Virus record (IMG/VR): IMGVR_UViG_3300037247_001878 | Location: 1 to 56,927 of that record | Origin: a virus | Reading direction: 5' to 3' (one strand) | DNA: 56,927 nt | Part shown: positions 1 to 56,927 of the stretch, one piece after another | How the letters are laid out: every line of letters begins with the position of its first letter | How positions within the stretch are numbered: position 1 is the stretch's first letter | Program-made: the position numbers and the translations under genes | The notes under the pieces: model-generated | Databases searched by the model: none | What the model was told of the DNA's origin: nothing | Seen by the model: the letters and a program-made list of their open reading frames with translations, nothing else

Positions 1-176
1 TCCGAATGCGGGCCGGTCGAATGGGATCACTGGCAGGCCCTGAGCCTGGGCGGGAACAACGGCCCGGGCAACTGGCAGGCCCTGGGTCGGCCGTGCCACA
101 GAACCAAATCCGCGCGCGATCTCGGCATGAAGGCCAAGGCCGAGCGGATTGCCCGCAAGCTGGCCGGGGCCTGGCC
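1..176. repeat. Left copy of 176-bp direct terminal repeat
   Basis: The first 176 bases match the last 176 bases (56752-56927) except at four positions (two adjacent changes near base 32, one near 55, one near 91). The simplest reading is the overlap of a circular molecule. The mismatches imply that the two ends came from slightly different genomes in a mixed population, or from sequencing error. Confidence 0.95.
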
Positions 177-318
177 CAAGGCCAAGCGTCCCCTCAAGGG
201 CCGCGGCTTCGACAGGCGGTTCATCCAGCCATTGATCGGCCGCCCCTATCTCAAGGCCCAGTATATCGAGGGCTCGGGAGTCGAGCGGGAAAGCAAGCGA
301 AGAACCCATGCCCATTAG
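1..318 (+). CDS. HNH endonuclease, C-terminal part (continues from window end)
   Basis: This is the 3' part of the HNH gene that begins at 56653; joined across the circle the protein is 138 residues. This copy carries the Asp-His of the first HNH histidine (DHWQAL), the central Asn (GNWQAL) and the last histidine in a Cys-His pair (PCHRTK), then a basic tail. The other copy reads DHYQAL. HNH nucleases cut DNA with a single metal; in phages they often sit near packaging or act in homing. Here the gene heads the rightward early operon, and its stop overlaps the next start. A role other than DNA cleavage cannot be excluded. Confidence 0.8.
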   Translation, partial: SECGPVEWDHWQALSLGGNNGPGNWQALGRPCHRTKSARDLGMKAKAERIARKLAGAWPKAKRPLKGRGFDRRFIQPLIGRPYLKAQYIEGSGVERESKRRTHAH

Positions 319-604
319 CTCCCTCGCCACCCGTCCCCTGACCAACTCCCCGGCCGGCGGCGCCGTATCCACGCCACCGGCAACCCTGGCGGCGGACGTT
401 GCACCTGTGCCGCACCGCGCGTCCGCCGCCGCACTTCCTCCCGCCATCAGCGCCGAGATCATCCGACTGCACGACGCCGGCATGGGCGTGGACAAGATCG
501 GCGCCCGCTTCCGCATCCCTTACAACGCCATCAACCGCATCGTCGAGCGCGAGCGCGCCCGGCGCACCGCCAACGCCGCGGCGCGCGAGTACGAGGGCTG
601 GTGA
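308..604 (+). CDS. Small helix-turn-helix protein
   Basis: A 98-residue protein with a low-complexity Ala/Pro-rich N terminus (about residues 1-45). It is followed by a resolvase-type helix-turn-helix (about 47-80: EIIRLHDAGMGVDKIGARF, then IPYNAINRIV) and a basic tail. The start overlaps the end of the HNH gene and its stop forms a TGATG overlap with the next start, so it belongs to the same early operon. The likely role is a small DNA-binding regulator or recombination accessory protein. The specific family is not recognised. Confidence 0.6.
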   Translation: MPISSLATRPLTNSPAGGAVSTPPATLAADVAPVPHRASAAALPPAISAEIIRLHDAGMGVDKIGARFRIPYNAINRIVERERARRTANAAAREYEGW

Positions 605-1002
605 TGGCCGCCCCCGCCGTCGAGCTGCTCACCATGAACGACCTGGCCACCGCCTGGCAGGTGAAGTTGTCCACCGCCTACGGCTACGTCGCCGAGGTCG
701 TGCGCGACTTCCCGCAAGTGGAGTGGTATAAACCGGGCCGCCGTGGCCGCCGCTTCACCAGGGCCCAGGCTCGCGCCATCACGGAGCAAATATGGGGTTT
801 ACCGTCTACCCGCCCGGAAGCCGCAAGGGAAACCGGCGCTGGCTCGCCCGAGTCTACATCGGCGCCGAGGAGTGGGAGTTCGTCCTCGAAGAGGCAAACG
901 ACCGCCGCGCTGCGCGACACCTTGCAGGCAAATTCGAGGCCGCCAAGCGCCTCGGTCATCCAGTTCCCGCGAGCCTCCCGCCCAAGACCTTCGCCGAGAT
1001 AG
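604..1002 (+). CDS. Excisionase-like HTH protein
   Basis: The N-terminal 60 residues read as an AlpA/excisionase-type winged helix (MNDLATAWQVKLSTAYGYVA, then a basic wing around KPGRRGRRFTRAQA). Such proteins bend attachment-site DNA and steer integrase toward excision. The start is the ATG in the TGATG overlap with the preceding stop; an internal ATG at 634 is an alternative. The last 70 residues are Ser/Arg-rich and overlap the integrase gene by 211 bases in another frame, which is unusually long, so the C-terminal tail may be a by-product. The position directly before int supports the call. Confidence 0.55.
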   Translation: MAAPAVELLTMNDLATAWQVKLSTAYGYVAEVVRDFPQVEWYKPGRRGRRFTRAQARAITEQIWGLPSTRPEAARETGAGSPESTSAPRSGSSSSKRQTTAALRDTLQANSRPPSASVIQFPRASRPRPSPR

Positions 1003-1832
1003 CCGCGCGCTACCGCGCCGCGCGCCGCCCGGGCCGCGACCAGCGCCGCTACATCGCCCGCCTCGAGGATCTGCTCGGCCCCCGCCCCGTGGCGGGTCTC
1101 ACCGCCGCCGACATCCACGCCGCCGCCCACGCCCTCTACCCGACCGCCAAGGCCGCCACCAAGAACCGCCAGGCAGTCAACCCGGCCGCCGCCATCCTCC
1201 ACTTCGGCGCCGAGAACTGGCCGACGCTTTGCCCCTATCTGATCCTGCGCCGCCTCAAGGAGGCCGAGCCCGAACGACCGCGACCTTCGCCCGAGGCGAT
1301 CGCGGCGCTGTTGCGCGCCGCCGAGGGCGATATCGAGGACTGGCTGATCCTGGTCCTGCACCAGGGCTGGCGCGTCAGCGAGACACTGTCGCTCAGGGTC
1401 CGCCACCTGCGATTGGCCGATCGCCAGGCCGACGTCTGGATCCCCAAGTCCCGCGCCTGGAAGGCGATCGAGCTGCACGCCCGGACCCGCGCCATGCTGC
1501 GCCGGCGGGTCAAGAACCTCGATCCCGACGACTGTGTCTTCCCCTGGCGCCGGCGCCAGCGCCTCTACGACGACCTCAAGCCCGTCTGCCGGGCGGCCGG
1601 CGTCACTTTCACCCCGCACATGGCGCGCCGGCTCTTCGCCGGCGACCTGGACCAGGCCCTGGTCACGCCGCGCGGCATCAAGGACGCCGGGACCTGGCTG
1701 TCCGAGAAGTCGATCGCCGTCTACATCGCCTCCGATGCCCGCCACGCGCGCCGCGTGATCGGCCTGCTGCCGGCGCGCAAGGCAGCCAAGACCCGGGGGA
1801 ACACCCGGGGCAAGCACCGGAAATCAAGCTAA
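792..1832 (+). CDS. int: Tyrosine-type site-specific integrase
   Basis: A 346-residue tyrosine recombinase that joins phage attP to the host tRNA-gene attB. There is an N-terminal arm-binding region, then a core-binding region from about residue 65, then the catalytic domain from about 160. Visible catalytic residues are Arg194 in GWRVSETLS, the His276-x-x-Arg279 box (TPHMARRLF), Trp302 in the His/Trp position and the nucleophile Tyr311 (SIAVYIASD). It lies at the end of the rightward early operon and directly upstream of the tRNA-derived attP. Length and motif spacing are normal for the family. Confidence 0.93.
   Translation: MGFTVYPPGSRKGNRRWLARVYIGAEEWEFVLEEANDRRAARHLAGKFEAAKRLGHPVPASLPPKTFAEIAARYRAARRPGRDQRRYIARLEDLLGPRPVAGLTAADIHAAAHALYPTAKAATKNRQAVNPAAAILHFGAENWPTLCPYLILRRLKEAEPERPRPSPEAIAALLRAAEGDIEDWLILVLHQGWRVSETLSLRVRHLRLADRQADVWIPKSRAWKAIELHARTRAMLRRRVKNLDPDDCVFPWRRRQRLYDDLKPVCRAAGVTFTPHMARRLFAGDLDQALVTPRGIKDAGTWLSEKSIAVYIASDARHARRVIGLLPARKAAKTRGNTRGKHRKSS
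1791..1810. repeat. Left pair of putative integrase arm sites (ACCCGGGG x2)
   Basis: ACCCGGGG occurs at 1791-1798 and 1803-1810 inside the 3' end of int. A second pair lies at 1989-1996 and 1999-2006, on the other side of the tRNA core at nearly the same distance. Paired direct repeats on both sides of a core are what tyrosine-integrase arm-type sites look like. Binding is inferred. Confidence 0.5.
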
Positions 1833-1845
1833 ATCGAGCTAAATC
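1821..1845. repeat. Three 10-bp phased AAATC repeats
   Basis: AAATC recurs at 1821, 1831 and 1841, with AAATCAAGCT and AAATCGAGCT as two complete units. One helical turn of spacing places all copies on the same DNA face. Lying between int and the att core, they are candidate excisionase or bending-protein sites. Confidence 0.45.
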
Positions 1846-1879
1846 AGTACCCCGCACCGCCCCGTCCCAGGGCGGGGTC

Positions 1880-1907
1880 GGAGGTTCGATTCCTCCTCGC
1901 GGCACCA
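1880..1907 (+). other. attP core: 3' end of a tRNA gene
   Basis: The segment is a T arm and acceptor 3' strand: GGAGG (1880-1884), TTCGATT loop, CCTCC (1892-1896), seven acceptor bases (1897-1903), discriminator A and CCA (1905-1907). No 5' half of a tRNA precedes it, so it is not a functional tRNA. A tRNA 3' end directly after an integrase is the classic identity segment that restores the host tRNA after integration. A hairpin-forming GC stretch (1855-1876) precedes it. The tRNA isotype cannot be assigned from this part. Confidence 0.85.
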
Positions 1908-1988
1908 TTAAGCCCTTGAAAATCCACACGATCGCATGATCTACGCGGGCCGCTGATTTCCGGCTGGTTCCCGTTCGTTCCCGGTGTT

Positions 1989-2006
1989 ACCCGGGGAGAC
2001 CCGGGG
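1989..2006. repeat. Right pair of putative integrase arm sites (ACCCGGGG x2)
   Basis: ACCCGGGG occurs at 1989-1996 and 1999-2006, about 82 bases beyond the tRNA core. It mirrors the pair at 1791-1810 and completes a P-core-P' arrangement. Confidence 0.5.
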
Positions 2007-2033
2007 AGGATGTTCGCGGGCCGTTCCACGCAC

Positions 2034-2088
2034 AAAAAAACGCCCGCCCCACCATAGCCCCCGAGAGGGCGGCGACGGAGCGGGCAGG
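2034..2088 (-). terminator. Rho-independent terminator of the hydrolase gene
   Basis: Read on the minus strand, a G+C stem (GCCCGCTCC with GGGGCGGGC, long loop) is followed by a run of seven T (2040 to 2034). It lies about 60 bases after the stop of the minus-strand hydrolase gene and also shields attP from leftward transcription. Confidence 0.7.
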
Positions 2089-2148
2089 TCAGTGTGTACT
2101 AGGGTCAGATGACGGGTATCAGATATCGGGTATCGAGGCTGGTTGGTG

Positions 2149-3051
2149 TCACGACCGCGGCGGGTCGAGATCGCCGCCGGCAAGGATTTTCTTGTAGAGC
2201 GGCCAGTTGCCGGGGTTCTCGTAAGAATGCCAGTGATCGCCGATACCGTTCGGATTGTCGCCGGCGACGTGGTGCCAGCCCTGGGCGGCGGCCCAGGCGC
2301 GGAATGCCGGGCGGTCGAGCTCCAGATCGCACCAGTTGTCGGGCGCACCGTTGCCTTCCGGCGAGGACCGGCCACCCAGGCCGACGCGGCCGATGAAGCC
2401 GCCGCCGAAGCCGGGCGCCGCGCGGCCGAGCTTGCCGAGCACATCGTCGGCGGGCACCACGACGTTGTAGAACCGCAGGTGGCGGCCAGCGTTTGCGGCC
2501 GTGGCGAACGCGGTCTCGGCGTATTCCGCGCCGTTGAGCAGCAGGACGCGGCGGATCGGCAGCGCCGGGTCGGCGCGGATCGCGCGCAGCGCGACCCGGG
2601 TCCCGAGCGAGTGGGCGATCAGGTCGACCGGGCCGCCGAGGCGGGCCAGCGTGGTCGCCAGCACGTTGCCGGCGTCCCAGGCCAGATCCCAGGCGCGGCG
2701 ATAGGTGAGGGCCCGGCCGTGGCGCCAGGCCTCCCAAATCGACCGTGGCCAGGAGAGCCCGGCGGGCAGGGAGTACCAGCCGAACCCGAAGCCCGGGCGG
2801 CCCGGCGGCAGGATCGTGCCGCGCCACTTCGGGTAAAGCTCGACGTGGGGGTTGTCGCGGCCGGTGGACGCCGGGTCATGTTCGAAGCCATGCACCATGA
2901 CGATCGGGTTGGCCTCGCGGCCGTCAAGGATCGAACCGGCCTCGCCGTGGGGCAGACCGCTGGCGGCGATCACCGCGCCCGGCAGGCCGTCCGGCCGCAC
3001 CGCATGGACCGCGCCGCCGCGCAGGATCGAGACGCCGGGGGCTGGGGTCAT
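2149..3051 (-). CDS. Alpha/beta-hydrolase (lipase/esterase-like)
   Basis: A 300-residue hydrolase with a recognisable catalytic set: oxyanion segment VMVHGF (51-56), nucleophile Ser148 in AHSLGT (Gly replaced by Ala in the usual elbow), an acidic residue at Asp202/203, and His273 or His275 in GIGDHWHSY. The ATG at 3051 has an AAAGG box eight bases upstream and is preferred over a TTG at 3066. No signal peptide is seen, so it probably acts in the cytoplasm. It is a single gene with its own terminator, opposite in direction to its neighbours, as expected for lysogenic cargo. The substrate is unknown; lipid or other ester cleavage is inferred from the fold. Confidence 0.75.
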   Translation of the reverse strand: MTPAPGVSILRGGAVHAVRPDGLPGAVIAASGLPHGEAGSILDGREANPIVMVHGFEHDPASTGRDNPHVELYPKWRGTILPPGRPGFGFGWYSLPAGLSWPRSIWEAWRHGRALTYRRAWDLAWDAGNVLATTLARLGGPVDLIAHSLGTRVALRAIRADPALPIRRVLLLNGAEYAETAFATAANAGRHLRFYNVVVPADDVLGKLGRAAPGFGGGFIGRVGLGGRSSPEGNGAPDNWCDLELDRPAFRAWAAAQGWHHVAGDNPNGIGDHWHSYENPGNWPLYKKILAGGDLDPPRS

Positions 3052-3070
3052 GGTGGAACCTTTCAAAGAA

Positions 3071-3123
3071 AATAGCCTAACCGGCTATTTTTTTGCTTGA
3101 CTGAAATAGCCCGATAGGCTATA
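3071..3123. promoter_or_regulatory. Twin 19-bp palindromic operators
   Basis: Two related palindromes, AATAGCC-N5-GGCTATT at 3071-3089 and AATAGCC-N5-GGCTATA at 3105-3123, are spaced 34 bases start to start. The second lies exactly inside the spacer of the rightward promoter. The first could also form a hairpin followed by T residues, but no gene enters it from the left, so a repressor operator pair is the better reading. A candidate binder is the HTH protein encoded third in the operon. Confidence 0.7.
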
Positions 3124-3125
3124 TA
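3097..3125 (+). promoter_or_regulatory. Strong sigma70-type promoter of the PP-loop operon
   Basis: TTGACT (3097-3102), a 17-base spacer and TATATA (3120-3125) make a near-consensus promoter. It is followed about 27 bases later by the GGAGGA ribosome site and ATG of the first gene. An operator palindrome fills the spacer, so repression by occlusion is expected. Confidence 0.8.
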
Positions 3126-3152
3126 TTAGTTATCAGAACGGAGGACAGACCG

Positions 3153-3932
3153 ATGACCCACATGCCCATGATCGCCGAGTTGATCCACCGCGGCGCGCTG
3201 TTCGTGGTCAACCACAGCGGCGGGAAGGACAGCCAGGCGATGACCGCTTATGTCCGGCAGATCGTGCCGGAGGACCAAATCCTGGTGATCCACGCACACC
3301 TGCCAGAGGTGGAGTGGGATGGCGTTATCGATCACATCGAGGCGACGATCGACGGCTTGCCCCTACGCGTCGTCCAGGCCGGCAAGACGTTTTTCCAGAT
3401 GGTCGAGCGCCGTGGCATGTGGCCGAGCCCGAGCAACCGCCAGTGCACCTCGGACTTGAAGCGCGATCCGATTGAGAAAGAGATAAGGCGAATCTTGAAG
3501 GAACGCGGTCAGTCCCTGGTCGTCAATTGCATGGGGCTCCGCGCGGAGGAGAGCGCCAGCCGCGCGCGCAAGGCCACGTTTAAACTTTCCAATCGCAACA
3601 GCAAGGCTGGGCGCGAATGGTACGACTGGCTGCCGATCCATTCCTGGATGACCGAGCAAGTCTTCAACACCATCCGTTTCGCGGGCCAGACGCCACATTG
3701 GGCCTACGCGGCGGGCATGACGCGGCTGTCTTGTGTGTTCTGCATTATGAGCAGCCGGGACGATCTCTGCACCGCCGCGCGCCTGCAACCAGATCTCTAC
3801 CGGCGCTATGTCGAGACCGAGCGCCGCTTGGACCACACGATGAACATGGCCCGGCGCCCGCTGGAAGAGGTCACTGGCATCACGGCCGAGATCGATTTGA
3901 CGGTCCCGGATTTCCTGCGCAGGGCAGTCTAA
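3153..3932 (+). CDS. PP-loop PAPS-reductase-family protein (DndC-like)
   Basis: A 259-residue protein with the pyrophosphatase P-loop SGGKDS (22-27), a conserved Cys in NRQCTSDLKRDP, the MGLRAEES box and a C-terminal CVFC pair able to hold a metal or Fe-S cluster. This family adenylates or reduces sulfur substrates; the DndC branch takes part in DNA phosphorothioation, and many phages carry orphan members of unknown role. The start has GGAGGA upstream, and the same leader (GAGGACAGACCG before ATG) recurs at the next gene. A UUCG hairpin follows the stop. A DNA- or nucleotide-modifying function is inferred, not shown; no cysteine desulfurase partner is present. Confidence 0.8.
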   Translation: MTHMPMIAELIHRGALFVVNHSGGKDSQAMTAYVRQIVPEDQILVIHAHLPEVEWDGVIDHIEATIDGLPLRVVQAGKTFFQMVERRGMWPSPSNRQCTSDLKRDPIEKEIRRILKERGQSLVVNCMGLRAEESASRARKATFKLSNRNSKAGREWYDWLPIHSWMTEQVFNTIRFAGQTPHWAYAAGMTRLSCVFCIMSSRDDLCTAARLQPDLYRRYVETERRLDHTMNMARRPLEEVTGITAEIDLTVPDFLRRAV

Positions 3933-3942
3933 TTCACAAGTC

Positions 3943-3965
3943 GGGAGGCGGCTTCGGCCGCTCCC
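3943..3965 (+). other. Intercistronic UUCG hairpin
   Basis: GGGAG-G-CGGC, loop TTCG, GCCG-CTCCC forms a nine-pair stem with one bulged G and the very stable UUCG tetraloop. No T run follows, so it is more likely an mRNA-stabilising or processing element between two operon genes than a terminator. Confidence 0.5.
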
Positions 3966-3985
3966 GTCACTCAGAGGACAGACCG

Positions 3986-4609
3986 ATGCAGACCGATTAC
4001 GACGACCTCCCCATGTCAGATACACTCCCCCGATACGAAGAGCGGCGGAAAGAGGGCCAGCGCCGTATCCGCCTTGAGAGGATCGACACCAAGGCCGAGC
4101 AACAGAAGTCCTATGAGAAACGCGATCGCAGCATCCCTGGCGACGTTGTTTGGGCACGCTCTGCTTACGAGATGTACGTTGACAGCGCCATGATCGGCTA
4201 TCTGCTTTGTGAGGGTGCCTACCGCTCGACAAGGTGGACCGTCTATTCTCTGCGGGCCGTTAAGAAGGGCTTTAACTTCCGCACGGCCCAGCGGCTTTGG
4301 GACAAGGCCTGTAACGATCCAGCTAAGCTCGGCAACTGGCTGGCCGACCACTATAAGGACGGCTCCAACTATCCGACACGCGAGACGATTGAAGCCGAAG
4401 CAAAGGCCGAGGCCGAGCGCCAAGAACAACTGCAACAGGAAATGAAAAGTGAACGTGCCGAGCGCGACAAGCGCCGCCATGAACGGCGCGCCGCCGCACA
4501 AACCGCATTGGACGGATTGCGCGAGATCGAAAAACTCAATCTCAGCAACTATCAGAAAGCCGCTCTTAGCTTCGCGATAGAAGAAGTCGGGCGGATAGCG
4601 GAAGATTGA
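3986..4609 (+). CDS. Charged coiled-coil protein of the PP-loop operon
   Basis: A 207-residue protein of unknown family. The N terminus is acidic. A central globular part contains aromatic residues (YEMYVDSAMIGYLLCEGAY and nearby). Residues about 135-175 are a strongly charged Glu/Arg/Gln coiled coil. The ATG at 3986 is chosen because GAGGACAGACCG directly precedes it, the same leader as the upstream gene. The shared leader and 53-base spacing place it in one operon with the PP-loop protein, so a partner or substrate-presenting role is possible. No catalytic motif is seen. Confidence 0.7.
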   Translation: MQTDYDDLPMSDTLPRYEERRKEGQRRIRLERIDTKAEQQKSYEKRDRSIPGDVVWARSAYEMYVDSAMIGYLLCEGAYRSTRWTVYSLRAVKKGFNFRTAQRLWDKACNDPAKLGNWLADHYKDGSNYPTRETIEAEAKAEAERQEQLQQEMKSERAERDKRRHERRAAAQTALDGLREIEKLNLSNYQKAALSFAIEEVGRIAED

Positions 4610-4638
4610 GCCATGCCCCGTCTCTTGGACCTCCGCCG

Positions 4639-4911
4639 ATGACAGCCGCCCCCGAATCGGTATATCCCGCGAGCGTGGACCACACCGAATTCCGCACCAC
4701 GCTCGCGCGCCTGGGCCTGCGCCAGGTGGATTTCGCGCGCCTGGTGGCCCACCTGTCGGGCGAGAAGCCGAACTCGGTGACGGTCAACCGCTGGGCCGTA
4801 GGCACGTGTTCGGTGCCGCCCACGGTGGCCGCGATCCTGCGCCTGTGGGAAATGCTGCCAACGGCTCGGCGGAAACAGATTCTCAAAACCGCAAGCGAGG
4901 CGACCCGCTAG
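4639..4911 (+). CDS. Cro/XRE-like HTH protein
   Basis: A 90-residue protein whose residues about 18-62 read as a helix-turn-helix (LGLRQVDFARLVAHL, then SVTVNRWAVG and PPTVAAILRLWEML). The ATG at 4639 is used although its ribosome site is weak; a TTG at 4606, coupled to the previous stop, is possible. As last gene of the plus-strand operon it is a plausible autoregulator acting on the twin palindromes at 3071-3123, which is inference. Its stop touches the stop of the convergent minus-strand lipoprotein gene with no gap. Confidence 0.65.
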   Translation: MTAAPESVYPASVDHTEFRTTLARLGLRQVDFARLVAHLSGEKPNSVTVNRWAVGTCSVPPTVAAILRLWEMLPTARRKQILKTASEATR

Positions 4912-5232
4912 TCAGTCGGGCGCCGCCGGCGGTTGCATCTGGAACAAGGCGCGGATCACGTCCAGGGTGTGGGCGTCCAGCGTCGGGGCCTGTCGACCCG
5001 GGTCGGGGCCGTCGCAGAGCAGGTCGAGCGCCGCCAGTTTCGCGGGTTGGTCTTTGAACATGCGGTTGGTGGCACCGCGGCCGGCGGCACATTGACCGAC
5101 AAGCAAGACCCCGGCCTCCAGGTCCTTGGCCGCTTTCGCATTCTCGACGCTCTGGCCGACCCAAGCCCCCACGCCCGCGCAACCGGCGAGCAGAAGCAAC
5201 GCCGCCGTGGCGGCGAGGAAGGTTTTTTTCAT
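4912..5232 (-). CDS. Small lipoprotein, probable lysis accessory (outer spanin-like)
   Basis: 106 residues. A lysine-start signal peptide with hydrophobic core ends in a lipobox LAGC (about 16-19), so the mature protein should be lipid-anchored. After a Gly/Val-rich segment come two Cys that could pair. The start overlaps the preceding stop as ATGA, so it is coupled to the 44-residue membrane protein. Removing the transposon places this pair about 90 bases after the endolysin gene, in line with lysis-module genes. A spanin role is inference; it is not proline-rich as classic Rz1 proteins are. Confidence 0.65.
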   Translation of the reverse strand: MKKTFLAATAALLLLAGCAGVGAWVGQSVENAKAAKDLEAGVLLVGQCAAGRGATNRMFKDQPAKLAALDLLCDGPDPGRQAPTLDAHTLDVIRALFQMQPPAAPD

Positions 5233-5363
5233 TCCATGCCTCCTTCGGTGACGAACTCGGCGAGCGTGCCGAAGAGCTCTTTCGCCTCTTCCGGACCGAA
5301 CACGACGGCGGCGACGAGCAGAAACACGCCGGCGACAACGCCGGCGATCAGCTGGGTTTTCAT
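5229..5363 (-). CDS. 44-residue single-span membrane protein
   Basis: A short protein beginning MKTQLIAGVVAGVF with one hydrophobic span (about 5-23), then a small acidic/amphipathic tail. The stop overlaps the lipoprotein start (ATGA), and AGGA lies about ten bases before the ATG. It could be a holin-like, inner-spanin-like or anchor protein. Its natural upstream neighbour is the endolysin operon, now 3.9 kb away because the transposon inserted 23 bases upstream of its start codon. Confidence 0.6.
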   Translation of the reverse strand: MKTQLIAGVVAGVFLLVAAVVFGPEEAKELFGTLAEFVTEGGME

Positions 5364-5385
5364 GTGCTTCGATTCCTACGGATTG

Positions 5386-5393
5386 AAAAAGTC
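5386..5393. repeat. Left 8-bp target-site duplication (AAAAAGTC)
   Basis: AAAAAGTC directly abuts the left inverted repeat and is repeated directly after the right one (9258-9265). Eight bases is the duplication length typical of the IS1595 family. Confidence 0.92.
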
Positions 5394-5417
5394 CGGTATT
5401 AGGTAGCAACCACACCT
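5394..5417 (+). repeat. Left terminal inverted repeat
   Basis: Starts CGGTATTAGGTAGCAA and ends CACCT. It matches the reverse complement of 9234-9257 with two mismatches at internal positions 17 and 19. Confidence 0.9.
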
Positions 5418-5461
5418 AAAATCCCCTCAAAATTTTCCGCGCGTTCCCATACACTTAGCCC

Positions 5462-5896
5462 ATGACGGACTACGTTGTGACAGGCCTGGTCAAGCGCCGC
5501 GCCGAACTGACCGGCGAGATAGAGCGCACGCATGAAAGCCTGCGAAAGATGCTGGCCGATCTGGAAGCGCTGGACGCGACCCTGTTGATGTTCGCGCCGG
5601 ACTTTCAGGTTGAGACCATCCGGCCCAAGGCCTTCCGTCCGCCAAAGGACTGGTCCCGGCGCGGCGAAATGACCCGTATCATCCTGTCCATACTCAGGCA
5701 GGCCGCAGAGCCGCTCACCACGCGGGATATCGCGCTACAGCTTCTTGTCGAGCGGGCCTTGGACAAGAGCGATCAGAAGCTACTGCGGCTTATGACCAAG
5801 CGCGTTGGCGTGGCGCTCAGGCTTCAACGTGAAAAGGGCGCGGCGCGGTGCGAACAGGGGCCGGGGCAGTATATGCTTTGGGAAATAACGCGTTAG
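5462..5896 (+). CDS. Transposon passenger protein, coiled coil plus winged-helix-like domain
   Basis: 144 residues. The N terminus (about 8-45) is a coiled coil (RRAELTGEIERTHESLRKML). A linker with RPKAFRPPKDWSRRGEMTR leads to a winged-helix-like C-terminal half (LSILRQAAEPLTTRDIALQL, then a basic MTKRVGVALRLQ and QGPGQYMLWE). I recall very similar small proteins beside transposases in alphaproteobacteria, but their role is unknown. It is the first gene after the left inverted repeat, has no close upstream gene, and may regulate the passengers or assist transposition. Confidence 0.75.
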   Translation: MTDYVVTGLVKRRAELTGEIERTHESLRKMLADLEALDATLLMFAPDFQVETIRPKAFRPPKDWSRRGEMTRIILSILRQAAEPLTTRDIALQLLVERALDKSDQKLLRLMTKRVGVALRLQREKGAARCEQGPGQYMLWEITR

Positions 5897-5952
5897 CGCA
5901 CAAACCAAGAACACGCTCGACTCTTCCCTGATTTTGTGGTCTGAACCGAGAA

Positions 5953-5979
5953 ACCCCCGACATGTGGCGTGCCGGGGGT
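5953..5979 (+). other. Stable hairpin between passenger genes
   Basis: ACCCCCGACA and TGCCGGGGGT form a stem (one non-pairing position) around a seven-base loop. Weak T content follows, so it may be an inefficient terminator or an mRNA end-protecting structure after the 5462-5896 gene. Confidence 0.4.
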
Positions 5980-6011
5980 CCTAGTCAAACTGCCAGCAGA
6001 AGGAGATTCAA

Positions 6012-6362
6012 ATGGCAGATTATATTGATTGGCCCTCTGGCGGGGCCACTTACCGTTACTGGTTTCTAGCGAATCCGTCAAGTGCTTCGGGCATCAAGGC
6101 GGTGGCAGGAAACTACATGTTTGTTCGGTTGGCCAACGATGGCTGGGTCCCAGTTTACATCGGGATCGCTGATGATCTACAAGACCGCATCCCCAGTCAC
6201 GAACGCTGGAAAGAGGCGGTTGCGTTGGGGGCCACAGAAGTTATGGCCCACACTCAAGCAAACCGGGCCAAGCGCGAAACGGAAGAAAAGGCTCTTATCA
6301 AGCATTGGAACCCGCCGCTAAACATCCAGCATCGCAGACGAGCAAGATTGCTCGCCGGTTAG
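6012..6362 (+). CDS. GIY-YIG nuclease-fold protein
   Basis: 116 residues. The two family strands read GNYMFVRL (33-40, with GNY in place of GIY) and VPVYIGIADD (47-56). Arg59 sits where the catalytic Arg belongs (DRIPSH), a Glu at 89-92 fits the metal-binding Glu, and NPPLN (100-104) matches the terminal Asn box. The ATG is preceded by a strong AAGGAGATT site. These proteins nick or cut DNA; the small stand-alone ones are mostly uncharacterised. In this transposon it could aid target or end processing, or act as a selfish nuclease. Activity is plausible but unproven because the first motif is altered. Confidence 0.75.
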   Translation: MADYIDWPSGGATYRYWFLANPSSASGIKAVAGNYMFVRLANDGWVPVYIGIADDLQDRIPSHERWKEAVALGATEVMAHTQANRAKRETEEKALIKHWNPPLNIQHRRRARLLAG

Positions 6363-6391
6363 GGTTTCGATCATCAAACTCTGACTCGGGC

Positions 6392-6417
6392 GTGGCGGGC
6401 TGCCTTTGGCCCGCCAC
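6392..6417 (+). terminator. Terminator-like hairpin after GIY-YIG gene
   Basis: GTGGCGGGC and GCCCGCCAC form a perfect nine-base stem with an eight-base loop, 30 bases after the stop codon. The downstream stretch has only a short T run (GTTTCG), so it may be a weak or Rho-assisted terminator. Confidence 0.5.
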
Positions 6418-6497
6418 AACCCGTTTCGCCGGTGGATTGTTAACAACCAACTTAAGCCTTTCAAGGCGCTGTTCCATGCTGAGAATTCCATCACAAC

Positions 6498-6526
6498 TTG
6501 AGGTTATTAATGTCGCGCCCCATAAT
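6498..6526 (+). promoter_or_regulatory. Promoter of the class II tRNA
   Basis: TTGAGG (6498-6503), 17-base spacer, CATAAT (6521-6526). The tRNA 5' end follows only nine bases after the -10 box, so transcription would start almost at the mature 5' end. Confidence 0.7.
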
Positions 6527-6534
6527 GCGCGCTA

Positions 6535-6623
6535 GGGGGTGTGGTGGAATTGGTAGACACGGGTGATTTGTAATCTCCTGGGGTTGATCCCCCGTGCAGG
6601 TTCGAGTCCTGTCACCCCTACCA
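6535..6623 (+). tRNA. Class II tRNA with leucine-type body and UGU anticodon
   Basis: 89 nt including encoded CCA. The acceptor GGGGGTG pairs with CACCCCT (G1-T72 wobble); the discriminator is A73. The D arm GTG/CAC carries the AATTGGTAGA loop typical of bacterial tRNA-Leu. The anticodon stem GGTGA/TCTCC has one T-T mismatch. Loop TTTGTAA places TGT at 34-36 (reading ACA, Thr). The variable arm is GGGG-TTGAT-CCCC, and the T arm is GCAGG-TTCGAGT-CCTGT. LeuRS in bacteria relies on A73 and the body rather than the anticodon, so mischarging with leucine is conceivable. A promoter sits directly upstream. It may be a true mis-anticodoned tRNA or a non-decoding tRNA-like RNA. Confidence 0.82.
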
Positions 6624-6657
6624 CCTAACCCATTGAAATACTTAAAAACTTTCGTTA

Positions 6658-6686
6658 TTGATTTTGAAACCAGGGAATCGTATATT
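6658..6686 (+). promoter_or_regulatory. Promoter of predicted small RNA
   Basis: TTGATT (6658-6663), a 17-base spacer and TATATT (6681-6686) make a good sigma70-type promoter in an A+T-rich stretch, 35 bases after the tRNA. The predicted start is near 6693. Confidence 0.65.
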
Positions 6687-6692
6687 ATGTGA

Positions 6693-6806
6693 AGGTTGGT
6701 CTCTCGGAGCTGGTCCGATTTAATCACGGATCAGTTTACAACTACTGACCTAAGAGGAATTTGAGTGCGGGCCAATTGTCGAGAGACGGCCCGCACTTAC
6801 CTTTTC
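6693..6806 (+). ncRNA. Predicted structured small RNA ending in a terminator
   Basis: About 114 nt between a good promoter and a stem-loop. Visible pairings are GGTCCG with CGGATC (one G-U) around 6713-6732, TCAGT with ACTGA around 6731-6748, and a final ten-base stem (6764-6773 with 6788-6797). The 5' segment GTCTCTCG (6699-6706) is exactly complementary to CGAGAGAC in the loop of the final stem (6780-6787), so a pseudoknot or terminator switch is possible. No convincing reading frame fills it. Family unknown; a leader or antisense role toward the opposite-strand gene after it is an alternative. Confidence 0.5.
6764..6797 (+). terminator. Terminator-like stem-loop of the small RNA
   Basis: AGTGCGGGCC and GGCCCGCACT pair over ten bases with a 14-base loop, then TTACCTTTTC. 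The loop contains CGAGAGAC, complementary to the RNA's own 5' region. The stem could also end transcription of the minus-strand gene that stops at 6842. Confidence 0.55.
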
Positions 6807-6841
6807 AACCCGCCCCTGCCGATGCCCCTCCCGCGAAAAGA

Positions 6842-7069
6842 TCAGTCGTCCGAAATCCGCAACGTCTGACACCCGGCCGCCGCAAGGCACTGGATCAGGA
6901 ACACGGCACTAAACCCGCCCCGGCTGATCTTGTTGTTCAGATTCCGCTCGGTCTCATGAATTTCCATCGCCTCTAGGCGTACAGATAAGTCACGATACGT
7001 CACGTTTCGGCGCTTTAGCTCGGCTTTCAGCAGACCCTTGACCCGGGCTTGCCACTCGGTGTCCGGCAT
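6842..7069 (-). CDS. DUF6471-like small DNA-binding protein
   Basis: 75 residues (MPDTEWQARVKGLLKAELKR at the start, then a helix-turn-helix-like middle and HETERNLNNKISRGGF with the C-terminal CLAAAGCQTLRI). The sequence matches my recollection of DUF6471 proteins, which are short XRE-like factors often beside mobile genes. It is divergent from the transposase and shares with it an intergenic region holding three copies of ATCACCATAT, so it probably represses one or both promoters. That regulatory role is inferred. Confidence 0.75.
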   Translation of the reverse strand: MPDTEWQARVKGLLKAELKRRNVTYRDLSVRLEAMEIHETERNLNNKISRGGFSAVFLIQCLAAAGCQTLRISDD

Positions 7070-7095
7070 ACGGTATCTCCGATTTCAGGGGTTAT

Positions 7096-7177
7096 ATCAC
7101 CATATTCGATATATAAGCCCTTGAATTCGAGATACAAGATCACCATATCTGATGGTAGACACCCCGGATATGGTGAT
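7096..7177. promoter_or_regulatory. Operator array ATCACCATAT (three copies) at the transposase promoter
   Basis: ATCACCATAT occurs at 7096-7105 and 7139-7148 and, inverted, at 7168-7177. A promoter TTGAAT (7121-7126), 17 bases, CATATC overlaps the second copy, and the third copy lies just before the transposase ATG. The array fits autoregulation of transposition by the divergently encoded DUF6471-like protein. Confidence 0.6.
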
Positions 7178-7181
7178 AAAA

Positions 7182-8147
7182 ATGACCCAGCACTTCCTAC
7201 TTTCCGCCCAAGCTCGGACCCTCAGCCTGGCCAAGGTCATGCGGCTGTCCGACCGAGAGGCTTACCAGACGTTCGCGCGCATCCGCTGGGCTCAGAACGA
7301 CGGCGAGCCCTTTTGCCCACGCTGCGGCTGCGTAGCGGTCTACACGTACCGCTCACGGCCTATCTACAAGTGCCAGGGCTGCGAAAGCCAGTTCTCGATC
7401 ACCACGGATACGATCTTCGCCAGTCGCAAGCTGCCGATCCGCGATTTGCTGGCCGCCATCGCGATCTTCGTGAACGGGGCCAAGGGCATTTCGGCGCTGC
7501 AATTGAGCCGTGACCTGGACTGCCAGTACAAGACGGCTTTCGTCCTGGCTCACAAGTTGCGCGAAGCCATGGGCGCCGAAATGAAGGGCCGCAAGCTGTC
7601 CGGCCATGTCGAAGTCGATGGCGCGTACTTCGGCGGCTATGTGCGACCCGAAAACCGCAAGGAGGACCGCGTAGATCGCCGTTTGTCCGAGCATCGTTCC
7701 GGCAAGCGCCGGGTCGTTATCATCATGCGCGAGCGTGGCGGTAAGTCCTTTCCGTTCGTTTGCCAGACAGAAGATCAGTCCGTACCCGTGATCCGCGCGC
7801 GCGTCCTGTCGGGCACCACGGTTTATGCCGACGAGTCCTCAAGCTGGGATGCGCTACACGCCAAGTACGACATGCACCGCGTCAATCACTCGATCATGTT
7901 CCAGGACGAAGGCAAGGCCGATACCAATCAGGCCGAAAGCTACTTCTCCCGTCTGCGTCGCGCGGAGATTGGCACACACCACCACATTAGCGGGCGGTAT
8001 CTGCACTCCTACGCGAACGAAATGGCTTGGCGTGAAGATCACCGCCGCAAGCCGAACGGAACGCAGTATCTCCTAGTCGCCGCTGCCGCTCTTGGCCATC
8101 CGGTGTCGCGGGAATGGAAAGGCTATTGGCAGCGGAGCGTGAACTAG
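7182..8147 (+). CDS. IS1595-family (ISXO2-like) DDE transposase
   Basis: 321 residues from ATG 7182; the typical family opening MTQHFLLSAQARTLSL fits this start better than the ATG at 7152. A zinc ribbon has Cys45/Cys48 and Cys64/Cys67. The ISXO2-type catalytic domain follows, with Asp146 (VEVDGAYFGG), Asp217 (VYADESSSWD) and the Asn249/Glu252 block (TNQAESYFSRLRR), then GTHHHIS. It cuts and pastes the element by recognising the 24-bp ends. All key residues are present and the element is complete, so it may still be mobile. The ribosome site is weak, as is usual for transposases. Confidence 0.93.
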   Translation: MTQHFLLSAQARTLSLAKVMRLSDREAYQTFARIRWAQNDGEPFCPRCGCVAVYTYRSRPIYKCQGCESQFSITTDTIFASRKLPIRDLLAAIAIFVNGAKGISALQLSRDLDCQYKTAFVLAHKLREAMGAEMKGRKLSGHVEVDGAYFGGYVRPENRKEDRVDRRLSEHRSGKRRVVIIMRERGGKSFPFVCQTEDQSVPVIRARVLSGTTVYADESSSWDALHAKYDMHRVNHSIMFQDEGKADTNQAESYFSRLRRAEIGTHHHISGRYLHSYANEMAWREDHRRKPNGTQYLLVAAAALGHPVSREWKGYWQRSVN

Positions 8148-8202
8148 CTTGAACAACAAGATTAGTTGAGGCAGGGTGCTACAACGTTAGACTAGACGAT
8201 TC

Positions 8203-9138
8203 TTAGTCACCTTTAAATAGCTCTGGAATTCTCAAATCAAAAAGAGCGCTCAAAAAGGCGCCTGAAATCAACGCGATAACTATCCAAATCATTTTTGCGC
8301 CAAAAAAGAGGCCGCTCATCTTATCAAGTCTAGTGCGAATTGTTTCGTCCTCTTGTTTTCGCGCGTCTTTTTCTTCTCTTAGTCCCTCCAGCAATTTATC
8401 AATTTGCCGACTTTGCTTCTCAAGAGACTCCCGAAAGGTGCCCTTCCAATCTCGATCCTCGCGAACCTCTGTAGTGAGCGCGGTAAGCTGACTTTCCAAA
8501 TTGGCTACGGCATCGGCCAAAGAGGTAAGTTCTACTGGCTTGTAGTTTTTGATCAGGGTAATCAAGTCATCGGGAAACTCGCCCTCCGTTGTGGTCTCAG
8601 GGGTAGGAAAGTGAGTCTGTTCTTCATCGGAAAGCTGATAGAATAGTGCAGCTATGAGCTTCTTTCTAGGTCGAAGCACGAATGGCGTCGAAGAGACATT
8701 ATAGAGTCCAAGCCACAATGGTCCCCTGTATAAAGGGTCAATGCAGAACCCACCAAGTGCTATAATCCCAGCATGACTAATTTTTCTCTTTGGGCTCAAA
8801 ACCGCAATTATATTTTCTGGCAGATCCAATTCCTCAATTGTTCGGACGAATACTACTTCTCCGGGTTCAATTGTAACTGAAGCCCTTTCCATCTCGGATA
8901 ATTTTTCGATGTCTACGGGCTGTCCAAAAGAGGCTTTCAATATCTGAGGGCTCAGCCGAAAGTCATACTTTGCACCCTCTACGCACTGTGAATTCCCGTG
9001 CTTGATGAAGCCATCCTCGACGGCGCCACGCAATCCGTCGCCCGTAATCAGCATTGCCATCGGCCAGGCTTCCCCCACGCCTGTAGTCGGCGGCTCGTGA
9101 TGGTCCACAACATCTTGTGGTTCTTGACTCGTTTGCAT
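8203..9138 (-). CDS. dCTP-deaminase/dUTPase-fold protein with coiled coil and C-terminal membrane anchor
   Basis: 311 residues. Residues about 30-180 follow the Dcd/dUTPase fold (YDFRLSP; PGEVVFVRTIEELDLP; AVLSPKRKISHAGI; IDPLYRGPLWLGLYN; LRPRKKLIAALFYQL). Aligned by eye to E. coli Dcd (IDPGWSGCIVLEFYN), the catalytic Glu is Gly144 here, while the motif-3 Asp (IDPLY) remains. A charged coiled coil spans about 205-265 and one membrane span 283-300. Dcd-fold enzymes lower dCTP in anti-phage defence; this one may bind nucleotides or hydrolyse dUTP instead. The region is A+T-rich. A TATAAT box (9196-9191) lies upstream. Confidence 0.7.
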   Translation of the reverse strand: MQTSQEPQDVVDHHEPPTTGVGEAWPMAMLITGDGLRGAVEDGFIKHGNSQCVEGAKYDFRLSPQILKASFGQPVDIEKLSEMERASVTIEPGEVVFVRTIEELDLPENIIAVLSPKRKISHAGIIALGGFCIDPLYRGPLWLGLYNVSSTPFVLRPRKKLIAALFYQLSDEEQTHFPTPETTTEGEFPDDLITLIKNYKPVELTSLADAVANLESQLTALTTEVREDRDWKGTFRESLEKQSRQIDKLLEGLREEKDARKQEDETIRTRLDKMSGLFFGAKMIWIVIALISGAFLSALFDLRIPELFKGD

Positions 9139-9190
9139 CCTACACCTGCCGGTTCACCACGTCGAGCCGTTTTCGAATCACCTATTGCCT

Positions 9191-9196
9191 ATTATA
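9191..9196 (-). promoter_or_regulatory. -10 box of the dCTP-deaminase-fold gene
   Basis: A perfect TATAAT on the minus strand lies 52 bases upstream of the ATG at 9138, in a strongly A+T-rich stretch. No convincing -35 box is seen 17 bases away. Confidence 0.5.
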
Positions 9197-9233
9197 GAAC
9201 AAATACAGAACATTGGTATAGCAAAAAGTATGG

Positions 9234-9257
9234 AGGTGCGCTTGCTACCTAATACCG
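9234..9257 (-). repeat. Right terminal inverted repeat
   Basis: Reads AGGTGCGC then TTGCTACCTAATACCG on the plus strand. It is the inverted partner of 5394-5417 with two mismatches. Confidence 0.9.
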
Positions 9258-9265
9258 AAAAAGTC
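9258..9265. repeat. Right 8-bp target-site duplication (AAAAAGTC)
   Basis: Direct repeat of 5386-5393. Removing the transposon and one copy restores a continuous sequence between the endolysin gene and the small lysis genes. Confidence 0.92.
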
Positions 9266-9324
9266 TTGCGATCGCAAAGGTGCGGCGGACGCCGGGCCTA
9301 TTTGGGACTTGGGTCTCACCGGGT

Positions 9325-10341
9325 TTAGTTCGTGTCGATGATCGCCTGCCAGCCATACGAACCGAGGCAGAGCTCCCAGCGGTACGGCAGGCCGGCCCAG
9401 GGCGCGATGTGGGCGAAAAGGTTGTCGGCGACGTAGACGCCAGCGGACAGGAAGCTGAGGAGCACCAGGTGGCCGCGGCCGTCTGGCACGCGGCAGATGC
9501 CGGGCCTGAGAATCCCCATGGGCCAGCCACGCGCGGCCAGGCGCGCGCGCTTGGTCAGCGCCAGGTCCTCGCAGTCGCCGGCCTCGCCGTCCTCGAGCAG
9601 GCGCCAATTGTCGTTGCCGGCCGGGTCGGGCCGGTACGGGCAGTGGTCGTTGACCTCGCGGTTTATGCGGATCAGATCGTCGATGAAGGTTGGCGCGTGG
9701 AACAGCGACACGCGTTCGCCCGCTGCCTGGTCCGGGTGACGCTCAAGGAAATCTAGCCACTGCGGCGGGTCCTGGACACGGAAGCCCAAGGTCATCGGCG
9801 TCGAGGCGCGGAGGCCCGGCGCGGGGCTGGGTTGGCCAGAGCCGGGCTCCGGGGCGCCCGCATCGTCCAGGAACGCGGGGCCGTGCCAGTGCGGCTCGAC
9901 CGCCGCCATGTAGTGCTCGGCCGTGCCCTTGCCGGCCGAAGTATTGTAAACCCGTTTCCAATATCGGGCCTGGCCCGCCAGGTCGGCGGCAGGAGGCAGG
10001 GCCGCCGGGTCGCGGTAGTAGATCAGGCGCGCGACGGCGGTGGCATAGGCGAGGTTCCAGACCAGTTGGCTCCCGCGCGGCTGGTCCGCAAGCCTGAAGG
10101 CGGCCAGCTTGCCCGCCAATGCCGGGCGGAAGCGGAGCCAGTTGCGGTACAGATCGACATGCGTGTCGGGCTCGACCTGATAGAGGCCGAGCGCCGGGCC
10201 GCCGTCCTGTTTCAGCTTCCGCAGCCCGCTCTCGGCCAACGCCGTGCCGAGCAGCAGGCGTTCGGCGGCGAGCGAGTGCAAACCGAGGCCCTGGAGCGTC
10301 GGGCGGATGACCAGGAGGGCGAACTGGAATGGGTCGATCAT
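9325..10341 (-). CDS. Bifunctional endolysin: muramidase-like domain plus BTLCP-type cysteine peptidase
   Basis: 338 residues. The N-terminal part (about 20-150) is lysozyme/transglycosylase-like, with Glu37 in LLGTALAESGLRKLK and GPALGLYQVEP. After a Pro/Gly-rich linker (about 160-185), residues 205-330 match the bacterial transglutaminase-like cysteine peptidase family: NWRLLEDGEAGDCEDLALTK (Cys257), GRGHLVLL (His291), VADNL (Asp306). The start overlaps the stop of the holin-like gene (ATGA). No signal peptide is seen, so it would need holin for release. The peptidase half could cut cross-links or another envelope protein. Activity of both halves is predicted only. Confidence 0.75.
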   Translation of the reverse strand: MIDPFQFALLVIRPTLQGLGLHSLAAERLLLGTALAESGLRKLKQDGGPALGLYQVEPDTHVDLYRNWLRFRPALAGKLAAFRLADQPRGSQLVWNLAYATAVARLIYYRDPAALPPAADLAGQARYWKRVYNTSAGKGTAEHYMAAVEPHWHGPAFLDDAGAPEPGSGQPSPAPGLRASTPMTLGFRVQDPPQWLDFLERHPDQAAGERVSLFHAPTFIDDLIRINREVNDHCPYRPDPAGNDNWRLLEDGEAGDCEDLALTKRARLAARGWPMGILRPGICRVPDGRGHLVLLSFLSAGVYVADNLFAHIAPWAGLPYRWELCLGSYGWQAIIDTN

Positions 10342-10598
10342 CGCTCGCTCCTCGGGCCCTCGATCCAGCGGTCGAGCTTCTCCTCGATCGACCTCAGGTG
10401 ATTGGCAATACGATTCTCGACGTCCTTGAGATAGCCGATGGTGGCGTACTTCTCGGCCACCTCGACCTTGTAGGCGCCCAGTTGCCGCTCGACCTTGGCC
10501 GCCGCCGCCTTGGCGCAGAGCGCCAGGCGGATGGCGAAGCCGAAGGTGGCGAGCGAAATAACGCCGAGCAGGCCCAGAACGGCATCGATCCAACCCAT
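10338..10598 (-). CDS. Holin-like membrane protein with coiled coil
   Basis: 86 residues: one hydrophobic span (about 5-27, AVLGLLGVISLATFGFAI) followed by a long helix rich in Glu, Lys and Arg (KVERQLGAYKVEVAEKYATI). The arrangement fits small phage hemolysin/holin or inner-spanin-like proteins. It directly precedes and overlaps the endolysin gene (ATGA), which supports a lysis role. Which of holin or spanin applies cannot be settled from the sequence. Confidence 0.65.
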   Translation of the reverse strand: MGWIDAVLGLLGVISLATFGFAIRLALCAKAAAAKVERQLGAYKVEVAEKYATIGYLKDVENRIANHLRSIEEKLDRWIEGPRSER

Positions 10599-10609
10599 GC
10601 GCCTGCCCC

Positions 10610-10936
10610 TTACAGCGCCATGTTGCGGCGCGGCGGCGGCGCCGGCGCGGCATTGTTGCGCCAGCCGTCGCCGGAGCCGACCAGGCAGGCCGGGCCGCCG
10701 GGCGCGGTCACGGTGATGGTCCAGGTGCCGGTTTTCGGGTTCTCGAAGACTTCGACCAGCGCACCGACCGAGGAGATGCCCGAGGCGCTTACCGCCTCGC
10801 CATACTTTCTTGCCAGGTGCTCCACGACCTTGTAGCGCAGGTCGCAGGCCGTTTGTTCGCCCGCCACCGCCGCGCCCGAAAACGACAGCGCCGCGAAGGC
10901 GGCGAGAATCAACAAAGCCGCCCGCAGGCGGCTCAC
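10610..10936 (-). CDS. Exported small protein upstream of lysis genes
   Basis: 108 residues with a clear signal peptide (AALLILAAFAALSFSGAAVAG, split after Ala). The mature part has two Cys (ACDLRYKVVEHLARKYGEA and PACLVGSGDGW) that could form a disulfide, then a Pro-rich end. Similar periplasmic proteins occur in alphaproteobacteria and their phages without known function. It sits between the tail fibre and the holin-like gene, so a role in lysis or envelope interaction is possible. Confidence 0.65.
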   Translation of the reverse strand: MSRLRAALLILAAFAALSFSGAAVAGEQTACDLRYKVVEHLARKYGEAVSASGISSVGALVEVFENPKTGTWTITVTAPGGPACLVGSGDGWRNNAAPAPPPRRNMAL

Positions 10937-10963
10937 GCAAAATTTCGCATGATCTCCCCCTCG

Positions 10964-12427
10964 CTAAGGTTGGGTGACGATCTCGAACCAGGTCACGGTC
11001 CAGTCGATGGTGTGGGCGGCCTCGCCGGTGACCTTGATCTCCCACTCGTCGCTGGTGTCGTTGGCCTCGAAGGTCGCGTCCCAGGTGGCGGCGCCGGCGT
11101 CGGCGACCTCGGTCACGTTGGGGGTGGGCGCGCTCGAGGTGCCGCCCTCGTTGCGCGCGCCGCCGAAGATCTCGAAGTGGTAGGTGTCGCCGGTGGCGTC
11201 CTCGCGGCCGTGGCCGGTGGCGCGGATGGTGTGCGCCGAGTCCGCCGCCATGGCGCCGGAGGCGAGCACGGTCTGGGTCGCGTCGGTCGTCTGGACCGTG
11301 GCGGTTTGGCCCGATTCCGTGGTCTCGACGGCCTCGATGGAGAAACTTGTTTTGTCGCTGAGAAGTGTAACTGAACTGTCGCCTTCAATAGACAAAAACA
11401 ACTCGAAATAGTCCGTCGCGACAACGTCCAGCACAGGACTTGTTAGGGATACCCGCGACAGGGTATTACTGATTTCACTCAATTGTTCCGACTTCCCCGG
11501 GTAGGAAGACGCGCCATTTTTCTTGATCGAGAGTGAGACGAAATTTCCCGTGGCAATGAGGTCTATGGCAACCACGCCTTTGAGCCTGACCCGCGTTACG
11601 CCCGCTGGCACCGTGAGACGGGTATTGTTCGTCGAATTGTCGTGGAAGGCGTCCGTATCATACTGTTCCTCGTCAAACGGAATCGCCGCCGCCGGCGAGA
11701 AATCCTGCGTCAACAGGTCGGAGGGAAATGTGACCAGCGCGCCCTTGAACGGGAAGGCGCCGCTCCCGCCTCCGCCGCCGCCGGACTGGGCCTCCGGCAC
11801 CCAGGCGCCGCTGCGCCGCACCAGCACCTCGCCCTCGGCCGGGCCGGCGGTCGGGTAATCGACGTCGCCGACCTCGTCGAGGGTCGCCGGCGCGCCGGTC
11901 TGGGCCTCGGGCACCCAGAGGGCGCCGCGCCGCACCAGCACGTCGGCCTCGGCCGGCCCGGCGGTCTGATAGTCGACGTCGGGCACGTCGTCGAGGGTAT
12001 CTATGGTGGTGCCGTCCGCTCCGGCGGCGCCGGTGGGCCCGGTCAGGTTGTCGATCTGCACCCAGCCGGTGGTGCCCTGATGCTGATACACGTCGCCGCC
12101 GGCGGTATCGAGGTAGAGGTCGCCCTCCTCGCCGAGCTCGGCGGCAGGCGCGCCCGAGCCGGTGAACCAGGTCCGCGCCGGGGCGGTCGGCAGGGTGAAG
12201 GGGCCGAAGGTGCTGGAGTCGGCCATGTGGATGGTCATGGAGGCGCCGACCACCGTGATCGCGGAGATCTCCACCGGCAAAGGCGGGTTTAGTTCGATGT
12301 CGACCACGCGCTCGTCGAGGTCGTAGAAGTTCTCGTCGACCTCAGTGGGCGTGAGATTCGACCCCTTGCCCGAGCCCCACCGGGTTACGTCGGTGGTGCG
12401 GAAGATGAGGCCGCTGGTATGGGTCAT
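10964..12427 (-). CDS. Tail fibre protein with internal repeats
   Basis: 487 residues. A conserved tail-attachment-like N terminus (about 1-110) is followed by a short collagen-like GPTGAAGADG. Next are two consecutive 35-residue repeats (TLDDVPDVDYQTAGPAEADV and TLDEVGDVDYPTAGPAEGEV, each ending in WVPEAQ) and a Gly linker. A C1q/TNF-like region (VPAGVTRVRLKGVVAID) and a Thr/Ala-rich beta-rich C terminus complete it. Repeats of this form usually build trimeric fibres with a receptor-binding tip. It is last in the tail module. The segment near 11340-11560 is more A+T-rich, hinting at an exchanged tip domain. Confidence 0.75.
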   Translation of the reverse strand: MTHTSGLIFRTTDVTRWGSGKGSNLTPTEVDENFYDLDERVVDIELNPPLPVEISAITVVGASMTIHMADSSTFGPFTLPTAPARTWFTGSGAPAAELGEEGDLYLDTAGGDVYQHQGTTGWVQIDNLTGPTGAAGADGTTIDTLDDVPDVDYQTAGPAEADVLVRRGALWVPEAQTGAPATLDEVGDVDYPTAGPAEGEVLVRRSGAWVPEAQSGGGGGGSGAFPFKGALVTFPSDLLTQDFSPAAAIPFDEEQYDTDAFHDNSTNNTRLTVPAGVTRVRLKGVVAIDLIATGNFVSLSIKKNGASSYPGKSEQLSEISNTLSRVSLTSPVLDVVATDYFELFLSIEGDSSVTLLSDKTSFSIEAVETTESGQTATVQTTDATQTVLASGAMAADSAHTIRATGHGREDATGDTYHFEIFGGARNEGGTSSAPTPNVTEVADAGAATWDATFEANDTSDEWEIKVTGEAAHTIDWTVTWFEIVTQP

Positions 12428-12445
12428 ATCCGAATGAGCTCCTGA

Positions 12446-13264
12446 TCAGGGCGCCGGGTTACCGAGAATCGCCAGATGCCCCATGATGGTATTGACCCCC
12501 GACGAGACCGAGAGGCTACGCTCGCCAATAGCGCCGGGCCCCGGCTCGTCCTCGGCGTCGTAGACGACCTGCGCGTGGCCGTCGAAGCTGCCGAAGCTGT
12601 CATTGAAGGTCCGGCGCGAATAGCTTCCGCTGCCGGCCGGATCACTCGGGAAGATGATCGCGGTGTTGGAGCGCGAGGCGCGGTCGATGAAGGCGAGCAA
12701 CAGCACCTTGTCGCGCGAGATGGTAAAGTCCGGCGCAGTAACCACCGCGTTCGTTTGCTCTTTGATATTGGTCGCCAGCGCATCGGGGAAGGGCGAGGCG
12801 TTTGGCCAGTTCTGGATGACCCGATAGATCCCGCCGGTGACCGGGCAGTCGCGCGAGTAGGTCCAGGTCCATGTCGGAGGATCGCCGGCCTGGTGAAAAC
12901 GATACCAAAGCGATGCCGTCTGATCGAAGCCGACTTCGGCGCTCTGCTCGGTCGAGAATTGCCAGAGTTGTATCCAACCCGCCGGCCCGGAGATCGTTAC
13001 CTGCGGCCAAGGGTCGGGATCGATCACGCGGTCGGCCGAGATATGCGCGAGCAACAGATCGCCGGCCACGGGGTTCTCGAAAAAACCGCCGGTATCGGCA
13101 TTCGGCTCCATTGTGAGATCCGACCGATCGAAGCCGGTGATCGTAGATTTATGGTGCCAATCCCAAAGGACCGGCGAGATCAAAGGCCCAGCGGGCGGCT
13201 GATCATCGGGCGCACCCCAGCCGACGCCGACGATGTTCTGCCAGGGGTCGAGTCTTACTGGCAT
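12446..13264 (-). CDS. Tail-associated structural protein
   Basis: 272 residues, rich in Trp, Gly and Asp, with beta-sandwich-like composition (LWYRFHQAGDPPTWTWTY; VLLLAFIDRASRSNTAIIF). The family is not recognised. Its place between the tail hub and the fibre, with no gap to the upstream gene, makes it a likely tail-tip or receptor-binding component. Confidence 0.65.
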   Translation of the reverse strand: MPVRLDPWQNIVGVGWGAPDDQPPAGPLISPVLWDWHHKSTITGFDRSDLTMEPNADTGGFFENPVAGDLLLAHISADRVIDPDPWPQVTISGPAGWIQLWQFSTEQSAEVGFDQTASLWYRFHQAGDPPTWTWTYSRDCPVTGGIYRVIQNWPNASPFPDALATNIKEQTNAVVTAPDFTISRDKVLLLAFIDRASRSNTAIIFPSDPAGSGSYSRRTFNDSFGSFDGHAQVVYDAEDEPGPGAIGERSLSVSSGVNTIMGHLAILGNPAP

Positions 13265-13657
13265 CTAGTTGTTCAGCACGAAGGTCCGGATCAGGCCGTC
13301 CGGGCCGCGGAACGAGATGCGGTCGATGACCTCGACGTCGACGAAGTCGGCCGGGTCCGATGGGTTGGTCACGCGCACCACCGAGACCTGGCGGCCGGTC
13401 TCGGTGAACACCAGGCCGAGGGCGGCGTCGTCCTCCTCGGCCGCGTCGCCCGAGGGCAGGATGTCGAAGATCGGCTGGGTCACGGCGAAGCCGCCGCCGC
13501 CGGCGGCGAACTGGAAGACGCCGGGCGCGCCCCAGCGCAGGGTCGCCTCGCCGTCCGCGCCCGGTGGCCGGCGCCGCGGGATGCGCGCCACAACCGGGGG
13601 CGGGGAACCGATTCTGCCATAGAAGCCAGAGTGAGCCTGTCGAACCGTGAAGGCCAT
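13265..13657 (-). CDS. Small tail-tip protein
   Basis: 130 residues with a Pro/Arg-rich opening and a beta-rich C-terminal half (GRQVSVVRVTNPSDPADFVD; VIDRISFRGPDGL). Family not recognised. It is packed between the hub protein and the next tail gene with one- to two-base spacing, so it is a tail component by context. Confidence 0.6.
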   Translation of the reverse strand: MAFTVRQAHSGFYGRIGSPPPVVARIPRRRPPGADGEATLRWGAPGVFQFAAGGGGFAVTQPIFDILPSGDAAEEDDAALGLVFTETGRQVSVVRVTNPSDPADFVDVEVIDRISFRGPDGLIRTFVLNN

Positions 13658-13658
13658 T

Positions 13659-15437
13659 TTACGTAGCCTCGAGATTGATGGTCTTCGGGATCGCCAGATC
13701 GGTGACGGTCACGTTGATCGTGTGGACGAAGGGTCCAGTGTCCAGCGGCCGCAGTGAAAGATCGACCTCGGTGAACGCCTCGTTGAGCGCCTCGGTCGCA
13801 ACCGCCAGAGAGTCGAATCCCTGATCGAGAACCACTTTCTGCGCCGCCTCGCCGTCGAAGACCTGCAGGCTGAGGACATTCCGCTCCGACGTCATGCGCA
13901 GGAAGTCCACGCCGTCGTCCGCGATCCCGTCGTTCGGCGGTTGCTGGTCATCGAAGTCGGTGTAGCCGACCTCGCCCGACACCGCCAAGATGACCGCGCC
14001 ACTGCGGGTCTGATACCCGTCCTCGACGTAGCCGTCATCCACGTAATCCGGCGTCCCGGCCGCCGCCGAGACGCTGGTGCCCTGGCCCACGGTGCAGCCG
14101 ATCGTCACCTTGGCGACGAAATCTCCTGAGTCGCCCAGGATCGACAAGGAATACTCCACCACCTTGCCGGTCGCCTCGCCGCCTGGCAGTCGCGGGGCAA
14201 CGACCTTCGCACTGTGGCGCAGCGAAATCGCAAGGACCGAGGCCCAAGTAGTCTCGAAATTTATCTCGACCGCCCGCGCCGCCTCGAGCAGCTCGGCCCG
14301 GGCCAACGCGATCAGGTATTCGAGGCTCTGCTTGCCGCGATCTTTGGTGAAGTAGCTATTCCAACGCCTGTCCTGCAGCGGCGGGGTAAACCCCGCGGTC
14401 CCCGCATCGTCGATCGGCTCGACAATTTGGAACGTGCTGCGCGTGATTATTTGGACTTCCGCATCGCCGGCGTCGGTCAGCATCTCCTGGGTCGCGGCCT
14501 CGAGCTCGAAGACCACGAATTCAGTGCGCGACCGCTCGGCCTCGTAATCCACGAACAGCGTCGGCGCGAAGGTCCAGAGCGGGAACTTCACCAGCGCCCC
14601 GGCCATGGTGACCGGGTTGAAGATCTGCTCGATCCAGATGCCTTCCCCGCGCACGACCTTGGAGGCGCCGACCCACCAGCCGGCGCCGATGCGCGCGCCC
14701 TCCTCGGGCCAGTCTTTCTCCAAGCCCTCGCCGGTGTAAGTCGTGATGACGTGGGACCGCGTCGTGCCGGCGGCGACGAAAGCGGCGATCAACGGTAGGC
14801 GCAAGTCCACGGACCCCGCGCCGGCTTGCTCCCACTCCACCCGGCCCTCGACCCGGACCTTGCGCACCGGCGCGCGTAACGGGCCAGCGTCGAGCGAACT
14901 ACGGTAGACGACCGCGGCCCCCGGCGCTCCAAAGTCCAGAACACCGGCCTCGCCGACGTTGTAATCGGATGCCGTGACAACGTGCGTCGTGCGATCGATG
15001 TGCCAGCGGGCAGCTCGCGCCTCGAGAACCGCGTCCGGATCGCCGCGGAACTCCGGCTCCACCCAGACATCATCGTAAAACGGCCGCACCTTCAGCGCGG
15101 CCGCTGCGGCGTCCCTACGTGCGTCGAAGTCCGCCGGACGGGCCTGGAACTCCATAGTCACCATTTCGCCCGCCAGGCGCTGCGGGTGCCCCAGCAAACG
15201 CCCAAAGAAGAGGGGCACGACACCCGCTGTCGCGTTGGTGTCCAGGGAAATCCACGCCCAGCGCTTGCGCCCTGCGCCCAGCAGGCCGACGCGCGGATTG
15301 ACGACCTCGACCTCGGCCCGCGCGAAAGAGCCTTCTTTTTGATGAATGAGGAGCCGGAAGACCTGCTCGTCCTCGACCTCGTGCTCGACGCCGAAGGTGG
15401 TCTCGCCGGCATCGACCCAGGCGAAGTAGAGGGTCAT
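13659..15437 (-). CDS. Large tail hub / baseplate-like protein
   Basis: 592 residues. The N terminus contains a beta-rich hub-like segment (RLLIHQKEGSFARAEVEVVN) as in siphophage tail proteins that sit below the tape measure. The centre and C terminus contain further beta domains, ending with two similar half-repeats (EVGYTDFDDQQPP region and VHTINVTVTDLAIPK). Position after the tape measure and before the fibre supports a central tail hub role. No enzyme motif is visible. Confidence 0.7.
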   Translation of the reverse strand: MTLYFAWVDAGETTFGVEHEVEDEQVFRLLIHQKEGSFARAEVEVVNPRVGLLGAGRKRWAWISLDTNATAGVVPLFFGRLLGHPQRLAGEMVTMEFQARPADFDARRDAAAAALKVRPFYDDVWVEPEFRGDPDAVLEARAARWHIDRTTHVVTASDYNVGEAGVLDFGAPGAAVVYRSSLDAGPLRAPVRKVRVEGRVEWEQAGAGSVDLRLPLIAAFVAAGTTRSHVITTYTGEGLEKDWPEEGARIGAGWWVGASKVVRGEGIWIEQIFNPVTMAGALVKFPLWTFAPTLFVDYEAERSRTEFVVFELEAATQEMLTDAGDAEVQIITRSTFQIVEPIDDAGTAGFTPPLQDRRWNSYFTKDRGKQSLEYLIALARAELLEAARAVEINFETTWASVLAISLRHSAKVVAPRLPGGEATGKVVEYSLSILGDSGDFVAKVTIGCTVGQGTSVSAAAGTPDYVDDGYVEDGYQTRSGAVILAVSGEVGYTDFDDQQPPNDGIADDGVDFLRMTSERNVLSLQVFDGEAAQKVVLDQGFDSLAVATEALNEAFTEVDLSLRPLDTGPFVHTINVTVTDLAIPKTINLEAT

Positions 15438-15442
15438 ATTGC

Positions 15443-15607
15443 CTAGAACCGCTCGAAAATCGGCAAGTGGATTTCAAGCCAGCCAAGACAAAGCCAGCGC
15501 TCACTCTCGTGAAAGACCCAGCCCCATTTTCTACGCTCCGGGAACAAGATCGTCATCACTTCGAGTCGACGCCATGGCGGCGCGGATGGTGGAAAAGCAA
15601 TAAACAT
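15443..15607 (-). CDS. Small tail-module protein (54 residues)
   Basis: Short frame starting MFIAFPPSAPPWRRLEVMTI and ending LEIHLPIFERF, rich in Trp and Phe. It fills most of the 190-base gap between the phosphatase-like gene and the hub gene. The stop is five bases before the hub start, and an AAGG box lies 12 bases before the ATG. The composition is unlike random shadow frames here. Function unknown; it may be a tail-tip adaptor. Confidence 0.5.
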   Translation of the reverse strand: MFIAFPPSAPPWRRLEVMTILFPERRKWGWVFHESERWLCLGWLEIHLPIFERF

Positions 15608-15627
15608 CTGTTTATGACCTTCGACGG

Positions 15628-15921
15628 TTAGGCGCGATCGAAGAAATCCTCGGGGGATACCACCGGCATGCTTCCGGCCGGCCGGATGGTGGGGCGGTCA
15701 TCGACCGCCTTATCGGGTTTGCCGATACACGCGATTGGGCGCAGTCCGTATTTCTTCGCGAAGCCTTGCACGTAGTCAGTACCGCACGCGGACCAGAGCA
15801 CCACCTCCCGGCCGCGCGCGATCAAGGCTTCAACGGCTGCGATGCGCTTGGGCAGGCCCGAGCCCCCCTTGCTTGGGGAATCCGTCAGCGTGCCGTCGAT
15901 GTCGATGAAGATCGGCAGCAT
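15628..15921 (-). CDS. HAD-like phosphatase in the tail module
   Basis: 97 residues starting MLPIFIDIDGTLTDSP: the DxDGTLT nucleophile motif (residues 8-14), a second motif WSACG (Ser after strand 2) and a later Lys/Asp pair (GKPDKAVDDRP) match the haloacid-dehalogenase superfamily core. The start overlaps the preceding stop as ATGA. The protein is short, lacking a cap domain, like small capless nucleotidases. Why such an enzyme lies between tail genes is unclear; nucleotide dephosphorylation is inferred from the fold. Confidence 0.75.
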   Translation of the reverse strand: MLPIFIDIDGTLTDSPSKGGSGLPKRIAAVEALIARGREVVLWSACGTDYVQGFAKKYGLRPIACIGKPDKAVDDRPTIRPAGSMPVVSPEDFFDRA

Positions 15922-16346
15922 CAGACCTCCTCGAGCTCGAGCGTCCACGGCAGGTTTGCTGGGTATTCCTCGCGACCGCTCCTCCAATCCATCACCAGCA
16001 TTACCAACCTCGGGCGGTAATTGGTGAAGAGGCCATTGGCTACGCTCGACCCCGGAACCACGGTGCGCCCGGCCGGACCCGCAGAGGTCAGATAAGCCAG
16101 TTTGGTGAGGGCGTCGACCGTCACCGTGCTCCCGATCCAGTTCTCATCGAAGGCCGGCGGCTCTTGGTCGGTGCCAGTAAGACTGAGCCGGTATTTGCGG
16201 AACACCGTATCGCTCACGTCGATCAGCACCCCGTTGACCGTTCGCCGCGGCTCCGGGCCCGAAATCGGCCGCAGGGTCTCGACCAGGCCGCGCGCCGAGA
16301 AATCCGGAATACCTATACCCGTCAAGACCAGCTCGGTGTCGGCCAT
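15921..16346 (-). CDS. Tail protein after the tape measure
   Basis: 141 residues, beta-rich, no known motif (VLTGIGIPDFSARGLVETL near the N terminus; RTVNGVLIDVSDTVFRKY). It lies between the tape measure and the phosphatase gene with overlapping ends. Placement matches distal-tail or minor tail proteins of siphophages. Function by context only. Confidence 0.65.
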   Translation of the reverse strand: MADTELVLTGIGIPDFSARGLVETLRPISGPEPRRTVNGVLIDVSDTVFRKYRLSLTGTDQEPPAFDENWIGSTVTVDALTKLAYLTSAGPAGRTVVPGSSVANGLFTNYRPRLVMLVMDWRSGREEYPANLPWTLELEEV

Positions 16347-18926
16347 TTATATGCTCCTGCGCGGCCCCCGGCCGATGCTGTGCCGGTCCTCGATCAACGC
16401 GATCCGCCCGATCGCCTCGGCGGTCTCTTGGTCCGAGCGCACCTGGAAGCTCTGCCCGCCGAGAACCAAGGTGAACAAACTCTCCCCGCTCGGCGCTGCG
16501 GGCAATGCTGCGGCGACCGGGCCGCCGGCCGCGTAGGCCGGGATCGGCATGAGCGGCAAGGTTAGGGAGCGGGCGAGACCGTCGACCAGGCCGCCCAGGG
16601 AGAACTTGGGCAGGCGCATGTGGTTGACCGCGCGCATGAAGCTGGTGCCATAGTAGCGCACCGCTCGCGCCTGCATGACGAACTCCTTATCGGACAGCCA
16701 CGCGGGGATCGAGTCCGACGTCGTCGTGCCCGGCCCGCGCACCTGGCCGCCGCCGGTCAGGACCGGCACCCCGGCGCCCGACGCGCTGCCGCCGCCCGAG
16801 AGGCCGAGCGCCTCCCTGGCGGCCCTGAAGGCGCGCGCCGCCAGGGCCATCAGGCGGCTGAACAGGCGCGCGAGGAAATCGACGCCGCTCTTGAAATCGG
16901 CGACCAGGCCGTCCACCATGTCGCTCCAGCGCGTGGCGATGAAGTCAATGGCGGCCTGCCCGGCGGCGACGATGTCGTCCCAGAACACGACCACGGCCGC
17001 GGCGGCCAGGACCAGGGCGGCGACCAGCAGCGCCGGCCAAAGGCCAATGAGGATGAGGAATTCGGCAGCCCCCGCGATAAGCAAGATCGCCGTTTTGATG
17101 AGGCTGACAACGGAAACCACAATGACGAAGACGGCGGCGATCGTTCTGAACAGACCAAGCCACTGAGCCACAATGGCCACGATCAGCAGCGCCGTGCCCG
17201 AGAGCTCGGTCCCGAATACCTTGTTGATCGCGCCCGCGACCTTGTCGGCCGCGGCGATTAGCCCTTTGAACGCCGGGACGATGATCTTCTCGAAGGCGGC
17301 CTTTACAGCATCGGCGAACTCAAGAACCGTTCTCTTTATTTCAAGAACTTTAAGCTGGAACTCGCTCAAGGGTTTGCCGAACGCCAGGACATCGCCGCCA
17401 GCCTGTTCGCCCGCGCCGGCGAACAATACCTCGAACAGTTCCTTGACCTTGGCGATGGCCTCGGGCAGGACCCCGATCACCAGGGCGGATACGGCGAGGA
17501 CCGCTGCGCCCAACCCGCTGAAAACCCCCAGAAGTTGCGCCACCACGGCCGCGATCAACAGCGTCCGGCCCGAGAAGTCGGTGCCGAAAGCCGCGTTGAC
17601 CGCCACCGCGAGCTGGTCGAAGATCGCGAGCAAGCCCCGAAACGCCGGGACGATGATGCCCTCGAAGGCGGCGCGGACATCGCGGGCGAAGGCGACAATG
17701 GCGTCGCGCGCCTCGAGGATGAAGGGCTCGCGCACATCCTGGTCGCGCCCGGTGAGCGCGGCGACCAGGTCCTCGACCAGCGCGACCGCTTTCGGCACCG
17801 CGCCCGAGGTCAGGTCGAGGATGGCCTGGCGGTGGCGGATCAGCGCCTCGGTCTGACGGTCCGCGGCTTCGGTCAAGGCCGGCGCGAACAGCAGGCCGAT
17901 CTGGTCCTTCAGCGCCTTGAGCGACGCCCCCAGGCGGCCCTGCGCGTCGATCAGCGCGGTGCCTATCTTGCCTTGCTGGGTCGTGAAGGTGGCGCCGAGG
18001 CGGTCGGCCTCGCCGAGCAGCTCGCGAATCCCGGCGCTGCCCTGGTTCAGGAACGGCAGCATGAACCGGGCTACGCCCTCGCCGAACAGAGCGGCGGCGA
18101 TGCCGGCCTCCTCGACACCGTCGGGGAACGCCGCGAAGGCGTCGGCCAGGTCGAGCAGGATGTCGAAGGGATCCCGCAGCGCCGCCCCCGCGGTTTCGAG
18201 CCCGCTGGCGAATTGCTTGATCGTCTGGCCGACTGGAACGAACTGCAGGCCGGTTTCGCTGACTTCGACGCCCAGCGCCCGCAGCGCTTGTGCCGCCCGG
18301 TTGCCGCCTTCGGCCTGGGCGTCGAGCGCCGCGCCGCCGACCGCCATGGCCCGCTGCGCCTCGGCCCAGCGCTCGGGCTGGAGGCCGAGCTGGTCGTTGA
18401 GGCCGCGCTGCCCCTTGGCCGCCTCGGCGACCTTGGCGTTCAACGAACTGAGCGCGGTCTCGAATTGCTCGATCTTGAGGCCCGATTGCGTGGCTGCGAA
18501 TTTCAGGCCCGTGTACTGCTCGATGCTGAGGCCGAGGCCTTCGGCGGTCTTGGCCGCCTGGTCGGCCGCCGCCGCACCGCTGCGCGCCACCGCCGTGATC
18601 GCCGCGGCCGCGCCCAAGGCCGCTGTGGCCAGCAGCGTCATGCGCCGGGTGACGGTGCGCAGCACGGACACCAATTCGGTGCCGCGCCGGCGGATGGTGC
18701 GGAAGGAATCGCCCAGGCGCTTGCCCGCGGCCTGCAGGGCGGAGACGTTGGCCTTGAGGCGCACCACCGAGGCAGACAGCTTGGCGTTCGGCGAATTGGC
18801 CGCCTCGGTCGCCTTCCTGATCTGCGCGAAGGCGCGTTCGCCGGTCTCGCCGAGGGCCTTGAGTTGGGCCTCGAACTCCTTGCCGCCCTCGAAGGCGATG
18901 CGCTGCTCGAGTGTTTTGCGGGCCAT
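16347..18926 (-). CDS. Tail tape-measure protein
   Basis: 859 residues. A helical N terminus with a tape-measure start (FEGGKEFEAQLKALGETGER) is followed by Ala-rich helices, two near-duplicate segments around a phage helical unit (IVPAFRGLLAIFDQLAVAVN and IVPAFKGLIAAADKVAGAIN), and several strongly hydrophobic stretches (about 590-665). At about 1.5 angstrom per residue it predicts a tail near 130 nm, so the virion should be a siphovirus. It sits after the tail chaperone pair, the normal order. Confidence 0.9.
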   Translation of the reverse strand: MARKTLEQRIAFEGGKEFEAQLKALGETGERAFAQIRKATEAANSPNAKLSASVVRLKANVSALQAAGKRLGDSFRTIRRRGTELVSVLRTVTRRMTLLATAALGAAAAITAVARSGAAAADQAAKTAEGLGLSIEQYTGLKFAATQSGLKIEQFETALSSLNAKVAEAAKGQRGLNDQLGLQPERWAEAQRAMAVGGAALDAQAEGGNRAAQALRALGVEVSETGLQFVPVGQTIKQFASGLETAGAALRDPFDILLDLADAFAAFPDGVEEAGIAAALFGEGVARFMLPFLNQGSAGIRELLGEADRLGATFTTQQGKIGTALIDAQGRLGASLKALKDQIGLLFAPALTEAADRQTEALIRHRQAILDLTSGAVPKAVALVEDLVAALTGRDQDVREPFILEARDAIVAFARDVRAAFEGIIVPAFRGLLAIFDQLAVAVNAAFGTDFSGRTLLIAAVVAQLLGVFSGLGAAVLAVSALVIGVLPEAIAKVKELFEVLFAGAGEQAGGDVLAFGKPLSEFQLKVLEIKRTVLEFADAVKAAFEKIIVPAFKGLIAAADKVAGAINKVFGTELSGTALLIVAIVAQWLGLFRTIAAVFVIVVSVVSLIKTAILLIAGAAEFLILIGLWPALLVAALVLAAAAVVVFWDDIVAAGQAAIDFIATRWSDMVDGLVADFKSGVDFLARLFSRLMALAARAFRAAREALGLSGGGSASGAGVPVLTGGGQVRGPGTTTSDSIPAWLSDKEFVMQARAVRYYGTSFMRAVNHMRLPKFSLGGLVDGLARSLTLPLMPIPAYAAGGPVAAALPAAPSGESLFTLVLGGQSFQVRSDQETAEAIGRIALIEDRHSIGRGPRRSI

Positions 18927-18929
18927 TCG

Positions 18930-19634
18930 TCAACCCTTGAAGTGTTTGGCGTAGAGTTCGGGGAGTCTCGAACGCCAGCGCTCGACGATTTCGAGGAGCC
19001 GCAGGCGCTTGCGGATATTGACGGTGGAGAGGCCGACGAACAGCGGCACCATGCGCAGAACCGTGAATCTCCCGCGGCTGCCGCCGCCCTTCGCCAAGGC
19101 GGCGCCGCGCTCGAGCCCGGGCAGCTTGACGGTCGGGCGGCGCTGGCGGGCGCGCGCAAAGCTCAAGGCCACCGGCGCGGCCAGCAGCGGCGGCGCGCCG
19201 GCGCGGTCGATATAGGTGAGCGGCCCGATCTTCTCGCGGAACGCCGCGGGCGTCATCCGCTCGCCGGCCGGCGGCTTTCGGCCGATGAACGGCGGCGTTC
19301 CTTTGAGAGGTATCCAGAGCCGCGGCTTGCCGCGGATCGTGGCACCCTCCTGGAAAACCCAGAAGTAGGGAATCCTATGGAACATCAAGGCCGCCGCGTT
19401 GATCGAGACTCTGCCATGGCGCGGGAAGACATCCACGCGGAGCCCCCGTTGCAAGTTCTTGAGACCGCGGGGCGGAAAGCCCGCGCGGGCGATGTTTTCG
19501 CGGCCTTCGCCCTTGATCCCGGCGGCCGCCTCGGTGATCGCCGCCGTGGCCGCCGCCGCGATCGGCGCCTTAAGCTCGGCGATGACCTCGGCGAACTCGC
19601 CGCGCAGAGCCTTGTAGGTGTAACGCAGGCCCAT
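18930..19634 (-). CDS. DUF6441-like tail component
   Basis: 234 residues. Features that fit my recollection of DUF6441 are the helical N terminus (PIAAAATAAITEAAAGIKGE), the LRVDVFP strand, IPYFWVFQEGATIRGKPRLW and a Pro-rich loop. In alphaproteobacterial phages such proteins lie beside the tape measure. It is encoded between the tail chaperone extension and the tape measure. Probably structural. Confidence 0.7.
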   Translation of the reverse strand: MGLRYTYKALRGEFAEVIAELKAPIAAAATAAITEAAAGIKGEGRENIARAGFPPRGLKNLQRGLRVDVFPRHGRVSINAAALMFHRIPYFWVFQEGATIRGKPRLWIPLKGTPPFIGRKPPAGERMTPAAFREKIGPLTYIDRAGAPPLLAAPVALSFARARQRRPTVKLPGLERGAALAKGGGSRGRFTVLRMVPLFVGLSTVNIRKRLRLLEIVERWRSRLPELYAKHFKG

Positions 19635-19668
19635 CCGCTACTCCCCTACTTCTAACTTCTGACTTCTG

Positions 19669-20330
19669 TCATCTGTCTTCCGCCCCCGGCGGCCGTTCCT
19701 TGGCCAAGTCTTTCAAGACCTGTCGCAATTTCTTCGGCTCGCCGTGCGCGGCGAGCGCGTCGAGGCTGAGGCGCTCGGCCAATTCGCGCCGGCGCCGGCG
19801 TTCGGCGAAGAACAGGAAGGCGTGGACCTGGCGCGGCGTGTAGGCCCAGGGGTCGCGGTGCCCGGCGGCGATCAGGGCTTCGACGGCTTCGGCGATTTCG
19901 AAGCCGGCGCCTTGCCAGATGGGCCGGCCCCGTCTTCGCCCCCGTCTTGTGCCAGCGCGCCCAGGTTTCCGCCGGTTAATCCCACCGCGCGTTCCATGAA
20001 AGGGCCCAGGCCACCACCCGGTAAAGTGACGCGCACGATCGCCTCGATCAATTCGAAGACTGCGCTGAATGGCAAACGTTTGACTACTCTCTTGATGTCG
20101 TCGTCATTCGCTTCGCCCGTACCTGCCGCGATTATCGCGGCGATTACCTCGGGGCCGAGCTCGATCAGGCGCTCCACATTCAGTTCTTCAGTTGTCCAGA
20201 ACTTTCGGAGTTCGACGAATTGTCCGAGCAGCTGGGCAATGTTCATGACCGAAATGCCCGTTACCTCAATCTCGACCCCATTACACTCGACCGTCTCGGT
20301 GAGCGGCGCGATGTCGACAAGACCTACCAT
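19669..20330 (-). CDS. Tail assembly chaperone, predicted -1 frameshift product (G-T type)
   Basis: After the 0-frame gene (19872-20330), the -1 frame stays open to TGA 19671-19669 and encodes a clean domain: GFEIAEAVEALIAAG, then HRDPWAYTPRQVHAFLFFAE, a basic run and AHGEPKKLRQVLKDLA. It has no start codon of its own. The heptamer GGGCCCT (20007-20001) has the X-XXY-YYZ form in the 0 frame and would shift into this frame. Lambda-type G/GT chaperones use just this arrangement between tube and tape-measure genes. The exact slip site is inferred. Confidence 0.65.
19872..20330 (-). CDS. Tail assembly chaperone, 0-frame (G-type)
   Basis: 152 residues. The acidic/hydrophobic N-terminal domain (VECNGVEIEVTGISVMNIAQ) and a helical middle match the shorter member of siphophage chaperone pairs. 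The tail is low-complexity (Gly, Ala, Lys, Pro, Ser) and overlaps the extension frame. It lies between the tail tube and tape measure genes, consistent with a chaperone that coats the tape measure before tube polymerisation. Confidence 0.7.
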   Translation of the reverse strand: MVGLVDIAPLTETVECNGVEIEVTGISVMNIAQLLGQFVELRKFWTTEELNVERLIELGPEVIAAIIAAGTGEANDDDIKRVVKRLPFSAVFELIEAIVRVTLPGGGLGPFMERAVGLTGGNLGALAQDGGEDGAGPSGKAPASKSPKPSKP

Positions 20331-20375
20331 GTCGTTTCCTTTTCTGACTTCTGACTTCTGACTCCCGACTTCTGC

Positions 20376-20888
20376 CTACAGCAGCTCGATCGAGACGATG
20401 CCCTTGCCGATGGTGTAGTTAAGGATATCGGGGGGCGTGTCGCCGGCGGTGCTCTGGCCGGCGAAGGTGACGATGCCGAACTTGCCCGCCACCGCCAGCA
20501 CCTTGCCGGCCAGGGTCAACTGCATCCACTCCTCGCCGATCAGGTCGATCACCTCGGAGGGATTGAAGTCGACGCGCTCGAACAGCCAGGTCATCTTTTT
20601 GCCGACATCGTTGGTGCCGACCAGCTTGACCTTGGCGGAAATCGTGCCCAGCGACAGGATATCGACCTCGTCCTGGCCGGGGGTGTTCTGGGAGACCGCG
20701 CCGCCGACGGCGAGTCCCAGGTTCTCGGCGGTAATCTCCTCCATGACCAGGCGCAGTGTTGCGCCTTTTTTTATTGTGACGGAGCGGTCCGTGACCTTGG
20801 TGCCGGCCATCGAGGACTCGTGGTCGAGCGTTTCGATCTCGGGCGTGATTTGGAATTCGGGCACGTTGCCCAGTTCGCGGAATGCCAT
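20376..20888 (-). CDS. Major tail tube protein
   Basis: 170 residues, beta-rich, with a typical tube-protein opening (LGNVPEFQITPEIETLDHES) and a long central hairpin region. It is located between the tail terminator and the chaperone genes. Subunits would stack as hexameric rings around the tape measure. The expected abundance is high; a ribosome site (GAGGAGACAACGCC) precedes the ATG. Confidence 0.8.
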   Translation of the reverse strand: MAFRELGNVPEFQITPEIETLDHESSMAGTKVTDRSVTIKKGATLRLVMEEITAENLGLAVGGAVSQNTPGQDEVDILSLGTISAKVKLVGTNDVGKKMTWLFERVDFNPSEVIDLIGEEWMQLTLAGKVLAVAGKFGIVTFAGQSTAGDTPPDILNYTIGKGIVSIELL

Positions 20889-20966
20889 GGCGTTGTCTCC
20901 TCTTTTCGCTAGTTGGGGTGGCCGGGCGGGGGTGTGGGCCGGTGCCGGTTCCGCGCTAGCGGAACG

Positions 20967-21413
20967 CTACAAATCCTCGGGCCTCAGCACATAGGTGAAG
21001 CTGAAGACCAATCCCATCTCGCCGAGCATCTGGCGCCCGCGCGCCAGGCCGGTGGCGCAGGCCTGGTAGCGGATCTCGCCGTTGCTGCCGACCAGGCTTC
21101 CAAGCTCGGCATCGGTGAGCACCGCCTTGATCAGCCGGGCGCGCAGGCGGTTGAGCTCGCTGCCGACCGCCTCGGGTGTTTCGCCGAGGATCACATAGAG
21201 CTCGGGCGTCATGGTCACCAGGTTGGGCGAGCGCGCCGGACGGCCGCGCCCGAAGGCGGCCTCGTCGGCCTCCTCGTCGGCGTCGAGCACGATGACCGCC
21301 GGGAAGTTCCAGTCCCCGGCCACCTGCTCGTTGCGCGCGCACACGGCCACGCCGTCCACGGTCCGGCAGACCGCCAGCAGCCGCACCAATATCTGCTCGC
21401 GTTTATCGCTCAT
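20967..21413 (-). CDS. Tail terminator-like protein
   Basis: 148 residues with the alpha/beta opening of gpU-like tail terminators (MSDKREQILVRLLAVC; NFPAVIVLDADEE; TMTPELYVILGE). It overlaps the upstream connector gene (ATGA) and precedes the tube gene, the usual order. It would cap the tail tube at the head-proximal end. Confidence 0.7.
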   Translation of the reverse strand: MSDKREQILVRLLAVCRTVDGVAVCARNEQVAGDWNFPAVIVLDADEEADEAAFGRGRPARSPNLVTMTPELYVILGETPEAVGSELNRLRARLIKAVLTDAELGSLVGSNGEIRYQACATGLARGRQMLGEMGLVFSFTYVLRPEDL

Positions 21414-21742
21414 GGGTCCTCGATCAGGATCAGGCGCAGCTCGCGGGCGTTGCTTGTCGGCGCGGTGGATTCCACCCGGTAGCGCGTGCCGTCGATCACG
21501 ATTGCCGCCTTGACCAAGTCCTCACGCGCGAGACCGGCGGCCGCGAGGTCGGCCAGGCGCAGGACGCAGGTCGGTCGGATGGTCGGGACAATGATGCCCC
21601 CGGCGCCGGCTTCGTCGACCTCTCTCATGTCGAACAGCACGGTGAGCGCCAACGGAGCGTGGTCGACGGCTGTCAAGGTCGCCGCCACGCCGAAGGTCTC
21701 GTAGGCCGGCGCGTCGAGCAGGCCGGCGAAGTCGATGGTCAT
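21410..21742 (-). CDS. Head-tail joining protein (gpFII-like)
   Basis: 110 residues with a beta-barrel pattern (GVAATLTAVDHAPLALTVLF; PTCVLRLADL; GTRYRVESTA) as in small head-tail attachment proteins. It overlaps both neighbours by four bases. Assignment rests on size, strand pattern and position. Confidence 0.65.
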   Translation of the reverse strand: MTIDFAGLLDAPAYETFGVAATLTAVDHAPLALTVLFDMREVDEAGAGGIIVPTIRPTCVLRLADLAAAGLAREDLVKAAIVIDGTRYRVESTAPTSNARELRLILIEDP

Positions 21743-22125
21743 CTGAGCAGACTCGCGTGCAGCTGGAAATGGCCGTGAGGTCCCGGCCAGATATCGCCGC
21801 CCTCGGTCACCTCGAGCTCGTAGTAGATCCGCCCGGGCGTCAGGTCCTTGGTGTCGTCCTTGACGAGCGCAACCCGGATCACGTTGTCGACCCCCTCGCC
21901 GCCGGTGACGACTGTGATGCCAGCGGCGAGGGTCTTCTCGAAGTGGGGCGCCGCATCGGTGACCGCATCGGCCAGGCCGAAGCGGATCGCGGTGGCCGAG
22001 CTCAAGTCCACCGGCTTGGTCAGGTCCGGCTGGCCCGGGTCGAGCGGATCCTCGTCGTAGATCGGGAAGTCCAAGGGCCGCGCCTTGCCGGCGTGGAAGT
22101 CGATCCTCGTGACGTTATGCGACAT
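21739..22125 (-). CDS. Neck-region protein
   Basis: 128 residues, beta-rich, opening MSHNVTRIDFHAGKARPLDF and containing a long extended middle (TAIRFGLADAV; RVALVKDDTKDLTPGRIYYE). Similar short Ig- or baseplate-upper-like proteins appear beside connectors in phages. It overlaps the repeat-protein gene by 11 bases. Precise role unknown. Confidence 0.6.
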   Translation of the reverse strand: MSHNVTRIDFHAGKARPLDFPIYDEDPLDPGQPDLTKPVDLSSATAIRFGLADAVTDAAPHFEKTLAAGITVVTGGEGVDNVIRVALVKDDTKDLTPGRIYYELEVTEGGDIWPGPHGHFQLHASLLR

Positions 22126-23773
22126 CGCGTATCCCCTTGATCGTGATCGGCGCCGGCCGGATGCCGTCCCGCGGCCCCGGGCGTAGGCCGGCCACGGTAG
22201 CCACCAGCGGCCGGATGCCGGGGATGACGATCGGCGGGCCGACGAAGCCCCGCGTGAAGACCAGCACCGCGGTCGGTGCCGCCGCCACCGACAACCCGCC
22301 GGCGACCCGGGCGTGGCGGGTGAAATCCATCACCGCGGCCGCCGGCAGGATCCGGGCCGTGGCCACGCCAATGATCACGGGGTGGCGCGAGACCTCGAGC
22401 ACCGCCGCCGGGCTGGCCGCGATGGTCACCGCACCGGCCAGCGCCGGGTGCTGCCGGAAGTCCAGCGCCGCCGCCGGGGCGGCCGTGACCGTCACGGCGC
22501 CGACAACCCCGGCGTGGCGGGTAAAGTCCAATGCTGCGGCCGGGCTCGCCGCAATCACGATTGCGCCGGCAACCCCGGCGTGACGGGTGAAGTCGAGCGT
22601 TGCCGCCGGGCTGGCCGCGATGGCCGTCGCCCCGGCCAGCGCCGGGTGCTGCTGGAAATTCAGCGCCGCAGCCGGACTGGCCGTGACGGTCGCGACGCCC
22701 ACCAGCGCGGCGTGACGGGTGAAGTCCAGCGCCGCCGCCGGGCTGGCCGCGATCGCCACCGTGCCCGCGAGGCCAGGATGCTGCGTGACGTCCAGCGCCG
22801 CCGCCGGGCTGGCCGTAACGGTCGCGGCGCCCGACAGCGCCGGATGCTGTTGGAAGTCCAGGCTCGCGGCCGCGCTGGCCGTGATGGTTTCGGCACCGGC
22901 CAGCGCCGGATGCTGCGTGAAGTCGAGCGCCGCCGCGATCGACTCGACGATCGTCAGCGCGCCGGTGATCGCGTGGCTCGCCGCAGCCGCCGCGGCGTTC
23001 CACTTCAGCGTCCAGGTCCTGACGATGCGCTTGGCGTAGGCCAGCGTCGCCGCGGCCGAGGCCGCGATCGTCACCGAACCCACCAGCGCCGGGTGCTGCT
23101 GGAAGTCCAGCGCGGCAGCCGCGGACACGGTGATGGTCTGCGCACCCGCGAGGTCCGGATGCTGTGTGAAATCCAGGGTCGCCGCCGGGCTCGCCGTGAC
23201 GGTCTCGGCGCCCGTCAGCGCCGGGTGCTGCTGGAAGTCCAGCGTCGCCGCGGCCGACTCGGTGACCGTGACCGCGCCGGTGATCGCGTGGCTCGCGCCG
23301 CCGGTGTAATCGACGTTCCACTCGACGTGGCCGATGCGGACGCTGTTTCGGGCGTCCGGCGCGCCGCCCGACTTGGTCCCGATCACCTTGCATTGAACCA
23401 GCGACCCGTCCGCCGTCGCCAGCTCGTTTGCGTTCCAGGTGAAGCTCAGAACCGCATAGGTGCTGACATTCGTGTTTGAACCTGCCCGGACGAGAGTGCC
23501 GTTCTCCCACAGCTCGATGCGCGCGGTCGGCGTGCCGGTCTGGCCGCTGTCGAATTCCTCGACGCCGGCGCGGAACGCCTGCAAGTCCGCCCCGACGGTC
23601 GGGTCACCCGACGGGGTCGGGAAATCGGCGCCCCATTCCGTGTTGACGTTGTCTCCCGTGGCATCGATCGTGACCGAACTAACGTCGGGATCTTCGTCGT
23701 GGTCGAGTTCGGAGTTGGCGACCAGGCCAACATCGCTCAGCTCCCCGTCCGGCCGCAGGGTCTCGCTGGCCAT
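22115..23773 (-). CDS. Repeat protein with about fifteen 22-residue repeats
   Basis: 552 residues. Residues about 1-155 are a beta-rich domain. From about 157 to 500 there are about fifteen tandem 22-residue units of the form A-G-A-x-T-V-x-A-S-P-A-A-A-L-D-F-x-Q/R-H-P-A-L. The fourth unit runs into an odd linker (LAYAKRIVRTWTLKWNA). The regular pattern of short strands suggests a solenoid or fibre rather than a globular enzyme. It lies in the head-tail region, beside the LamG-like protein and the glycan cassette, and could be a capsid or neck fibre. Family not recognised. Confidence 0.7.
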   Translation of the reverse strand: MASETLRPDGELSDVGLVANSELDHDEDPDVSSVTIDATGDNVNTEWGADFPTPSGDPTVGADLQAFRAGVEEFDSGQTGTPTARIELWENGTLVRAGSNTNVSTYAVLSFTWNANELATADGSLVQCKVIGTKSGGAPDARNSVRIGHVEWNVDYTGGASHAITGAVTVTESAAATLDFQQHPALTGAETVTASPAATLDFTQHPDLAGAQTITVSAAAALDFQQHPALVGSVTIAASAAATLAYAKRIVRTWTLKWNAAAAAASHAITGALTIVESIAAALDFTQHPALAGAETITASAAASLDFQQHPALSGAATVTASPAAALDVTQHPGLAGTVAIAASPAAALDFTRHAALVGVATVTASPAAALNFQQHPALAGATAIAASPAATLDFTRHAGVAGAIVIAASPAAALDFTRHAGVVGAVTVTAAPAAALDFRQHPALAGAVTIAASPAAVLEVSRHPVIIGVATARILPAAAVMDFTRHARVAGGLSVAAAPTAVLVFTRGFVGPPIVIPGIRPLVATVAGLRPGPRDGIRPAPITIKGIRDVA

Positions 23774-23785
23774 GGGAGGCGCCCC

Positions 23786-24973
23786 CTAGTTTGGATCGTT
23801 GCCGGAGATCCGCAACACGCCCGAGTCCGGCGTCGCGGCCCCGGCGCCGGCGCCGACGATGCGCTTGATCCAGATCGGATAGAAGTCGCCGGCCGCCAGC
23901 GTGCCGAGGTTGAGCGCTGTCGTCCCGAAGCTCGGTCCACTGGGCGCCGTGTCTTCGTCGGCTACCTCGGTCTCTGTGCCATTCTTGCCGGCCGCGCCGA
24001 GCGCGATCTCGAAGTTGCTCTGGGCCGGGTCGGTATCGATCTCGACCTTGACGTTCGGAGCCGAAAGCGAGCCGTGGGTGTTCTTCACATAGCCGCAGCG
24101 AAATTCGGTATCGCCCGCGCCGGCGTCGTCGCTCGATACGTCGTCCCAGAGATTGTTGAGCGCGTCGTCGGTCAGCGCCGCGCCAATCGCCCCGCCGATG
24201 TCGCTGGCGCCGGAGTGGTGGAGCGCGAGGTTGGCCGAGGTGAAGACGACGCTGAGGCCAACCACCGGAGTCTCGTCCGCCATGCTGATCGGGCCGAAGA
24301 AGTCGCGAGCAATTTGAGAACACTCCGTAGGAATCAACGCCCGGCTGTGGACAATAAATACCGGCACCGTTCCGTCCGTCTCATTGCCGGTGGTGTCAAT
24401 GCCGCCGACGGACCCAACATCGTCGTCAATAGTGTGACTTGTGGCCGTAGGTCCACCAGCTAAAAGACCATCTACATAAAATCGTATATTCGTGCCATCA
24501 AATGTAGAGGTCAGGACTATTCTAGTGCCGACAACCAAAGGGTTCGGTATGTCTATGGGGGTGCCACCCCAAATAGCAAGCCTGAGATCGGCGGCGTTTT
24601 TATGAACAATTGCCCCCTTGCTGGTGCTTTGGTTCCCCCAAAACCATATGTTGGGAAGGAACGTATCAATGGCGCGCGGTGTTAAAACAATGGTAACCGA
24701 GAAAGGCGCATTCGTGCCTATTGGAAAACCTGAGATTGAGAGTTTATCCCCTGCCCCACCGGGGAAATCTATAACCGTGCCTTCGGCCCCGTCACCCCAA
24801 GAAACACTCCCATTTAAAGTGCCAACAATCCCTCCGACCAAATCTTTAGGCGACCCAGCCCGCTCCCAAAACGGAAACGCCATAAGTAAGTCGGGATCGC
24901 TCCAAAACCACCGCCACTCCGGCGCGACCTCGCGCGGGTTCACGTCCCAGGGCAGCGGCTTCTGCAGGAACAT
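23786..24973 (-). CDS. Concanavalin/LamG-like structural protein
   Basis: 395 residues. Residues about 45-230 read as a LamG-type jelly roll (VGTLNGSVSWGDG; FSVTIVLTPRAI; GTRIVLTSTFDGTNIRFYVDG), which usually binds sugars. The C-terminal part (about 240-395) is a second beta domain with LALHHSGASDIGG and a TDPAQSN motif. The stretch 24300-24850 is more A+T-rich than its surroundings, a sign of domain exchange. Carbohydrate binding on the virion surface is plausible and fits the adjoining glycan genes. Confidence 0.7.
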   Translation of the reverse strand: MFLQKPLPWDVNPREVAPEWRWFWSDPDLLMAFPFWERAGSPKDLVGGIVGTLNGSVSWGDGAEGTVIDFPGGAGDKLSISGFPIGTNAPFSVTIVLTPRAIDTFLPNIWFWGNQSTSKGAIVHKNAADLRLAIWGGTPIDIPNPLVVGTRIVLTSTFDGTNIRFYVDGLLAGGPTATSHTIDDDVGSVGGIDTTGNETDGTVPVFIVHSRALIPTECSQIARDFFGPISMADETPVVGLSVVFTSANLALHHSGASDIGGAIGAALTDDALNNLWDDVSSDDAGAGDTEFRCGYVKNTHGSLSAPNVKVEIDTDPAQSNFEIALGAAGKNGTETEVADEDTAPSGPSFGTTALNLGTLAAGDFYPIWIKRIVGAGAGAATPDSGVLRISGNDPN

Positions 24974-24997
24974 GGTCCCGATCCCGCCGCCCGCGCC

Positions 24998-25585
24998 CTA
25001 GACGCTGGTCAGTTCGTGGGCGAAGGCCTCGGCGTCGACCGCCTGGCCGGTGTTGCCGTAGAAGAAAAAGTTCACGAACATCACCGCCGCGCCCAGGCCC
25101 CAGGAAATCGGCGCCTCGTCCAGGTTGCCGGTCCCGGCGGTCATGAACGGGCGCCACTTGAAGTCGGCCTCGACGCTGGCGTTGGCCAAGCCGACCAGGA
25201 TGCTCAAACCGGCGGTCGGGCCGGTGGTGCCGTTCTGCACCCGCCCGGTGATGATGACGCCCAGCGCGGTCGAGAGGTCGAGCTCCGTGCCCAGCTTGCC
25301 GAACCAGCACTTGATGGTGCCACTCGCGCTCGCGCCCGGGTCTTGCTTGAGCGTGTAGTCGAAAACGCTGCCCGAGGCGTTGGAGATCGTGAAGACGCCG
25401 TTATATTCCGATTCCGCCGCCCCAAAGATGTAGACCACATCGCCGTTGGATTTCCCGTGGGCCGCGCTTGTGGTCGCGGTCGCGGTCACGCCCGAGCGGG
25501 TGATCGAGGTGACGGTCTTCTCTGTCTCGGCAGCCAAGTTGGTGGCGACGCCCAGGATGGTGCGCGCGGTCTTTGATACGGCCAT
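24998..25585 (-). CDS. Virion structural protein
   Basis: 195 residues, Thr/Ala-rich, beta pattern with an Ig-like first half (VTSITRSGVTATATTSAAHG; VVYIFGAAESEYNGVF) and a hydrophobic C-terminal half (WGLGAAVMFVNFFFYGN). Family not recognised. It belongs to the compact block between the glycan genes and the repeat protein. Confidence 0.6.
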   Translation of the reverse strand: MAVSKTARTILGVATNLAAETEKTVTSITRSGVTATATTSAAHGKSNGDVVYIFGAAESEYNGVFTISNASGSVFDYTLKQDPGASASGTIKCWFGKLGTELDLSTALGVIITGRVQNGTTGPTAGLSILVGLANASVEADFKWRPFMTAGTGNLDEAPISWGLGAAVMFVNFFFYGNTGQAVDAEAFAHELTSV

Positions 25586-25588
25586 GGC

Positions 25589-25930
25589 TCAGCTCCAGAT
25601 CGCTCCGTCCCAGCTGGCATGAAGGTTGCTGTAACGGGCCTTGTAGTCCGCCAGCGCCTCGGTCTGGAGCTCGGTCCAGGCCGCTTCCAGCCGCGCCTTC
25701 ATCTCAGCCACCGTGAAGCCGTGGATGGAATAACCACGGACCAGTTCAAACAGCGTCCCGGCCTGGAGGTCGGTGACTTCCTGGGCGCTGAGTTTGCTTG
25801 CCGCGCCGCCGGCCGGCTGGCGCGTCGCGTCGACGGCCGAGGCCTCCTGATCCGGCCCGGACACCGGATAGTAGAAGGCAACGCTGACCTGGGTCGCGGA
25901 ACGGCCGACGATCTCGATGCGGGTTGCCAT
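25589..25930 (-). CDS. Hypothetical virion-module protein
   Basis: 113 residues. A beta-rich first part (IEIVGRSATQVSVAFYYPV) and a helical second part (AEMKARLEAAWTELQTEALA) that resembles short phage proteins with a C-terminal helical hairpin. The stop is four bases from the next start. No function assigned. Confidence 0.6.
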   Translation of the reverse strand: MATRIEIVGRSATQVSVAFYYPVSGPDQEASAVDATRQPAGGAASKLSAQEVTDLQAGTLFELVRGYSIHGFTVAEMKARLEAAWTELQTEALADYKARYSNLHASWDGAIWS

Positions 25931-25982
25931 GCGTTCCTCCTAGTTCAACCTCACGCCCGGCCTCACGCCGGCCCGCCAGGAC

Positions 25983-26468
25983 CTACGCGAAGGTGATGTT
26001 CGGGGTGATGTCGTAGGTGTCGTTCTCAGCGAAGGTGTAGGGGCCGTTGGAGTCCACTTCGATGGCGACGATGCGCGGCGTGGTGCCCTTGCTGACGATG
26101 GCGTAGCCCTGCACCGAGCCGGTCCAGCCGCCCGCGCCGGCGGTGAAGGTCTGCTGAGCGAAGGAGCGCGTGTCGCCCGAGCCGGTCCACGAGGCGTCGG
26201 TCAGGTTCTTGCGCGCGTAGCCGGTGCCGGTGGGCTCGGTGAGCGTCGCCTCGGTGATGGTCTCGCCCGGCGCCACGTTGGTGAACAGCAGCAGCTCCAG
26301 GTCGGTGCCCCGGTCGGTGGTGATGTTCTTGATCGCCTGATCGACCATCATGGACTCGCCCTCGTCGGGCAGAAAGCCGGCCATGGCCAGGATCTGGCCG
26401 GCGAGCGCGCGCAGGCGCTCGAGCGGCGCGGCCAGGTCGAACTCGAAGGTCGCGGCGGCGGCGTTCAT
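25983..26468 (-). CDS. Hypothetical virion protein
   Basis: 161 residues with a short helical N terminus (LAAPLERLRALAGQILAMAG) and a beta-rich remainder (DLELLLFTNVAPGETITEAT; GSVQGYAIVSKGTTPRIVA), a pattern seen in small phage fibre-associated proteins. It overlaps its upstream neighbour by four bases. Role unknown. Confidence 0.6.
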   Translation of the reverse strand: MNAAAATFEFDLAAPLERLRALAGQILAMAGFLPDEGESMMVDQAIKNITTDRGTDLELLLFTNVAPGETITEATLTEPTGTGYARKNLTDASWTGSGDTRSFAQQTFTAGAGGWTGSVQGYAIVSKGTTPRIVAIEVDSNGPYTFAENDTYDITPNITFA

Positions 26469-26683
26469 GCTCGGACCTCCCGCGGCAGATCCTCGACGGC
26501 GACCGTCTTGCCGAGAAACGTGCCGGACAGATGGACGCGCAGGCCGCGCTTTTCCATCATGCGCTTGTAGGATTCCGGGTCGTCGCCCGGGCCGGTCTCG
26601 CCGCGGTGGTTGAGGACGCCGAGCGGCTTGCGCCGGCCGTCCGCCAGTTCGACGTCGCGTTCGAGATAGACGTGCATGGTCAT
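26465..26683 (-). CDS. Small hypothetical protein
   Basis: 72 residues (MTMHVYLERDVELADGRRKP at the start), mixed charge, with one Gly/Pro-rich loop. An AGCAGGAGG-type ribosome site lies a few bases before the ATG. It joins the glycan cassette to the virion genes. A 22-codon frame (26748-26680) just upstream overlaps its start as ATGA and may be a translational coupler. Confidence 0.55.
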   Translation of the reverse strand: MTMHVYLERDVELADGRRKPLGVLNHRGETGPGDDPESYKRMMEKRGLRVHLSGTFLGKTVAVEDLPREVRA

Positions 26684-26768
26684 GGTCCTCCTGCTGTCAA
26701 GGTGTCGCGCAGCGCCCGCTCGACCTCGGCCGGCGCGATCGCCGCCATGGCCGCCGCGCCGGCGCGCG

Positions 26769-27524
26769 CTATTTCCAGTATTTGCCGACCCAGGGGTGCT
26801 GGGCCCGGGTCGCGGCGTGCCAGGGCTTGCCGCGGCCGTTGAAGTGCACCACCCGGGCGTCGGCCGGCGGCGCCAGGGTGCGTTTTTGCCGGTCGTCCCG
26901 GGTCATGTCGCGGATCGAGTAGATGCCGCAGCCCTTGGGCCAGACCGGCGCCGTCCCGGCCAGGCAGTAGCTGATCCAGGCCTGGTCGGAGCCGCGATAA
27001 TTCGCCTTGCGCGCCTCCAGGATCGATTTGGTGCCCTCGAAGCGGTCCCAGACTTGCGTGACTTCGCCGGCGCGCAGCAGGTACTGGCCACCCGCCAAGC
27101 GGATCTCCTGGCTGGGCTTGGGCCAGGCCTGGCCCGGGCGCCAGCCGATAAACGGCACATCGACGTCGAGCAGCGGCGCCCAGTCGCCGGTGACCGCGAT
27201 ATCGAGGTCGACCACCATGAGCCGCGGGCCGAGCGCGGCGGCCTCGCGGCTGAACATCCACAGGCGACGGTAGGATGACGGGAAGCCTTTCTTCTCCGGG
27301 GTCTCCAGGCGCGCCAGCGCGCGCGCCGCCGGCGGGGTCTCGATCACCTCGGCGGCGCCCCAGTCGCCCCGGATATCGTCGGCGATCGCGATCAGCCGGT
27401 AGGGCACGGTCATGTGCCGCGCCAGCATGCGCCCGAGCACGGCCACGTGCTCGGGCGCGTAGTCGCGGCCGCCGTCCCACACCCAGGTGACGATCGAGAC
27501 CGTCACGGGCTCATTCCCAACCAC
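26769..27524 (-). CDS. Glycosyltransferase (GT-A-like)
   Basis: 251 residues. An N-terminal strand SIVTWVWDGG is followed by a nucleotide-sugar-type fold; LMVVDLDIAVTGDW holds the DxD metal motif (VDLDI), and GSDQAWISYCLAG is the usual second acidic region. The family resembles phage and bacterial proteins annotated as glycosyltransferases of the GT8/GT-A type. It is last in the six-gene cassette and overlaps the GT-D gene. Donor and acceptor are unknown. Confidence 0.7.
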   Translation of the reverse strand: MVGNEPVTVSIVTWVWDGGRDYAPEHVAVLGRMLARHMTVPYRLIAIADDIRGDWGAAEVIETPPAARALARLETPEKKGFPSSYRRLWMFSREAAALGPRLMVVDLDIAVTGDWAPLLDVDVPFIGWRPGQAWPKPSQEIRLAGGQYLLRAGEVTQVWDRFEGTKSILEARKANYRGSDQAWISYCLAGTAPVWPKGCGIYSIRDMTRDDRQKRTLAPPADARVVHFNGRGKPWHAATRAQHPWVGKYWK

Positions 27525-28230
27525 CGGCCCTCGGCTTCATTGAAAGCAACGACGCCGTGGCCCGCGACCAACCTTCGCGTCCGACCTTGAGCAGCATGCC
27601 GGCGCCCCGGCCCAGGTCGACCGCCTGCAGCCCGGCGCGCGCAAGCCGGTCGGCGAGCACCGTGGCCGCCGGCCCGGCGCAGATCACCGCGAGCGTCGTC
27701 CCCGCCGCGAGGCAGGTCGCCTCGATCGCCGCCAGCGCGCCGTAGGCCTCCATCTTCGGACAGGGTACCCAGGTCACATGGGCAGCATCCTTAGCCAGCA
27801 GCTTGCGCAGGCCGTGGTCCTCGGCGCAGACGGCCGCGACCCGGCGCCCGGCCCACAGGCCCCGGAACGCCGCGAAATAGTCCGGGCGCAGAATCCAGGG
27901 CGCGCAATCGGAGCGGCCGACGAAGGCCGAGCCGTAGACCCGCGCCGGATCGAACAGGGGGGCGAAGCGCGCCTTGGAGCGCGACCAGTTGCCATACTTC
28001 GGGCTCTTCGGGTCCATGGTCGGGATCGCCGGCAGGCAGCCCGGCGCCGGGTCATGGAGAATGCGCCGCAAATCCTTGGCGAGCGCCGGATTTGGTGCAT
28101 GGGTGCTGTTGCCCTTGCCTTGCGCGATCGCCAGCTCGCCGTCGCCCAGGCGCGCCAGTGAGGCGCCGGCGCACATTCGGTCCAGGGTTTCGTCCTCGGT
28201 CAGGCAGCGCGGCCAGGCCGGCGCGCTCAT
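27511..28230 (-). CDS. GT-D fold glycosyltransferase (DUF1792-like)
   Basis: 239 residues. The opening ASLARLGDGELAIAQGKGNS fits the GT-D/DUF1792 signature (R-x-G-D-G-E near the N terminus), followed by VYGSAFVGRSDCAPWI and a Rossmann-like C-terminal half. GT-D enzymes extend protein-linked glycans in bacterial adhesins. The gene overlaps both neighbours, indicating one operon. Confidence 0.7.
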   Translation of the reverse strand: MSAPAWPRCLTEDETLDRMCAGASLARLGDGELAIAQGKGNSTHAPNPALAKDLRRILHDPAPGCLPAIPTMDPKSPKYGNWSRSKARFAPLFDPARVYGSAFVGRSDCAPWILRPDYFAAFRGLWAGRRVAAVCAEDHGLRKLLAKDAAHVTWVPCPKMEAYGALAAIEATCLAAGTTLAVICAGPAATVLADRLARAGLQAVDLGRGAGMLLKVGREGWSRATASLLSMKPRAGGWE

Positions 28231-29309
28231 GCCGCGTCTCGCAGCGCATCGAGCTCGGACTCCGGCACCAGGCGGGCGAGCAGCTTGAGCGTCCCGCCGG
28301 TCCGGCGTACCGCTGCGGCGCGGCCGAGACGGGTCAGTTCCCGGGACAGCGCAGGACGATCGACCGGGCGCAGGCTACCGACCCGGATACCGGCATGCCC
28401 CGAGGGTCGGTCCTGCTCCCAGGCGTGGAAGATCTCCTCGTCGAGCTTTTCCCCGGGCCTCAATCCGGTGAAGCGGATTTCGATATCATCGCGCCCGGCT
28501 TGGACGATCATGCGGCGCGCCAAATCCTGAATACGCAGCGGCTCGCCCATGTCGAGCGCGAAGACCGAGTCCAGCGGCGCGAACAGCGCGCCGGTCCGGA
28601 GCACCAGCGCCACCGCCTCGGCCGTGGTCATGAAGTAGCGCCGCACCTCCGGGTGGGTCACGGTGACCGGACCGCCGGCCGCGATCTGGCGCGCGAACAG
28701 CGGCACCACCGAGCCGGCCGAGCCGAGCACGTTGCCGAAACGCACGATGTTGAAGCGGGTCGGGAAGCCGCGCGCCGGCGAGGCCTGGCAGACCATTTCC
28801 GCCACCCGCTTGCTCGCGCCCATGACGGAGATCGGGTTGACCGCCTTGTCGGTCGAAATCAGCAGCATGGTCACCACGCCCGTCGCCAGACAGGCCCGTG
28901 CCAGGTCGCGCGTGCCAAAGACGTTGGTCAGCACCGCCGCCTCCGGATTGGCCTCGGACATCGGCACGTGCTTGATGCCGGCGGCGTGGAACACGAGTTC
29001 GGGGCGGTGCCGGTCGAGAATCTGCGCCAGGCCGCCGCCACAGACGTCGGCGAGCACGGCGGCGCGCGGCACGGTTGGGAAGGCCTCGCCGATCTCGGCG
29101 TCGATCGCATAGAGCGCGGCCTCGCTGTGGTTGAGCAGCACCACGCAAGCCGCCCCGGCGGCGGCGACCTGCCGCGCCAGCTCCGAGCCGATGGTGCCGC
29201 CGGCGCCGGTCACCAGCACGCGGGCGCCCGCGACCATCGCGCGCAGGGCTTCGGGATCGGAGCGCCGCTCCGGCCGGCCCAGCAGGGCCGTGGAATCGAA
29301 CGCGGTCAT
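28227..29309 (-). CDS. CapD/PseB-type NAD-dependent sugar 4,6-dehydratase
   Basis: 360 residues, short-chain dehydrogenase fold. GAGGTIG (35-41) binds NAD; LISTDKAVNP (151-159) is the CapD/PseB catalytic region with Lys155; VRFGNVLGS and a C-terminal substrate part (GLRPGEKLDEEIF) complete the family pattern. Enzymes of this group make 4-keto-6-deoxy-HexNAc from UDP-GlcNAc, the first step to deoxy amino sugars. Its presence indicates that the phage supplies its own modified sugar donor. The length is shorter than membrane-anchored CapD, so it is the soluble type. Confidence 0.88.
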   Translation of the reverse strand: MTAFDSTALLGRPERRSDPEALRAMVAGARVLVTGAGGTIGSELARQVAAAGAACVVLLNHSEAALYAIDAEIGEAFPTVPRAAVLADVCGGGLAQILDRHRPELVFHAAGIKHVPMSEANPEAAVLTNVFGTRDLARACLATGVVTMLLISTDKAVNPISVMGASKRVAEMVCQASPARGFPTRFNIVRFGNVLGSAGSVVPLFARQIAAGGPVTVTHPEVRRYFMTTAEAVALVLRTGALFAPLDSVFALDMGEPLRIQDLARRMIVQAGRDDIEIRFTGLRPGEKLDEEIFHAWEQDRPSGHAGIRVGSLRPVDRPALSRELTRLGRAAAVRRTGGTLKLLARLVPESELDALRDAA

Positions 29310-30040
29310 CGGACCTGGTGCCAGGGGAAACGCAGGTGATCGGTGGGCAAAAGATCGCCCTGGCTGCGCTTGTGCGCGCGCAGGTCCTCGTAGGGTTTGC
29401 GGTCGCGGCTGAGCGTCAGGTCCGAGGCATCGGCGATGCTGTGCCGCGTGTGGACCCAGAGCGGCGCGTCCTCGAGCAGCTCGCAGGGCGCCACCGCCGC
29501 GAGGGCGGCCAGGAACGGCGCCGAGCCGCCCAGGTGCCCCGAATAGTCCTCGTCGTAACCGCCCATCCGCCAGTAGAGCGCGCGGGTGCACAGGTAGGAA
29601 TCCACGTGCGGCTTGACCGGCCCGAAGACTGCATCGTCCGGAATCGCGTCCTTGCGCCGGGTCGCGTCCGCGCGCCCGGCCCGGAAGCGCGCGAAGCGGT
29701 ACCAGCAGGCCGGGTCGGCCGTGAAATGCTCGGCCAGCCAGATCGCCGAGGGGACCGGCAGCAGATGATCGATATCGGTCTGCAGGATCCAGTCGGTCTC
29801 GGCCACCTGGGCGCCCAGGTTGCGCGCGCCGTTGCGGTTCCAGGGGATGTCGGTCTCGATGCGGTAGAGCGCGGCGCGGCAGCCGTTCGGCAGCACTTCG
29901 TGGGCCGGCTCCGGGCTGCCGTCGTCGACCAGGATCACCCGGATCCCGGCCGGATAGCCGGCCCAGGCCACGGCCTGACGCCGCAGCATCTCCGGGTTGC
30001 GGTAATAGGGGACGATCAGCGTGAACCCGGTCACCGCCAC
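29306..30040 (-). CDS. GT2-family glycosyltransferase
   Basis: 244 residues. It starts with the GT-A fold strand (TLIVPYYRNPEML) and VDDGS (38-42); GARNLGAQVAETDWILQTDI shows the acceptor-side region, with the metal-binding TDIDH at 88-92. It overlaps the dehydratase gene by four bases and the methyltransferase by ten. Likely adds a sugar to a phage-encoded acceptor. Confidence 0.82.
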   Translation of the reverse strand: MAVTGFTLIVPYYRNPEMLRRQAVAWAGYPAGIRVILVDDGSPEPAHEVLPNGCRAALYRIETDIPWNRNGARNLGAQVAETDWILQTDIDHLLPVPSAIWLAEHFTADPACWYRFARFRAGRADATRRKDAIPDDAVFGPVKPHVDSYLCTRALYWRMGGYDEDYSGHLGGSAPFLAALAAVAPCELLEDAPLWVHTRHSIADASDLTLSRDRKPYEDLRAHKRSQGDLLPTDHLRFPWHQVR

Positions 30041-30717
30041 ACCCGCATGGTCTTCTGCCCCGCCGGCCAGACGTCGGGTAACTCTTCGGCGTGCAGTCCA
30101 ACCGCTTGCGCAGCATCCACGAAAAATTCCGGCGGGTATTGGAACTGCTTGAGGCCCGAGCGGCGCGGCTGGTCGTGGCGCTTGTAGGTGAAGGCGAATT
30201 CGCCGAATTCCCGGACGGCCAGACCGGCGAACAGGCCCTGGATCACGTCCGCCGGCAGATGGGTGAATACCGAATGCGCCCAGATGAAATCGAAGGCGCG
30301 GTGGCGCAGCCCTGCGAAACCGCCGGTGCCATGGATGAAGCGCGGAGAGCGTTCAGCCCAGCCTTCATCCTCGCCGAGTTGTCGCGCGTGGGCCAGGGCG
30401 GCGGGCGAGATGTCGATGCCCGTATAGCGCCCCGGATCGAGCCAGGGCACGGCAACGCGGGCGAAGCGCCCGGTGCCGCAGCCCAAATCCAGCAGCCGCG
30501 AGGCCGGGGTCAGCCCGCGCTTCCGGAGGAAGGCGAGCTGCAGCGGCCCGTGCTCTTCCCACTGCCCGCCGATCGCCGCCGCCGGGCCGTCGCGCCGCAC
30601 CCGCAAATCGGTGTGCGCCGCGTAAGCCTTGACGTAATCGTCGGTCGCCTGGTAGAGCGCCAACTCCTCCGGGTTCCGGCTCGCCTTGTCGGTGAAGCCG
30701 CTCAGGTTAAGGGTCAT
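30031..30717 (-). CDS. SAM-dependent methyltransferase of the glycan cassette
   Basis: 228 residues, class I methyltransferase. Motif I is LLDLGCGTGRFA (about 75-86), an acidic residue ends strand 2 (YTGIDISPAAL), and AFDFIWAHSVFTHLP is motif IV. Overlapping genes on both sides place it in sugar or protein modification rather than DNA methylation; it probably methylates a sugar or a capsular unit. Substrate unknown. Confidence 0.8.
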   Translation of the reverse strand: MTLNLSGFTDKASRNPEELALYQATDDYVKAYAAHTDLRVRRDGPAAAIGGQWEEHGPLQLAFLRKRGLTPASRLLDLGCGTGRFARVAVPWLDPGRYTGIDISPAALAHARQLGEDEGWAERSPRFIHGTGGFAGLRHRAFDFIWAHSVFTHLPADVIQGLFAGLAVREFGEFAFTYKRHDQPRRSGLKQFQYPPEFFVDAAQAVGLHAEELPDVWPAGQKTMRVWR

Positions 30718-32027
30718 GGCGCCTCGATCTCCCCCTCGGTTTCGGTCTCTCGATTGGCGTTGGCCCGGCCCCACCAGGGGAGCACCAGGTCGAGCGCCGC
30801 GGCGATACGCGCCGGGGTCTCCGGATCCTCGATCGCCACATCGAGGAAGCGCGGGTCGTCGGCGAAGGCCGCGCGGACGCGCGCGTGATAGTCGGCGACC
30901 CACTCGATGAGCGCGGCGTCCTCGCCGCCCCGCCCACGCGGCAGGAACGGCAGTTCGGCCTTGACGATGCGCGCGCGCAGGTCCTTCCAGCGCGCGATGC
31001 TGGCCAGCCAGTCCTTGGGCGCCCGCGTATTCAGCAGGATCAGCGTCTCCGGATGGTGCTCCCGCAAGGACCGCAGGAAGCCGGGCGCCAGGGTCGGCCA
31101 GATGCTCACCCGCTCCCACTTGGGCGAGCGCGTGATATAGGCATCGCAGATCGCCTCGACGCCGCGCGGCACATAATGCAGCGGATCCCGGGCCTCGACG
31201 AAGGCGCGCCAGAGCTGCAGTGCAATCGGCGTGCCGTCCACGTGAAAGTGGCCGTGGCTGGACACCAGCCCGGCGCGGCCGAAGGCGCGGTGCAACGTCG
31301 AGGTGCCGCTCTTGGGCAACCCGCACACGAAGACGCGCAACTCGCTCACTTGCTCTCCTCCCGCCGAAGATGCGCGCAAAGACGGGCCGGGCTCCGCCGC
31401 CAAGACATCATCCAGCGTGACGATCGGCCAGAGATCCCAGTGGCTGCCCGGGCTGGCGTTCAGCACCTCGACGCCGAGGTCCTTGAGCGGCTGGACCATG
31501 GTCCGCAGATCGACGAGCTGCTCGTCCCAGCAGCCCGGCTTCGGCGCCTGCTTGTGCGGCGCGTGGTGATGGGTTCGGCCCTTGGCGTCCCGCCCGCCGT
31601 CGGCGCCGAGCAGCACCAGGCGCGTGGCGCCGAGCAGAACGGCCATGTTGATCGCGCCGTGGAGCGAGGTGCGCCGGACGCTGAGCGCGCGCGGATCGCT
31701 GCTGATCGCGACGCCACCGGCTTTGCCGGGAAATGGCGGGGCGACCTGGCGCAGGTGCAGCAACCCGTCCCAGTCGATCGCGCTCGTGGTGGTAACCACG
31801 CGCCCGCGCCACGGGCCCTCGATCGCCGCCCGGTGCTCGTAGAGCCAAGGCCGGTCCGCCGAGAAAAGATAATCGGCGAAGGGATGGGCGATGTAGCTGG
31901 AATTGACGGCGATCACCCGCCGGCCCGCCAGGCGGTGAGCCCCCTGCCCGGCCAGCGACGGCCCACCCGCCAGGATGAACGCGGTCTCGCCCTCCCACAG
32001 TCGCGGGACCGACCACTCGGTTGCCAT
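30714..32027 (-). CDS. Fusion: DUF115/MptE-like domain plus sulfotransferase
   Basis: 437 residues. Residues about 1-205 match the DUF115/MptE-like fold found in motility-glycan enzymes (AFILAGGPSL; VIAVNSSYIAHPFADYLFSA; LVLLGADGG). Residues about 230-425 are a sulfotransferase: VFVCGLPKSGTSTLHR holds the 5'-phosphosulfate loop LPKSGTST (237-244), and a 3'-phosphate region follows near 325. The second half would move sulfate from PAPS to a hydroxyl. Fusing a glycan-building domain to a sulfotransferase suggests a sulfated phage-specific glycan. First gene of the cassette, after the capsid gene. Confidence 0.75.
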   Translation of the reverse strand: MATEWSVPRLWEGETAFILAGGPSLAGQGAHRLAGRRVIAVNSSYIAHPFADYLFSADRPWLYEHRAAIEGPWRGRVVTTTSAIDWDGLLHLRQVAPPFPGKAGGVAISSDPRALSVRRTSLHGAINMAVLLGATRLVLLGADGGRDAKGRTHHHAPHKQAPKPGCWDEQLVDLRTMVQPLKDLGVEVLNASPGSHWDLWPIVTLDDVLAAEPGPSLRASSAGGEQVSELRVFVCGLPKSGTSTLHRAFGRAGLVSSHGHFHVDGTPIALQLWRAFVEARDPLHYVPRGVEAICDAYITRSPKWERVSIWPTLAPGFLRSLREHHPETLILLNTRAPKDWLASIARWKDLRARIVKAELPFLPRGRGGEDAALIEWVADYHARVRAAFADDPRFLDVAIEDPETPARIAAALDLVLPWWGRANANRETETEGEIEAP

Positions 32028-32044
32028 GGTGCCTTCGGGTCAAA

Positions 32045-32076
32045 CGCCGAAGGGGCCCCGGCGGGGCCCCTCGGCG
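32045..32076 (-). terminator. Long GC hairpin after the capsid gene
   Basis: CGCCGA-A-GGGGCCCC, loop GGC, GGGGCCCC-TCGGCG forms a 14-pair stem with one bulge. On the minus strand GTTTG follows, so T content is low. Lying between the capsid gene and the glycan cassette, it likely attenuates read-through so that the enzymes are made at lower level than the capsid. Confidence 0.55.
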
Positions 32077-32101
32077 GCGGTCACCGTGATCGAAAGGCCG
32101 A

Positions 32102-33118
32102 TCAGGTGTTCTTACCCGGGATCAGGGCCTGCGGCCGCGTGCAGATGTTGAGCGTGTTCATCTGCACTTCGAGCTCGATGCCCTTGTCGTTCGGCATCGG
32201 GAACTGCTTGGCCGTGAGCCGGCGGCCGAGTGTGTTGACCGTCTCGACGTAATCCGCCGGCGCGAAGTAGGTCCGGAACAAGTTGGGCACGCCGACCGGG
32301 AAGATGTGCGCCTTGGTGGCGGCGACGAAATCCGTCGCGCCAACCTTGCCGCGATAGTTCTGCCAGCGGATCCCGCCGAACTCGAAGGACCCGAAGGACA
32401 TCCCGCCGTCGACGTAGCCGCGTCGCAGCTCGGCGGCGGCGGTCTGGTTCAGGAACGTCTCGCGGACCTCTTTGTGCGCGATCAGCTCGTCGTAGAAGGT
32501 ATCGCCGACGAACGCGTGCACGCCCGTAAACGGCACGCCCTCGAGGATGTTCGCGATCTGCCGGACGACTTTGCCACAGGCCTTGCGCAGCACGCCCTCG
32601 GCAGGACTCGCAGCATCCAGGTCGAAATTGATCTCGGTTTCCTGGCTGACGCCGAACAGGGTGAAGAGGTTCAACGTCGTGTTGTCGGCGTAGGTGACGA
32701 TGCCCTTGACCGCGCCGATGCGCGAGAACTCCTGGGTCGCTTCGAGCGACTGGGAGTGGACCGCGACGCGCTCCGTTACCTGGCCCATGATCGATTCGAG
32801 CGCGGTTTCGGAGCCCCATTGGCGCACGCCCTGGACCTCCTCGGCCATGATCGCATCGTCAATCTCGAAGTGAGGCACGACCACGCTGCGCAGGTTGCGC
32901 TTGCCTTTGTCGATCGTGGTGCCGGGACCGCCGCGCGGGGTGGGCGCGACCAAGACCAGGATGCCGTCGCGCTCCTCGAGCGCGATCGAGGTGGCTGGGA
33001 CGCCGCTCTCCACGAACAAGTTCATCGAGCCGATCAGGCCCGGAACGAACTTGAGCTTGTTGATTGCGTCCGTCAGTGGGACGAGGCTGAAGGCGTCGTC
33101 CGTGAAGATGTCGAGCAT
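32102..33118 (-). CDS. Major capsid protein (lambda gpE family)
   Basis: 338 residues, recognisably the gpE/HK97-fold type: opening MLDIFTDDAFSLVPLTDAIN, the central PHFEIDDAIMAEEVQG, a middle GDTFYDELIAHKEVRETFLN and the C-terminal RTYFAPADYVETVNTLG. Next to a gpD-like decoration gene, as in lambda. It would assemble the icosahedral head with the scaffold and S49 protease encoded upstream. Confidence 0.92.
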   Translation of the reverse strand: MLDIFTDDAFSLVPLTDAINKLKFVPGLIGSMNLFVESGVPATSIALEERDGILVLVAPTPRGGPGTTIDKGKRNLRSVVVPHFEIDDAIMAEEVQGVRQWGSETALESIMGQVTERVAVHSQSLEATQEFSRIGAVKGIVTYADNTTLNLFTLFGVSQETEINFDLDAASPAEGVLRKACGKVVRQIANILEGVPFTGVHAFVGDTFYDELIAHKEVRETFLNQTAAAELRRGYVDGGMSFGSFEFGGIRWQNYRGKVGATDFVAATKAHIFPVGVPNLFRTYFAPADYVETVNTLGRRLTAKQFPMPNDKGIELEVQMNTLNICTRPQALIPGKNT

Positions 33119-33179
33119 GATTTCTTACTCCATTTCTCGCCGGCCGACGCCGGGGGACACTTGGCGCGCGGGCGTCGAG

Positions 33180-33566
33180 CTAGCGCGCGATGATGAAGAG
33201 CTTGGCGAGGCTGGTGTTCACAGCCGCCTTCTCCCCGCCGGCCGTCGATTCGGTCGGATAGGTCAGGAGGTTGTTGTTGACCTCCGCGAGGCGCGCGATG
33301 TAGGCAGCCGCGACATCGGCGTCGGCGCCCGTGGCGCTCGCGTCGATCGCGTCGATCACGATGCCGGCGACCTCGGTCTGGACGCCCCCGGCGGTGTCGA
33401 GCAAGCCGTCGGCGGCGATCAGCTTGCCGGCGCCGTCCTCCTGGACGACCTCGCCGACCTTGAGCTTCTGCCCCTTGAGGACGGTGCCGTTGTCGCGAGA
33501 GATGCCGCCGTTGCCCTCGGACAGGATGAATTCCGCCGTGTGGCGGGCTTCGGTTTTCAAGACCAT
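33180..33566 (-). CDS. Head decoration protein (gpD-like)
   Basis: 128 residues. The gpD-like features are the N-terminal arm (EARHTAEFILSEGNGGISRD), VLKGQKLKVGEVVQ and a C terminus with AVNTSLAKLFIIAR. The gene lies directly upstream of the capsid gene, matching lambda order D-E. It would trim the expanded capsid at threefold sites. Confidence 0.85.
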   Translation of the reverse strand: MVLKTEARHTAEFILSEGNGGISRDNGTVLKGQKLKVGEVVQEDGAGKLIAADGLLDTAGGVQTEVAGIVIDAIDASATGADADVAAAYIARLAEVNNNLLTYPTESTAGGEKAAVNTSLAKLFIIAR

Positions 33567-33630
33567 GGTGGTTTCTCCGATTCAGCCGCGCAAGCTCGCG
33601 CGGGCGTTGAGTTACGCAGGAATGGTTGGA

Positions 33631-34125
33631 TCAGGCAGGGGTTCCAGGCGAGAAACGCGCGTTCGTGCGCGCGACGGCCTTGTCCCACAGCGCCGCCGTG
33701 CTGCGCCCCGAGTCCGGCCCGGTGTGCCCGGCGATCTCGGCCGCCGAGGATGCGCTGACGCGCTGCCCGATCAGGGTCTTGCGCACGTCGCCCGTGGAGA
33801 CATTCTTGGCGATGAACTCGGCCGCCAGTTCCGCCTTGCCGGCGAGCGTGCAGAGGTCGGCGACCTGGCGGGCGTAGTGGCGCAGCTTGCGCGCGGCCTT
33901 CTTCTCCGCCTTGGCCGCGGCGCGGCGCGCGGCATTCTTGGATGAGGGCGCTTCGTCCTCCTCGTCGTCCTCGTCGTCCTCGTCCTCGTCCTGGGCCTTC
34001 TTCGCCTCGTCCTCGTCGTCCTCGTCCTCGTGCTCGGCGGCCTTGGTCTTGTCTTCGTCGTCGTCATCTTCGTGTTCCGCGGCCCGCTTGCCGCGCAGGC
34101 CGATTGCCGCGAGTGGGTTCTTCAT
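33631..34125 (-). CDS. Putative scaffold protein
   Basis: 164 residues from ATG 34125. A long acidic tract (about 18-60, Asp/Glu runs) is followed by a helical Ala/Lys region (NAARRAAAKAEKKAARKLRHY) and a C-terminal part with LCTLAGKAELAAEFIAKN. Size, charge and position between protease and decoration genes suit a separately encoded capsid scaffold; in lambda the scaffold is nested in the protease gene. Confirmation would need structural data. Confidence 0.6.
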   Translation of the reverse strand: MKNPLAAIGLRGKRAAEHEDDDDEDKTKAAEHEDEDDEDEAKKAQDEDEDDEDDEEDEAPSSKNAARRAAAKAEKKAARKLRHYARQVADLCTLAGKAELAAEFIAKNVSTGDVRKTLIGQRVSASSAAEIAGHTGPDSGRSTAALWDKAVARTNARFSPGTPA

Positions 34126-34148
34126 CGTCCAGTCCTTCCGTTTCGGGT

Positions 34149-35162
34149 TTAGGCCGACGGCAGCGCCGCGGGCTGTGGGCGCGCCAGTCGCGCCGCGAAT
34201 TCCTCGAAAACTTCGTCCTCGGACGCGACCGCATCGATCAGCCTGGCGGCGAGCGCGTCTACGCTGGTGAACACGTCCGCCTCGGTATCCAGCATCGCGG
34301 CCACCGAGAGTTTGCGGTTGCGCGCGACATCGGACGCGAAGAGCGTTCGGACGTTGTCGACCTCGCCCTGGAAGCGCGCCAGCACCTCCTCCGGCAAGGG
34401 CCCAAACGGATGCCCGTCGATCTTGCGGGCGCCGGAATGGATGAGCGTCACGGTGACGCCCTCGTCCTTCAGTTTGCCCGACCAATCGGCGTGCATCATG
34501 ACGACGCCGATCGAACCGGTATCGGCGGTCGTCGGCGCGAAGACATTGTGCGCCGCGGACGCGAGCCAATAGCCCGCCGAGAGCGCCATCTCGTTGATCA
34601 GCGCCCAAGAGGGCTTGGCCTGGCGCGCGAGGAATATCGCCTCGGCCGTGTCCTTGACACCGAAGAGCTCGCCTCCCGGCGTATCGTAATCGTACAGGAT
34701 GCCCTTGACTTGGCGGTCCTCGGCGGCGGCGTGGACCTTGGCCTTGATTCCATCGTAACCGGTCAGGCCCGAGTAGGGATCCAGGTGGCCGTACTTGTGC
34801 ACCAGCTCGCCCTCGATCGGGATGTAGGCGATGCCGCTCTGCGGCTCGAAAGCGAACAGGCGCGCGCTCTCGTGATCGCGCGAGGGCGCGCCGACGCTGC
34901 GCGCGTCTTTGGCGGCCGGCACGAATTCGACGCCGGCTAGGACCACGCTGCGCTCAGCAGCAACGCGCCTCTCGGACAGCGGCGGCGCGACCGCGCCGAC
35001 CTCGAACACGACGCCCGACAAATTATCCACGATGCGGGCGACGTTGAGGCGCGCGGCGAGCTCGCCACCCATCACGGCGATCGCGGCGTCCGCCGTGATC
35101 GGATGCGCCTTGTTGGTCATGATGCGATTGGCGATGCGTCGGAGATCATGAGGGACCGGCAT
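34149..35162 (-). CDS. Head maturation protease, S49 family (gpC-like)
   Basis: 337 residues. The SppA/ClpP-like core starts near 110 (GIAYIPIEGELVHKY). The catalytic Ser195 is in INEMALSAGYWLAS and Lys247 in GARKIDGHPFGP, the Ser-Lys pair of family S49. The start overlaps the portal stop as TAATG. It would remove the scaffold and trim portal during head maturation. Confidence 0.9.
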   Translation of the reverse strand: MPVPHDLRRIANRIMTNKAHPITADAAIAVMGGELAARLNVARIVDNLSGVVFEVGAVAPPLSERRVAAERSVVLAGVEFVPAAKDARSVGAPSRDHESARLFAFEPQSGIAYIPIEGELVHKYGHLDPYSGLTGYDGIKAKVHAAAEDRQVKGILYDYDTPGGELFGVKDTAEAIFLARQAKPSWALINEMALSAGYWLASAAHNVFAPTTADTGSIGVVMMHADWSGKLKDEGVTVTLIHSGARKIDGHPFGPLPEEVLARFQGEVDNVRTLFASDVARNRKLSVAAMLDTEADVFTSVDALAARLIDAVASEDEVFEEFAARLARPQPAALPSA

Positions 35163-36784
35163 TACTCATCGTCCTCCTCGCCTTTCTTTTCTTTGTCCTC
35201 GTCCCCGCCCCCTGCCGGCGGCTGGACGGCGCCGGCCTCCTCGGCGGGATCCGGCAACGCCGAGCCGGCCGGCTTGGCCTGCGTTGCGCCGGTCAGGTTG
35301 ACCCGGCTGGGATCGGAATCGAGCGTCAGGCCGAGGTTGTCGGCGCGGGCCTTGTCCTCGGCGATCTCGCGGTCGATCTCCTCCACGTCGTCGCCGCGCG
35401 CAGCCACGACCCGGGACCGGGAACCGAAGCCGGCACGAACCTCGCGCAGGGAGGCTTTCTGTTCTTTCTCCGGGTCGACCCAGGGCCAGCCCTGGGGCAC
35501 CCACTTCACCCGCCGGTAGTCGCGCCGGTTGGCCAGGTAGTCGCTGGCGGCGGTGACGCCGGCGAGCGCCGCCTGGTCGAGCCAGAGGCGCCAGACCGGA
35601 CGGTTGAGTTGGTAGACCGGCGTGTTCGCCTGGAACTGCTCGAAACCGCGGCGGTTTTCCAAGAGCCCGGCGCGGAGCGAGGTGAAGTTCACATCCGAGA
35701 GGTCGCCGGTGACCTGCTCGTAGGTCAAGTCGGCGCCGGCGGCAACGCCGTGCAGATTCCACTTCATGAAGGGGTCGTAGGACGTCCCAACCTCGGCCGG
35801 CTCGGCAAACTTGATGTCGGCGCCGGCGGGCAGCACCTGAGACATCCCGGGTTCGAGGGTGATCTCGACCTCACCCTTGCTGTCGGGTTTCTCCTCAACC
35901 AGCGGCGCGCCGTCCTCGCCGACGCCGGGAATGATGAAGGCCGCGAACATGGCTGCGATCTTCTTGCGCAGCAGCTCCGCGTCCTCGTACTCGTCGAGGG
36001 CATGCAGGCGCGCGAGCACGCTGGCCAAGCGCGGGGCGCCGCGCACCTGGCCCGGGCGCTCGCGCACGAAGAGATGCAGGATCTCGGCCGCCGGCACGCG
36101 CTCCAGCTCCCAGCCGCGTGGGCGTTGAGACAGGAACTCGCCGGGGTGCTCGCGATACATGTAATAGGCCCTGCGGCGGCCCTGACGGTCGAACTCGATG
36201 CCGGCGATGACGATGTTGCCGTTCTCGCCGATGCGGTTCTCGGCGAGGGGCACGTGATCGGCCTCAAGAACCTGGACCTGGAGCGGCACCTCGGGGCCGT
36301 CCCCGGGGTTGATGGCTAGACTGCGCGGGCGCAGGCGCACGAAAACCTCGCCGGACTCGAAGCCGCCTCCGACGCAAAGCGCCTGCTGCTCGTAATAGTC
36401 GCCGACGCCTTCCGGGTCCGATTCCTCGGTCCAGTCGCGCCATTTCTCATGCAGGGTCTCGCGGACCGCCTCGTCCGGGTGGCGAGATTGGGGCCGGATG
36501 CCGGTGCCGATCGCGTTGGCGACGTAGCGGTTCTTGATCTGCCGCGCCCAGGGATTCGTGCGAATCTCGTGCCGGGCGCGGTTGCGGAGCGTCGCGGCGT
36601 GGGCAATGACGGTGGTATTGACGCCCGAGGAGGTGGTCAGCCAGGCGCTCTGCCGGCGCCCGGTCCCGGCGCCGGCGTCGTAGGCCGGCAACAGCGTGCC
36701 GCCGGCAGCGCCGTGAGACGCCTGAGCCCCGGGCTGGAACCCGGGTTTGAAGGTCACGCGCCCGATGCGGCAGTTCGTCTCCAT
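35162..36784 (-). CDS. Portal protein (lambda gpB family)
   Basis: 540 residues from ATG 36784 (a TTG at 36793 or GTG at 36790 are possible starts). Family features are ANAIGTGIRPQSRH near residue 90, EVFVRLRPRS, QVLEADHVPL, the wing region with GWPWVDPEKE, and an acidic, Lys-rich C-terminal tail. Twelve copies would form the ring that passes DNA and joins head to tail. It lies between gpW-like and S49 protease genes, the canonical order. Confidence 0.9.
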   Translation of the reverse strand: METNCRIGRVTFKPGFQPGAQASHGAAGGTLLPAYDAGAGTGRRQSAWLTTSSGVNTTVIAHAATLRNRARHEIRTNPWARQIKNRYVANAIGTGIRPQSRHPDEAVRETLHEKWRDWTEESDPEGVGDYYEQQALCVGGGFESGEVFVRLRPRSLAINPGDGPEVPLQVQVLEADHVPLAENRIGENGNIVIAGIEFDRQGRRRAYYMYREHPGEFLSQRPRGWELERVPAAEILHLFVRERPGQVRGAPRLASVLARLHALDEYEDAELLRKKIAAMFAAFIIPGVGEDGAPLVEEKPDSKGEVEITLEPGMSQVLPAGADIKFAEPAEVGTSYDPFMKWNLHGVAAGADLTYEQVTGDLSDVNFTSLRAGLLENRRGFEQFQANTPVYQLNRPVWRLWLDQAALAGVTAASDYLANRRDYRRVKWVPQGWPWVDPEKEQKASLREVRAGFGSRSRVVAARGDDVEEIDREIAEDKARADNLGLTLDSDPSRVNLTGATQAKPAGSALPDPAEEAGAVQPPAGGGDEDKEKKGEEDDE

Positions 36785-36786
36785 CC

Positions 36787-37002
36787 TCACCAACCCTTGC
36801 GCGTCTGCGGGTAAACACGACGCGTCTTGACCGTGCCCTCGAGCGCGGCGATCTGTGCGACAACCGATGCCAGCACCCGGCTCATTTCGTCGAGGTTGCG
36901 GTAGCTCACTTCCTTGTCGCCCTCGCGCAGCTTGAGCACACCGGAGGCGAGCGCCGCCTCCAGCGCGTCGCGGCGTGCCTGGAGCTCGGTCAGCGTTGCC
37001 AT
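36787..37002 (-). CDS. gpW-like head-tail joining protein
   Basis: 71 residues, two helices and a short hairpin (MATLTELQARRDALEAALAS; GDKEVSYRNLDEMSRVLASV), the size and pattern of lambda gpW. It is encoded between the terminase large subunit and the portal, as in lambda, and would plug the portal after packaging. Confidence 0.85.
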   Translation of the reverse strand: MATLTELQARRDALEAALASGVLKLREGDKEVSYRNLDEMSRVLASVVAQIAALEGTVKTRRVYPQTRKGW

Positions 37003-37003
37003 G

Positions 37004-38938
37004 TCAGGACAGCCAGCGCGACTTGCCGGCGCGGATCGCCGGAGCGGCCTCGTCCACCTCCGCCCCCGGCGGCGCGACGACCGCGCGCAGCATGTCGAGC
37101 TGGGCCGGCTCCGGCGGCGCGCCGCGCTCGATGGCGAGCGCCTCCCACTGCGCCAGCGTCATGCGGCCCATGCCGATGTGCGGCGAATAGGCCGCGGCGC
37201 GGGCGTAGACGGCGCAGTCCAGGACCTCGTTGCGGTCCTGTGGCGACTTGTCCCATTGGTAGGACGTGAGGCCGCCGCGCTTCTGCTTCGCGACCAGCTT
37301 CTCGGCGGTCAGCTGCTTGAAGACCTCGTCGTCCAGGCCGCTCGCCAGGTGCACGAAGCCGGGCGGGAAATTGCCGGTCTCGTCCGGGCCTTCCAGGTTC
37401 AGGTAGCCGTAGAGCTCGGCCTTCAGGTACCAGGAGCCGACCATCCAGTTGAGCGCGCTCGATCGCACCAGCTTGCCGCGCGGCGTGTAGGTCATCTTCT
37501 TGGGCGTGCCGATCGGCCAGTCGGTGCGCCCCGAGTAGCCCTTGATCGAGATCGTGGCCGGCTTGCCGCGTACCCAGTCGTAGGCCATGGTCGGGCGATA
37601 GCCGGAATCGACCGCCGTGCATTCGAGGCGCAGCTCGCGGCCCTGCAGCGTGAACCAAGACTGCTGCCACAGTTCGGTGAGATCGCCCCAGACCTGGAGG
37701 TCCGCCGTGTTGCCCGCGAGCACGACATGGTCGATCAGCGCCGAGGTCTTGCCGACGCCCCATCCCCAGATCGAGGCCTCGAGGCGGTCCGCCTGCATGT
37801 CGACGCCCATGGTCAGGAACAGCACCCAGGCCGGCACCTCGCCGCGGCCGTGGCTGGCGATCGACTGGGCGCGCTTCTGCAGATCCTCCCACTTCGGCGC
37901 CTCGCCCTGGACCTCGAAGCTGCGGCCCAGCCAGAGGTTGGCGAAGCCCTTTTCCCTGTGCGGGTCGCCCTTGGTGGCGAGGTAGGCGGCGGCGATGTCG
38001 TCCCAGGTAACGAAGGGGGAATAGAGCGAGTCGATGTGGAAGGAGGGATGGCGCCCGGGCCCCGGCTCGGCCGCGATCCAGCGCCCGCGGGCCAGCATGC
38101 CGGTCTTTTCGAAGTGCTCGATAATGCAGCCCCGCGCGGCGCAGACATAGACGGCCTTGTGCGGAAAGTCTTCCTCGAAGCGCAGGTTCTCGAAGATGAG
38201 CGTCTGCTCGTGCCCGCAGTGCGGACAGGAGACATGGTAGTAACGCTGGTCGCCGGCTTCGAAGGCCGCGTCGATACGCGAGCTGCCTTTCAGCGTCGGC
38301 GTCGACATCTCCAATTTCTTGTAGGTGCCGAGGGCGCGGAACGCGAGCTGACGTGCGTCAACCATGAGCATGGGGTCGCCCTGGCCTTCCAGGTCTTCCG
38401 GCCAGTCGTCGATCTCGTCGCAGAGTACGTTCTTGACCGTCTTGGAGCGCAGGCCGGCGGTCGAGTTGGCGCCGCAAATGGTTAGGCTGCCGCCCGGGTA
38501 TGACTTCGAGAGCACCGTCGAGCCGCGGCCCGAGCGGCTCTTGAGCGGCGCGATCTTACGCCGCAGGACCGGCGAACCGTCGATCGTCGGCTGCAGCTTG
38601 TCTCGGTTGAAATCCTTGGCCGCATCGACCGTCGGCTGGACCGCCATGGCCCGCGCCGGCGCGACATCGGCGATGTAGCCGAGCCAGGCGATGCCGAGGC
38701 CGGTCAAGCCGGGCTGCGCCGACTTGCGCACGCTGATCCGCGTCGCCGGGTCCTCCGGCGCCAGGAGGTCCAGGATCTCGGGCAGGTAGGGCGTGACCTC
38801 GGGCGACCAATGGCTGCCGGCATAGGGACCGTCCGGCACGACGATGTTCTCCGCCGCCCAGGCGCTCGGCTGAACGACTGGGTCGGGCGCGAGGCCCAGC
38901 GCCAACGCGGCTGCGACGACGCTAATCTTCAGTTTCAT
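37004..38938 (-). CDS. Terminase large subunit (gpA family)
   Basis: 644 residues. The packaging ATPase is of the GpA type. Aspects include NIVVPDGPYAGSHWSPEVTP, an acidic LCDEIDDWPEDLEGQGDP (Walker-B-like), a zinc pair CPHCGH with a later CAARGC, and the nuclease half with GVDMQADRLEASIWGWG. It overlaps the small subunit by 17 bases. gpA-type enzymes cut at cos sites, so the virion DNA probably has cohesive ends. Confidence 0.9.
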   Translation of the reverse strand: MKLKISVVAAALALGLAPDPVVQPSAWAAENIVVPDGPYAGSHWSPEVTPYLPEILDLLAPEDPATRISVRKSAQPGLTGLGIAWLGYIADVAPARAMAVQPTVDAAKDFNRDKLQPTIDGSPVLRRKIAPLKSRSGRGSTVLSKSYPGGSLTICGANSTAGLRSKTVKNVLCDEIDDWPEDLEGQGDPMLMVDARQLAFRALGTYKKLEMSTPTLKGSSRIDAAFEAGDQRYYHVSCPHCGHEQTLIFENLRFEEDFPHKAVYVCAARGCIIEHFEKTGMLARGRWIAAEPGPGRHPSFHIDSLYSPFVTWDDIAAAYLATKGDPHREKGFANLWLGRSFEVQGEAPKWEDLQKRAQSIASHGRGEVPAWVLFLTMGVDMQADRLEASIWGWGVGKTSALIDHVVLAGNTADLQVWGDLTELWQQSWFTLQGRELRLECTAVDSGYRPTMAYDWVRGKPATISIKGYSGRTDWPIGTPKKMTYTPRGKLVRSSALNWMVGSWYLKAELYGYLNLEGPDETGNFPPGFVHLASGLDDEVFKQLTAEKLVAKQKRGGLTSYQWDKSPQDRNEVLDCAVYARAAAYSPHIGMGRMTLAQWEALAIERGAPPEPAQLDMLRAVVAPPGAEVDEAAPAIRAGKSRWLS

Positions 38939-39524
38939 CGTCGTCCTCCCCCGCGCCGAGGTGCTGCAGTTTCGATTCGAGCTCGGCCTCGAGCCCGCGT
39001 ATCTTGTCTTTCAGGAAGCCCCGGATTGCTTTCAGATCGCCGCCGGTGACGCTGGCGAGCCCGTCGGCCCAGGTCTCGATCAGGTCGAGTTGCTGGCGTA
39101 TCTCCCGGCCGCAGGTGACCATCGCGGACTCGACATCCGAGACCAGGACCAGGAGGCCGTCCTTGAGCGCGTTCTCGCGGTCCAATTGTTCGCGCTGCGC
39201 CCGCACATAGAGCGTTCGTTCCGTTTTGTAATTCAGATCGTCGTCGTCGCCGAGATCGCCGACGGCGCCGTTTGGATCGGGAACGCCGAGTTCCGCCTGC
39301 GGGTCGCGGTTTCGCTTCCATTGGGCTTCGGCCGTTACGAAGCGCAGCTTTTTTCCCGGGCCCAGCGCCGCGCCCGAGATGCGGCCCGTCTGCACGGCCA
39401 GGGTTATCGCCGACTTGACCACGCCGACGCGGCGCGCGAACTCCGCACGCGAAACCAACTCCCCGCCGTTCACCGCCGCCGCGGCTTCCAAACCGTTGCC
39501 GTCGTCCGTGCTAAGACTGGTCAT
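38922..39524 (-). CDS. Terminase small subunit (Nu1-like)
   Basis: 200 residues. The N-terminal winged helix (ELVSRAEFARRVGVVKSAIT; QTGRISGAALGPGKKLRFV) and the following helical dimerisation part match Nu1. It would bind the repeats in the intergenic region just upstream (39525-39945) and recruit the large subunit. Confidence 0.85.
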   Translation of the reverse strand: MTSLSTDDGNGLEAAAAVNGGELVSRAEFARRVGVVKSAITLAVQTGRISGAALGPGKKLRFVTAEAQWKRNRDPQAELGVPDPNGAVGDLGDDDDLNYKTERTLYVRAQREQLDRENALKDGLLVLVSDVESAMVTCGREIRQQLDLIETWADGLASVTGGDLKAIRGFLKDKIRGLEAELESKLQHLGAGEDDDETED

Positions 39525-39574
39525 GACGCTCCTGTCGGTGCGCGGAAAGCGGCGCGGCCCTTCAGGCGCGCATC

Positions 39575-39609
39575 GTTCAGTGAGCGTTCAGCCGTTCAGT
39601 TCAGTTCAG
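39575..39609. repeat. Five GTTCAG direct repeats (cosB-like)
   Basis: GTTCAG starts at 39575, 39586, 39594, 39599 and 39604, spaced 11, 8, 5 and 5 bases; the last two overlap by one base. The array is 50 bases upstream of the terminase small subunit gene. It could be the binding sites of that protein. Confidence 0.55.
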
Positions 39610-39727
39610 GGCTTTTCAGAACCCGGACACTAGCGCCACATCGCGCGCAGCCGAACCACGTTCGTTTTTGGGCTGGGAAGGACCCGTTGACTCTCGATCG
39701 GCATCGGCTAAAACGATCGGGGCGGGG

Positions 39728-39787
39728 CGCTCGGCATCGTTGCCTCCAAGCATTTGAGGAGCCGAGTTGGCGCCTCGATGCCGAGCG
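39728..39787. repeat. 12-bp inverted repeat (CGCTCGGCATCG)
   Basis: CGCTCGGCATCG at 39728-39739 and CGATGCCGAGCG at 39776-39787 are perfect inverted copies separated by 36 bases. A dyad of this sort could mark cos or a transcriptional control site. Confidence 0.5.
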
Positions 39788-39945
39788 GTGCGTGATCCCC
39801 CGTCCCGCCGGCGCGGGTTTCTCCGCGCCCTCGAACATTGGCCCGTCTCCCGGGTTGCTCTCATGGAAACGCCCGCCTCGGCGGGGCCGGTGCGGGCGCA
39901 GTTTTGAACGCTGTCTGAATCGCTACCGAATTCGGGTACCGGCTG

Positions 39946-40848
39946 TCAAGCCCCTTGCATGCGGGCTTGGGTTTCCGCGGCTTTCAGGCGCTCGACGCGC
40001 TTGAGCCACAGGCCCCGAGTCGCGTAATAGCCCGCGACTCCGTCGAGCGCGGTCGTCAACACCCCGAGTGCCTTGTGCTTATTCGTCCGTTCCCCGCCAC
40101 CGCGCTCGATGCGCACGCAGTCCTCGATCGAGCGGTCCATGCCGATCACGTGGTAGAGCAGGCGCGCGCCCAGGCTGCCGCGCCCGCCGAGGTGGTCGTA
40201 GATCCCGAATACCTCGTCCTTGGCGTCGAGCGTCGCGTCGGCGGCGGGCCCAGTCCCAGAGATCGCGGTCCGGACCCGTAGCAGATCGTAGGCTCGTCCA
40301 GGATGGAGCCCGCCGGCGATGAAGGCCCTGTGGAAGCGCAGCGCCATGTCGCGCTGGCGCTGGCTTAAGGCACCGCGCTTGAGCATGGCCTCGATGCGGT
40401 CCGGGGCCCGCCACGCCAGGATATCGCGCCCGCTCTCGGGATCCGCCAAGGTCTCGCGCGCGAGCGGCCCTTGGCGCCGGCGCGCCGCGCTCGGGCGGCC
40501 GGGCGAGCCGCTGACCGGAAGCGAACCATGGGCGCGGCGCCACTGCGCGCGCTCGCTCTCGCCACGGCGGCGGCGCGCCCGCCGGTTGCGCCAGACGAAC
40601 AGCCGGGACAGCGGCTCGGTCACCTCCCAGAGCTCGACCGCACCGTTGCTGCCACGCCGCCGCAGGCGGAAGAACAGGCGCCCGAGGCGCGGGTGGTAGC
40701 CCTCGAACAGGAAGCGCCACTTGAGATCGGGCCGGGCCTCGGCCTGGACGGTGACCCCGTCGGGGAACTTGCAACCCAGCCACTCGAGCTCGGCCAATTC
40801 GAAGGGGAAGCCGTGAATCGTGTCGGCGATCGCCTCAACCACGCGCAT
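39946..40848 (-). CDS. Hypothetical protein upstream of cos region
   Basis: 300 residues. A compact N-terminal domain (TIHGFPFELAELEWLGCKFP; WRFLFEGYHPRLGRLFFRLR) is followed by an Arg-rich linker and a helical C-terminal domain (IEDCVRIERGGGERTNKHKA; LTTALDGVAGYYA). The C-terminal part resembles helical modules in alphaproteobacterial phage regulators, but no family is recognised. Last gene of the replication operon and directly before cos, so a late regulator or packaging helper is possible. Confidence 0.6.
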   Translation of the reverse strand: MRVVEAIADTIHGFPFELAELEWLGCKFPDGVTVQAEARPDLKWRFLFEGYHPRLGRLFFRLRRRGSNGAVELWEVTEPLSRLFVWRNRRARRRRGESERAQWRRAHGSLPVSGSPGRPSAARRRQGPLARETLADPESGRDILAWRAPDRIEAMLKRGALSQRQRDMALRFHRAFIAGGLHPGRAYDLLRVRTAISGTGPAADATLDAKDEVFGIYDHLGGRGSLGARLLYHVIGMDRSIEDCVRIERGGGERTNKHKALGVLTTALDGVAGYYATRGLWLKRVERLKAAETQARMQGA

Positions 40849-41809
40849 GCGCTCCTCTCCGCTCCTTGCGCTCGCGGTCCCTGGCGGCGTCGCCGGCCCA
40901 GTGGTACATGTTCACGGCAACGCGCCGGCTCAGTATCTCCTCGAGCGCCTCGCCGAAGCTCTCCTTGACGTGCATGGCCGTGAACTTGCTGGGGGCGGCC
41001 AGTTCGTACACCGTGCCGTTGTCGCTCACCGGGGTGAGTTCTTTAAGCCAGGTGTTCCATACGGACTCGCCCAGTATGGCGACGATCTGCCGTTCCGAAC
41101 TGCGCCAAAGCGCGTTGGCCGGCGTCTCGGGCTTGGCCAGCGCCGTCACCTCCCGCTCGCGCGCCTCGCGCAGCTCGATGTAGCCCCGCAGCGCGGAGGC
41201 CAACGCGCGCCGTAACAAGACGCCCTCCAAGCATTTCTCGCGCAGTTCCGTCCAGGTCGGGAAGAACCGCTGTGTGTCCGCCCATTCCCTGCAGGCCGCT
41301 TTGACCGCGTCCAGCGGATACTCGGCCAGCAACGCCGACAGGGCATTGATCTGGGCCTTCAGGTCGTCGGGCGTAAGCGCCTTGGAAACCGTCAGAAGCT
41401 TGAGGAAACCGACCGCCTGCCCGCAATCGCGTTGACCTGCGCGTGCGTCGAGACGCTCGACCAAGTGCAGCGCCGCCTTGGCGTCAGCCAGGGACGCGCC
41501 CTCGGCGAGCGTATAGTCGGCGGTGTAGGACTGGGACCAGTCCTCGCCAGGCCGCGCGCCTGGGCGCTGGCGCCAACGCTCGACCCGCTCAATCCGGGAG
41601 ATCACGGATGGCGGCAACCACGCCTTGATCGCCGCGTCGATCGCCCCTGGCGCCGCCTCGGCCAGCAGCGCCCGGGCCTCGGGCAGGGTCGCCGGGGCGT
41701 TCCTTGCGGAGCCAGACGGCGAAAGCGCTATGGCCGTGCCCGGACCATCGCAGGTGGGTGCGGGTGCGCCCGTTTCCGGCGGTGAAGTGGGTTTTGAAGT
41801 TGCTTGCAT
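40835..41809 (-). CDS. Replication protein with DnaA-N-like C terminus
   Basis: 324 residues. A helical middle (LSALLAEYPLDAVKAACREW; FPTWTELREKCLE) matches phage replication factors of alphaproteobacteria. The C-terminal part (WRSSERQIVAILGESVWNTW; ELAAPSKFTAMHVKESFGEA) is like the DnaA N-terminal domain that recruits helicase. It follows and overlaps the initiator-like gene. A helicase-loader or DnaA-contact role is inferred. Confidence 0.65.
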   Translation of the reverse strand: MQATSKPTSPPETGAPAPTCDGPGTAIALSPSGSARNAPATLPEARALLAEAAPGAIDAAIKAWLPPSVISRIERVERWRQRPGARPGEDWSQSYTADYTLAEGASLADAKAALHLVERLDARAGQRDCGQAVGFLKLLTVSKALTPDDLKAQINALSALLAEYPLDAVKAACREWADTQRFFPTWTELREKCLEGVLLRRALASALRGYIELREAREREVTALAKPETPANALWRSSERQIVAILGESVWNTWLKELTPVSDNGTVYELAAPSKFTAMHVKESFGEALEEILSRRVAVNMYHWAGDAARDRERKERRGAHARG

Positions 41810-42464
41810 GGTCGCGAACCTCCTGGTCGCAAAAGCCGCGCTCCCGGCCATAGGCAAAATCCCATGGCCCCGCCTCCCAGTCGGCGCCCAGACGCGTCCC
41901 GCGCGCACGTCTCGAGTCGGATGATGGTTCTGATGATGGTTCAGATGACGGTTCTTCCTTATAGGGGACTCCCGCAGCTGGAGGGTTGCTCCCGCAGCTG
42001 GAGGGTTGCTCCCGCAGCTGGAGGGTTGTGCAACCCTCCCGCGTCTGGATGGTTGATTGCCCGTCCGAGGGCTCGTGCAACCCTCCAGTTTCCGGAGGGT
42101 TGCTTTTCTTCTCCGCCGCCCGCAAGGCCGCCCAAGAGGTCGGACCGTTCCGTCGGTAAAGCGCGTCGGCGCGGTCGATATCGATCCAATAGCGGGTCGT
42201 TTTGCCGGCCTGTTTTCCGTCCTCGTCCTGGGGCGCACGGCCGCCCTTGCCGCCGCGTTTGAGCACCAATACGCGGTCGTTCCGCAAACACCGCAGATGG
42301 TTGCGCACGGTGCTGCTGCCGAGCCCGGTCTCGCGCGCGACCCGCTCCACCGAAGGCCAAGTGAAGCCGTCGTCGTTCGCCTGGTCGGCGAACTTGAGCA
42401 GAATTAATTTCGGCGCCGACGGCAGTACGAGCCGCCATGTGGGCGAGGTGTAGTGGACGCTCAC
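41589..42464 (-). CDS. Replication initiator with N-terminal HTH and embedded iterons
   Basis: 291 residues from GTG 42464 (GTGA overlap with upstream stop). Residues about 10-70 form a winged helix (HTH_36-like: PSVERVARETGLGSSTVRNH). A low-complexity linker contains EPSS repeats. The part near 190-245 (WDFAYGRERGFCDQEV; HSAFAVWLRKE) resembles the C-terminal module of phage O-like replication proteins. The last 45 residues overlap the next gene by 221 bases. The coding DNA of the linker holds the iterons at 41971-42103, a lambda-O-like design. Confidence 0.7.
   Translation of the reverse strand: MSVHYTSPTWRLVLPSAPKLILLKFADQANDDGFTWPSVERVARETGLGSSTVRNHLRCLRNDRVLVLKRGGKGGRAPQDEDGKQAGKTTRYWIDIDRADALYRRNGPTSWAALRAAEKKSNPPETGGLHEPSDGQSTIQTREGCTTLQLREQPSSCGSNPPAAGVPYKEEPSSEPSSEPSSDSRRARGTRLGADWEAGPWDFAYGRERGFCDQEVRDHASNFKTHFTAGNGRTRTHLRWSGHGHSAFAVWLRKERPGDPARGPGAAGRGGARGDRRGDQGVVAAIRDLPD
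41928..42103. repeat. Iterons: candidate phage replication origin
   Basis: Three identical-phase 20-bp units (CCCGCAGCTGGAGGGTTGCT type) occupy 41971-41990, 41991-42010 and 42011-42030. They are followed by an inverted GCAACCCTC (42030) and a palindromic pair GCAACCCTCC/GGAGGGTTGC (about 42077-42103). Beside them lie three 12-bp repeats of GATGATGGTTCT type (about 41928-41958). Iterons within the initiator gene are how lambda-like origins are built. Confidence 0.65.
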
Positions 42465-42757
42465 GGCGCAGCCTCCGGCTCATCGGACCGCCCGGCCGCC
42501 TTGATGGTCGCGGCGACGAAACTGGGCGAGCGCGTCATCAGGCAGCGGACGCATTGTTCCACGTGGCTCGGGAGATCGACGGCCAATTCGGCTAAGATGT
42601 CGTCGCGCGCACGCGCGCTGGGGATCAGCGAGATAATGCTCGCCAGGACGACTCCGAGGATGGCGATCGCTTCTCCTTGAGTGATTGATTCAGCCTTGAT
42701 TTCCGCGCCGAAGCGGTCGACCATTTCGCCGAGGATTTTCTCGCCCCGCTCGCTCAT
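42461..42757 (-). CDS. Hypothetical small protein before the initiator
   Basis: 98 residues, mostly helical (KILGEMVDRFGAEIKAESIT; AIAILGVVLASIISLIPSAR, a moderately hydrophobic helix). It overlaps both neighbours (GTGA and ATGA), so it is translated with the replication genes. No family recognised. Confidence 0.6.
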   Translation of the reverse strand: MSERGEKILGEMVDRFGAEIKAESITQGEAIAILGVVLASIISLIPSARARDDILAELAVDLPSHVEQCVRCLMTRSPSFVAATIKAAGRSDEPEAAP

Positions 42758-43719
42758 GGCGTGGTCTCCGGGCTCTCCGCCGCAGGCGTTGGCCCGCAGG
42801 TGGGTGCACCAACGCTCTCTTTCGTTGCCCCGGGCCGCCGGCCAACCCCCGGGGCAGCCCCGGCGCGCGGGGCGAAAAGATCGCGCCCGGCGCGCGCCGC
42901 CGGGTTAATCCAGAGCACCTCCGTGCGTTTCCTAGCGCCGTCGGCGCGCGCCGCCCATTCGACCCGGTGCCAGTCGGCGAGCGCGTCGTCGTAGAGCGCC
43001 GAGGGGTAGCCCGAGAGGACCACCATGCCTTGCAGCCCGCGAACGAAGGCGAGCAGCTCGACGTGGTCGTCGCGGGTCATTTCGACGGCGTAGATCCCGC
43101 GCCTGTATTTCAGGTCGTAGGGGTTCTTCAGGCTCCGCGTCTCGGGCAGGTAGGGCGGGTCCAGGTAGAACAGGGTCTCGGCCCCGTCGTAGCGCGCCAT
43201 AACCTCGATCGCCGGCTTGCACTCGATCACCACGCCGGCAAGGCGCGCCACCACGGCGCGGAGCGCCTGCGGGTAGGTCACCCACTCGTGGGCGGGAATA
43301 CCGCCCGCGCGGGTAGAATTGCTGCGAAACCCGGTCCGCGCGGCGCTCGGTCGCGCATGCGCTGTCGAGCCGAAGCCTTGATAGGACCGGACGCACAGCC
43401 GCCGCGCCGCCTCCACGGGGTCGCCGCTCGGTTCGTAGGCGCCGTCGAATTCGCCGCGTGCGAAGGGGGTGAGTTCCAGCGCCCGGATCAGCTCGGCCGC
43501 GCGCGCGGGGTCGCGCAGCACCCGGAAAAGCTCGACCACCTCGCGGTCCAGGTCGTTGTAGACCTCGGCGTAGGCGCGCGGCTTGGCCAGCAGCACCGAG
43601 GCGGCGCCGCCGAAGGGCTCGACGTAGACCCGGTGCGGCGGGAAATGGGCGACAATGCGCTTGCGGTCGCGGAACTTGCCGCCGTGCCAACGCAATACCG
43701 GGCGGGTGGGCGCGGTCAT
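42754..43719 (-). CDS. D12-class adenine-N6 DNA methyltransferase (Dam-like)
   Basis: 321 residues. It opens with PVLRWHGGKFRDRKRIV, the usual Dam start; FGGAAS (36-41) is the SAM motif and DPPY (187-190) the catalytic motif. An internal TRD region lies between. It overlaps the C5 methyltransferase gene by four bases. Expected role: methylating phage DNA against host restriction or for packaging/regulation. Target site not deducible. Confidence 0.9.
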   Translation of the reverse strand: MTAPTRPVLRWHGGKFRDRKRIVAHFPPHRVYVEPFGGAASVLLAKPRAYAEVYNDLDREVVELFRVLRDPARAAELIRALELTPFARGEFDGAYEPSGDPVEAARRLCVRSYQGFGSTAHARPSAARTGFRSNSTRAGGIPAHEWVTYPQALRAVVARLAGVVIECKPAIEVMARYDGAETLFYLDPPYLPETRSLKNPYDLKYRRGIYAVEMTRDDHVELLAFVRGLQGMVVLSGYPSALYDDALADWHRVEWAARADGARKRTEVLWINPAARAGRDLFAPRAGAAPGVGRRPGATKESVGAPTCGPTPAAESPETTP

Positions 43720-45317
43720 GCCACGTCCTCCGCGTCCGCTTTCGCAACCAGGTTCGCCCGCACGACAGCTTCCGCGACCTGGGGGCTCACCGAGTTGCCG
43801 CACTTCTCGATCTGCGCCGTCTTGGTCAGCGGCGCGCCGTCCTTGAGCGGCGCGATCTCGTAGCTGCCGGGGAAGCCCTGCGCGGTGAACAGCTCGCGCG
43901 GGGTCAGCATGCGCATCCCGATATCGGCGATGACGTAGGGCGTGCCGCCGATCTCGACGGTGACGACGCCGAAGCGCGCCTTGGTGGTCGCCGTGTGTAG
44001 CGGGTCGCGGAGGTCCTGTAGCTGCCCGCCGTCGCCGAAATACTTGATCAGGAAAGCCCGAACCTCGCCCAAGTGCATGCCGCCGGCGGTGATCGTCGGC
44101 ATGGGCTCCGTGACCGCCTGGCCGTGGCGGCAGGTGCCGCGCAGTTTGATCAGGTGCGAGGTCACGACCTGCTGTTGCGTGCCGCGCTGGGTCACGGTCG
44201 AGAGCGGCTTGCGCAGGTCGTGGCCGACCATGCCGCCGTTGTGCTGGGCCAGGAAAGCCGTCACCAGGGCGTGCTTGGCGCCGCCGGCGACGACCGTGCC
44301 GAGCGGCTTGCCGAGCCCCGGCACCCGTGGCGCCTGGCCCGGTCGCTCGCCATAGCCGGTCTGGATCAAGGTCGACGCGACCAGGGCGAATCTGTTCGCC
44401 TGGGTCGTGATCGTGTGGAGCGGTTCCTGGACGCCCTGGCAGGGTTTGGAGCCAAAGTTGTTCTTGACCAGGGTCGGCAAGACTAGAGCGTGGCCGCCGG
44501 TCGAGGTGATCGTGCGCAGAGGATCTCCGAGTCCGTAGACGCAACCTGCGTTGCTCTTGTGCATATCGGTGCGGATGACGAACGGCTCCGCGGCCTCGAT
44601 CACGTAGCGCTGGATCCCGCGCGCGATGCGCCGCTGCGTCGCCGCGGCGAGCGGCCGCTTGCGTTCGAAGATCGACGGACAGGGCAACGAGAAGTCGATG
44701 CACTCGGCCGCCGTGCGGTAGGGGATCAGCCCGGGCCCGTGGCTCGGCGCCGGCCAGACGATCGGGCGCCCGTCGCGTCGGGCCACAACGAACAGCCGCT
44801 TGCGGATGGTCGGCGCGCCGTAGTCGCAGGCGCGCAGCTCGCGCCACTCGACCCGGTAGCCGAGATCCTGCAACTGCGAGACCCAGCGCTCGAAGGTCAG
44901 GCCCCTGCGCCGCGGGCAGCGCCGGCCGCTGCGGGTCAACGGGCCCCAGCCGGCGAACTCCTCGACGTTCTCAAGCACGATCACCCGCGGCCTGGCGCGC
45001 GCCGCCCAGCGCAGCACGACCCAGGCCAGGCCGCGGACCCGCTTGCTGACCGGCCGCCCGCCCTTGGCCTTGGAGAAGTCCTTGCAGTCGGGGGAGAACC
45101 AGGCGATCTCGACCGGCGCTCCGCCGCAGGCCACGACCGGGTCGACGGCCCAGACGTTCTCGCAGTAATGCGTCGTCGCCGGGTGGTTGGCCCGGTGCAT
45201 CAGGATCGCGTTCTCGTCGTGGTTGACCGCGATCGAGACCGGCCGGCCGAGCGCCCGCTCCATGCCCAGGCTGGCACCGCCCCCGCCGGCGAAGTTATCG
45301 ACCGAGAGGTGATTCAC
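43716..45317 (-). CDS. C5-cytosine DNA methyltransferase
   Basis: 533 residues. Motif I is FAGGGGASLG (9-18), motif IV FSPDCKDFSKAKGG with catalytic Cys78, motif VI ENVEEF (116-121), motif VIII region near IRKRLFVVARRDG, and C-terminal motif X (GNSVSPQVAEAVV). The target-recognition region is unusually long and contains six variants of a P-L-x-T-I-T phrase spaced 45-60 residues apart. Protects phage DNA or alters gene control. Target unknown. Confidence 0.9.
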   Translation of the reverse strand: MNHLSVDNFAGGGGASLGMERALGRPVSIAVNHDENAILMHRANHPATTHYCENVWAVDPVVACGGAPVEIAWFSPDCKDFSKAKGGRPVSKRVRGLAWVVLRWAARARPRVIVLENVEEFAGWGPLTRSGRRCPRRRGLTFERWVSQLQDLGYRVEWRELRACDYGAPTIRKRLFVVARRDGRPIVWPAPSHGPGLIPYRTAAECIDFSLPCPSIFERKRPLAAATQRRIARGIQRYVIEAAEPFVIRTDMHKSNAGCVYGLGDPLRTITSTGGHALVLPTLVKNNFGSKPCQGVQEPLHTITTQANRFALVASTLIQTGYGERPGQAPRVPGLGKPLGTVVAGGAKHALVTAFLAQHNGGMVGHDLRKPLSTVTQRGTQQQVVTSHLIKLRGTCRHGQAVTEPMPTITAGGMHLGEVRAFLIKYFGDGGQLQDLRDPLHTATTKARFGVVTVEIGGTPYVIADIGMRMLTPRELFTAQGFPGSYEIAPLKDGAPLTKTAQIEKCGNSVSPQVAEAVVRANLVAKADAEDVA

Positions 45318-45367
45318 GCCGCCCTCCCGGCTTGCGCGCGGCGGTTGCGCGGGTCAGACTGGCGGGC

Positions 45368-46063
45368 ATGATGTTGTCGCGGATCATCGTTGCCGCCCTC
45401 TTGACCGCGTCCGCGATTTTCGCCGCGGTCAGGATCTATTGGCCGGACATCATCGCCCAGCCGGCCAGCGCGGCGGCGTTCCTGGGCGCGCTGGCGGGCG
45501 CCGGCGGCGGCCTGCTGGCCATCATCTTCGGCGCCGTGATCAACGCCGAGCTGAACCGCCGCCGCGACGATCGGCTGCGTGGGGAACAGGCCCGCACGCT
45601 CGCTGTCGCGTTGCGCGCCGAGCTGAGCACGCTTATGGCCGAGGCGGCCTCCCGCGTCAGCAGTGTCGAGTCGCTGCGGGCGACGGATGGCCCTGTGAAC
45701 CCGGCCCAAGTCGTCCATCTGGACATCCCGGCCAAGAAGGTTTTTGGTAGCAACACCCACCACCTCGGCGATCTTGGCGACCGCGCCGCGATTGCCGTGA
45801 TCGCAGCCCACGCGGGGTCGGATGAAATTCGCAGCGATATCGCCGGCGCGCGCGCCCACGCGTCTGACGATTTTATAGATGACAACAACCTCGAGGTATT
45901 TGCGCGGAATTTCCGAAATCTTTTCGAAGCGGCCGCAAAGGGCATCAATGCTCTCAACGCGTTTCTCGGCGAAGCCGCGAGTTTCCCCGACCCGGGATCG
46001 GTCTTGGATCAGGCGCTGGCCGCCCACGCGAGCGAACCTGGTCCCAGAGTATCCACTAAGTAA
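45368..46063 (+). CDS. Plus-strand membrane protein (moron candidate)
   Basis: 231 residues on the strand opposite to its neighbours. Two membrane spans (about 5-24 and 35-58, the second GALAGAGGGLLAIIFGAVIN) precede a soluble cytoplasmic part with helices (LAVALRAELSTLMAEAASRV). The ATG at 45368 is followed by a second ATG; the ribosome site is weak. Isolated reverse-oriented membrane genes in temperate phages are often expressed by the lysogen, for example in superinfection exclusion, which is speculation here. Confidence 0.65.
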   Translation: MMLSRIIVAALLTASAIFAAVRIYWPDIIAQPASAAAFLGALAGAGGGLLAIIFGAVINAELNRRRDDRLRGEQARTLAVALRAELSTLMAEAASRVSSVESLRATDGPVNPAQVVHLDIPAKKVFGSNTHHLGDLGDRAAIAVIAAHAGSDEIRSDIAGARAHASDDFIDDNNLEVFARNFRNLFEAAAKGINALNAFLGEAASFPDPGSVLDQALAAHASEPGPRVSTK

Positions 46064-46112
46064 AACGCGGGGCATTTCAGGTACTCGCCTCTGGGCGCTC
46101 GGCCGTTCCGCT

Positions 46113-46694
46113 CTAATCCTCTATCAGATACGGTTGGTCGTAGTTGCCGCGCCGTCTTGACCGCTCGAGCAATTTCGCCTGAATTTCGGTCACGTCCAAC
46201 GTCGGCATCATTGACTCGATTTTGGGCAGGCTGTTCAGAAACTCGATAGCGGCCGCAGAATTGAGGCCATTGGCGATCACCTCGGTCTGTGCGCGGACGC
46301 TTTCGGCTTCGATTTGCACCCGCGCGACCTTCTCCAACGTGTCGATTTCCGCTTTAGCCACACGCCGGAGTTCCTCCCGGCGTTGTCGATATTCGTTCTC
46401 GCCGCGCCGCGCCCAAGAGAAGTTGATCTTCGGTTGGAACTCCTTGGGTATGCCGAGTTTCTCGGCCTCGGCCTCTATTTCTTCGTTGGCCTTCTTTGCA
46501 GCCGCTATTGCCGCGTCGCTCGCCGCCTTCCAGACATCGTTCGTGGCGAAGTCGTGAACCGCAGAAATCTTTTGCTCGAATTCCGCAAGCATAGCGGTTG
46601 ACCGCTGATCGGCGGCGGTTTTGCAGACCCTTTCGCGCTGCTTGATGAGTCGGATGAGGTCGTCTCGCTCGCCTTTTGTCATTTGGCCTTGCAT
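46113..46694 (-). CDS. Hypothetical coiled-coil protein
   Basis: 193 residues, almost entirely helical with Glu/Lys/Arg-rich heptads (about 60-155). It overlaps the MT-A70-like gene in a TGATG junction; an internal ATG at 46682 may be used. No known domain. The neighbourhood suggests DNA metabolism or modification support. Confidence 0.6.
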   Translation of the reverse strand: MQGQMTKGERDDLIRLIKQRERVCKTAADQRSTAMLAEFEQKISAVHDFATNDVWKAASDAAIAAAKKANEEIEAEAEKLGIPKEFQPKINFSWARRGENEYRQRREELRRVAKAEIDTLEKVARVQIEAESVRAQTEVIANGLNSAAAIEFLNSLPKIESMMPTLDVTEIQAKLLERSRRRGNYDQPYLIED

Positions 46695-47839
46695 CACACT
46701 GTCTCTCCTTCGCTGTCTTCTGATACCTGATCCCTGGCCTCTGGAGTCTCGTTCCCCCACACCGTCCAGCCCTTGCGTTCGCTCCGCGCGAAGAGCTCCA
46801 GGTAGAGCCCGCCGACCAGGCGCTCGATGCGGGCGCGCACCTCCTCGGGCTTGGCCGAGTGGTCGCCGCGCGGCGCGATCACCAGCTCGTCGACGTCGGT
46901 GGCCAGGCGCGGCGGAGCGCCCTTGCGCAGCAGCAGGCAGACCTCGACGTTGGCCGCGGTCCAATGGCCGTTGCCCCGGTGGAAGTCCTTGAGGTGGATG
47001 CCCTGCTCTATGGCCTCGGCATCGAACGACGGGTTGGTCTTGAGCCAGGTGAAGGCAATGGTCGAGAACTCGAACACCGGCTTGTCCGACCCGTCGTCGG
47101 CCCAGGCGGTCAGGATGCGGTGCGTGTTCCAGATGTTCGGCCCCGAGGTCCAGTAAAACAGCGCGGTGTCGGGGGCCGCGAGCGCCCGCACGATCGGCCC
47201 CATGGCGATCAGTTCCTCGACCGTCATGGTCGCGTAGTGCATCTCGGCCGAGCGCCCGCCGCCCGACTCGCTGTAGTTCACATATTCGCTCGGCACGTCG
47301 ACCAGGATGGTCGCGAATTCGTTCGGGCGGTCGAAGGCGAGCGCCTCAAGGTCGTCGATGGTGCAGCCGGTCTCGCCGGCGTTGCGCGCCTTGGCGGCGC
47401 GGATCTTGATCAGGTTGCGCAGGCCGCTCGAGCTCGGCATGCGCTCGCCGCTGTGGCCCGCCAGGTAGGCGTTGAAGTCGGCCTCGGGCATGGCGGCGCA
47501 GGCCTGCCAATTCGCGGATTGGCTCTTGTTGATGCCAAGGTCCTTCAACGTGGTCGCATCATGCGACCGCGTTGGCGCCGCCGCGCCCTTGTTTTTCTCC
47601 ATGGCGCCGAGCATCTCGCCGGCGCGGCGCTCGGCGCGTAGCTTGATCTCTGCCGACCAGCGCATGAGGTCCAGGTCCTGGGCCTGGCGCGCATAGGCCC
47701 GCATGGCCTCGGCCTTGTCGCGGATGTCTTTGACCTCGTCGAAATCGTGGGCCACGGCGAGCGCCTGTCGTGCGGCCTCGTAGCGCTGCAGGGCGCGGCC
47801 GGGGGTCGAATCGGGAACGCCGACTTTCAAGACCATCAT
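46694..47839 (-). CDS. MT-A70-like protein with altered catalytic motif, fused to a helical N-terminal domain
   Basis: 381 residues. Residues about 1-150 are a helical domain shared with the next protein (YEAARQALAVAHDFDEVKDI; EIKLRAERRAGEML). Residues about 165-370 follow the MT-A70 adenine methyltransferase fold: ATILVDVPSEYVNYS, YATMTVEEL, LFYWTSGPNIWN, SAKPEEVRARIE, YLELFARSERKGWTVWGNE. The usual DPPW is DVPS (181-184), so catalysis may be lost or changed. Could be a decoy, a structural or a regulatory DNA-binding protein. Confidence 0.75.
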   Translation of the reverse strand: MMVLKVGVPDSTPGRALQRYEAARQALAVAHDFDEVKDIRDKAEAMRAYARQAQDLDLMRWSAEIKLRAERRAGEMLGAMEKNKGAAAPTRSHDATTLKDLGINKSQSANWQACAAMPEADFNAYLAGHSGERMPSSSGLRNLIKIRAAKARNAGETGCTIDDLEALAFDRPNEFATILVDVPSEYVNYSESGGGRSAEMHYATMTVEELIAMGPIVRALAAPDTALFYWTSGPNIWNTHRILTAWADDGSDKPVFEFSTIAFTWLKTNPSFDAEAIEQGIHLKDFHRGNGHWTAANVEVCLLLRKGAPPRLATDVDELVIAPRGDHSAKPEEVRARIERLVGGLYLELFARSERKGWTVWGNETPEARDQVSEDSEGETV

Positions 47840-48405
47840 TGCGGCTCCGGCTCGTCATTTATGTAATTTAGAAATAGCCGCTGTGCTTCTGGCCATGCGA
47901 CGTCCCACGGTTTCTTGATCGCCTCGAATTGAGCGTATGCAATTGCGGTTCGGCGGCTTCCGGAGTCCCGCAGGTTGCTTGCGTCGCGGTGTCGGCGCCG
48001 GATTAGGCTCCGCAATCCGGAAGAGGACGGCATCTTGTCGCCGGTATGGGACGCCAAGTAGGCTTCGAAGGCGGTCGCGGGCATCTTCGCCGATGCCTGG
48101 GCGCGGGCGGAGAGGTCGCGCGTGATGCCGAGCCCCTTGAGGGTCGCACGTTGCGACGTTTTTCCTGGCCGCCCTGGGCCGTCCTCGCGCGCGCCGCTGG
48201 CGGCCATCTCGATCAGCAACCGGCCGAGCCGGTGCTCGGCGCGCAACTTGATCTCGACGGCCATGCGCTGCAGGTCGGTGTCGCGCACGATCTCGCCGTA
48301 GCGGCGCACCGCCTCCATCTTGTCGCGGATCTCCAACACCTCGTCGATGGAGTGGGCCTCGGCGAGCGCTGCGCGCGCGGCGGCGTATTTTATCAGTGCG
48401 GTCAT
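47836..48405 (-). CDS. Stand-alone paralogue of the MT-A70 fusion's N-terminal domain
   Basis: 189 residues. It matches the first 150 residues of the following protein along its length (YAAARAALAEAHSIDEVLEI; EIKLRAEHRLGRLLIEM; LASHTGDKMPSSSGLRSLIR), so the two genes look like a tandem duplication in which one copy carries a methyltransferase domain. It has an HTH-like segment around LKGLGITRDLSARAQ and may bind DNA. Overlaps its downstream neighbour by four bases. Confidence 0.7.
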   Translation of the reverse strand: MTALIKYAAARAALAEAHSIDEVLEIRDKMEAVRRYGEIVRDTDLQRMAVEIKLRAEHRLGRLLIEMAASGAREDGPGRPGKTSQRATLKGLGITRDLSARAQASAKMPATAFEAYLASHTGDKMPSSSGLRSLIRRRHRDASNLRDSGSRRTAIAYAQFEAIKKPWDVAWPEAQRLFLNYINDEPEPQ

Positions 48406-48427
48406 GGGGCGAATCGGCTCGTTTTTG

Positions 48428-48625
48428 CTACTCACCGAAAATGTCTTCATGCGACCCGAGTTCTTCTGCTGCTGCCTTGACCATGTTCCAAAGGCGCACG
48501 GGGATGGACGCGCAGATGGTTGTTTCGGGTGACGCCAGCGCCCTCTGGTTTTCAGCGTTATCCCTGTCCAGACACGCCAACACTGCGTCATACAATGCTT
48601 CAAGCTTTTCAGTCCTCTCGGCCAT
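48428..48625 (-). CDS. Small hypothetical protein
   Basis: 65 residues from ATG 48625, chosen for its strong AAGGAGGAG site eight bases upstream; a longer frame would overlap the next gene. Helical, acidic (MAERTEKLEALYDAVLACLD). No function assigned. Confidence 0.65.
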   Translation of the reverse strand: MAERTEKLEALYDAVLACLDRDNAENQRALASPETTICASIPVRLWNMVKAAAEELGSHEDIFGE

Positions 48626-48644
48626 AGCAAAACTCCTCCTTTTC

Positions 48645-48983
48645 TCACGCTGCCAGCGGCGCCCATTTTCGTCGTATGACGTAGAGTGCGCCGCCTCGAC
48701 CACCACAGCCGATGTTCGGTATGCTCCAGCCGATATCGCGGAATTTCCGGTTAATTGTGTTAACCATAACGCTGACATGACCGTTCATCATCCCGGTCAG
48801 CTCCGCTAGTTGAAAGGTCGTTAACCCGCCAGGAGTCCGCAGCAATGCCTTCACGATTGTCTCCGACGCCGGCCCCAGCGCCACGGCGCCGGTGTCACAA
48901 AAAATGATGTTCCGGTGGAATCGTAGATCATCGTTGGATAATTTGCCGCCGCAGATTGGGCACTCTGAACTTCCGGCAGACAT
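48645..48983 (-). CDS. Zinc-ribbon / winged-helix regulator
   Basis: 112 residues. CPICGGKL (about 8-15) and a later Cys suggest a small zinc knuckle. A winged helix follows (IVKALLRTPGGLTTFQLAEL; GHVSVMVNTINRKFRDIGWS). Likely DNA-binding. Part of a run of short regulatory genes in the left operon. Confidence 0.65.
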   Translation of the reverse strand: MSAGSSECPICGGKLSNDDLRFHRNIIFCDTGAVALGPASETIVKALLRTPGGLTTFQLAELTGMMNGHVSVMVNTINRKFRDIGWSIPNIGCGGRGGALYVIRRKWAPLAA

Positions 48984-48997
48984 ATTGCTATTCCGCT

Positions 48998-49192
48998 CTA
49001 TTTCGTACTTGCTGTTTCGGCCCGGTCCAGCTCACGCCAGCCATCGAGCCAAGCCCGGATGAAACCGCGTGCGAATGTCACCGAACCGCCATGTGTCCGG
49101 TGATCCTCATAGGGGCACGCCGTTTCCGGGAAGCCATCACGGCGGGCTTGCCGTCCCTTTTCTCGCACCGTTTCAAAGGCCTGATTGCCCAT
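48998..49192 (-). CDS. RMF/CrpP-like small protein
   Basis: 64 residues from ATG 49192. The pattern GRQARRDGFPETACPYEDHR and RGFIRAWLDGWRELDRA matches the ribosome-modulation-factor/CrpP family (G-x-x-A-x-x-x-G, CPY, W-x-x-G-W). RMF dimerises ribosomes; CrpP is linked with antibiotic resistance and phosphorylation. A phage copy might act on host ribosomes at infection. Activity is not proven. Confidence 0.7.
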   Translation of the reverse strand: MGNQAFETVREKGRQARRDGFPETACPYEDHRTHGGSVTFARGFIRAWLDGWRELDRAETASTK

Positions 49193-49211
49193 CACTCGGC
49201 CTCGTTTTCGG

Positions 49212-49409
49212 TTATGGACCCGATCCATGCGGCGGCACCAAGCGGCCGGGATCAGTTGTCTCGCCGAATAGGCCATCCAAGACAGCCTTGATTATATTGT
49301 TCTGGTCAGTGTCGATCTGCTCCGGCTTCCATGCGTCGTCATATTCGACAACATCTGTCAGGGCCTCGCGCATGTTGATCCACCGGGCTTCTGCTTCGGC
49401 TCTGGTCAT
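49212..49409 (-). CDS. Small hypothetical protein
   Basis: 65 residues (MTRAEAEARWINMREALTDV at the start; KPEQIDTDQNNIIKAVLDGL). Helical, acidic, compact. It fits the surrounding tiling of short minus-strand genes. Function unknown. Confidence 0.55.
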   Translation of the reverse strand: MTRAEAEARWINMREALTDVVEYDDAWKPEQIDTDQNNIIKAVLDGLFGETTDPGRLVPPHGSGP

Positions 49410-49475
49410 AGGCTCATACCCTCGTTTGTTGACACTTAGGTGGTGAGGCGGGCTGCCGGTCCTGTCGCGCTACTT

Positions 49476-49691
49476 TCAGGTCTGACCTATGGACGGGCAC
49501 CTTCCCACCTCACCGCCAAAATGCTCCCGCAGCGCCCGCAGGCAGGCCATCAACTCGGGCCGGTTCCTTGTGGCGCCGGAGATATGTTCTTCGTAAATTT
49601 GGGCCCGTTCGACGCCGTGTTTTTTGAGGGCGTCCCGCTGTAGATTGAGGTTCTGGTCTTCGGTCGAGACCCGTGCATATCCGATCAGCAT
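49476..49691 (-). pseudogene. Truncated serine resolvase (N-terminal fragment)
   Basis: About 70 residues starting MLIGYARVSTEDQNLNLQRD, the classic serine recombinase opening with the nucleophile Ser of ARVS. The frame runs through QIYEEHISGATRNRPELMA and then departs from the family (REHFGGEVGRC) and stops, lacking the rest of the catalytic domain and the HTH. Full resolvases have 180 or more residues. Most likely a relic of an integrated element or a decayed module. Confidence 0.7.
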
Positions 49692-49795
49692 CGCGATTCC
49701 CCCCTGTACTTTTCTCCATGGGTTTCCGCGACATAGCCGGAATCGGGGTTTTGCACCACAGTTCCGCACGCCGCGCTGCCCCGTAAGGCTGTCGC

Positions 49796-49804
49796 ATTAT
49801 ATCA
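49796..49804 (-). promoter_or_regulatory. Extended -10 promoter before the resolvase relic
   Basis: On the minus strand TGATATAAT (TGnTATAAT) lies about 105 bases upstream of the resolvase ATG. An inverted repeat CACCAG/CTGGTG (49802-49821 region) surrounds the upstream side. No good -35 box is seen, consistent with extended -10 recognition. It would feed the leftward genes below 49.7 kb. Confidence 0.45.
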
Positions 49805-49864
49805 CCAGGCACGGTTCTGGTGCTCGGGGGGCTAAAAACGGGGTGTGCGAAACTCATCTCGACC

Positions 49865-50422
49865 TTACTTTTCAGGTGCCGTGGTGGGCGCGTCGGTGCT
49901 GCAGTTGGGGGACCCATTGACGTTGGCCGCCGGAAGCTCGACGTAGGCGCCTGCAAGCCCGCTACGTGCGAGATGCCAAGCATCATCGGCCCCATAGGCG
50001 ACCAGCACGGAAGGCGCCCCAGCGTTGGCCGCAGCGCGCTCGCCATTCTGCCGGTGGAAATACAGGCGGCCCTCAAAGAACAGGGCGCCGCGCGCCGCAG
50101 TCGCGCGCCAGACGGTCTCCCAGAACCACCGGGTTTCGGTCCGGGCGAAGGTGAGTGCGGTTCCCTGGCCGTGTTTCGCGAGGCGCCGGAGCCATTTCAC
50201 GGCCTCGCGCCCATAAGGCGGGTTGAGCCAGACGCGGCCGGCCCATGGTTGGGATAAGCCGTCGTCGGCCGGGGTGTAGTGTCGCGCCGCCATGTTCCAA
50301 GGCCGATCAGCAGGCGCGCAGGGATCGAGGTCGAAATGCCCCAAAGCAGCCAGGATCTCGGGCGGCGTAAGCCAAACGTCTGAGATCATTTTTGCGCTTT
50401 GATGTGAGCCCATAGAAGCCAT
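49865..50422 (-). CDS. Phage adenine-N6 DNA methyltransferase (pfam05869-like)
   Basis: 185 residues from ATG 50422, which sits in a TGAAATG junction. The family signature is clear: WLTPPEILAALGHFDLDPCA, DDGLSQPWAGRVWLNPPYG with NPPY (67-70), and LTFARTETRWFWE. This is the small Dam-like enzyme common in temperate phages, adding N6-methyladenine to protect phage DNA or tune gene expression. Target sequence unknown. Confidence 0.88.
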   Translation of the reverse strand: MASMGSHQSAKMISDVWLTPPEILAALGHFDLDPCAPADRPWNMAARHYTPADDGLSQPWAGRVWLNPPYGREAVKWLRRLAKHGQGTALTFARTETRWFWETVWRATAARGALFFEGRLYFHRQNGERAAANAGAPSVLVAYGADDAWHLARSGLAGAYVELPAANVNGSPNCSTDAPTTAPEK

Positions 50423-50423
50423 T

Positions 50424-50744
50424 TCAGCGCGACTCCGAATCTGCCTCAAAACGGGACGTGTCCTTACGGAAGGCGTCGAAGTGTAATTCCACGTCGTGTT
50501 TCAGGTCGTTAAAGTGGTCTGAGGTATTTCCGTAGGAGATCAGCAGCCCGTGCGCATCTGCTAGGGCCTGCTTGAGCCGCTCGACCTCGGTGACTTTCTC
50601 GTCGGTCAGGCACCGCCAATAGTCAGCATCCCCCCAGCAATCCTCGCAATACGGCCCCCAATCGTTGTCGGTGTAGAGACTGTCGTCGCCACGTCCAGCT
50701 CGCCCGGTAGTGCCTTCGCACTGGCAACAGATTTCAAGGCTCAT
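50424..50744 (-). CDS. Small Cys-rich protein
   Basis: 106 residues. Two Cys pairs (CCQCEG near 6-11 and CEDC near 33-36) suggest a zinc ribbon, followed by a helix (VTEVERLKQALADAHGLLIS). The C terminus (TSRFEADSESR) belongs to the recurrent tail motif of this gene cluster. Possibly DNA- or protein-binding. Confidence 0.6.
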   Translation of the reverse strand: MSLEICCQCEGTTGRAGRGDDSLYTDNDWGPYCEDCWGDADYWRCLTDEKVTEVERLKQALADAHGLLISYGNTSDHFNDLKHDVELHFDAFRKDTSRFEADSESR

Positions 50745-51237
50745 TTGTCGTCTCCGGCGTTGTCGCTTTAGGGGACGCCCGCCGGGCGGCGGCGATCTCC
50801 TTGGGATCGGTGGGGCAGTCCGACCAATCAGACGCGATCCGCCGTAACGGGCTGGCTGCCTCGATCACCTCGTCAATCGCTTCGCGGAACTCGTCGCGCC
50901 AGCGATCATCGTCGTACTCGTATGAACCACGGCCCAGTCGCAGCCATTCCCGGCGCCTTATGGCCTCCATGATCGCGGTGAAAGTCTCGGCTACCTGCGA
51001 GCGGTCGCGCTCGTTCACGGCTTTCAACCGCTCGATCTCGTCACTTTGTCGCTTGATGATCTCGCCTCGCGCTCGCCTCGATTCCAAGAGTTCATCAAGG
51101 GTGACGCTGTAGGATCGGCACTCCATGGCAACTGGCATATCCCATCGGGAGCCCTCGCCGCCGACCTTCCTCAGTTGAACCCACCCATCGCGCCCCAGGA
51201 ATTGGATGCTGCGGATTTTGATCGAATTAGTGGTCAT
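50734..51237 (-). CDS. Hypothetical coiled-coil protein
   Basis: 167 residues. A small beta N terminus (SIQFLGRDGWVQLRKVGGEG) is followed by a coiled coil (about 50-85) and an acidic helical C-terminal half (FREAIDEVIEAASPLRRIAS). Stop/start overlaps on both sides. No known domain. Confidence 0.55.
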   Translation of the reverse strand: MTTNSIKIRSIQFLGRDGWVQLRKVGGEGSRWDMPVAMECRSYSVTLDELLESRRARGEIIKRQSDEIERLKAVNERDRSQVAETFTAIMEAIRRREWLRLGRGSYEYDDDRWRDEFREAIDEVIEAASPLRRIASDWSDCPTDPKEIAAARRASPKATTPETTNEP

Positions 51238-51404
51238 TCTGGCGATTCCCCAGATCGTTCGAAACGGGACTTTTCCGCTAATGCGGCTTTGTAAATGTCG
51301 ATAGCGATCCGGGCGATGGTTTCTTCAGAAAGACACCGCTCGGCCACAGCAGCCATATCAATTGTCTCGGCTACCGCTTTTTCTATCGCTTCTAAATCAG
51401 TCAT
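51234..51404 (-). CDS. Small hypothetical protein (56 residues)
   Basis: Acidic helical protein starting MTDLEAIEKAVAETIDMAAV and ending KSRFERSGESPE, one of the shared tail motifs of this cluster. The stop overlaps the next ATG (ATGA). Supported by the tight tiling even though it is short. Confidence 0.55.
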   Translation of the reverse strand: MTDLEAIEKAVAETIDMAAVAERCLSEETIARIAIDIYKAALAEKSRFERSGESPE

Positions 51405-51666
51405 GATCAGTCTCAATAAGGGACGCGGCTGCGCGGACCTCTTTAAGCTCTTGCTCGCCAATCTCACGCCAGCGATCGCCATGGGTCAGATAGAGCTTGA
51501 CCATCCAATGCAGAACGAACGCCTGCTCGGCCTCGGCTTTCCGTGGGATGTCCGCGCCGGCGGCCTGGAAGATATGAGCAATAGGGCCGCAAACGAAGTT
51601 TGGCCGGCCCAATATGTCTTGAAGCTCGGGCGTCATTTCGCTCGGGTAAACCATCGAATCGGTCAT
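51397..51666 (-). CDS. Hypothetical protein (89 residues)
   Basis: Starts MTDSMVYPSEMTPELQDILG, with a helical middle (HWMVKLYLTHGDRWREIGEQ) and the end ASLIETDHD. It overlaps the following gene. The middle resembles phage proteins with a short W/Y-rich helix pair. No function known. Confidence 0.55.
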   Translation of the reverse strand: MTDSMVYPSEMTPELQDILGRPNFVCGPIAHIFQAAGADIPRKAEAEQAFVLHWMVKLYLTHGDRWREIGEQELKEVRAAASLIETDHD

Positions 51667-51866
51667 TTCTTGATGCCTTCCGGATCTGGCTTACAAACCG
51701 ACGAACTGCGGCCCATGTCCGTCAGAGCCCGCCGCGCGAGCTGTCTTGCGGTCTCGCCGCCCAATGCCCGGCCATTGTCTTTTCGGCCACGGGCGATCTC
51801 GATCAGCGCTTCCTGAAAGCGGACGGCGGTCTTGAAGCAATCGCTCACATGCTCGTGCAGGCTCAT
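51663..51866 (-). CDS. Small hypothetical protein (67 residues)
   Basis: Helical, basic/acidic protein (MSLHEHVSDCFKTAVRFQEA; LGGETARQLARRALTDMGRS) ending PDPEGIKK. ATGA overlaps on both sides. Function unknown. Confidence 0.55.
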   Translation of the reverse strand: MSLHEHVSDCFKTAVRFQEALIEIARGRKDNGRALGGETARQLARRALTDMGRSSSVCKPDPEGIKK

Positions 51867-52075
51867 GGCTCGCCGGCCTCACAATCGGAGCCGAGCGCAC
51901 GGGCTACCGGCGCTAGAGCGGCGCTAATACGGTTCATACGTTCGGCATTGCAGGGCTGGCACCAGAGCTTCGACCACCACGTTCCTGCTGGTCTTCCACA
52001 GCTCTCGATACAGGCTATGCCAGAGTGATGCTTTGGGCCGTTATGCGGGTCGTGAGGGTCCTCGTAGCGCTTCAT
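51863..52075 (-). CDS. Small His/Cys-containing protein (70 residues)
   Basis: Opens MKRYEDPHDPHNGPKHHSGI and has three Cys in CIESCG and CQPCNAERMN, which could bind zinc, and ends GSDCEAGEP. The start overlaps the stop of the upstream 55-residue gene (ATGA). Function unknown. Confidence 0.55.
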   Translation of the reverse strand: MKRYEDPHDPHNGPKHHSGIACIESCGRPAGTWWSKLWCQPCNAERMNRISAALAPVARALGSDCEAGEP

Positions 52076-52239
52076 TTCGGCGGTTCCCCAGATCGTACGG
52101 AATCGGACCGGCGCGGCCGCCCGGTTATGGCTTCACCCAATTGCTTCCGGCACTCCTGCAACGTAATGGCCATCAAGCTGATATTGTCATCGTTCAACAT
52201 CTTCTGGATATCGTGGTCGAATCCGCTAGGTTCACCCAT
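52072..52239 (-). CDS. Small hypothetical protein (55 residues)
   Basis: MGEPSGFDHDIQKMLNDDNI at the start, a helix with LMAITLQECRKQLG and the tail RSDSVRSGEPPK. Coupled to both neighbours by overlapping start/stop codons and needed to close the tiling between 52075 and 52232. Very short but well supported by context. Confidence 0.55.
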   Translation of the reverse strand: MGEPSGFDHDIQKMLNDDNISLMAITLQECRKQLGEAITGRPRRSDSVRSGEPPK

Positions 52240-52492
52240 CGGTCGCTCCTGTCTTAGAATCGGACTTGACCGCCCCGCAGGCTCTCAGCAACTCAATGAT
52301 CGGATGGCCAGTTGTGGGGTGAATGCCTTTGGCTTGCTTTTCGCGAAGGGCGTCCATGGCGACCTCTTTCCCAAGCTCCCGCAGCCGTTCGATCTCAGCC
52401 TTTTCCATAAGCTCGAAATTCGTCCCCTCACACATCCGCTGAATTTCACCGGGGCTGCTACAGCGAGCCAATTTTTCCCAAATTGTCATCAT
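52232..52492 (-). CDS. Small helical protein (86 residues)
   Basis: MMTIWEKLARCSSPGEIQRM at the start, then acidic helices (LMEKAEIERLRELGKEVAMD) and the tail KSDSKTGATDG, a divergent form of the shared end. Function unknown. Confidence 0.55.
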   Translation of the reverse strand: MMTIWEKLARCSSPGEIQRMCEGTNFELMEKAEIERLRELGKEVAMDALREKQAKGIHPTTGHPIIELLRACGAVKSDSKTGATDG

Positions 52493-52776
52493 TTCGGCAC
52501 CTCCGGGATTCGTTCGTTAAGGGACCCGCGCGCCGTCGCTAGCCCCGCGCGCCGGACCTCGGCGCGGTAGCGCAAAACCAGCAGCCGCAGGGCGCCGTAG
52601 TCGAGATTCCCGTGGACGAAGTGCTGCACCGCCTCGAGCACGCGGTCGATGGCCTGGATCAGGGCCTTGTCCCCGTGCGGCGGATCCTGGGTGTCGGGTC
52701 CGGGGTTGACATGCGGGCGCCGCCGCGGCGGCTGCAGGTCGGTCTCGTCGAGCGTCCGATCCGGCGGCCGGCTCAT
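52489..52776 (-). CDS. Small hypothetical protein (95 residues)
   Basis: Pro/Arg-rich first half, helical second half (ALIQAIDRVLEAVQHFVHGN; LRLLVLRYRAEVRRAGLATA) ending GSLNERIPEVPK. Overlaps the next gene by four bases. The helical part resembles small phage accessory proteins; no family recognised. Confidence 0.55.
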   Translation of the reverse strand: MSRPPDRTLDETDLQPPRRRPHVNPGPDTQDPPHGDKALIQAIDRVLEAVQHFVHGNLDYGALRLLVLRYRAEVRRAGLATARGSLNERIPEVPK

Positions 52777-52809
52777 TTCGCTTGCGCTCCAGATATCGGA
52801 TGACAGGGA

Positions 52810-53304
52810 TCAGGCATCGGACCTGGCCTGGGCCCTGCGCCGTGCGCGCGTCCGACTTAATTTCACGCGCACCGCATCGTGGCTCTTGCCGACGATGACC
52901 GCGAGCTGCCGGTCGGTCAGCTTCCCCTGGCCGCCCGAGCGGGCCAAGCGCAGGACCTCGATTTCGTGGTCTCGCCAATCGTCGCGCGGCGGCCGGAGCG
53001 GTCCTTTACGCTCCGGCCCGCCGCCGCCCAAGCCGGGGCGGGATGTTCCACGTGAAACTGTGTCATCGGGGTTCGGCCGTGCCCGCGGCATACCGGCGAA
53101 GCCGTAGTCCCAGCACAGCGCCAAGGCCTGGCTCACTGGGCCGCGGCAGATTGCCTTTAGCGCCCCCTCGGCGTCACAGACTCTATGGGGGTTGACCTGC
53201 TCCGGCTGGGCCAGATGCGCGCCCGCAAGCCGGCCCTGCACGACCGCCCAATAGGCCGGGTTGACCGAGGTGGCCGGGATCTGGTCGGGACCCGGATCAG
53301 GCAT
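52810..53304 (-). CDS. HTH protein of the early operon
   Basis: 164 residues from ATG 53304 (TGATG overlap). A Trp-containing N-terminal half precedes a Pro/Arg/Gly-rich linker. The C terminus (about 118-158) reads as a Myb/SANT- or HTH-like unit (DHEIEVLRLARSGGQGKLTD; AVIVGKSHDAVRVKLSRTR) and ends with a basic patch. Likely DNA-binding, possibly a regulator of leftward transcription. Confidence 0.6.
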   Translation of the reverse strand: MPDPGPDQIPATSVNPAYWAVVQGRLAGAHLAQPEQVNPHRVCDAEGALKAICRGPVSQALALCWDYGFAGMPRARPNPDDTVSRGTSRPGLGGGGPERKGPLRPPRDDWRDHEIEVLRLARSGGQGKLTDRQLAVIVGKSHDAVRVKLSRTRARRRAQARSDA

Positions 53305-53972
53305 CAGTCGGCGACCTCCTTTAGAAACCACTCCCGGTCCTCGGGCGGGGTCATGTCCCAGACCAAGCGGAGCGTGGCGCGATACTTGTTCACCTCGAGC
53401 TCGACCGGCGCGCCTTGCGCGCGCTGCGACCGTTCCAGCTCGTGGCCGAGCAGCAGCACCCGCTCGCGCAACTCGCTTTCCGTCTCGTGCAGCCGTTCGT
53501 TCTGCGATTGCAGCGCGGCCTTGTCGGCGCGCAGGTCGCGCGCCTTGCCCTGTTCGTCCTTGAGCGCCGCCTTGATCTCCTCGACGCCCTTCCGGTCGAC
53601 CTTCCCGCCGGCCTCGGCTTTCTCCATCGCCGCCTCAACGACTTCCGGCTCGGTCGAGGGCGCCGCCAAGAGGTAGAGAGCCTCATGCGTCACTTTCAAA
53701 TTCGTCAGGCTGACGACTTTTTTGCCAAATTTCTCCGATACTTGCATCAAGCGGGCTGCCGTTGGTTCCGACATCCCGAGTTCGCGCTCGATCCAATACA
53801 GAAACTTCTTGCGGCCCAGCGTGTTCTTCGCGGCGGTCAGGTCGCGCCCGATCTCGATGATGTCCTCGACGCTGCGCCGCAAGCGCGTGCGGATGCGGTC
53901 GGCCGCCGCGCGCAGGTCGAGCGCGGCGGCCGGCGCCAGCGTGGTGTCATCGAAGGGCGCGACCTGGTTCAT
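53304..53972 (-). CDS. DUF3102-like DNA-binding protein
   Basis: 222 residues. The N-terminal half matches the DUF3102 pattern (IIEIGRDLTAAKNTLGRKKF; WIERELGMSEPTAARLMQVS), a ParB-like helical module, then a long coiled coil (about 125-185) and a short C-terminal domain (YRATLRLVWDMTPPEDREWF). Such proteins occur in temperate-phage early regions; a DNA-binding or nucleoid role is inferred. Confidence 0.7.
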   Translation of the reverse strand: MNQVAPFDDTTLAPAAALDLRAAADRIRTRLRRSVEDIIEIGRDLTAAKNTLGRKKFLYWIERELGMSEPTAARLMQVSEKFGKKVVSLTNLKVTHEALYLLAAPSTEPEVVEAAMEKAEAGGKVDRKGVEEIKAALKDEQGKARDLRADKAALQSQNERLHETESELRERVLLLGHELERSQRAQGAPVELEVNKYRATLRLVWDMTPPEDREWFLKEVAD

Positions 53973-54925
53973 CGGGTCTTCAGCGTCTTCAGGAACCCGT
54001 CGAGTTGGGCCGCGCTCTTCTTCTTGATCCTGCCTTTATAAGTCCCGCTCCGCGCCGCCATCTCCACCGCGTTGACCGCCCGGCCCATGAGTTCCCACTG
54101 GTGTTGGCTGTCGATCTGCTTTCTGGCCCGGGTGTCCTGGAGCGCCTCGTGCAGCGCCTGGATCGGGTCGCGGTCGCCGTCCATCTTCCAGCCGGCTTCA
54201 CGCTCGTAGCCTTTCCAGAAGTCGACCGCCTGCTCGCCGTAAGCCCGGATGGTCGCGAGCGCGGCCATGGTGATCGCGAAAGGGAAGTGTCCCTGGCTTG
54301 GGTTGCAATCGTCCAATCGGCGCAGATCGTCGACGAACTCGGTGACGCAGATGCGCAGGAAATCCGGACGCTTCCGATCCTCGTAGCCGTAGACTTTCTG
54401 ATACAGGTTCTTCACCGCCTGCCCGTAGCGCCCCGATTTCAACAGCGTGCTGTTGAACGTCAGGCCGATCTCGCGCTGGGCGCCGTGCAGCTTGTCGGGC
54501 AGGGTCTCGACCGCCGCCTTGCTGTCGCAGGTGTCGTAGAGGCGTTTCACGTCGGACAGGTTTTGGCAGGCCCAGACCTTGACGGTGACCAGCCTCGGCC
54601 GCTGTGGGCGGATGCCCTCGCCAGCCAGCCGGCCGTCCCAGAGGAACGCGCGCGAGTGCGCGTCGGCCTTGTATTGCTGGCCGTTCGGCAGCCGGGCCAT
54701 GTCGACGACCTGATGGGTCGGATGGAGCGTGTGGAGGTGCGTGGCCTTGCGCGCGTGACGCTCGGTGTCCCGCTGCACCGGGTTGTCCGGCACCGCGATC
54801 CAATCGTCGACCGTCATCGTCATGGTGCCGGCAAAGATGATGCCCACCCCGGCGACAGGAACGGAACGCGCGGCAGCGCGCGCATGGCCTCGATCGGGGG
54901 CCGGCAGGGGTTCGACGTTGCTCAT
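53969..54925 (-). CDS. Large early hypothetical protein
   Basis: 318 residues from ATG 54925, preceded by a strong AAGGAGAAACCGC leader. The N-terminal part (MTVDDWIAVPDNPVQRDTER; HQVVDMARLPNGQQYKADAH) looks ParB/nuclease-like in arrangement; the rest is helical (PFAITMAALATIRAYGEQAV). The C terminus is basic. Not recognised with confidence. As an early gene it may affect replication or host takeover. Confidence 0.65.
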   Translation of the reverse strand: MSNVEPLPAPDRGHARAAARSVPVAGVGIIFAGTMTMTVDDWIAVPDNPVQRDTERHARKATHLHTLHPTHQVVDMARLPNGQQYKADAHSRAFLWDGRLAGEGIRPQRPRLVTVKVWACQNLSDVKRLYDTCDSKAAVETLPDKLHGAQREIGLTFNSTLLKSGRYGQAVKNLYQKVYGYEDRKRPDFLRICVTEFVDDLRRLDDCNPSQGHFPFAITMAALATIRAYGEQAVDFWKGYEREAGWKMDGDRDPIQALHEALQDTRARKQIDSQHQWELMGRAVNAVEMAARSGTYKGRIKKKSAAQLDGFLKTLKTR

Positions 54926-54994
54926 GCGGTTTCTCCTTGCTTGGGTTTTGCGTGTATCTTGGCCGGTAAACAATTGCCCGGGAGGACTCGACTC

Positions 54995-55258
54995 ATGGTC
55001 CGCGATCCAAAGACAAGCGGCCTTGCCAACGGCTCCGTCATGCTCTTCACCCTTCTCGCCCGTTCTCTGGACGAGGCTGGGGTCCTCGACCGCCAAGCGC
55101 TCGCGGCAGGCCTGAGATCAGTCGTCGCAGGCTCCGAGCGAGACGCGAGCCGGAACCTCGACCTGATAATGCTCGCCAACGCTGCGGCGATGCTCGACGA
55201 CCCGCCGCCGCCAGGCTGGACGCCTCGGGTCCTGCCAGGCGGTCGATCGACGCGCTGA
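54995..55258 (+). CDS. Small plus-strand protein in the left early region
   Basis: 87 residues from ATG 54995, with a good GGGAGGA site nine bases upstream. Helical (SVMLFTLLARSLDEAGVLDR; NLDLIMLANAAAMLDDPPPP). It runs against the leftward early operon. An opposing minus-strand frame coupled to the stop at 55295 (ISAQEVDANYAELSASIDRL) overlaps its 3' part; only one of the two may be real there. Function unknown. Confidence 0.5.
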   Translation: MVRDPKTSGLANGSVMLFTLLARSLDEAGVLDRQALAAGLRSVVAGSERDASRNLDLIMLANAAAMLDDPPPPGWTPRVLPGGRSTR

Positions 55259-55294
55259 GCTCGGCATAGTTGGCGTCCACTTCCTGGGCGCTGA

Positions 55295-55651
55295 TCACGG
55301 CAACCACCCCTCGAACCACAGCAGGAATCGCGCGCACCACCCGGGCGCGCCCTCGAGCGCGCCCTCATGGTCCTCGGCCTCGGCCTCGGACAGGCAGGCC
55401 CCCTCTTGGCAGGCCGTCGCGCGCCGAGCGCCGGCCTCGGCGCGGCGAGTGCGCTCATGGGCCATGTAGGTGCGGAGGCGGTCCAGCTTTTTGGTATTGA
55501 TGTCCTTGCCGGCTCGTAGCCGCGCGATCAGCGACCCGTCGTTCACGGCGTTCCGGCCGAAGCTGCTCTCACTTATCCCCATCTCCCTCACGAAAACGTG
55601 ACATTCACGCAATATCTGCTCGCGGGTGCAGCATTCCGTCGAATTCAACAT
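55295..55651 (-). CDS. First leftward early gene: HTH-like regulator (Cro-position)
   Basis: 118 residues. CTREQILRECHVFVREMGIS, then SSFGRNAVNDGSLIARLRAG and KLDRLRTYMAHER give a helix-turn-helix pattern as in small phage regulators of alphaproteobacteria. Its place, immediately leftward of the divergent promoter region and opposite the repressor, is that of a Cro-type protein. The Cys-containing acidic C terminus is unusual. Ribosome site weak. Confidence 0.65.
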   Translation of the reverse strand: MLNSTECCTREQILRECHVFVREMGISESSFGRNAVNDGSLIARLRAGKDINTKKLDRLRTYMAHERTRRAEAGARRATACQEGACLSEAEAEDHEGALEGAPGWCARFLLWFEGWLP

Positions 55652-55695
55652 CTTGTGACTCGTCTATATTTAGTCGCGAATCGGCGACGATATAC

Positions 55696-55724
55696 CACAT
55701 ATTCGTATTTCTGCGATCTCGCAA
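55696..55724 (-). promoter_or_regulatory. Leftward early promoter
   Basis: On the minus strand TTGCGA (55724-55719), 17-base spacer, TATGTG (55701-55696), leading to the first leftward early gene. The downstream operator at 55674-55687 would block transcription start. Confidence 0.55.
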
Positions 55725-55739
55725 GCGTTTTTCGCAGAA

Positions 55740-55768
55740 TTGCGCCGCGACGAAATCGCCGCTATGTG
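55740..55768 (+). promoter_or_regulatory. Repressor promoter
   Basis: TTGCGC (55740-55745), 17-base spacer, TATGTG (55763-55768). The repressor ATG follows 12 bases after the -10 box, so the mRNA would have almost no leader, as for lambda cI from PRM. Operator sites cover the -35 box and the start codon, suggesting autoregulation. Confidence 0.6.
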
Positions 55769-55780
55769 TAAACTTGCGAC

Positions 55781-56248
55781 ATGGCGAGGGAACCAAGCAC
55801 ATTAGGAGTCCAGATCCGCGCCCGGCGGAAGCTCCTTGGCATGAATGAACGGCAACTGGCCAAGGCAGCGGGCGTAAGCAAAGATATCATCAATAAACTG
55901 GAAAAGGGCGGCCAGCGGGATACGGTTTCGGAAAGCGCACTTGGCCTCGCGCGGGCCCTGCGCTCTAGCGTCGAGGATTTGCATTCAAACAACGCGGCAG
56001 GGCAGCACTTGGCCGAGGCCCTCCCCTTGTCCGACGAGCGCCTGCGAGACCTGATCGCGGATGCGGCCGAGCAAGTCCTCATCTACGTGCGCGAGGCAAA
56101 TCTCGATGATGACCCCCAGAGTGTCGCCAAAGAGATCGCAGCCGCTTTTGAACAGATGGAAGAATCCGAACGCCGGCGTGCGCAACCGGTCTTCGTGAAT
56201 TTGGGCGGAAAGGTCGTCGAGTTGAGGCCCTGGGGCAAACCCGTCTAA
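55781..56248 (+). CDS. XRE-family phage repressor
   Basis: 155 residues. The HTH lies at about 9-50 (LGVQIRARRKLLGMNERQLA; AGVSKDIINKLEKGGQRDTV), a classic XRE fold. A helical middle and a short C terminus (VFVNLGGKVVELRPWGKPV) follow; no LexA/CI-type Ser-Lys autocleavage pair is seen, so induction may not use RecA cleavage. Nearly leaderless start. Expected to hold the lysogenic state by binding TCGC-N6-GCGA sites. Confidence 0.8.
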   Translation: MAREPSTLGVQIRARRKLLGMNERQLAKAAGVSKDIINKLEKGGQRDTVSESALGLARALRSSVEDLHSNNAAGQHLAEALPLSDERLRDLIADAAEQVLIYVREANLDDDPQSVAKEIAAAFEQMEESERRRAQPVFVNLGGKVVELRPWGKPV

Positions 56249-56254
56249 CGTGTC

Positions 56255-56461
56255 ATGGCCCGCAAACTCAAACGCTCCGACTGGGTGTTCTTGGGGTCAC
56301 TGGCCGTGGGAGTGCTGATCGGAGGCGGCGCATGGCTAAAGTGGCCCGGTGCCCCGTGGTGGGTCTACGCTGGCGGTGGATTCATCGTCACCGCGATAGT
56401 CTACTCTGCGCTGATCGAACACTTCGCCAACGTGGCGATGATCGACCAAGACCGCGACTAA
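56255..56461 (+). CDS. Two-span small membrane protein co-encoded with the repressor
   Basis: 68 residues, two hydrophobic spans (WVFLGSLAVGVLIGGGAWL and YAGGGFIVTAIVYSALI) joined by a short Trp/Pro loop. Starts seven bases after the repressor stop, so it is probably made in the lysogen. A superinfection-exclusion or lysogenic-conversion role is suggested by this placement, not by homology. Confidence 0.6.
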   Translation: MARKLKRSDWVFLGSLAVGVLIGGGAWLKWPGAPWWVYAGGGFIVTAIVYSALIEHFANVAMIDQDRD

Positions 56462-56531
56462 GCCCTCCGCGCCATTCCGAACTCATCGGCAGCCTGCGCG
56501 GTCAACCCGCGGCGATCGGCCCGTGAAAAAA

Positions 56532-56574
56532 TCGCAGTTCCGCGATTTCTCTCTTGCTTATCGCATTTTTGCGA
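56532..56574. promoter_or_regulatory. Right-hand operators TCGC-N6-GCGA (two exact copies)
   Basis: Exact sites at 56532-56545 and 56561-56574, 29 bases apart. The second lies inside the spacer of the rightward early promoter, so repressor binding would shut off the int operon. Confidence 0.7.
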
Positions 56575-56582
56575 ACTAAGAT
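56554..56582 (+). promoter_or_regulatory. Rightward early promoter
   Basis: TTGCTT, a 17-base spacer and TAAGAT, located about 70 bases before the HNH ATG, with the exact operator at 56561-56574 in the spacer. It would drive HNH, the small HTH gene, the excisionase-like gene and int across the contig junction. Confidence 0.65.
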
Positions 56583-56652
56583 TCCCTCTCAAATAACTTA
56601 TTCGTTCGGCATGGTCGCCAGCCAACCCCACGCCGAAGCATGAGGACCCGCC

Positions 56653-56927
56653 ATGCCCGATTCCGAGTCCCGGCGCCGCCCGACCAAGGCGATCAAGGCG
56701 GCCGTGCTCAAGCGGCAGCGGCATCTCTGCAACGCCTGCGACCGGCCCTTCTCCGAATGCGGGCCGGTCGAATGGGATCACTATCAGGCCCTGAGCCTGG
56801 GCGGGAGCAACGGCCCGGGCAACTGGCAGGCCTTGGGTCGGCCGTGCCACAGAACCAAATCCGCGCGCGATCTCGGCATGAAGGCCAAGGCCGAGCGGAT
56901 TGCCCGCAAGCTGGCCGGGGCCTGGCC
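56653..56927 (+). CDS. HNH endonuclease, N-terminal part (continues at window start)
   Basis: Starts MPDSESRRRPTKAIKAAVLK after a GAGGACCCGCC leader. CNAC (26-29) is the first zinc pair. The HNH core follows: WDHYQALSLGG with the first His, GNWQAL with the Asn, and CHRTK. The reading frame runs off the end and continues in the same frame from base 177; bases 1-176 duplicate 56752-56927. The full protein is 138 residues. It is the first gene of the rightward early operon and is controlled by the repressor operators. Confidence 0.88.
   Translation, partial: MPDSESRRRPTKAIKAAVLKRQRHLCNACDRPFSECGPVEWDHYQALSLGGSNGPGNWQALGRPCHRTKSARDLGMKAKAERIARKLAGAW
56752..56927. repeat. Right copy of 176-bp direct terminal repeat
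   Basis: Repeats bases 1-176 with four mismatches, placing the circle junction inside the HNH gene. One mismatch changes an amino acid near the first catalytic His (Tyr here, Trp at the left end). Confidence 0.95.

What the first reader, a model, noticed from the sequence alone, without database searches (positions are those of the whole stretch)
6535..6623. Leucine-type class II tRNA with a UGU (threonine) anticodon on a mobile element
The cloverleaf is complete, CCA is encoded, and a promoter sits nine bases upstream. The body (A73, D-loop, long variable arm) is tRNA-Leu-like, while loop position 34-36 reads UGU. Because bacterial LeuRS largely ignores the anticodon, the RNA could put Leu at ACA codons or serve a non-decoding purpose. 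A U-U mismatch in the anticodon stem and a G1-U72 pair add to the oddity.
Basis: partly seen in the sequence, partly recalled or inferred. Interest (0 to 1): 0.85.

Follow-up and report, generated by a model that had tools for sequence, protein, structure and literature searches.

The report
Transposon-borne leucine tRNA with threonine anticodon
A small jumping gene inserted in a phage-like genome carries a tRNA that looks like a leucine tRNA but reads a threonine codon, and related jumping genes repeatedly carry other tRNAs and tRNA-like RNAs whose body and anticodon disagree.

Summary
Window 6535-6623 is a complete class II tRNA with encoded CCA, a leucine-type body, UGU anticodon, one U-U mismatch in the anticodon stem, and G1-U72. 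It lies inside an intact 3,864-bp IS1595-family transposon (5394-9257; 24-nt inverted repeats, 8-bp target duplication AAAAAGTC), itself inside a phage/prophage contig. It is not a lone mutant. A scan of 84,980 species genomes for leucine-type tRNAs with an NGU anticodon found one real case, in Roseovarius, also UGU and also inside an IS1595-family transposon (four copies). Related IS1595 transposons carry further mismatched tRNAs: Leu body/GUC, Leu/UUA, Ser/CCU, class I bodies with Ser GCU, Arg/CGU, Cys/NGC. Others carry ten anticodon-less tRNA-like RNAs with the G3-U70/A73 alanine identity pair. Leu, Ser and Ala are the identities whose synthetases ignore the anticodon, so charging without a matching anticodon appears to be the shared property. 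Best mechanism, inferred and not shown: the tRNA is charged with leucine and misreads ACA at low level. A non-decoding role is a serious rival. Only a minority of these transposons carry such RNAs. This is a new variant of a known kind (compare allo-tRNAs and nev-tRNAs).

The parts
5386..5393 (.). left copy of 8-bp target-site duplication AAAAAGTC
   Evidence: exact match to 9258-9265, flanking the inverted repeats
5394..5417 (+). left terminal inverted repeat CGGTATTAGGTAGCAACCACACCT
   Evidence: 92% complementary to 9234-9257; same repeat consensus in 25 other delimited IS1595 elements
5462..5896 (+). 144-aa coiled-coil plus winged-helix-like (cc-wHTH) accessory protein of the transposon
   Evidence: homologues adjoin IS1595 transposases in Skermanella and Rhodovastum plasmids and in other elements, 73-80% identical to the closest; no Pfam match above cut-off; the fold description is inferred from sequence
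6012..6362 (+). GIY-YIG-like protein, 116 aa
   Evidence: PF20815 E 8e-6
6498..6526 (+). sigma-70-like promoter TTGAGG-N17-CATAAT directly upstream of the tRNA
6535..6623 (+). class II leucine-type tRNA with UGU anticodon, CCA encoded
6569..6571 (+). anticodon TGT (reads ACA; loop TTTGTAA)
   Evidence: anticodon at position 35 of the gene
6842..7069 (-). DUF6471 protein, 75 aa
   Evidence: PF20075 E 6e-31; similar small ORFs precede the transposase in L101, L089 and L236 by position and sequence
7152..8147 (+). IS1595-family (ISXO2-like) transposase, 331 aa
   Evidence: PF12762 E 2e-41, PF12760 E 1e-10
8203..9138 (-). dCTP deaminase/dUTPase-like cargo protein, 311 aa
   Evidence: PF22769 E 3e-13; phrog_1663
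9234..9257 (-). right terminal inverted repeat
9258..9265 (.). right copy of target-site duplication AAAAAGTC

Best explanation
The gene is cargo of an intact IS1595-family transposon. Shown: position inside the inverted repeats, full tRNA architecture, leucine-type class II body with A14 and A73, UGU anticodon, promoter-like site, and the recurrence of body/anticodon-mismatched tRNAs in related transposons. Inferred: it is transcribed from its own promoter, processed like any tRNA, and charged with leucine by the host LeuRS, which does not need the anticodon. It then reads ACA (perhaps other ACN by wobble) as a weak missense suppressor in competition with the host's tRNA-Thr. The shared property across the cargo RNAs would be aminoacylation that does not depend on a matching anticodon: Leu and Ser bodies, and acceptor stems with the Ala G3-U70 pair. 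What the transposon gains (mild mistranslation, regulation with its cc-wHTH protein, or protection from a tRNA-targeting enzyme) is not resolved.
For: Intact transposon with tRNA inside. The only real Leu-body/NGU tRNA found in 84,980 species genomes also sits inside an IS1595-family transposon, four copies identical over up to 4.5 kb with different flanks. Five class II cargo tRNAs, all with anticodons that no class II isotype uses: window UGU, Roseovarius UGU, L228 Ser body/CCU, L089 Leu body/GUC, L145 Leu body/UUA. Two class I cargo tRNAs with the Ser anticodon GCU (L145, L165). Sister elements L236 and L328 both combine a Cys-like body (U73) with an Ala anticodon, CGC and UGC. Ten tRNA-like RNAs all keep G3-U70, A73, C74, C75, with 100% of stem cells paired and covariation 0.58 against 0.16 shuffled. 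L228, L236 and L328 tRNAs are followed by terminator-like hairpins with T runs (sequences). In every cargo cloverleaf position 33 is U, and in all but L075 position 37 is A, despite body divergence of mostly 15-30%. LeuRS needs A73 and A14 and can do without the anticodon arm for aminoacylation (PMC9976931). Allo-tRNAs with Ser identity and foreign anticodons insert Ser in E. coli (PMC7609411).
Against: No expression, charging or mistranslation data. Nematode nev-tRNAs (Leu-charged in vitro, foreign anticodons) gave no detectable mistranslation in vivo (PMC4300185). The ten tRNA-like RNAs in related elements lack a usable anticodon arm, so decoding cannot explain the whole class. Most elements carry neither kind of RNA: 2 of 40 Rhodobacterales element loci do. 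ACA codons in the element's own transposase and cc-wHTH genes align with non-leucine residues in homologues, so there is no sign of private recoding. The window tRNA has an anticodon-stem mismatch and a G-U first pair, and its minimum-energy fold is not a cloverleaf.
Confidence: 0.45

Rival explanations
1. The tRNA is a non-decoding structural RNA of the transposon. It is cut out by RNase P/RNase Z and perhaps charged, and it acts with the cc-wHTH protein in regulation, RNA end formation or transposition control. The anticodon is then largely free to vary.
For: Related elements carry anticodon-less tRNA-like RNAs that keep only the acceptor/T-arm half with G3-U70 and ACC. In some elements such an RNA lies just downstream of a second coiled-coil ORF (L075, L326, L233). 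tRNA, cc-wHTH ORF and second tRNA(-like) lie in a row in Roseovarius and in L145. Anticodons differ between elements with similar cc-wHTH proteins.
Against: Cloverleaf members keep decoding-competent loops (U33, A37 nearly always), and the anticodon family is kept between the L236/L328 sisters. Binding or regulation was not tested.
Confidence: 0.27
2. Decoy or replacement tRNA that protects the element or its phage from a tRNA-cleaving defence enzyme or toxin. The anticodon loop mimics the target (tRNA-Thr) on a foreign body.
For: The window loop TGATTTGTAATC is shared with a genuine alphaproteobacterial tRNA-Thr(UGU). Phages face tRNA-cleaving defences and carry counter-defence loci (PMC13096335 abstract).
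Against: Anticodons across the family hit many isotypes (Thr, Ser, Asn, Asp, Ala, Arg, stop), and the tRNA-like RNAs have no anticodon. No nuclease partner was identified in the element.
Confidence: 0.1
3. Decaying passenger: captured leucine tRNA genes that lost function and drifted, so the UGU has no meaning.
For: G-U first pair and stem mismatch in the window copy. The Roseovarius copy has a weak acceptor stem and no CCA. Most cargo copies lack encoded CCA. Most elements have no tRNA.
Against: Cloverleaf, T-loop and loop rules are kept over substantial divergence. Seven of 12 copies are mismatched by structural class alone with intact loops. Promoter-like and terminator-like signals adjoin several copies; four identical Roseovarius copies lie inside an element that has moved recently.
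Confidence: 0.15
4. ThrRS-binding mimic: the NGU anticodon loop is read by ThrRS to sense or sequester it, as the thrS mRNA leader does.
For: Four of the cargo tRNAs have Thr anticodons (UGU twice, CGU, GGU). thrS leader mimicry is known (PMC9976931 section 45).
Against: Eight of the 12 cargo tRNAs have non-Thr anticodons, and the Thr count is inflated because the window and the Roseovarius copy were found by looking for NGU.
Confidence: 0.03

Closest known systems
allo-tRNAs (Clostridia, Proteobacteria, Acidobacteria; reviewed in PMC7609411)
   Same: tRNAs charged by body identity rather than anticodon, with very diverse anticodons including ochre. Some carry the Ala G3-U70 pair. [quoted passage not shown]
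   Different: Allo-tRNAs have 8/4 or 9/3 acceptor domains and mostly serine identity. The window tRNA is 7/5 with leucine identity and lies inside a defined IS1595-family transposon.
nev-tRNAs of nematodes (PMC4300185)
   Same: Class II tRNAs with leucine identity and foreign anticodons (Gly CCC, Ile UAU), leucylated in vitro.
   Different: Nematode nuclear genes, not bacterial transposon cargo, and a different anticodon. No mistranslation was detected in vivo.
IS1595 family insertion sequences with passenger genes
   Same: Transposase domains (PF12762, PF12760), terminal inverted repeats, 8-bp target duplication, cargo genes.
   Different: A tRNA or tRNA-like RNA as cargo was not found described in the papers searched.
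tmRNA tRNA-like domain
   Same: The side finding (anticodon-less RNAs with G3-U70, A73, T arm and reduced D arm) looks like an alanine-chargeable tRNA-like domain.
   Different: No tmRNA reading frame or tag was looked for or seen. The window tRNA itself is not of this type.

Membership tests
IS1595-family transposon | IS1595 transposase with zinc ribbon and DDE domain | tested here: met
   PF12762 and PF12760
IS1595-family transposon | terminal inverted repeats and 8-bp target duplication | tested here: met
   24 nt, 92% complementary; AAAAAGTC on both sides
IS1595-family transposon | demonstrated transposition | not testable with these tools
   Only the Roseovarius relative shows several identical copies
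tRNA-Leu (leucine identity) | class II long variable arm, Leu-type D arm, A14 and A73 | tested here: met
   sequence
tRNA-Leu (leucine identity) | leucine anticodon (NAG or YAA) | tested here: not met
   UGU
tRNA-Thr | class I body with tRNA-Thr acceptor features | tested here: not met
   class II; the six closest reference bodies are all Leu
allo-tRNA | 8/4 or 9/3 acceptor domain (12 bp) | tested here: not met
   7/5 by model alignment
allo-tRNA | anticodon unrelated to body identity | tested here: met
   Leu body, UGU
nev-tRNA | leucylated by LeuRS despite foreign anticodon | not testable with these tools
   Identity elements present; no charging assay
nev-tRNA | nematode lineage | tested here: not met
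   Phage-like contig of bacterial type

The most novel reading that the evidence does not exclude
A branch of IS1595-family transposons carries a dedicated class of aminoacylatable RNAs: chimeric tRNAs and alanine-type, anticodon-less tRNA-like RNAs. Together with the element's coiled-coil winged-helix protein they form a translation-linked module of a bacterial transposon, either mistranslating or regulatory.
Probability: 0.35. Interest if true: 0.88.

Novelty: new variant of a known kind. Interest (0 to 1): 0.72.

Why it matters
Natural tRNAs whose body and anticodon disagree are rare and their purpose is unknown. Finding them repeatedly inside one family of transposons, next to a common partner protein, turns an oddity into a testable system. 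It asks whether mobile elements use charged but misreading RNAs to alter translation, regulate themselves or resist defence.

Tried and rejected
Private recoding (element reads ACA as Leu in its own genes): rejected, since ACA positions in the transposase and cc-wHTH align with non-leucine residues. Shifted register giving Tyr GUA: rejected, as it leaves two stem mismatches instead of one and the body is Leu, not Tyr. The tRNA as a neighbour of a smaller IS only (6673 onward): rejected after the 24-nt repeats and target duplication at 5394/9257 were found; the GGGAAT site at 6673 has no partner. The first viral pattern search had a counting error and found nothing. Its corrected form found only interrupted Leu-like tRNA genes. 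No near relative of the tRNA was found in phage or plasmid records. The body classifier is reliable on its three reference genomes (77/88) but fails on most phage class I tRNAs (7/19 right), so class I body calls are used with caution and the main argument rests on class II shape and class I/Ser conflicts. A link of tRNA cargo to a conserved cc-wHTH subtype in genomes was too rare to test. Ascertainment: the window was chosen for UGU and the genome scan looked only for NGU, so the excess of Thr anticodons is not itself evidence. The unbiased part is that the sole genome hit lies in an IS1595-family element.

Full report
OBSERVATION. The window is a 56.9-kb virus record with an integrase, terminase large subunit, portal and tail tape-measure protein. 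ARAGORN finds one tRNA, 6535-6623 +, anticodon TGT; Rfam scores it 50.1 bits and a model built here from alphaproteobacterial tRNAs scores it 54.6 bits over its whole length. The body is class II with A14 and A73. With the anticodon loop masked, its six nearest reference tRNAs are all Leu. The single stem mismatch is U29-U41 and the first pair is G1-U72. A TTGAGG-17-CATAAT site ends 8 bases upstream.

WHERE IT SITS. Inverted repeats 5394-5417/9234-9257 (24 nt, 92%) flanked by AAAAAGTC on both sides enclose an IS1595-family transposase, a coiled-coil plus winged-helix-like protein, a GIY-YIG-like protein, the tRNA, a DUF6471 protein and a dCTP-deaminase-like protein. The element is 3,864 bp and overlaps the GC-poor stretch of the contig. 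The same repeat consensus delimits 25 other IS1595 elements with exact or near-exact 8-bp duplications. The 144-aa coiled-coil protein recurs beside IS1595 transposases in plasmids and is 73-80% identical in the closest viral elements.

IS IT A LONE MUTANT? A pattern for a Leu-type D arm, NGU anticodon and T loop was run over 84,980 species genomes. Of 13 hits, only the four from one uncultured Roseovarius were real tRNAs. All four are UGU, and they lie about 40 bases inside the left end of a repeated 4,545-bp element whose transposase is also IS1595-family and whose ends read GGGAATTATATACYAAAGTCACA. The two transposases are only 28% identical and the two tRNAs 57/89 identical, so these are separate lineages. 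The Roseovarius genome has ordinary tRNA-Thr genes GGU, UGU and CGU, so the extra tRNA is not needed for decoding.

A WIDER PATTERN. Transposase and repeat searches in viral contigs and alphaproteobacterial genomes gave further elements. Cloverleaf tRNAs lie inside them as follows: L101 Arg-like body/CGU and L075 uncertain body/GGU; L165 class I body/GCU and a second with GUU, between matching repeats; L145, between 117-nt inverted repeats, Arg-like body/GCU and Leu body/UUA; L089 Leu body/GUC, between matching repeats but without target duplication; L228 Ser body/CCU and L236 Cys-like body/CGC; L328 Cys-like body/UGC in the model's register, although ARAGORN reads GCA. By structural class alone, seven of the 12 distinct tRNAs are mismatched: five class II with non-class II anticodons, and two class I with the Ser anticodon. 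The other five rest on body similarity, which is weaker: the classifier is right for 77 of 88 reference tRNAs but for only 7 of 19 phage tRNAs outside elements.

TRNA-LIKE RNAS. Ten elements hold a shorter RNA that keeps a 7-bp acceptor stem, 5-bp T arm and ACC end, with a minimal D arm and no normal anticodon arm. A structural scan finds the acceptor/T-arm combination eight times in 159 kb of element DNA, twice in 339 kb of flanks and 0.05 times in shuffled elements (the eight include the window tRNA and one L165 tRNA, and L175/L198 hold the same sequence). In the alignment every acceptor and T-arm pair forms in every sequence with letters, seven pairs change on both sides, and covariation is 0.58 against 0.16 in shuffles. 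Pair 3-70 is G-U in all ten, with A73: the alanine identity element. Three lie just downstream of a second coiled-coil ORF.

MECHANISM. Leu, Ser and Ala are the identities whose synthetases do not need the anticodon (established knowledge; PMC9976931 and PMC7609411 for Leu, Ser and Ala elements). These three account for most of the cargo RNAs, so the property under selection may be charging that survives a foreign or missing anticodon. For the window tRNA this predicts leucylation and occasional Leu at ACA. ACA is rare in the phage genes (22 of 577 Thr codons) and commoner in the element (10 of 54), and the ACA codons of the transposase and cc-wHTH genes are not at leucine positions, so the element does not appear to depend on recoding. 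Against a translational role, nev-tRNAs with the same kind of chimera gave no detectable mistranslation (PMC4300185), and the tRNA-like RNAs cannot decode. I put misreading at 0.45 and a structural or regulatory RNA at 0.27.

NOVELTY AND LIMITS. Allo-tRNAs are the nearest known kind, including a reported pseudogene overlapping a transposon-related ORF, but the window tRNA fails their 8/4 or 9/3 geometry. I found no paper describing tRNA cargo in IS1595 elements, within an open-access library only. Such cargo is a minority feature (2 of 40 Rhodobacterales element loci), and nothing here shows expression or charging.

Noticed in passing
L076:4483-4554, L075:4478-4549, L092:4573-4643, L078:4592-4662, L086:4553-4625, L175:923-995, L221:6277-6348, L233:2597-2669, L232:3572-3644, L326:761-832: Family of anticodon-less tRNA-like RNAs in IS1595 elements with invariant G3-U70 and A73 (alanine identity) and strong covariation in acceptor and T stems; a conserved UNUCCA-like stretch sits where the anticodon arm would be in most of them.
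   Followed up: partly
L145:2145-2232: Leucine-type tRNA with UUA anticodon (ochre suppressor) inside an IS1595-type element with 117-nt inverted repeats.
   Followed up: partly
L089:6971-7087: Leucine-type tRNA with GUC anticodon whose acceptor stem is continued by flanking complementary sequence (21-nt arms, 95%).
   Followed up: partly
window 1833-1907: 3' part of a tRNA ending in CCA directly after the integrase gene (792-1832); looks like the phage attachment site.
   Followed up: no
window 6673-6691: GGGAATCGTATATTATGTG resembles the inverted repeat of the Roseovarius element but has no partner in the window; possibly a relic of another IS end.
   Followed up: partly
L007:6980, L008:1587, L010:2309 (minus): Viral contigs with leucine-like tRNA 5' halves whose T arm lies far downstream, as if interrupted at the anticodon loop by an intron.
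   Followed up: no
L003:1995-2083: Brevibacillus phage Jenst tRNA annotated His (GUG), 89-91 nt long and similar to the leucine-type query: perhaps another body/anticodon mismatch.
   Followed up: no
L005 (Jeotgalibacillus malaysiensis plasmid): Array of 19 tRNA genes in 6 kb, one with a four-base anticodon call; none annotated under the match in the plasmid table.
   Followed up: no
L025:3690-4815: An IS630-like insertion splits the coiled-coil winged-helix ORF in the Roseovarius element, and the copies compared over this stretch share it.
   Followed up: no

Follow-up and report, generated by a model that had tools for sequence, protein, structure and literature searches.

An exchangeable six-gene glycan cassette downstream of a phage capsid gene, with a predicted sulfotransferase and a probable role in virion glycosylation

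Organization of the locus

The window analyzed here, the whole 56,927-nucleotide stretch of IMG/VR virus record IMGVR_UViG_3300037247_001878, carries a six-gene glycan cassette directly downstream of the major capsid gene. All six minus-strand open reading frames (26769-32027) are real, with successive overlaps of 4-14 nt. The cassette and its neighbors are as follows.

33180..33566, minus strand: head decoration protein D (PF02924, E 4e-19)
32102..33118, minus strand: major capsid protein E, lambda gpE family, upstream of the cassette (PF03864, E 2e-96)
32045..32076, minus strand: GC-rich hairpin in the 74-nt spacer that follows the capsid gene (fold z of the spacer, -2.7)
30714..32027, minus strand: fusion protein, 437 aa (PHROG 4603, E 2e-26; PF17784, E 3e-8)
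30031..30717, minus strand: SAM methyltransferase, 228 aa (PF08242/PF13649, Methyltransf_12/25, E 6e-13)
29306..30040, minus strand: GT2 glycosyltransferase, 244 aa (PF10111, Glyco_tranf_2_2, E 2e-8; PF00535, E 2e-6)
28227..29309, minus strand: PglF/WbpM-type soluble UDP-GlcNAc 4,6-dehydratase, 360 aa (PF02719, Polysacc_synt_2, E 4e-92)
27511..28230, minus strand: GT-D fold glycosyltransferase (DUF1792), 239 aa (PF08759, E 6e-16; PDB 4pfx/5v4a, E 2e-9)
26769..27524, minus strand: GT8-like glycosyltransferase, 251 aa (PF01501, Glyco_transf_8, E 9e-5, weak; phrog_1962 glycosyltransferase, E 2e-5)
26465..26683, minus strand: small protein, first of the exchanged non-enzyme genes (open reading frame, no PHROG match)
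25983..26468, minus strand: possible surface or structural protein (phrog_17792, E 0.003, weak)
25589..25930, minus strand: small protein (open reading frame, no PHROG match)
24998..25585, minus strand: virion-protein-like, S/T-rich (21%) candidate acceptor, from composition and virion/fiber families (phrog_9998, 8e-11)
23786..24973, minus strand: LamG/concanavalin-like candidate surface protein or acceptor (PF13385, E 2e-6)
22115..23773, minus strand: 22-residue-repeat protein, candidate surface fiber or acceptor (66-nt repeats)
21739..22125, minus strand: conserved gene of the neck region, following the exchange unit (72% identical in L002)
21410..21742, minus strand: head closure Hc1 (phrog_82, E 1e-5)

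The gene calls and location given in an earlier note on this DNA are borne out, while two of its details need correction. Its placement of the block between capsid and neck genes holds on the capsid side, where the two directly adjoin, but some 4.7 kb of putative surface-protein genes (22115-26683) separates the cassette from the neck genes (21410-22125). Likewise, its count of three glycosyltransferase-type proteins falls short, as the first 212 residues of the fusion are themselves sialyltransferase-like (PHROG 4603), giving four such domains. The hairpin ahead of the cassette is a possible attenuator or processing stem; its stem is kept in the closest relative of the window, phage locus L012, where a compensatory change replaces one C-G pair by T-A.

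None of the six cassette proteins has a clear membrane segment, and by profile matches and hydrophobicity none belongs to a flippase, polymerase, membrane-anchored or lipid-linked transferase family. The six proteins do not fit a gtr-type serotype-conversion cassette, as they include neither a membrane flippase nor a lipid-linked or membrane glucosyltransferase.

The cassette enzymes

Residues 1-212 of the fusion form a Maf/GT42-like glycosyltransferase core, and residues ~230-437 a predicted sulfotransferase domain. PHROG 4603 is an established phage family, mostly without annotation, that bears the PHROG name alpha-2,3-sialyltransferase. The AlphaFold model of residues 1-213 (pLDDT 95) has as its top PDB match the Maf flagellin O-glycosyltransferase 5mu5 (Z 16.6, 185 aligned residues, rmsd 3.1), ahead of CstI/CstII (Z 12.5 over 192 residues for 2p2v and 180 for 1ro8). 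This resemblance to Maf is one of fold, as seen in the model: identity is 13%, the core spans about 210 residues against 632 in Maf, searching solved structures with the core sequence gave nothing beyond chance matches, and the PF01973 (MptE-like) profile does not match the fusion of the window and reaches 16.4 bits in the L002 core (cut-off 34.6). By best match, the modelled core is thus closest to a cytoplasmic protein O-glycosyltransferase. An alignment of core relatives contains a near-invariant histidine (H155), and the dN/dS of the core gene (~0.22, against 0.19 for the capsid gene) indicates purifying selection of a capsid-like strength.

The C-terminal half of the fusion matches PF17784 (Sulfotransfer_4) at 34.1 bits against a cut-off of 22.8, with half of the profile covered. 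It carries a PKSGTS loop, which we take to be the 5'-phosphosulfate-binding loop, and an R...S pair presumably binding the 3'-phosphate of PAPS; SGTS and R...S are invariant in an alignment of five phage sulfotransferases. The AlphaFold model of this half (pLDDT ~40, residues 218-437 mostly below 50) is of low confidence. Annotated phages contain no match to it, and a close relative is absent from all other phage loci compared; sulfotransferases near the core gene recur in L012, L013, L023 and L098. A literature search found no papers on phage cassettes combining sulfotransferases with glycosyltransferases.

The dehydratase scores 309 bits with PF02719 (cut-off 20.2), and its best solved relative is the soluble domain of PglF (PDB 5bju, E 1.7e-72). 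It keeps the STDKAV...MG motif, STDKAVNPISVMGASKR aligning with PglF STDKAVRPTNIMGCTKR, in which T-D-K is combined with a Met where Tyr is usual, presumably as the dehydratase active site. The N-terminal membrane domain of PglF and WbpM is missing from the 360-residue protein, which has no strong hydrophobic segment, and the cassette encodes no aminotransferase or reductase partner for it. Of the remaining enzymes, the GT-D protein exceeds the PF08759 cut-off (59.4 bits against 27), while the 26769..27524 protein lies just below that of PF01501 (22.6 against 24.3) and is hence termed GT8-like only.

Recurrence and exchange between phages

Relatives of the core gene were located by sequence rather than by position. 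Dereplication left 35 phage clusters, and in 23 of these the gene stands upstream of head closure; several of the other 12 clusters are truncated contigs. Downstream of the core there usually follow interchangeable methyltransferases, glycosyltransferases and sometimes sulfotransferases, and in a few phages the block sits between terminase and portal, with a GT8 gene after the capsid gene. Two metagenomic phage contigs, L131 and L132, keep the gene order of the window with one extra GT-D (methyltransferase, GT2, GT-D, dehydratase, GT-D, GT8), and the cassette is therefore not a chance assembly; the methyltransferase and GT2 of the window are 50% and 61% identical to their L132 counterparts. 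In the cultured virus S20, the greater part of the set (GT-D, core, methyltransferase, GT2 and GT8) occupies the same position, flanked by a head-region protein gene and Hc1. The locus is also present in a Bradyrhizobium prophage, L024. Searches with GT8 or GT-D yielded 50 clusters, 32 of which combine three or more of core, GT2, GT-D and GT8. The dehydratase itself retrieved no relatives in a viral scan, probably owing to poorly placed search peptides, and relatives with the dehydratase were recovered through the GT-D search instead. Clear membrane segments occur in just 2 of the 74 cargo ORFs of relatives.

The core is accessory, given that it is missing from some close capsid relatives (L006, L008 and L010). 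The window matches L012 at 85% as far as 31397 (fusion codon 211); homology then breaks off until 22235, so that the last ~40 codons of the repeat gene are conserved and about 9 kb is replaced. The whole block is thus exchanged relative to the closest relative, with sharp boundaries just past the core domain and immediately ahead of the neck, and the best reading is that the glycosylation enzymes are swapped together with their likely surface-protein acceptors.

Proposed function and alternatives

The block is probably a late-expressed, exchangeable module for cytoplasmic glycosylation of putative virion-protein acceptors. For this phage we infer a glycan, its acceptor and its sulfation, in the following scheme. 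The soluble dehydratase, to judge from its family and active-site motif, would convert host UDP-GlcNAc to a 4-keto-6-deoxy sugar nucleotide. The Maf/GT42-like core, GT2, GT-D and GT8-like enzymes would place a short glycan on virion-protein Ser/Thr in the cytoplasm and lengthen it, and the methyltransferase (using SAM) and fused sulfotransferase (using PAPS) may cap or charge it. Acceptors would likely be the co-swapped LamG-like, 22-residue-repeat and S/T-rich proteins encoded in 22115-26683, or the capsid and decoration proteins. This would give the phage a sugar coat of its own, altering recognition or stability of the particle.

The earlier note had left the choice between modification of the virion and of the host surface undecided. 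The former is the better supported, given the conserved head/neck site, the lack of clear membrane segments and a core nearest to a cytoplasmic protein O-glycosyltransferase, although host proteins, or lipid-linked glycans that the host exports, are conceivable substrates for soluble enzymes too. The strongest competitor, albeit an unlikely one, is remodelling of the host surface polysaccharide (LPS or capsule), either during lysogeny or at a late stage of infection, through host export and with superinfection exclusion or serotype change as the outcome. O-antigen and capsule loci often contain members of the dehydratase, GT2 and GT8 families, the CstI/CstII-like fold group includes LOS sialyltransferases, and phages are known to change host serotype; against this, the cassette lacks its own flippase, polymerase and membrane-anchored transferase, it is embedded in the late structural run of many phages, and no integrase was found among the genes examined.

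Another, improbable reading treats the block as selfish cargo, or cargo under loose selection, that sits at a recombination hotspot and lacks a fixed target. The cargo does vary widely among phages, being absent in L014 and replaced over ~9 kb in L012. Purifying selection on the core, the gene set and order shared with L131 and L132, and the tight overlaps of the cassette genes argue against loose cargo. The earlier note would have counted variable cargo at unrelated sites against its own reading, and this holds in part only: the cargo is variable, but it has one preferred site, from capsid to head closure. More doubtful still is a role in glycosylating flagellin, or some other surface protein of the host, for instance to block rival phages. 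The nearest solved fold is that of a flagellin glycosyltransferase, and cytoplasmic flagellin glycosylation is known from the alphaproteobacterium Caulobacter (PMC7591256), yet the cassette is in a late structural location and Maf is both distant in sequence and three times the length of the core. Hypermodification of DNA bases with sugars can be set aside as very improbable: some phage glycosyltransferases do have DNA targets, but the cassette enzymes lie within a late structural operon, neither a pyrimidine hydroxymethylase nor a base-modification partner was recognized within the cassette or next to it, and the core has the fold of a protein or glycan transferase.

If virion glycosylation is indeed the function, sugar-coated and possibly sulfated phage particles would be common, given the recurrence of the locus in the structural run of many phages, and PHROG 4603, widespread and mostly unannotated, would gain a suggested function. 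Phages would likewise be able to change their surface chemistry quickly, with a bearing on adsorption, stability and immune recognition. More tentatively, and with the odds somewhat against it, the capsid-to-head-closure locus may act in many phages as a 'virion serotype' locus, in which a minimal Maf-like protein glycosyltransferase is the base and sets of glycosyl-, methyl- and sulfotransferases are swapped with acceptor surface proteins to yield interchangeable, sometimes sulfated, virion glycan coats.

Relation to known systems

The cassette shares parts with several known systems. Maf shares its central fold with the phage core, and Maf-dependent flagellin glycosylation has a proposed cytoplasmic mode of action (PMC4065374); the phage gene differs in being a minimal core beside capsid genes, with variable C-terminal fusions. 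The GT42 sialyltransferases CstI and CstII are alike in fold and in the PHROG 4603 name, but share 13-14% identity with a core that lies in a late operon. PglF, the C. jejuni UDP-GlcNAc 4,6-dehydratase (WlaL entries 5bju and others), resembles the phage enzyme in sequence and in the TDK...M active-site motif, whereas the phage dehydratase is a free soluble protein apart from the rest of the bacillosamine pathway. The GalT1/DUF1792 GT-D glycosyltransferases (4pfx, 5v4a), which we take to be tied to glycosylation of the Fap1 adhesin, have a low-similarity counterpart in the GT-D enzyme, in a phage setting beside GT2 and GT8-like enzymes. In Caulobacter phage CcrColossus (gp126-gp131), a PHROG 4603 gene stands beside a nucleotide-sugar transferase, a methyltransferase and a GT9 directly after tail genes; this is a jumbo phage with a tail-linked site, where a dehydratase and a sulfotransferase are not annotated.

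The closest precedent in function comes from mycobacteriophages, in which, according to citing accounts, glycosylation of capsid and tail-tube subunits by phage-encoded glycosyltransferases has been demonstrated or proposed (Freeman et al. 2023, as cited in PMC12619734, PMC11256854 and PMC13313380). One of these accounts pairs a glycosyltransferase with a methyltransferase. One phage they cite has these genes toward the 3' end of its genome rather than between capsid and neck, and the portions consulted mention no dehydratase, Maf-like core or sulfotransferase. Virion glycosylation is thus already known from mycobacteriophages; what the present locus would add is an enzyme-rich form with a predicted sulfotransferase.

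Genome organization and the enzyme cassette

The window, a virus record of 56,927 bases, ends in a direct repeat of 176 nt (1-176 and 56752-56927, 98% identical), which points to a phage genome that is complete or circularly permuted, and the window is thus probably close to whole. Its late region is lambda-type and runs on the minus strand in the order terminase gpA, portal, protease region, decoration protein D, capsid protein E and cassette, followed by surface-type protein genes and then by the neck and tail genes.

32027-26769, minus strand: six enzyme genes (the cassette), directly after capsid protein E
26683-22115, minus strand: small and surface-type protein genes, between the cassette and the neck and tail genes

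Neighbouring ORFs of the cassette share 4-14 nt. Profile searches place the products in sulfotransferase (PF17784), methyltransferase, GT2, Polysacc_synt_2 dehydratase, GT-D and GT8-like families, and a clear membrane segment is absent from all six sequences. The dehydratase aligns to the PglF soluble domain (5bju, E 1.7e-72) and retains its TDK/Met motif; for the GT-D protein, the structural matches are DUF1792/GalT1 entries. Between the capsid gene and the cassette lies a strong hairpin (32045-32076), which is retained, with one compensatory base-pair change, in L012, the nearest relative of the window; as it has no U-run, it may, judging from these two sequences, reduce rather than halt transcription into the cassette.

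Elsewhere in the window, a low-GC island (6400-9200) holds an IS1595/ISXO2-type transposase (7152-8147), a dCTP-deaminase-like gene (8203-9138) and a tRNA called as Thr(TGT) (6535-6623), unusual at 89 nt and with an apparent long variable arm. An MT-A70 family methyltransferase is encoded at 46694-47839 (PF05063, E 1e-10). The phage also carries a PAPS-reductase-family gene (3153-3932; PF01507, E 1e-14) together with its predicted PAPS-using sulfotransferase.

A Maf-like core domain

Residues 1-212 of the sulfotransferase protein, which is a fusion, form a separate domain, the core, matching PHROG 4603. Its AlphaFold model, built from 35 phage sequences (pLDDT 95), most closely resembles the Maf flagellin glycosyltransferase 5mu5 (Z 16.6, rmsd 3.1, 185 residues), followed by CstI/CstII sialyltransferases (Z 12.5) and MptE-type HPPK (Z 11.3). 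Profile search gave no match to PF01973 at threshold, and sequence places the core with neither Maf nor CstI/CstII; given the fold, it may work like Maf, though it is not classed as Maf. The C-terminal half is predicted to be a sulfotransferase from a single Pfam match above cut-off and conserved binding-loop residues. Selection on the core is purifying, near the level of the capsid gene (dN/dS about 0.22 versus 0.19). Since core fusions recur in the window, L012 and L031 (core-core-FkbM), assembly error is an unlikely source of the window fusion.

Distribution and exchange of the locus

The core-protein scan recovered 80 viral loci, which, pooled with earlier loci and dereplicated, formed 35 clusters. 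The core gene lies upstream of a head-closure gene on the same strand in 23 of the 35, at 1-7 kb in 22 of these; no gene intervenes in L014. Among the remaining 12, several contigs stop soon after the core gene, and L098 has a capsid-like gene immediately upstream of it. Methyltransferases predominate between core and head closure, with glycosyltransferases, PIG-L deacetylases and sulfotransferases also present; sulfotransferases of other Pfam families lie near the core in L012, L013, L023 and L098. GT8 and GT-D scans yielded 50 clusters, of which 32 carry three or more of core, GT2, GT-D and GT8 (approximate, individual profile hits being unchecked). L131 and L132 carry methyltransferase, GT2, GT-D, dehydratase, GT-D and GT8, the window order plus one GT-D, at 42-61% identity, whereas in L138, L140, L141 and L145-L147 GT2 and GT-D genes instead precede the portal gene, some following the terminase gene, and GT8 follows the capsid gene where the contig extends that far. 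Because some relatives found by capsid protein (L006, L008, L010) are without the core locus, it is accessory.

In the cultured Tetraselmis viridis virus S20 (NC_020840, class Caudoviricetes), the interval from a head-region protein to Hc1 holds core, GT-D, methyltransferase, GT2, an FkbM-like protein and GT8. Its listed host is algal and its gene set that of a tailed bacteriophage; the virus may really infect a bacterium present in the culture. In L072, a viral contig of 114.7 kb, the stretch 190-16564 holds three core-like genes, two of them in tandem, and after these come a radical SAM protein gene and several genes for methyltransferases and glycosyltransferases.

At the DNA level the window is 85% identical to L012, a stretch also found in an Aurantimonas metagenome bin (L025), over the protease region, decoration protein D, capsid and core. 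Homology stops at 31397, codon 211 of the fusion, and restarts at 22235, within the final 40 codons of a repeat protein (22115-23773; at least 10 repeats of 22 residues and a conserved C-terminal tail). The replaced segment (about 9.2 kb in the window, about 7.5 kb in L012) differs in gene content: L012 has its core fused to another domain, and downstream of that gene come an FkbM methyltransferase, a sulfotransferase, a GT9-like protein and, at the position of the window's repeat protein, one that is different but has a similar tail. Since the whole segment differs, enzymes and surface-type proteins move together, which fits enzyme-acceptor pairing, although plain linkage would look identical.

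Interpretation and relation to known systems

The cassette lies within the structural run, its enzymes are soluble, its core resembles protein transferases, and it is exchanged jointly with surface-type proteins; these features favour glycosylation of virion proteins in the cytoplasm, which we hold to be somewhat the likelier role of the cassette. The rival readings are modification of the host surface or of flagellin, a loosely selected cargo, and modification of DNA. The analysis establishes gene content, families, fold, conserved site and exchange; the identity of the sugar, its acceptor and linkage, its methylation and sulfation, and its effect are inferred.

A search of part of the literature found no paper on such a locus. 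Mycobacteriophage capsid and tail-tube subunits are reported to bear glycans, as described in papers citing Freeman et al. 2023 (PMC12619734, PMC11256854, PMC13313380). Compared with that system, as those papers present it, the window locus occupies another site, has a different number of enzymes and is set apart by its Maf-like core, dehydratase and sulfotransferase.

Follow-up and report, generated by a model that had tools for sequence, protein, structure and literature searches.

Gene content of the array

The window is the whole 56,927-nt stretch of IMG/VR virus record IMGVR_UViG_3300037247_001878. It contains an array of genes on the minus strand, and the gene ends quoted here are low coordinates. 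The array comprises ORFs of 70 aa (51863..52075, whose body has a homologue in a Brevundimonas phage, in a gene adjoining DNA polymerase I), 89 aa (51397..51666), 56 aa (51234..51404), and 167 aa (50734..51237, with a conserved WLR..RGSY..DD...DWSDCPTD domain). It also has a DNA methyltransferase gene at 49865..50437 (phrog_111, E=3e-41), which is of the N-6-adenine type by its phage relatives. A serine recombinase remnant on the same strand (49521..49685) covers positions 2-62 of 145 of Pfam PF00239.

The window carries a 176-bp direct repeat of 97.7% identity at 1-176 and 56752-56927, which suggests a near-complete, circularly assembled genome. An IS1595-type transposase (7152-8147) and a tRNA gene (6535-6620) lie near each other. 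An Rfam search found only a tRNA, located elsewhere.

The 89-aa protein, used as query, identified a relative phage, G010 (IMG/VR 3300005253_000354), on a 52.5-kb contig (L042); coordinates of its array are given on L048. The two phages have backbone blocks of about 65-96% in common, and their cassettes are 75 to 96% identical. The G010 array (L048 4043-9538) is of a similar type, with many genes that differ from those of the window. It consists of a DUF5131 (Gp37/Gp68 family) gene, a PAPS reductase-like gene, a Dam methylase gene, and small ORFs, and nearly all of its genes carry an S-tail together with the core or a core variant. Upstream of the array, at L048 2003-2392, G010 has GC-rich imperfect tandem repeats of the GGCACGG/GGCTTGGC type.

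G010 is the only close relative of the window phage found. When IMG/VR was scanned for exact matches to a long tail pattern, there were none, and a shorter pattern matched just G010 and three loci that do not resemble the window. Scans with the proteins at 53304, 53969, and 51863 returned no relatives. An array-flanking protein had two weak matches in a 385-genome sample (class of the Rhizobium locus).

Boundary elements

The array genes end in boundary elements, all on the minus strand. The first of the array is GTCCGATGCCTGA at 52810..52822, identified by its in-frame core. It is followed by the element beginning GTCCCTTAACGAACGAATCCCGGAGG at 52489..52525, which was recovered by the repeat search and the tail test, and the 80% homology of this gene to a G010 gene ends at 52527, adjoining the element. 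The elements beginning GTCCGATTCCGTACGATCTGGGGAACC (52072..52108) and GTCCCGTTTCGAACGATCTGGGGAA (51234..51270) were recovered in the same two ways. In-frame cores define the elements beginning GTCCGATTCTAAGACAGGAG at 52232..52265, CTCCGATTGTGAGGCC at 51863..51890, GTCCCCTAAAGCGAC at 50734..50776, and GTCCCGTTTTGAGGC at 50424..50457, the last of which encodes the tail SRFEADSESR. The element beginning GTCGGTTTGTAAGCC at 51663..51702 has the variant core TCGGTT and resembles the G010 tails TCCGTTTGTAAGAC and TCGGTTTGTGAGGC. The element GTCCCTTATTGAGACTGATCATGACTGA at 51397..51424 marks a junction where G010 carries one extra cassette. The terminal element of the array runs from GTCC to the stop of the adenine methyltransferase gene (49865..49913). 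The sequence-only reading, which described a recurrent end in seven genes, had thus left out those at 51397, 51663, 52810, and 49865.

Genes 51234, 52072, and 52489 have about 37 nt up to the stop in common, as found by tail reading and repeat search. Identity to the 51234 tail is 81% for 52072 and 65% for 52489. The best tails have pair scores of 23 and 16, against a maximum of 16 in null sets of codon-resampled and body-derived tails, and the strong pairs have p at most 5e-5 versus codon-resampled tails. The similarity of the 50424 tail is weaker (p about 1e-3). In 50734, 51863, and 52232 the common part is limited to the start of the element, a Shine-Dalgarno (SD) sequence, and the overlapping next start. 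The proposal that all seven ends are alike over their final 30-40 nt therefore holds in full for 51234, 52072, and 52489, whose tails reach or exceed the maximum for random codon-matched ends, and in weaker form for 50424, but not for the other three. A joint motif test on ten consecutive tails, at widths of 20 and 30 nt, gave p<1/400. When the strongest three tails are removed, the rest have only a short piece around GTCC in common (p 0.03-0.16 by width).

The core motif

The array ends are better described by a short core than by a full motif of 30-40 nt. An in-frame core, (G/C)TC(C/G)(G/C)NT, lies 12-43 nt before the stop and is common to nearly all array junctions. It was sought in the last 48 nt of genes, in the phase in which a codon starts with TC. 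In the window 10/11 array genes have it, versus 3/74 other genes (Fisher p=1e-9), and in G010 9/14 array genes versus 3/68 others (p=1e-6); both p-values are optimistic, because the pattern was written after viewing these tails, those of G010 included. Within array gene bodies the core is present in 1/2419 codons, and in other related records at 12/713 gene ends. The SD and the overlapping start of the next gene sit 3' of the core, and this accounts for part of the similarity that had been noticed earlier. The 3' half of the proposed motif (GCCGAAATGA) does overlap the next start, as claimed, yet it is partly a mere SD with an overlapping start.

The elements have no RNA fold beyond that of shuffled sequence (mean z 0.15), and hairpin or anti-SD folding and attC-like folding were both rejected. 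Neither inverted half-sites around the core nor a conserved left flank was found.

Tails and protein families

The tails do not follow the protein families of the genes that carry them. The Brevundimonas phage homologues of the 70-aa protein at 51863 are 57% identical and stop before the tail, which they lack. The similarity of the G010 DUF5131 and Dam proteins to their counterparts in other phages stops where the S-tail begins, and for the 167-aa protein at 50734 every relative read carries a tail of its own. Most differences between the 51234 and 52072 tails, counted by eye, alter an amino acid, which indicates that the protein is not the thing kept. Conservation of the tail at the protein level is ruled out by the tail swaps. 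C-terminal tails in such arrays call for caution, as they fall outside the protein family.

Exchange events between the window phage and G010

G010 has a perfect 211-bp repeat at L048 6336-6546 and 7553-7763, with unrelated flanks. It runs from the TCCGTT within the tail of gene 6195-6362 to the TCCGTT that directly follows a 58-aa ORF, and the second copy is inside the tail of the 51234 homologue. The duplicated unit is 205 nt long and comprises a TCC core, a leader with SD, an ATG, and an ORF. Deleting one unit in silico restores an in-frame tail, KSVIAPARPEED, with a stop that overlaps the next ATG. The repeat could in principle be a product of assembly, since both genomes are IMG/VR contigs.

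In G010 the homologues of 51397 and 51234 flank a gene, L048 7204-7425, that is absent from the window. At the 51397 junction the window matches G010 at 92/100 in the body on the left and at 86/100 in the leader and gene on the right, and the switch is at GTCC. The body of the 89-aa ORF is 95.5% identical to G010. The body of the 56-aa ORF (84% DNA identity) is common to both phages up to the GTCC of the 51234 element, and the tails beyond it differ.

A body swap is found at the terminal element. The methyltransferase body of the window and a short, unrelated ORF of G010 both continue, from GTCC on, into one common stretch of downstream DNA, which is 95% identical over 393 nt and 95-96% identical through the recombinase start. 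Upstream of this GTCC the identity is 51%, the chance level for a global alignment.

Two other boundaries, the 5' boundaries of 51397 and 52489, have their breakpoints at the start codon instead of the core, and the end of the 52489 body in G010 is shifted by about 40 nt. The core is thus the main breakpoint and not the only one. All of these events come from one genome pair, as only one close relative was found.

The earlier proposal that gene cassettes are shuffled at these sequences is supported: G010, the relative in which the check could be made, has different bodies bounded by the same sequence. Two details differ from that proposal. In the resolved events the junction is a core of 3-6 nt (TCC or TCCGTT) at the 5' edge of the common tail and not the whole 30-40 nt, and the moving part is the leader with its ORF, so that the tail goes with the downstream gene.

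Cassette model and rival explanations

The region is very probably an array of exchangeable phage gene cassettes built as units of core, leader, and ORF. The core is present at nearly every junction in one phase, and the junctions of the duplication, the insertion or deletion, and the body swap fall in TCC. From these events we infer that the core acts as a general exchange site, and likewise the direction in which each event ran. A cassette would consist of a TCC core, a leader of 20-40 nt with its own SD, an ATG, and an ORF, and would extend up to the next core. The leader of one gene would double as the coding 3' end of the preceding gene, because the core is in frame just upstream of that gene's stop. 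For the same reason, insertion, loss, or duplication of a cassette at the core should keep the operon translationally coupled. The inserted cassette would carry its ribosome-binding site (RBS) along, and the upstream protein would receive a new C-terminal tail. This design would explain how overlapping phage genes continue to be translated after an exchange.

The tails might instead be signals for translational coupling (SD and hairpin) or a motif common to the protein C-termini, and have nothing to do with recombination. An SD and the overlapping next start do sit in the 3' part of the element, and the tails are all in one phase. This reading is very unlikely, however, given the RNA folding result and the amino acid changes between the 51234 and 52072 tails. 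Homologous bodies bear different tails, moreover, and body swaps have their junctions at GTCC.

Within the cassette model, the enzymology has two candidate accounts. They are sub-cases of that model, so the confidence placed in each adds up within it, and the leading one does not compete with the cassette structure. This leading account, to which we give an even chance, is short-homology or illegitimate recombination at gene ends, with the core spreading passively, since every inserted gene carries one, and selection keeping the in-frame products. Such recombination has been proposed for phage mosaicism (PMC3233612, PMC3029335), the start-codon boundaries of this array fit it, and two Polyangiaceae arrays, which have no core, exchange genes precisely where the genes end. 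It sits less easily with the coincidence of several junctions in TCC when TCC cores cover only about 1.3% of array positions, and a Pfam search found neither RecT nor ERF annealing proteins.

The other account is a dedicated site-specific recombinase, either a serine recombinase or a tyrosine integrase, that would cut the TCC core and move circular cassettes in the manner of an integron. All resolved core junctions lie within the same 3-6 nt, which speaks for such an enzyme. Immediately beyond the terminal element is a serine recombinase gene (G010 46108-46512, plus strand), and both phages encode a tyrosine integrase, with one tyrosine recombinase per phage. Known serine and tyrosine recombinase sites are unlike this core, which is short and has a left flank that is not conserved. 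A standard serine recombinase site is disfavoured by this flank and by the lack of inverted half-sites, and the serine recombinase is intact in G010 but truncated in the window phage. The RYYYAAC...GTTRRRY pair of attC sites is absent from the window array, with one isolated pair in G010. On balance a dedicated enzyme is somewhat unlikely. The serine recombinase gene is also embedded in the block that is 95-96% identical between the two phages.

It is rather doubtful that the array is an integron-like cassette system carried by phages and independent of attC, with a dedicated recombinase acting on a short core inside 3' coding ends. If it were, each capture event would bring a ready RBS and rewrite the C-terminus of the upstream protein.

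Comparison with known systems

Within the limited open-licence literature searched, the closest known idea is the boundary-sequence model of phage mosaicism for HK620 and other lambdoid phages, as it is cited in passages of PMC3233612 and PMC3029335. Both have a short sequence at junctions where genes exchange. The array has a conserved short sequence at its gene junctions, and in G010 the same sequence flanks different genes. It differs from that model in the in-frame core at about ten consecutive junctions and in the perfect duplication of a single cassette. The lambda nin region is not the same thing, as its tails have little in common beyond SD and overlapping start (best score 11). The precise gain or swap of small accessory phage genes at boundaries is often explained by rare illegitimate recombination and selection. 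The repeated core here narrows the predicted breakpoint down to a few bases, the sequence captures the duplication of a single cassette, and the boundary-sequence model becomes directly testable.

Within the same literature, the layout of the array is closest to that of integron gene cassettes with attC sites, clusters of which are also known from phages (PMC9892861), but the array does not pass the site tests. The likeness lies in head-to-tail units of one ORF, each with one recombination site, and a recombinase gene at one end. In contrast to integrons, the site here is part of the upstream gene's coding end. By a simple pattern test, the window array has no attC boxes, and the integron crossover at GTTRRRY (G/TT) was not found at the informative junctions, which switch within TCC, to the left of the variable G/C.

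PeSLs are reportedly intergenic elements composed of a promoter and a stem-loop. The element described here is coding, carries an SD, and has no conserved fold (stem-loop test: none beyond chance). These mobile regulatory cassettes of T4-like phages (Arbiol 2010, Comeau 2014), as cited in a passage of PMC4503421, resemble the array in being short elements repeated between small accessory genes, where they promote modular shuffling.

Nearby genes of other related phages have 3' ends of 23-36 nt in common, with a sequence that differs per phage, as at L001 10294/10676, L028 10238/10927, and L009 1309/1807. The tail sharing in L001, L009, and G005 is real but involves other sequences, and these are not claimed as the same system; that in L009 is partly due to tandem paralogues. 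Tail sharing may be wider among phages than this array, and the process need not be the same. Three consecutive genes at L009 2844-3654 have alike N-termini (MTPEERKKLI), near-identical tails (ILASIPE), and different middles, and are tandem paralogues whose centres have diverged or been replaced. One Polyangiaceae MAG has two contigs, L013 and L014, that carry two related small-gene arrays without a common core, and the limits of their best homology block lie no more than a few bases from a gene start and stop.
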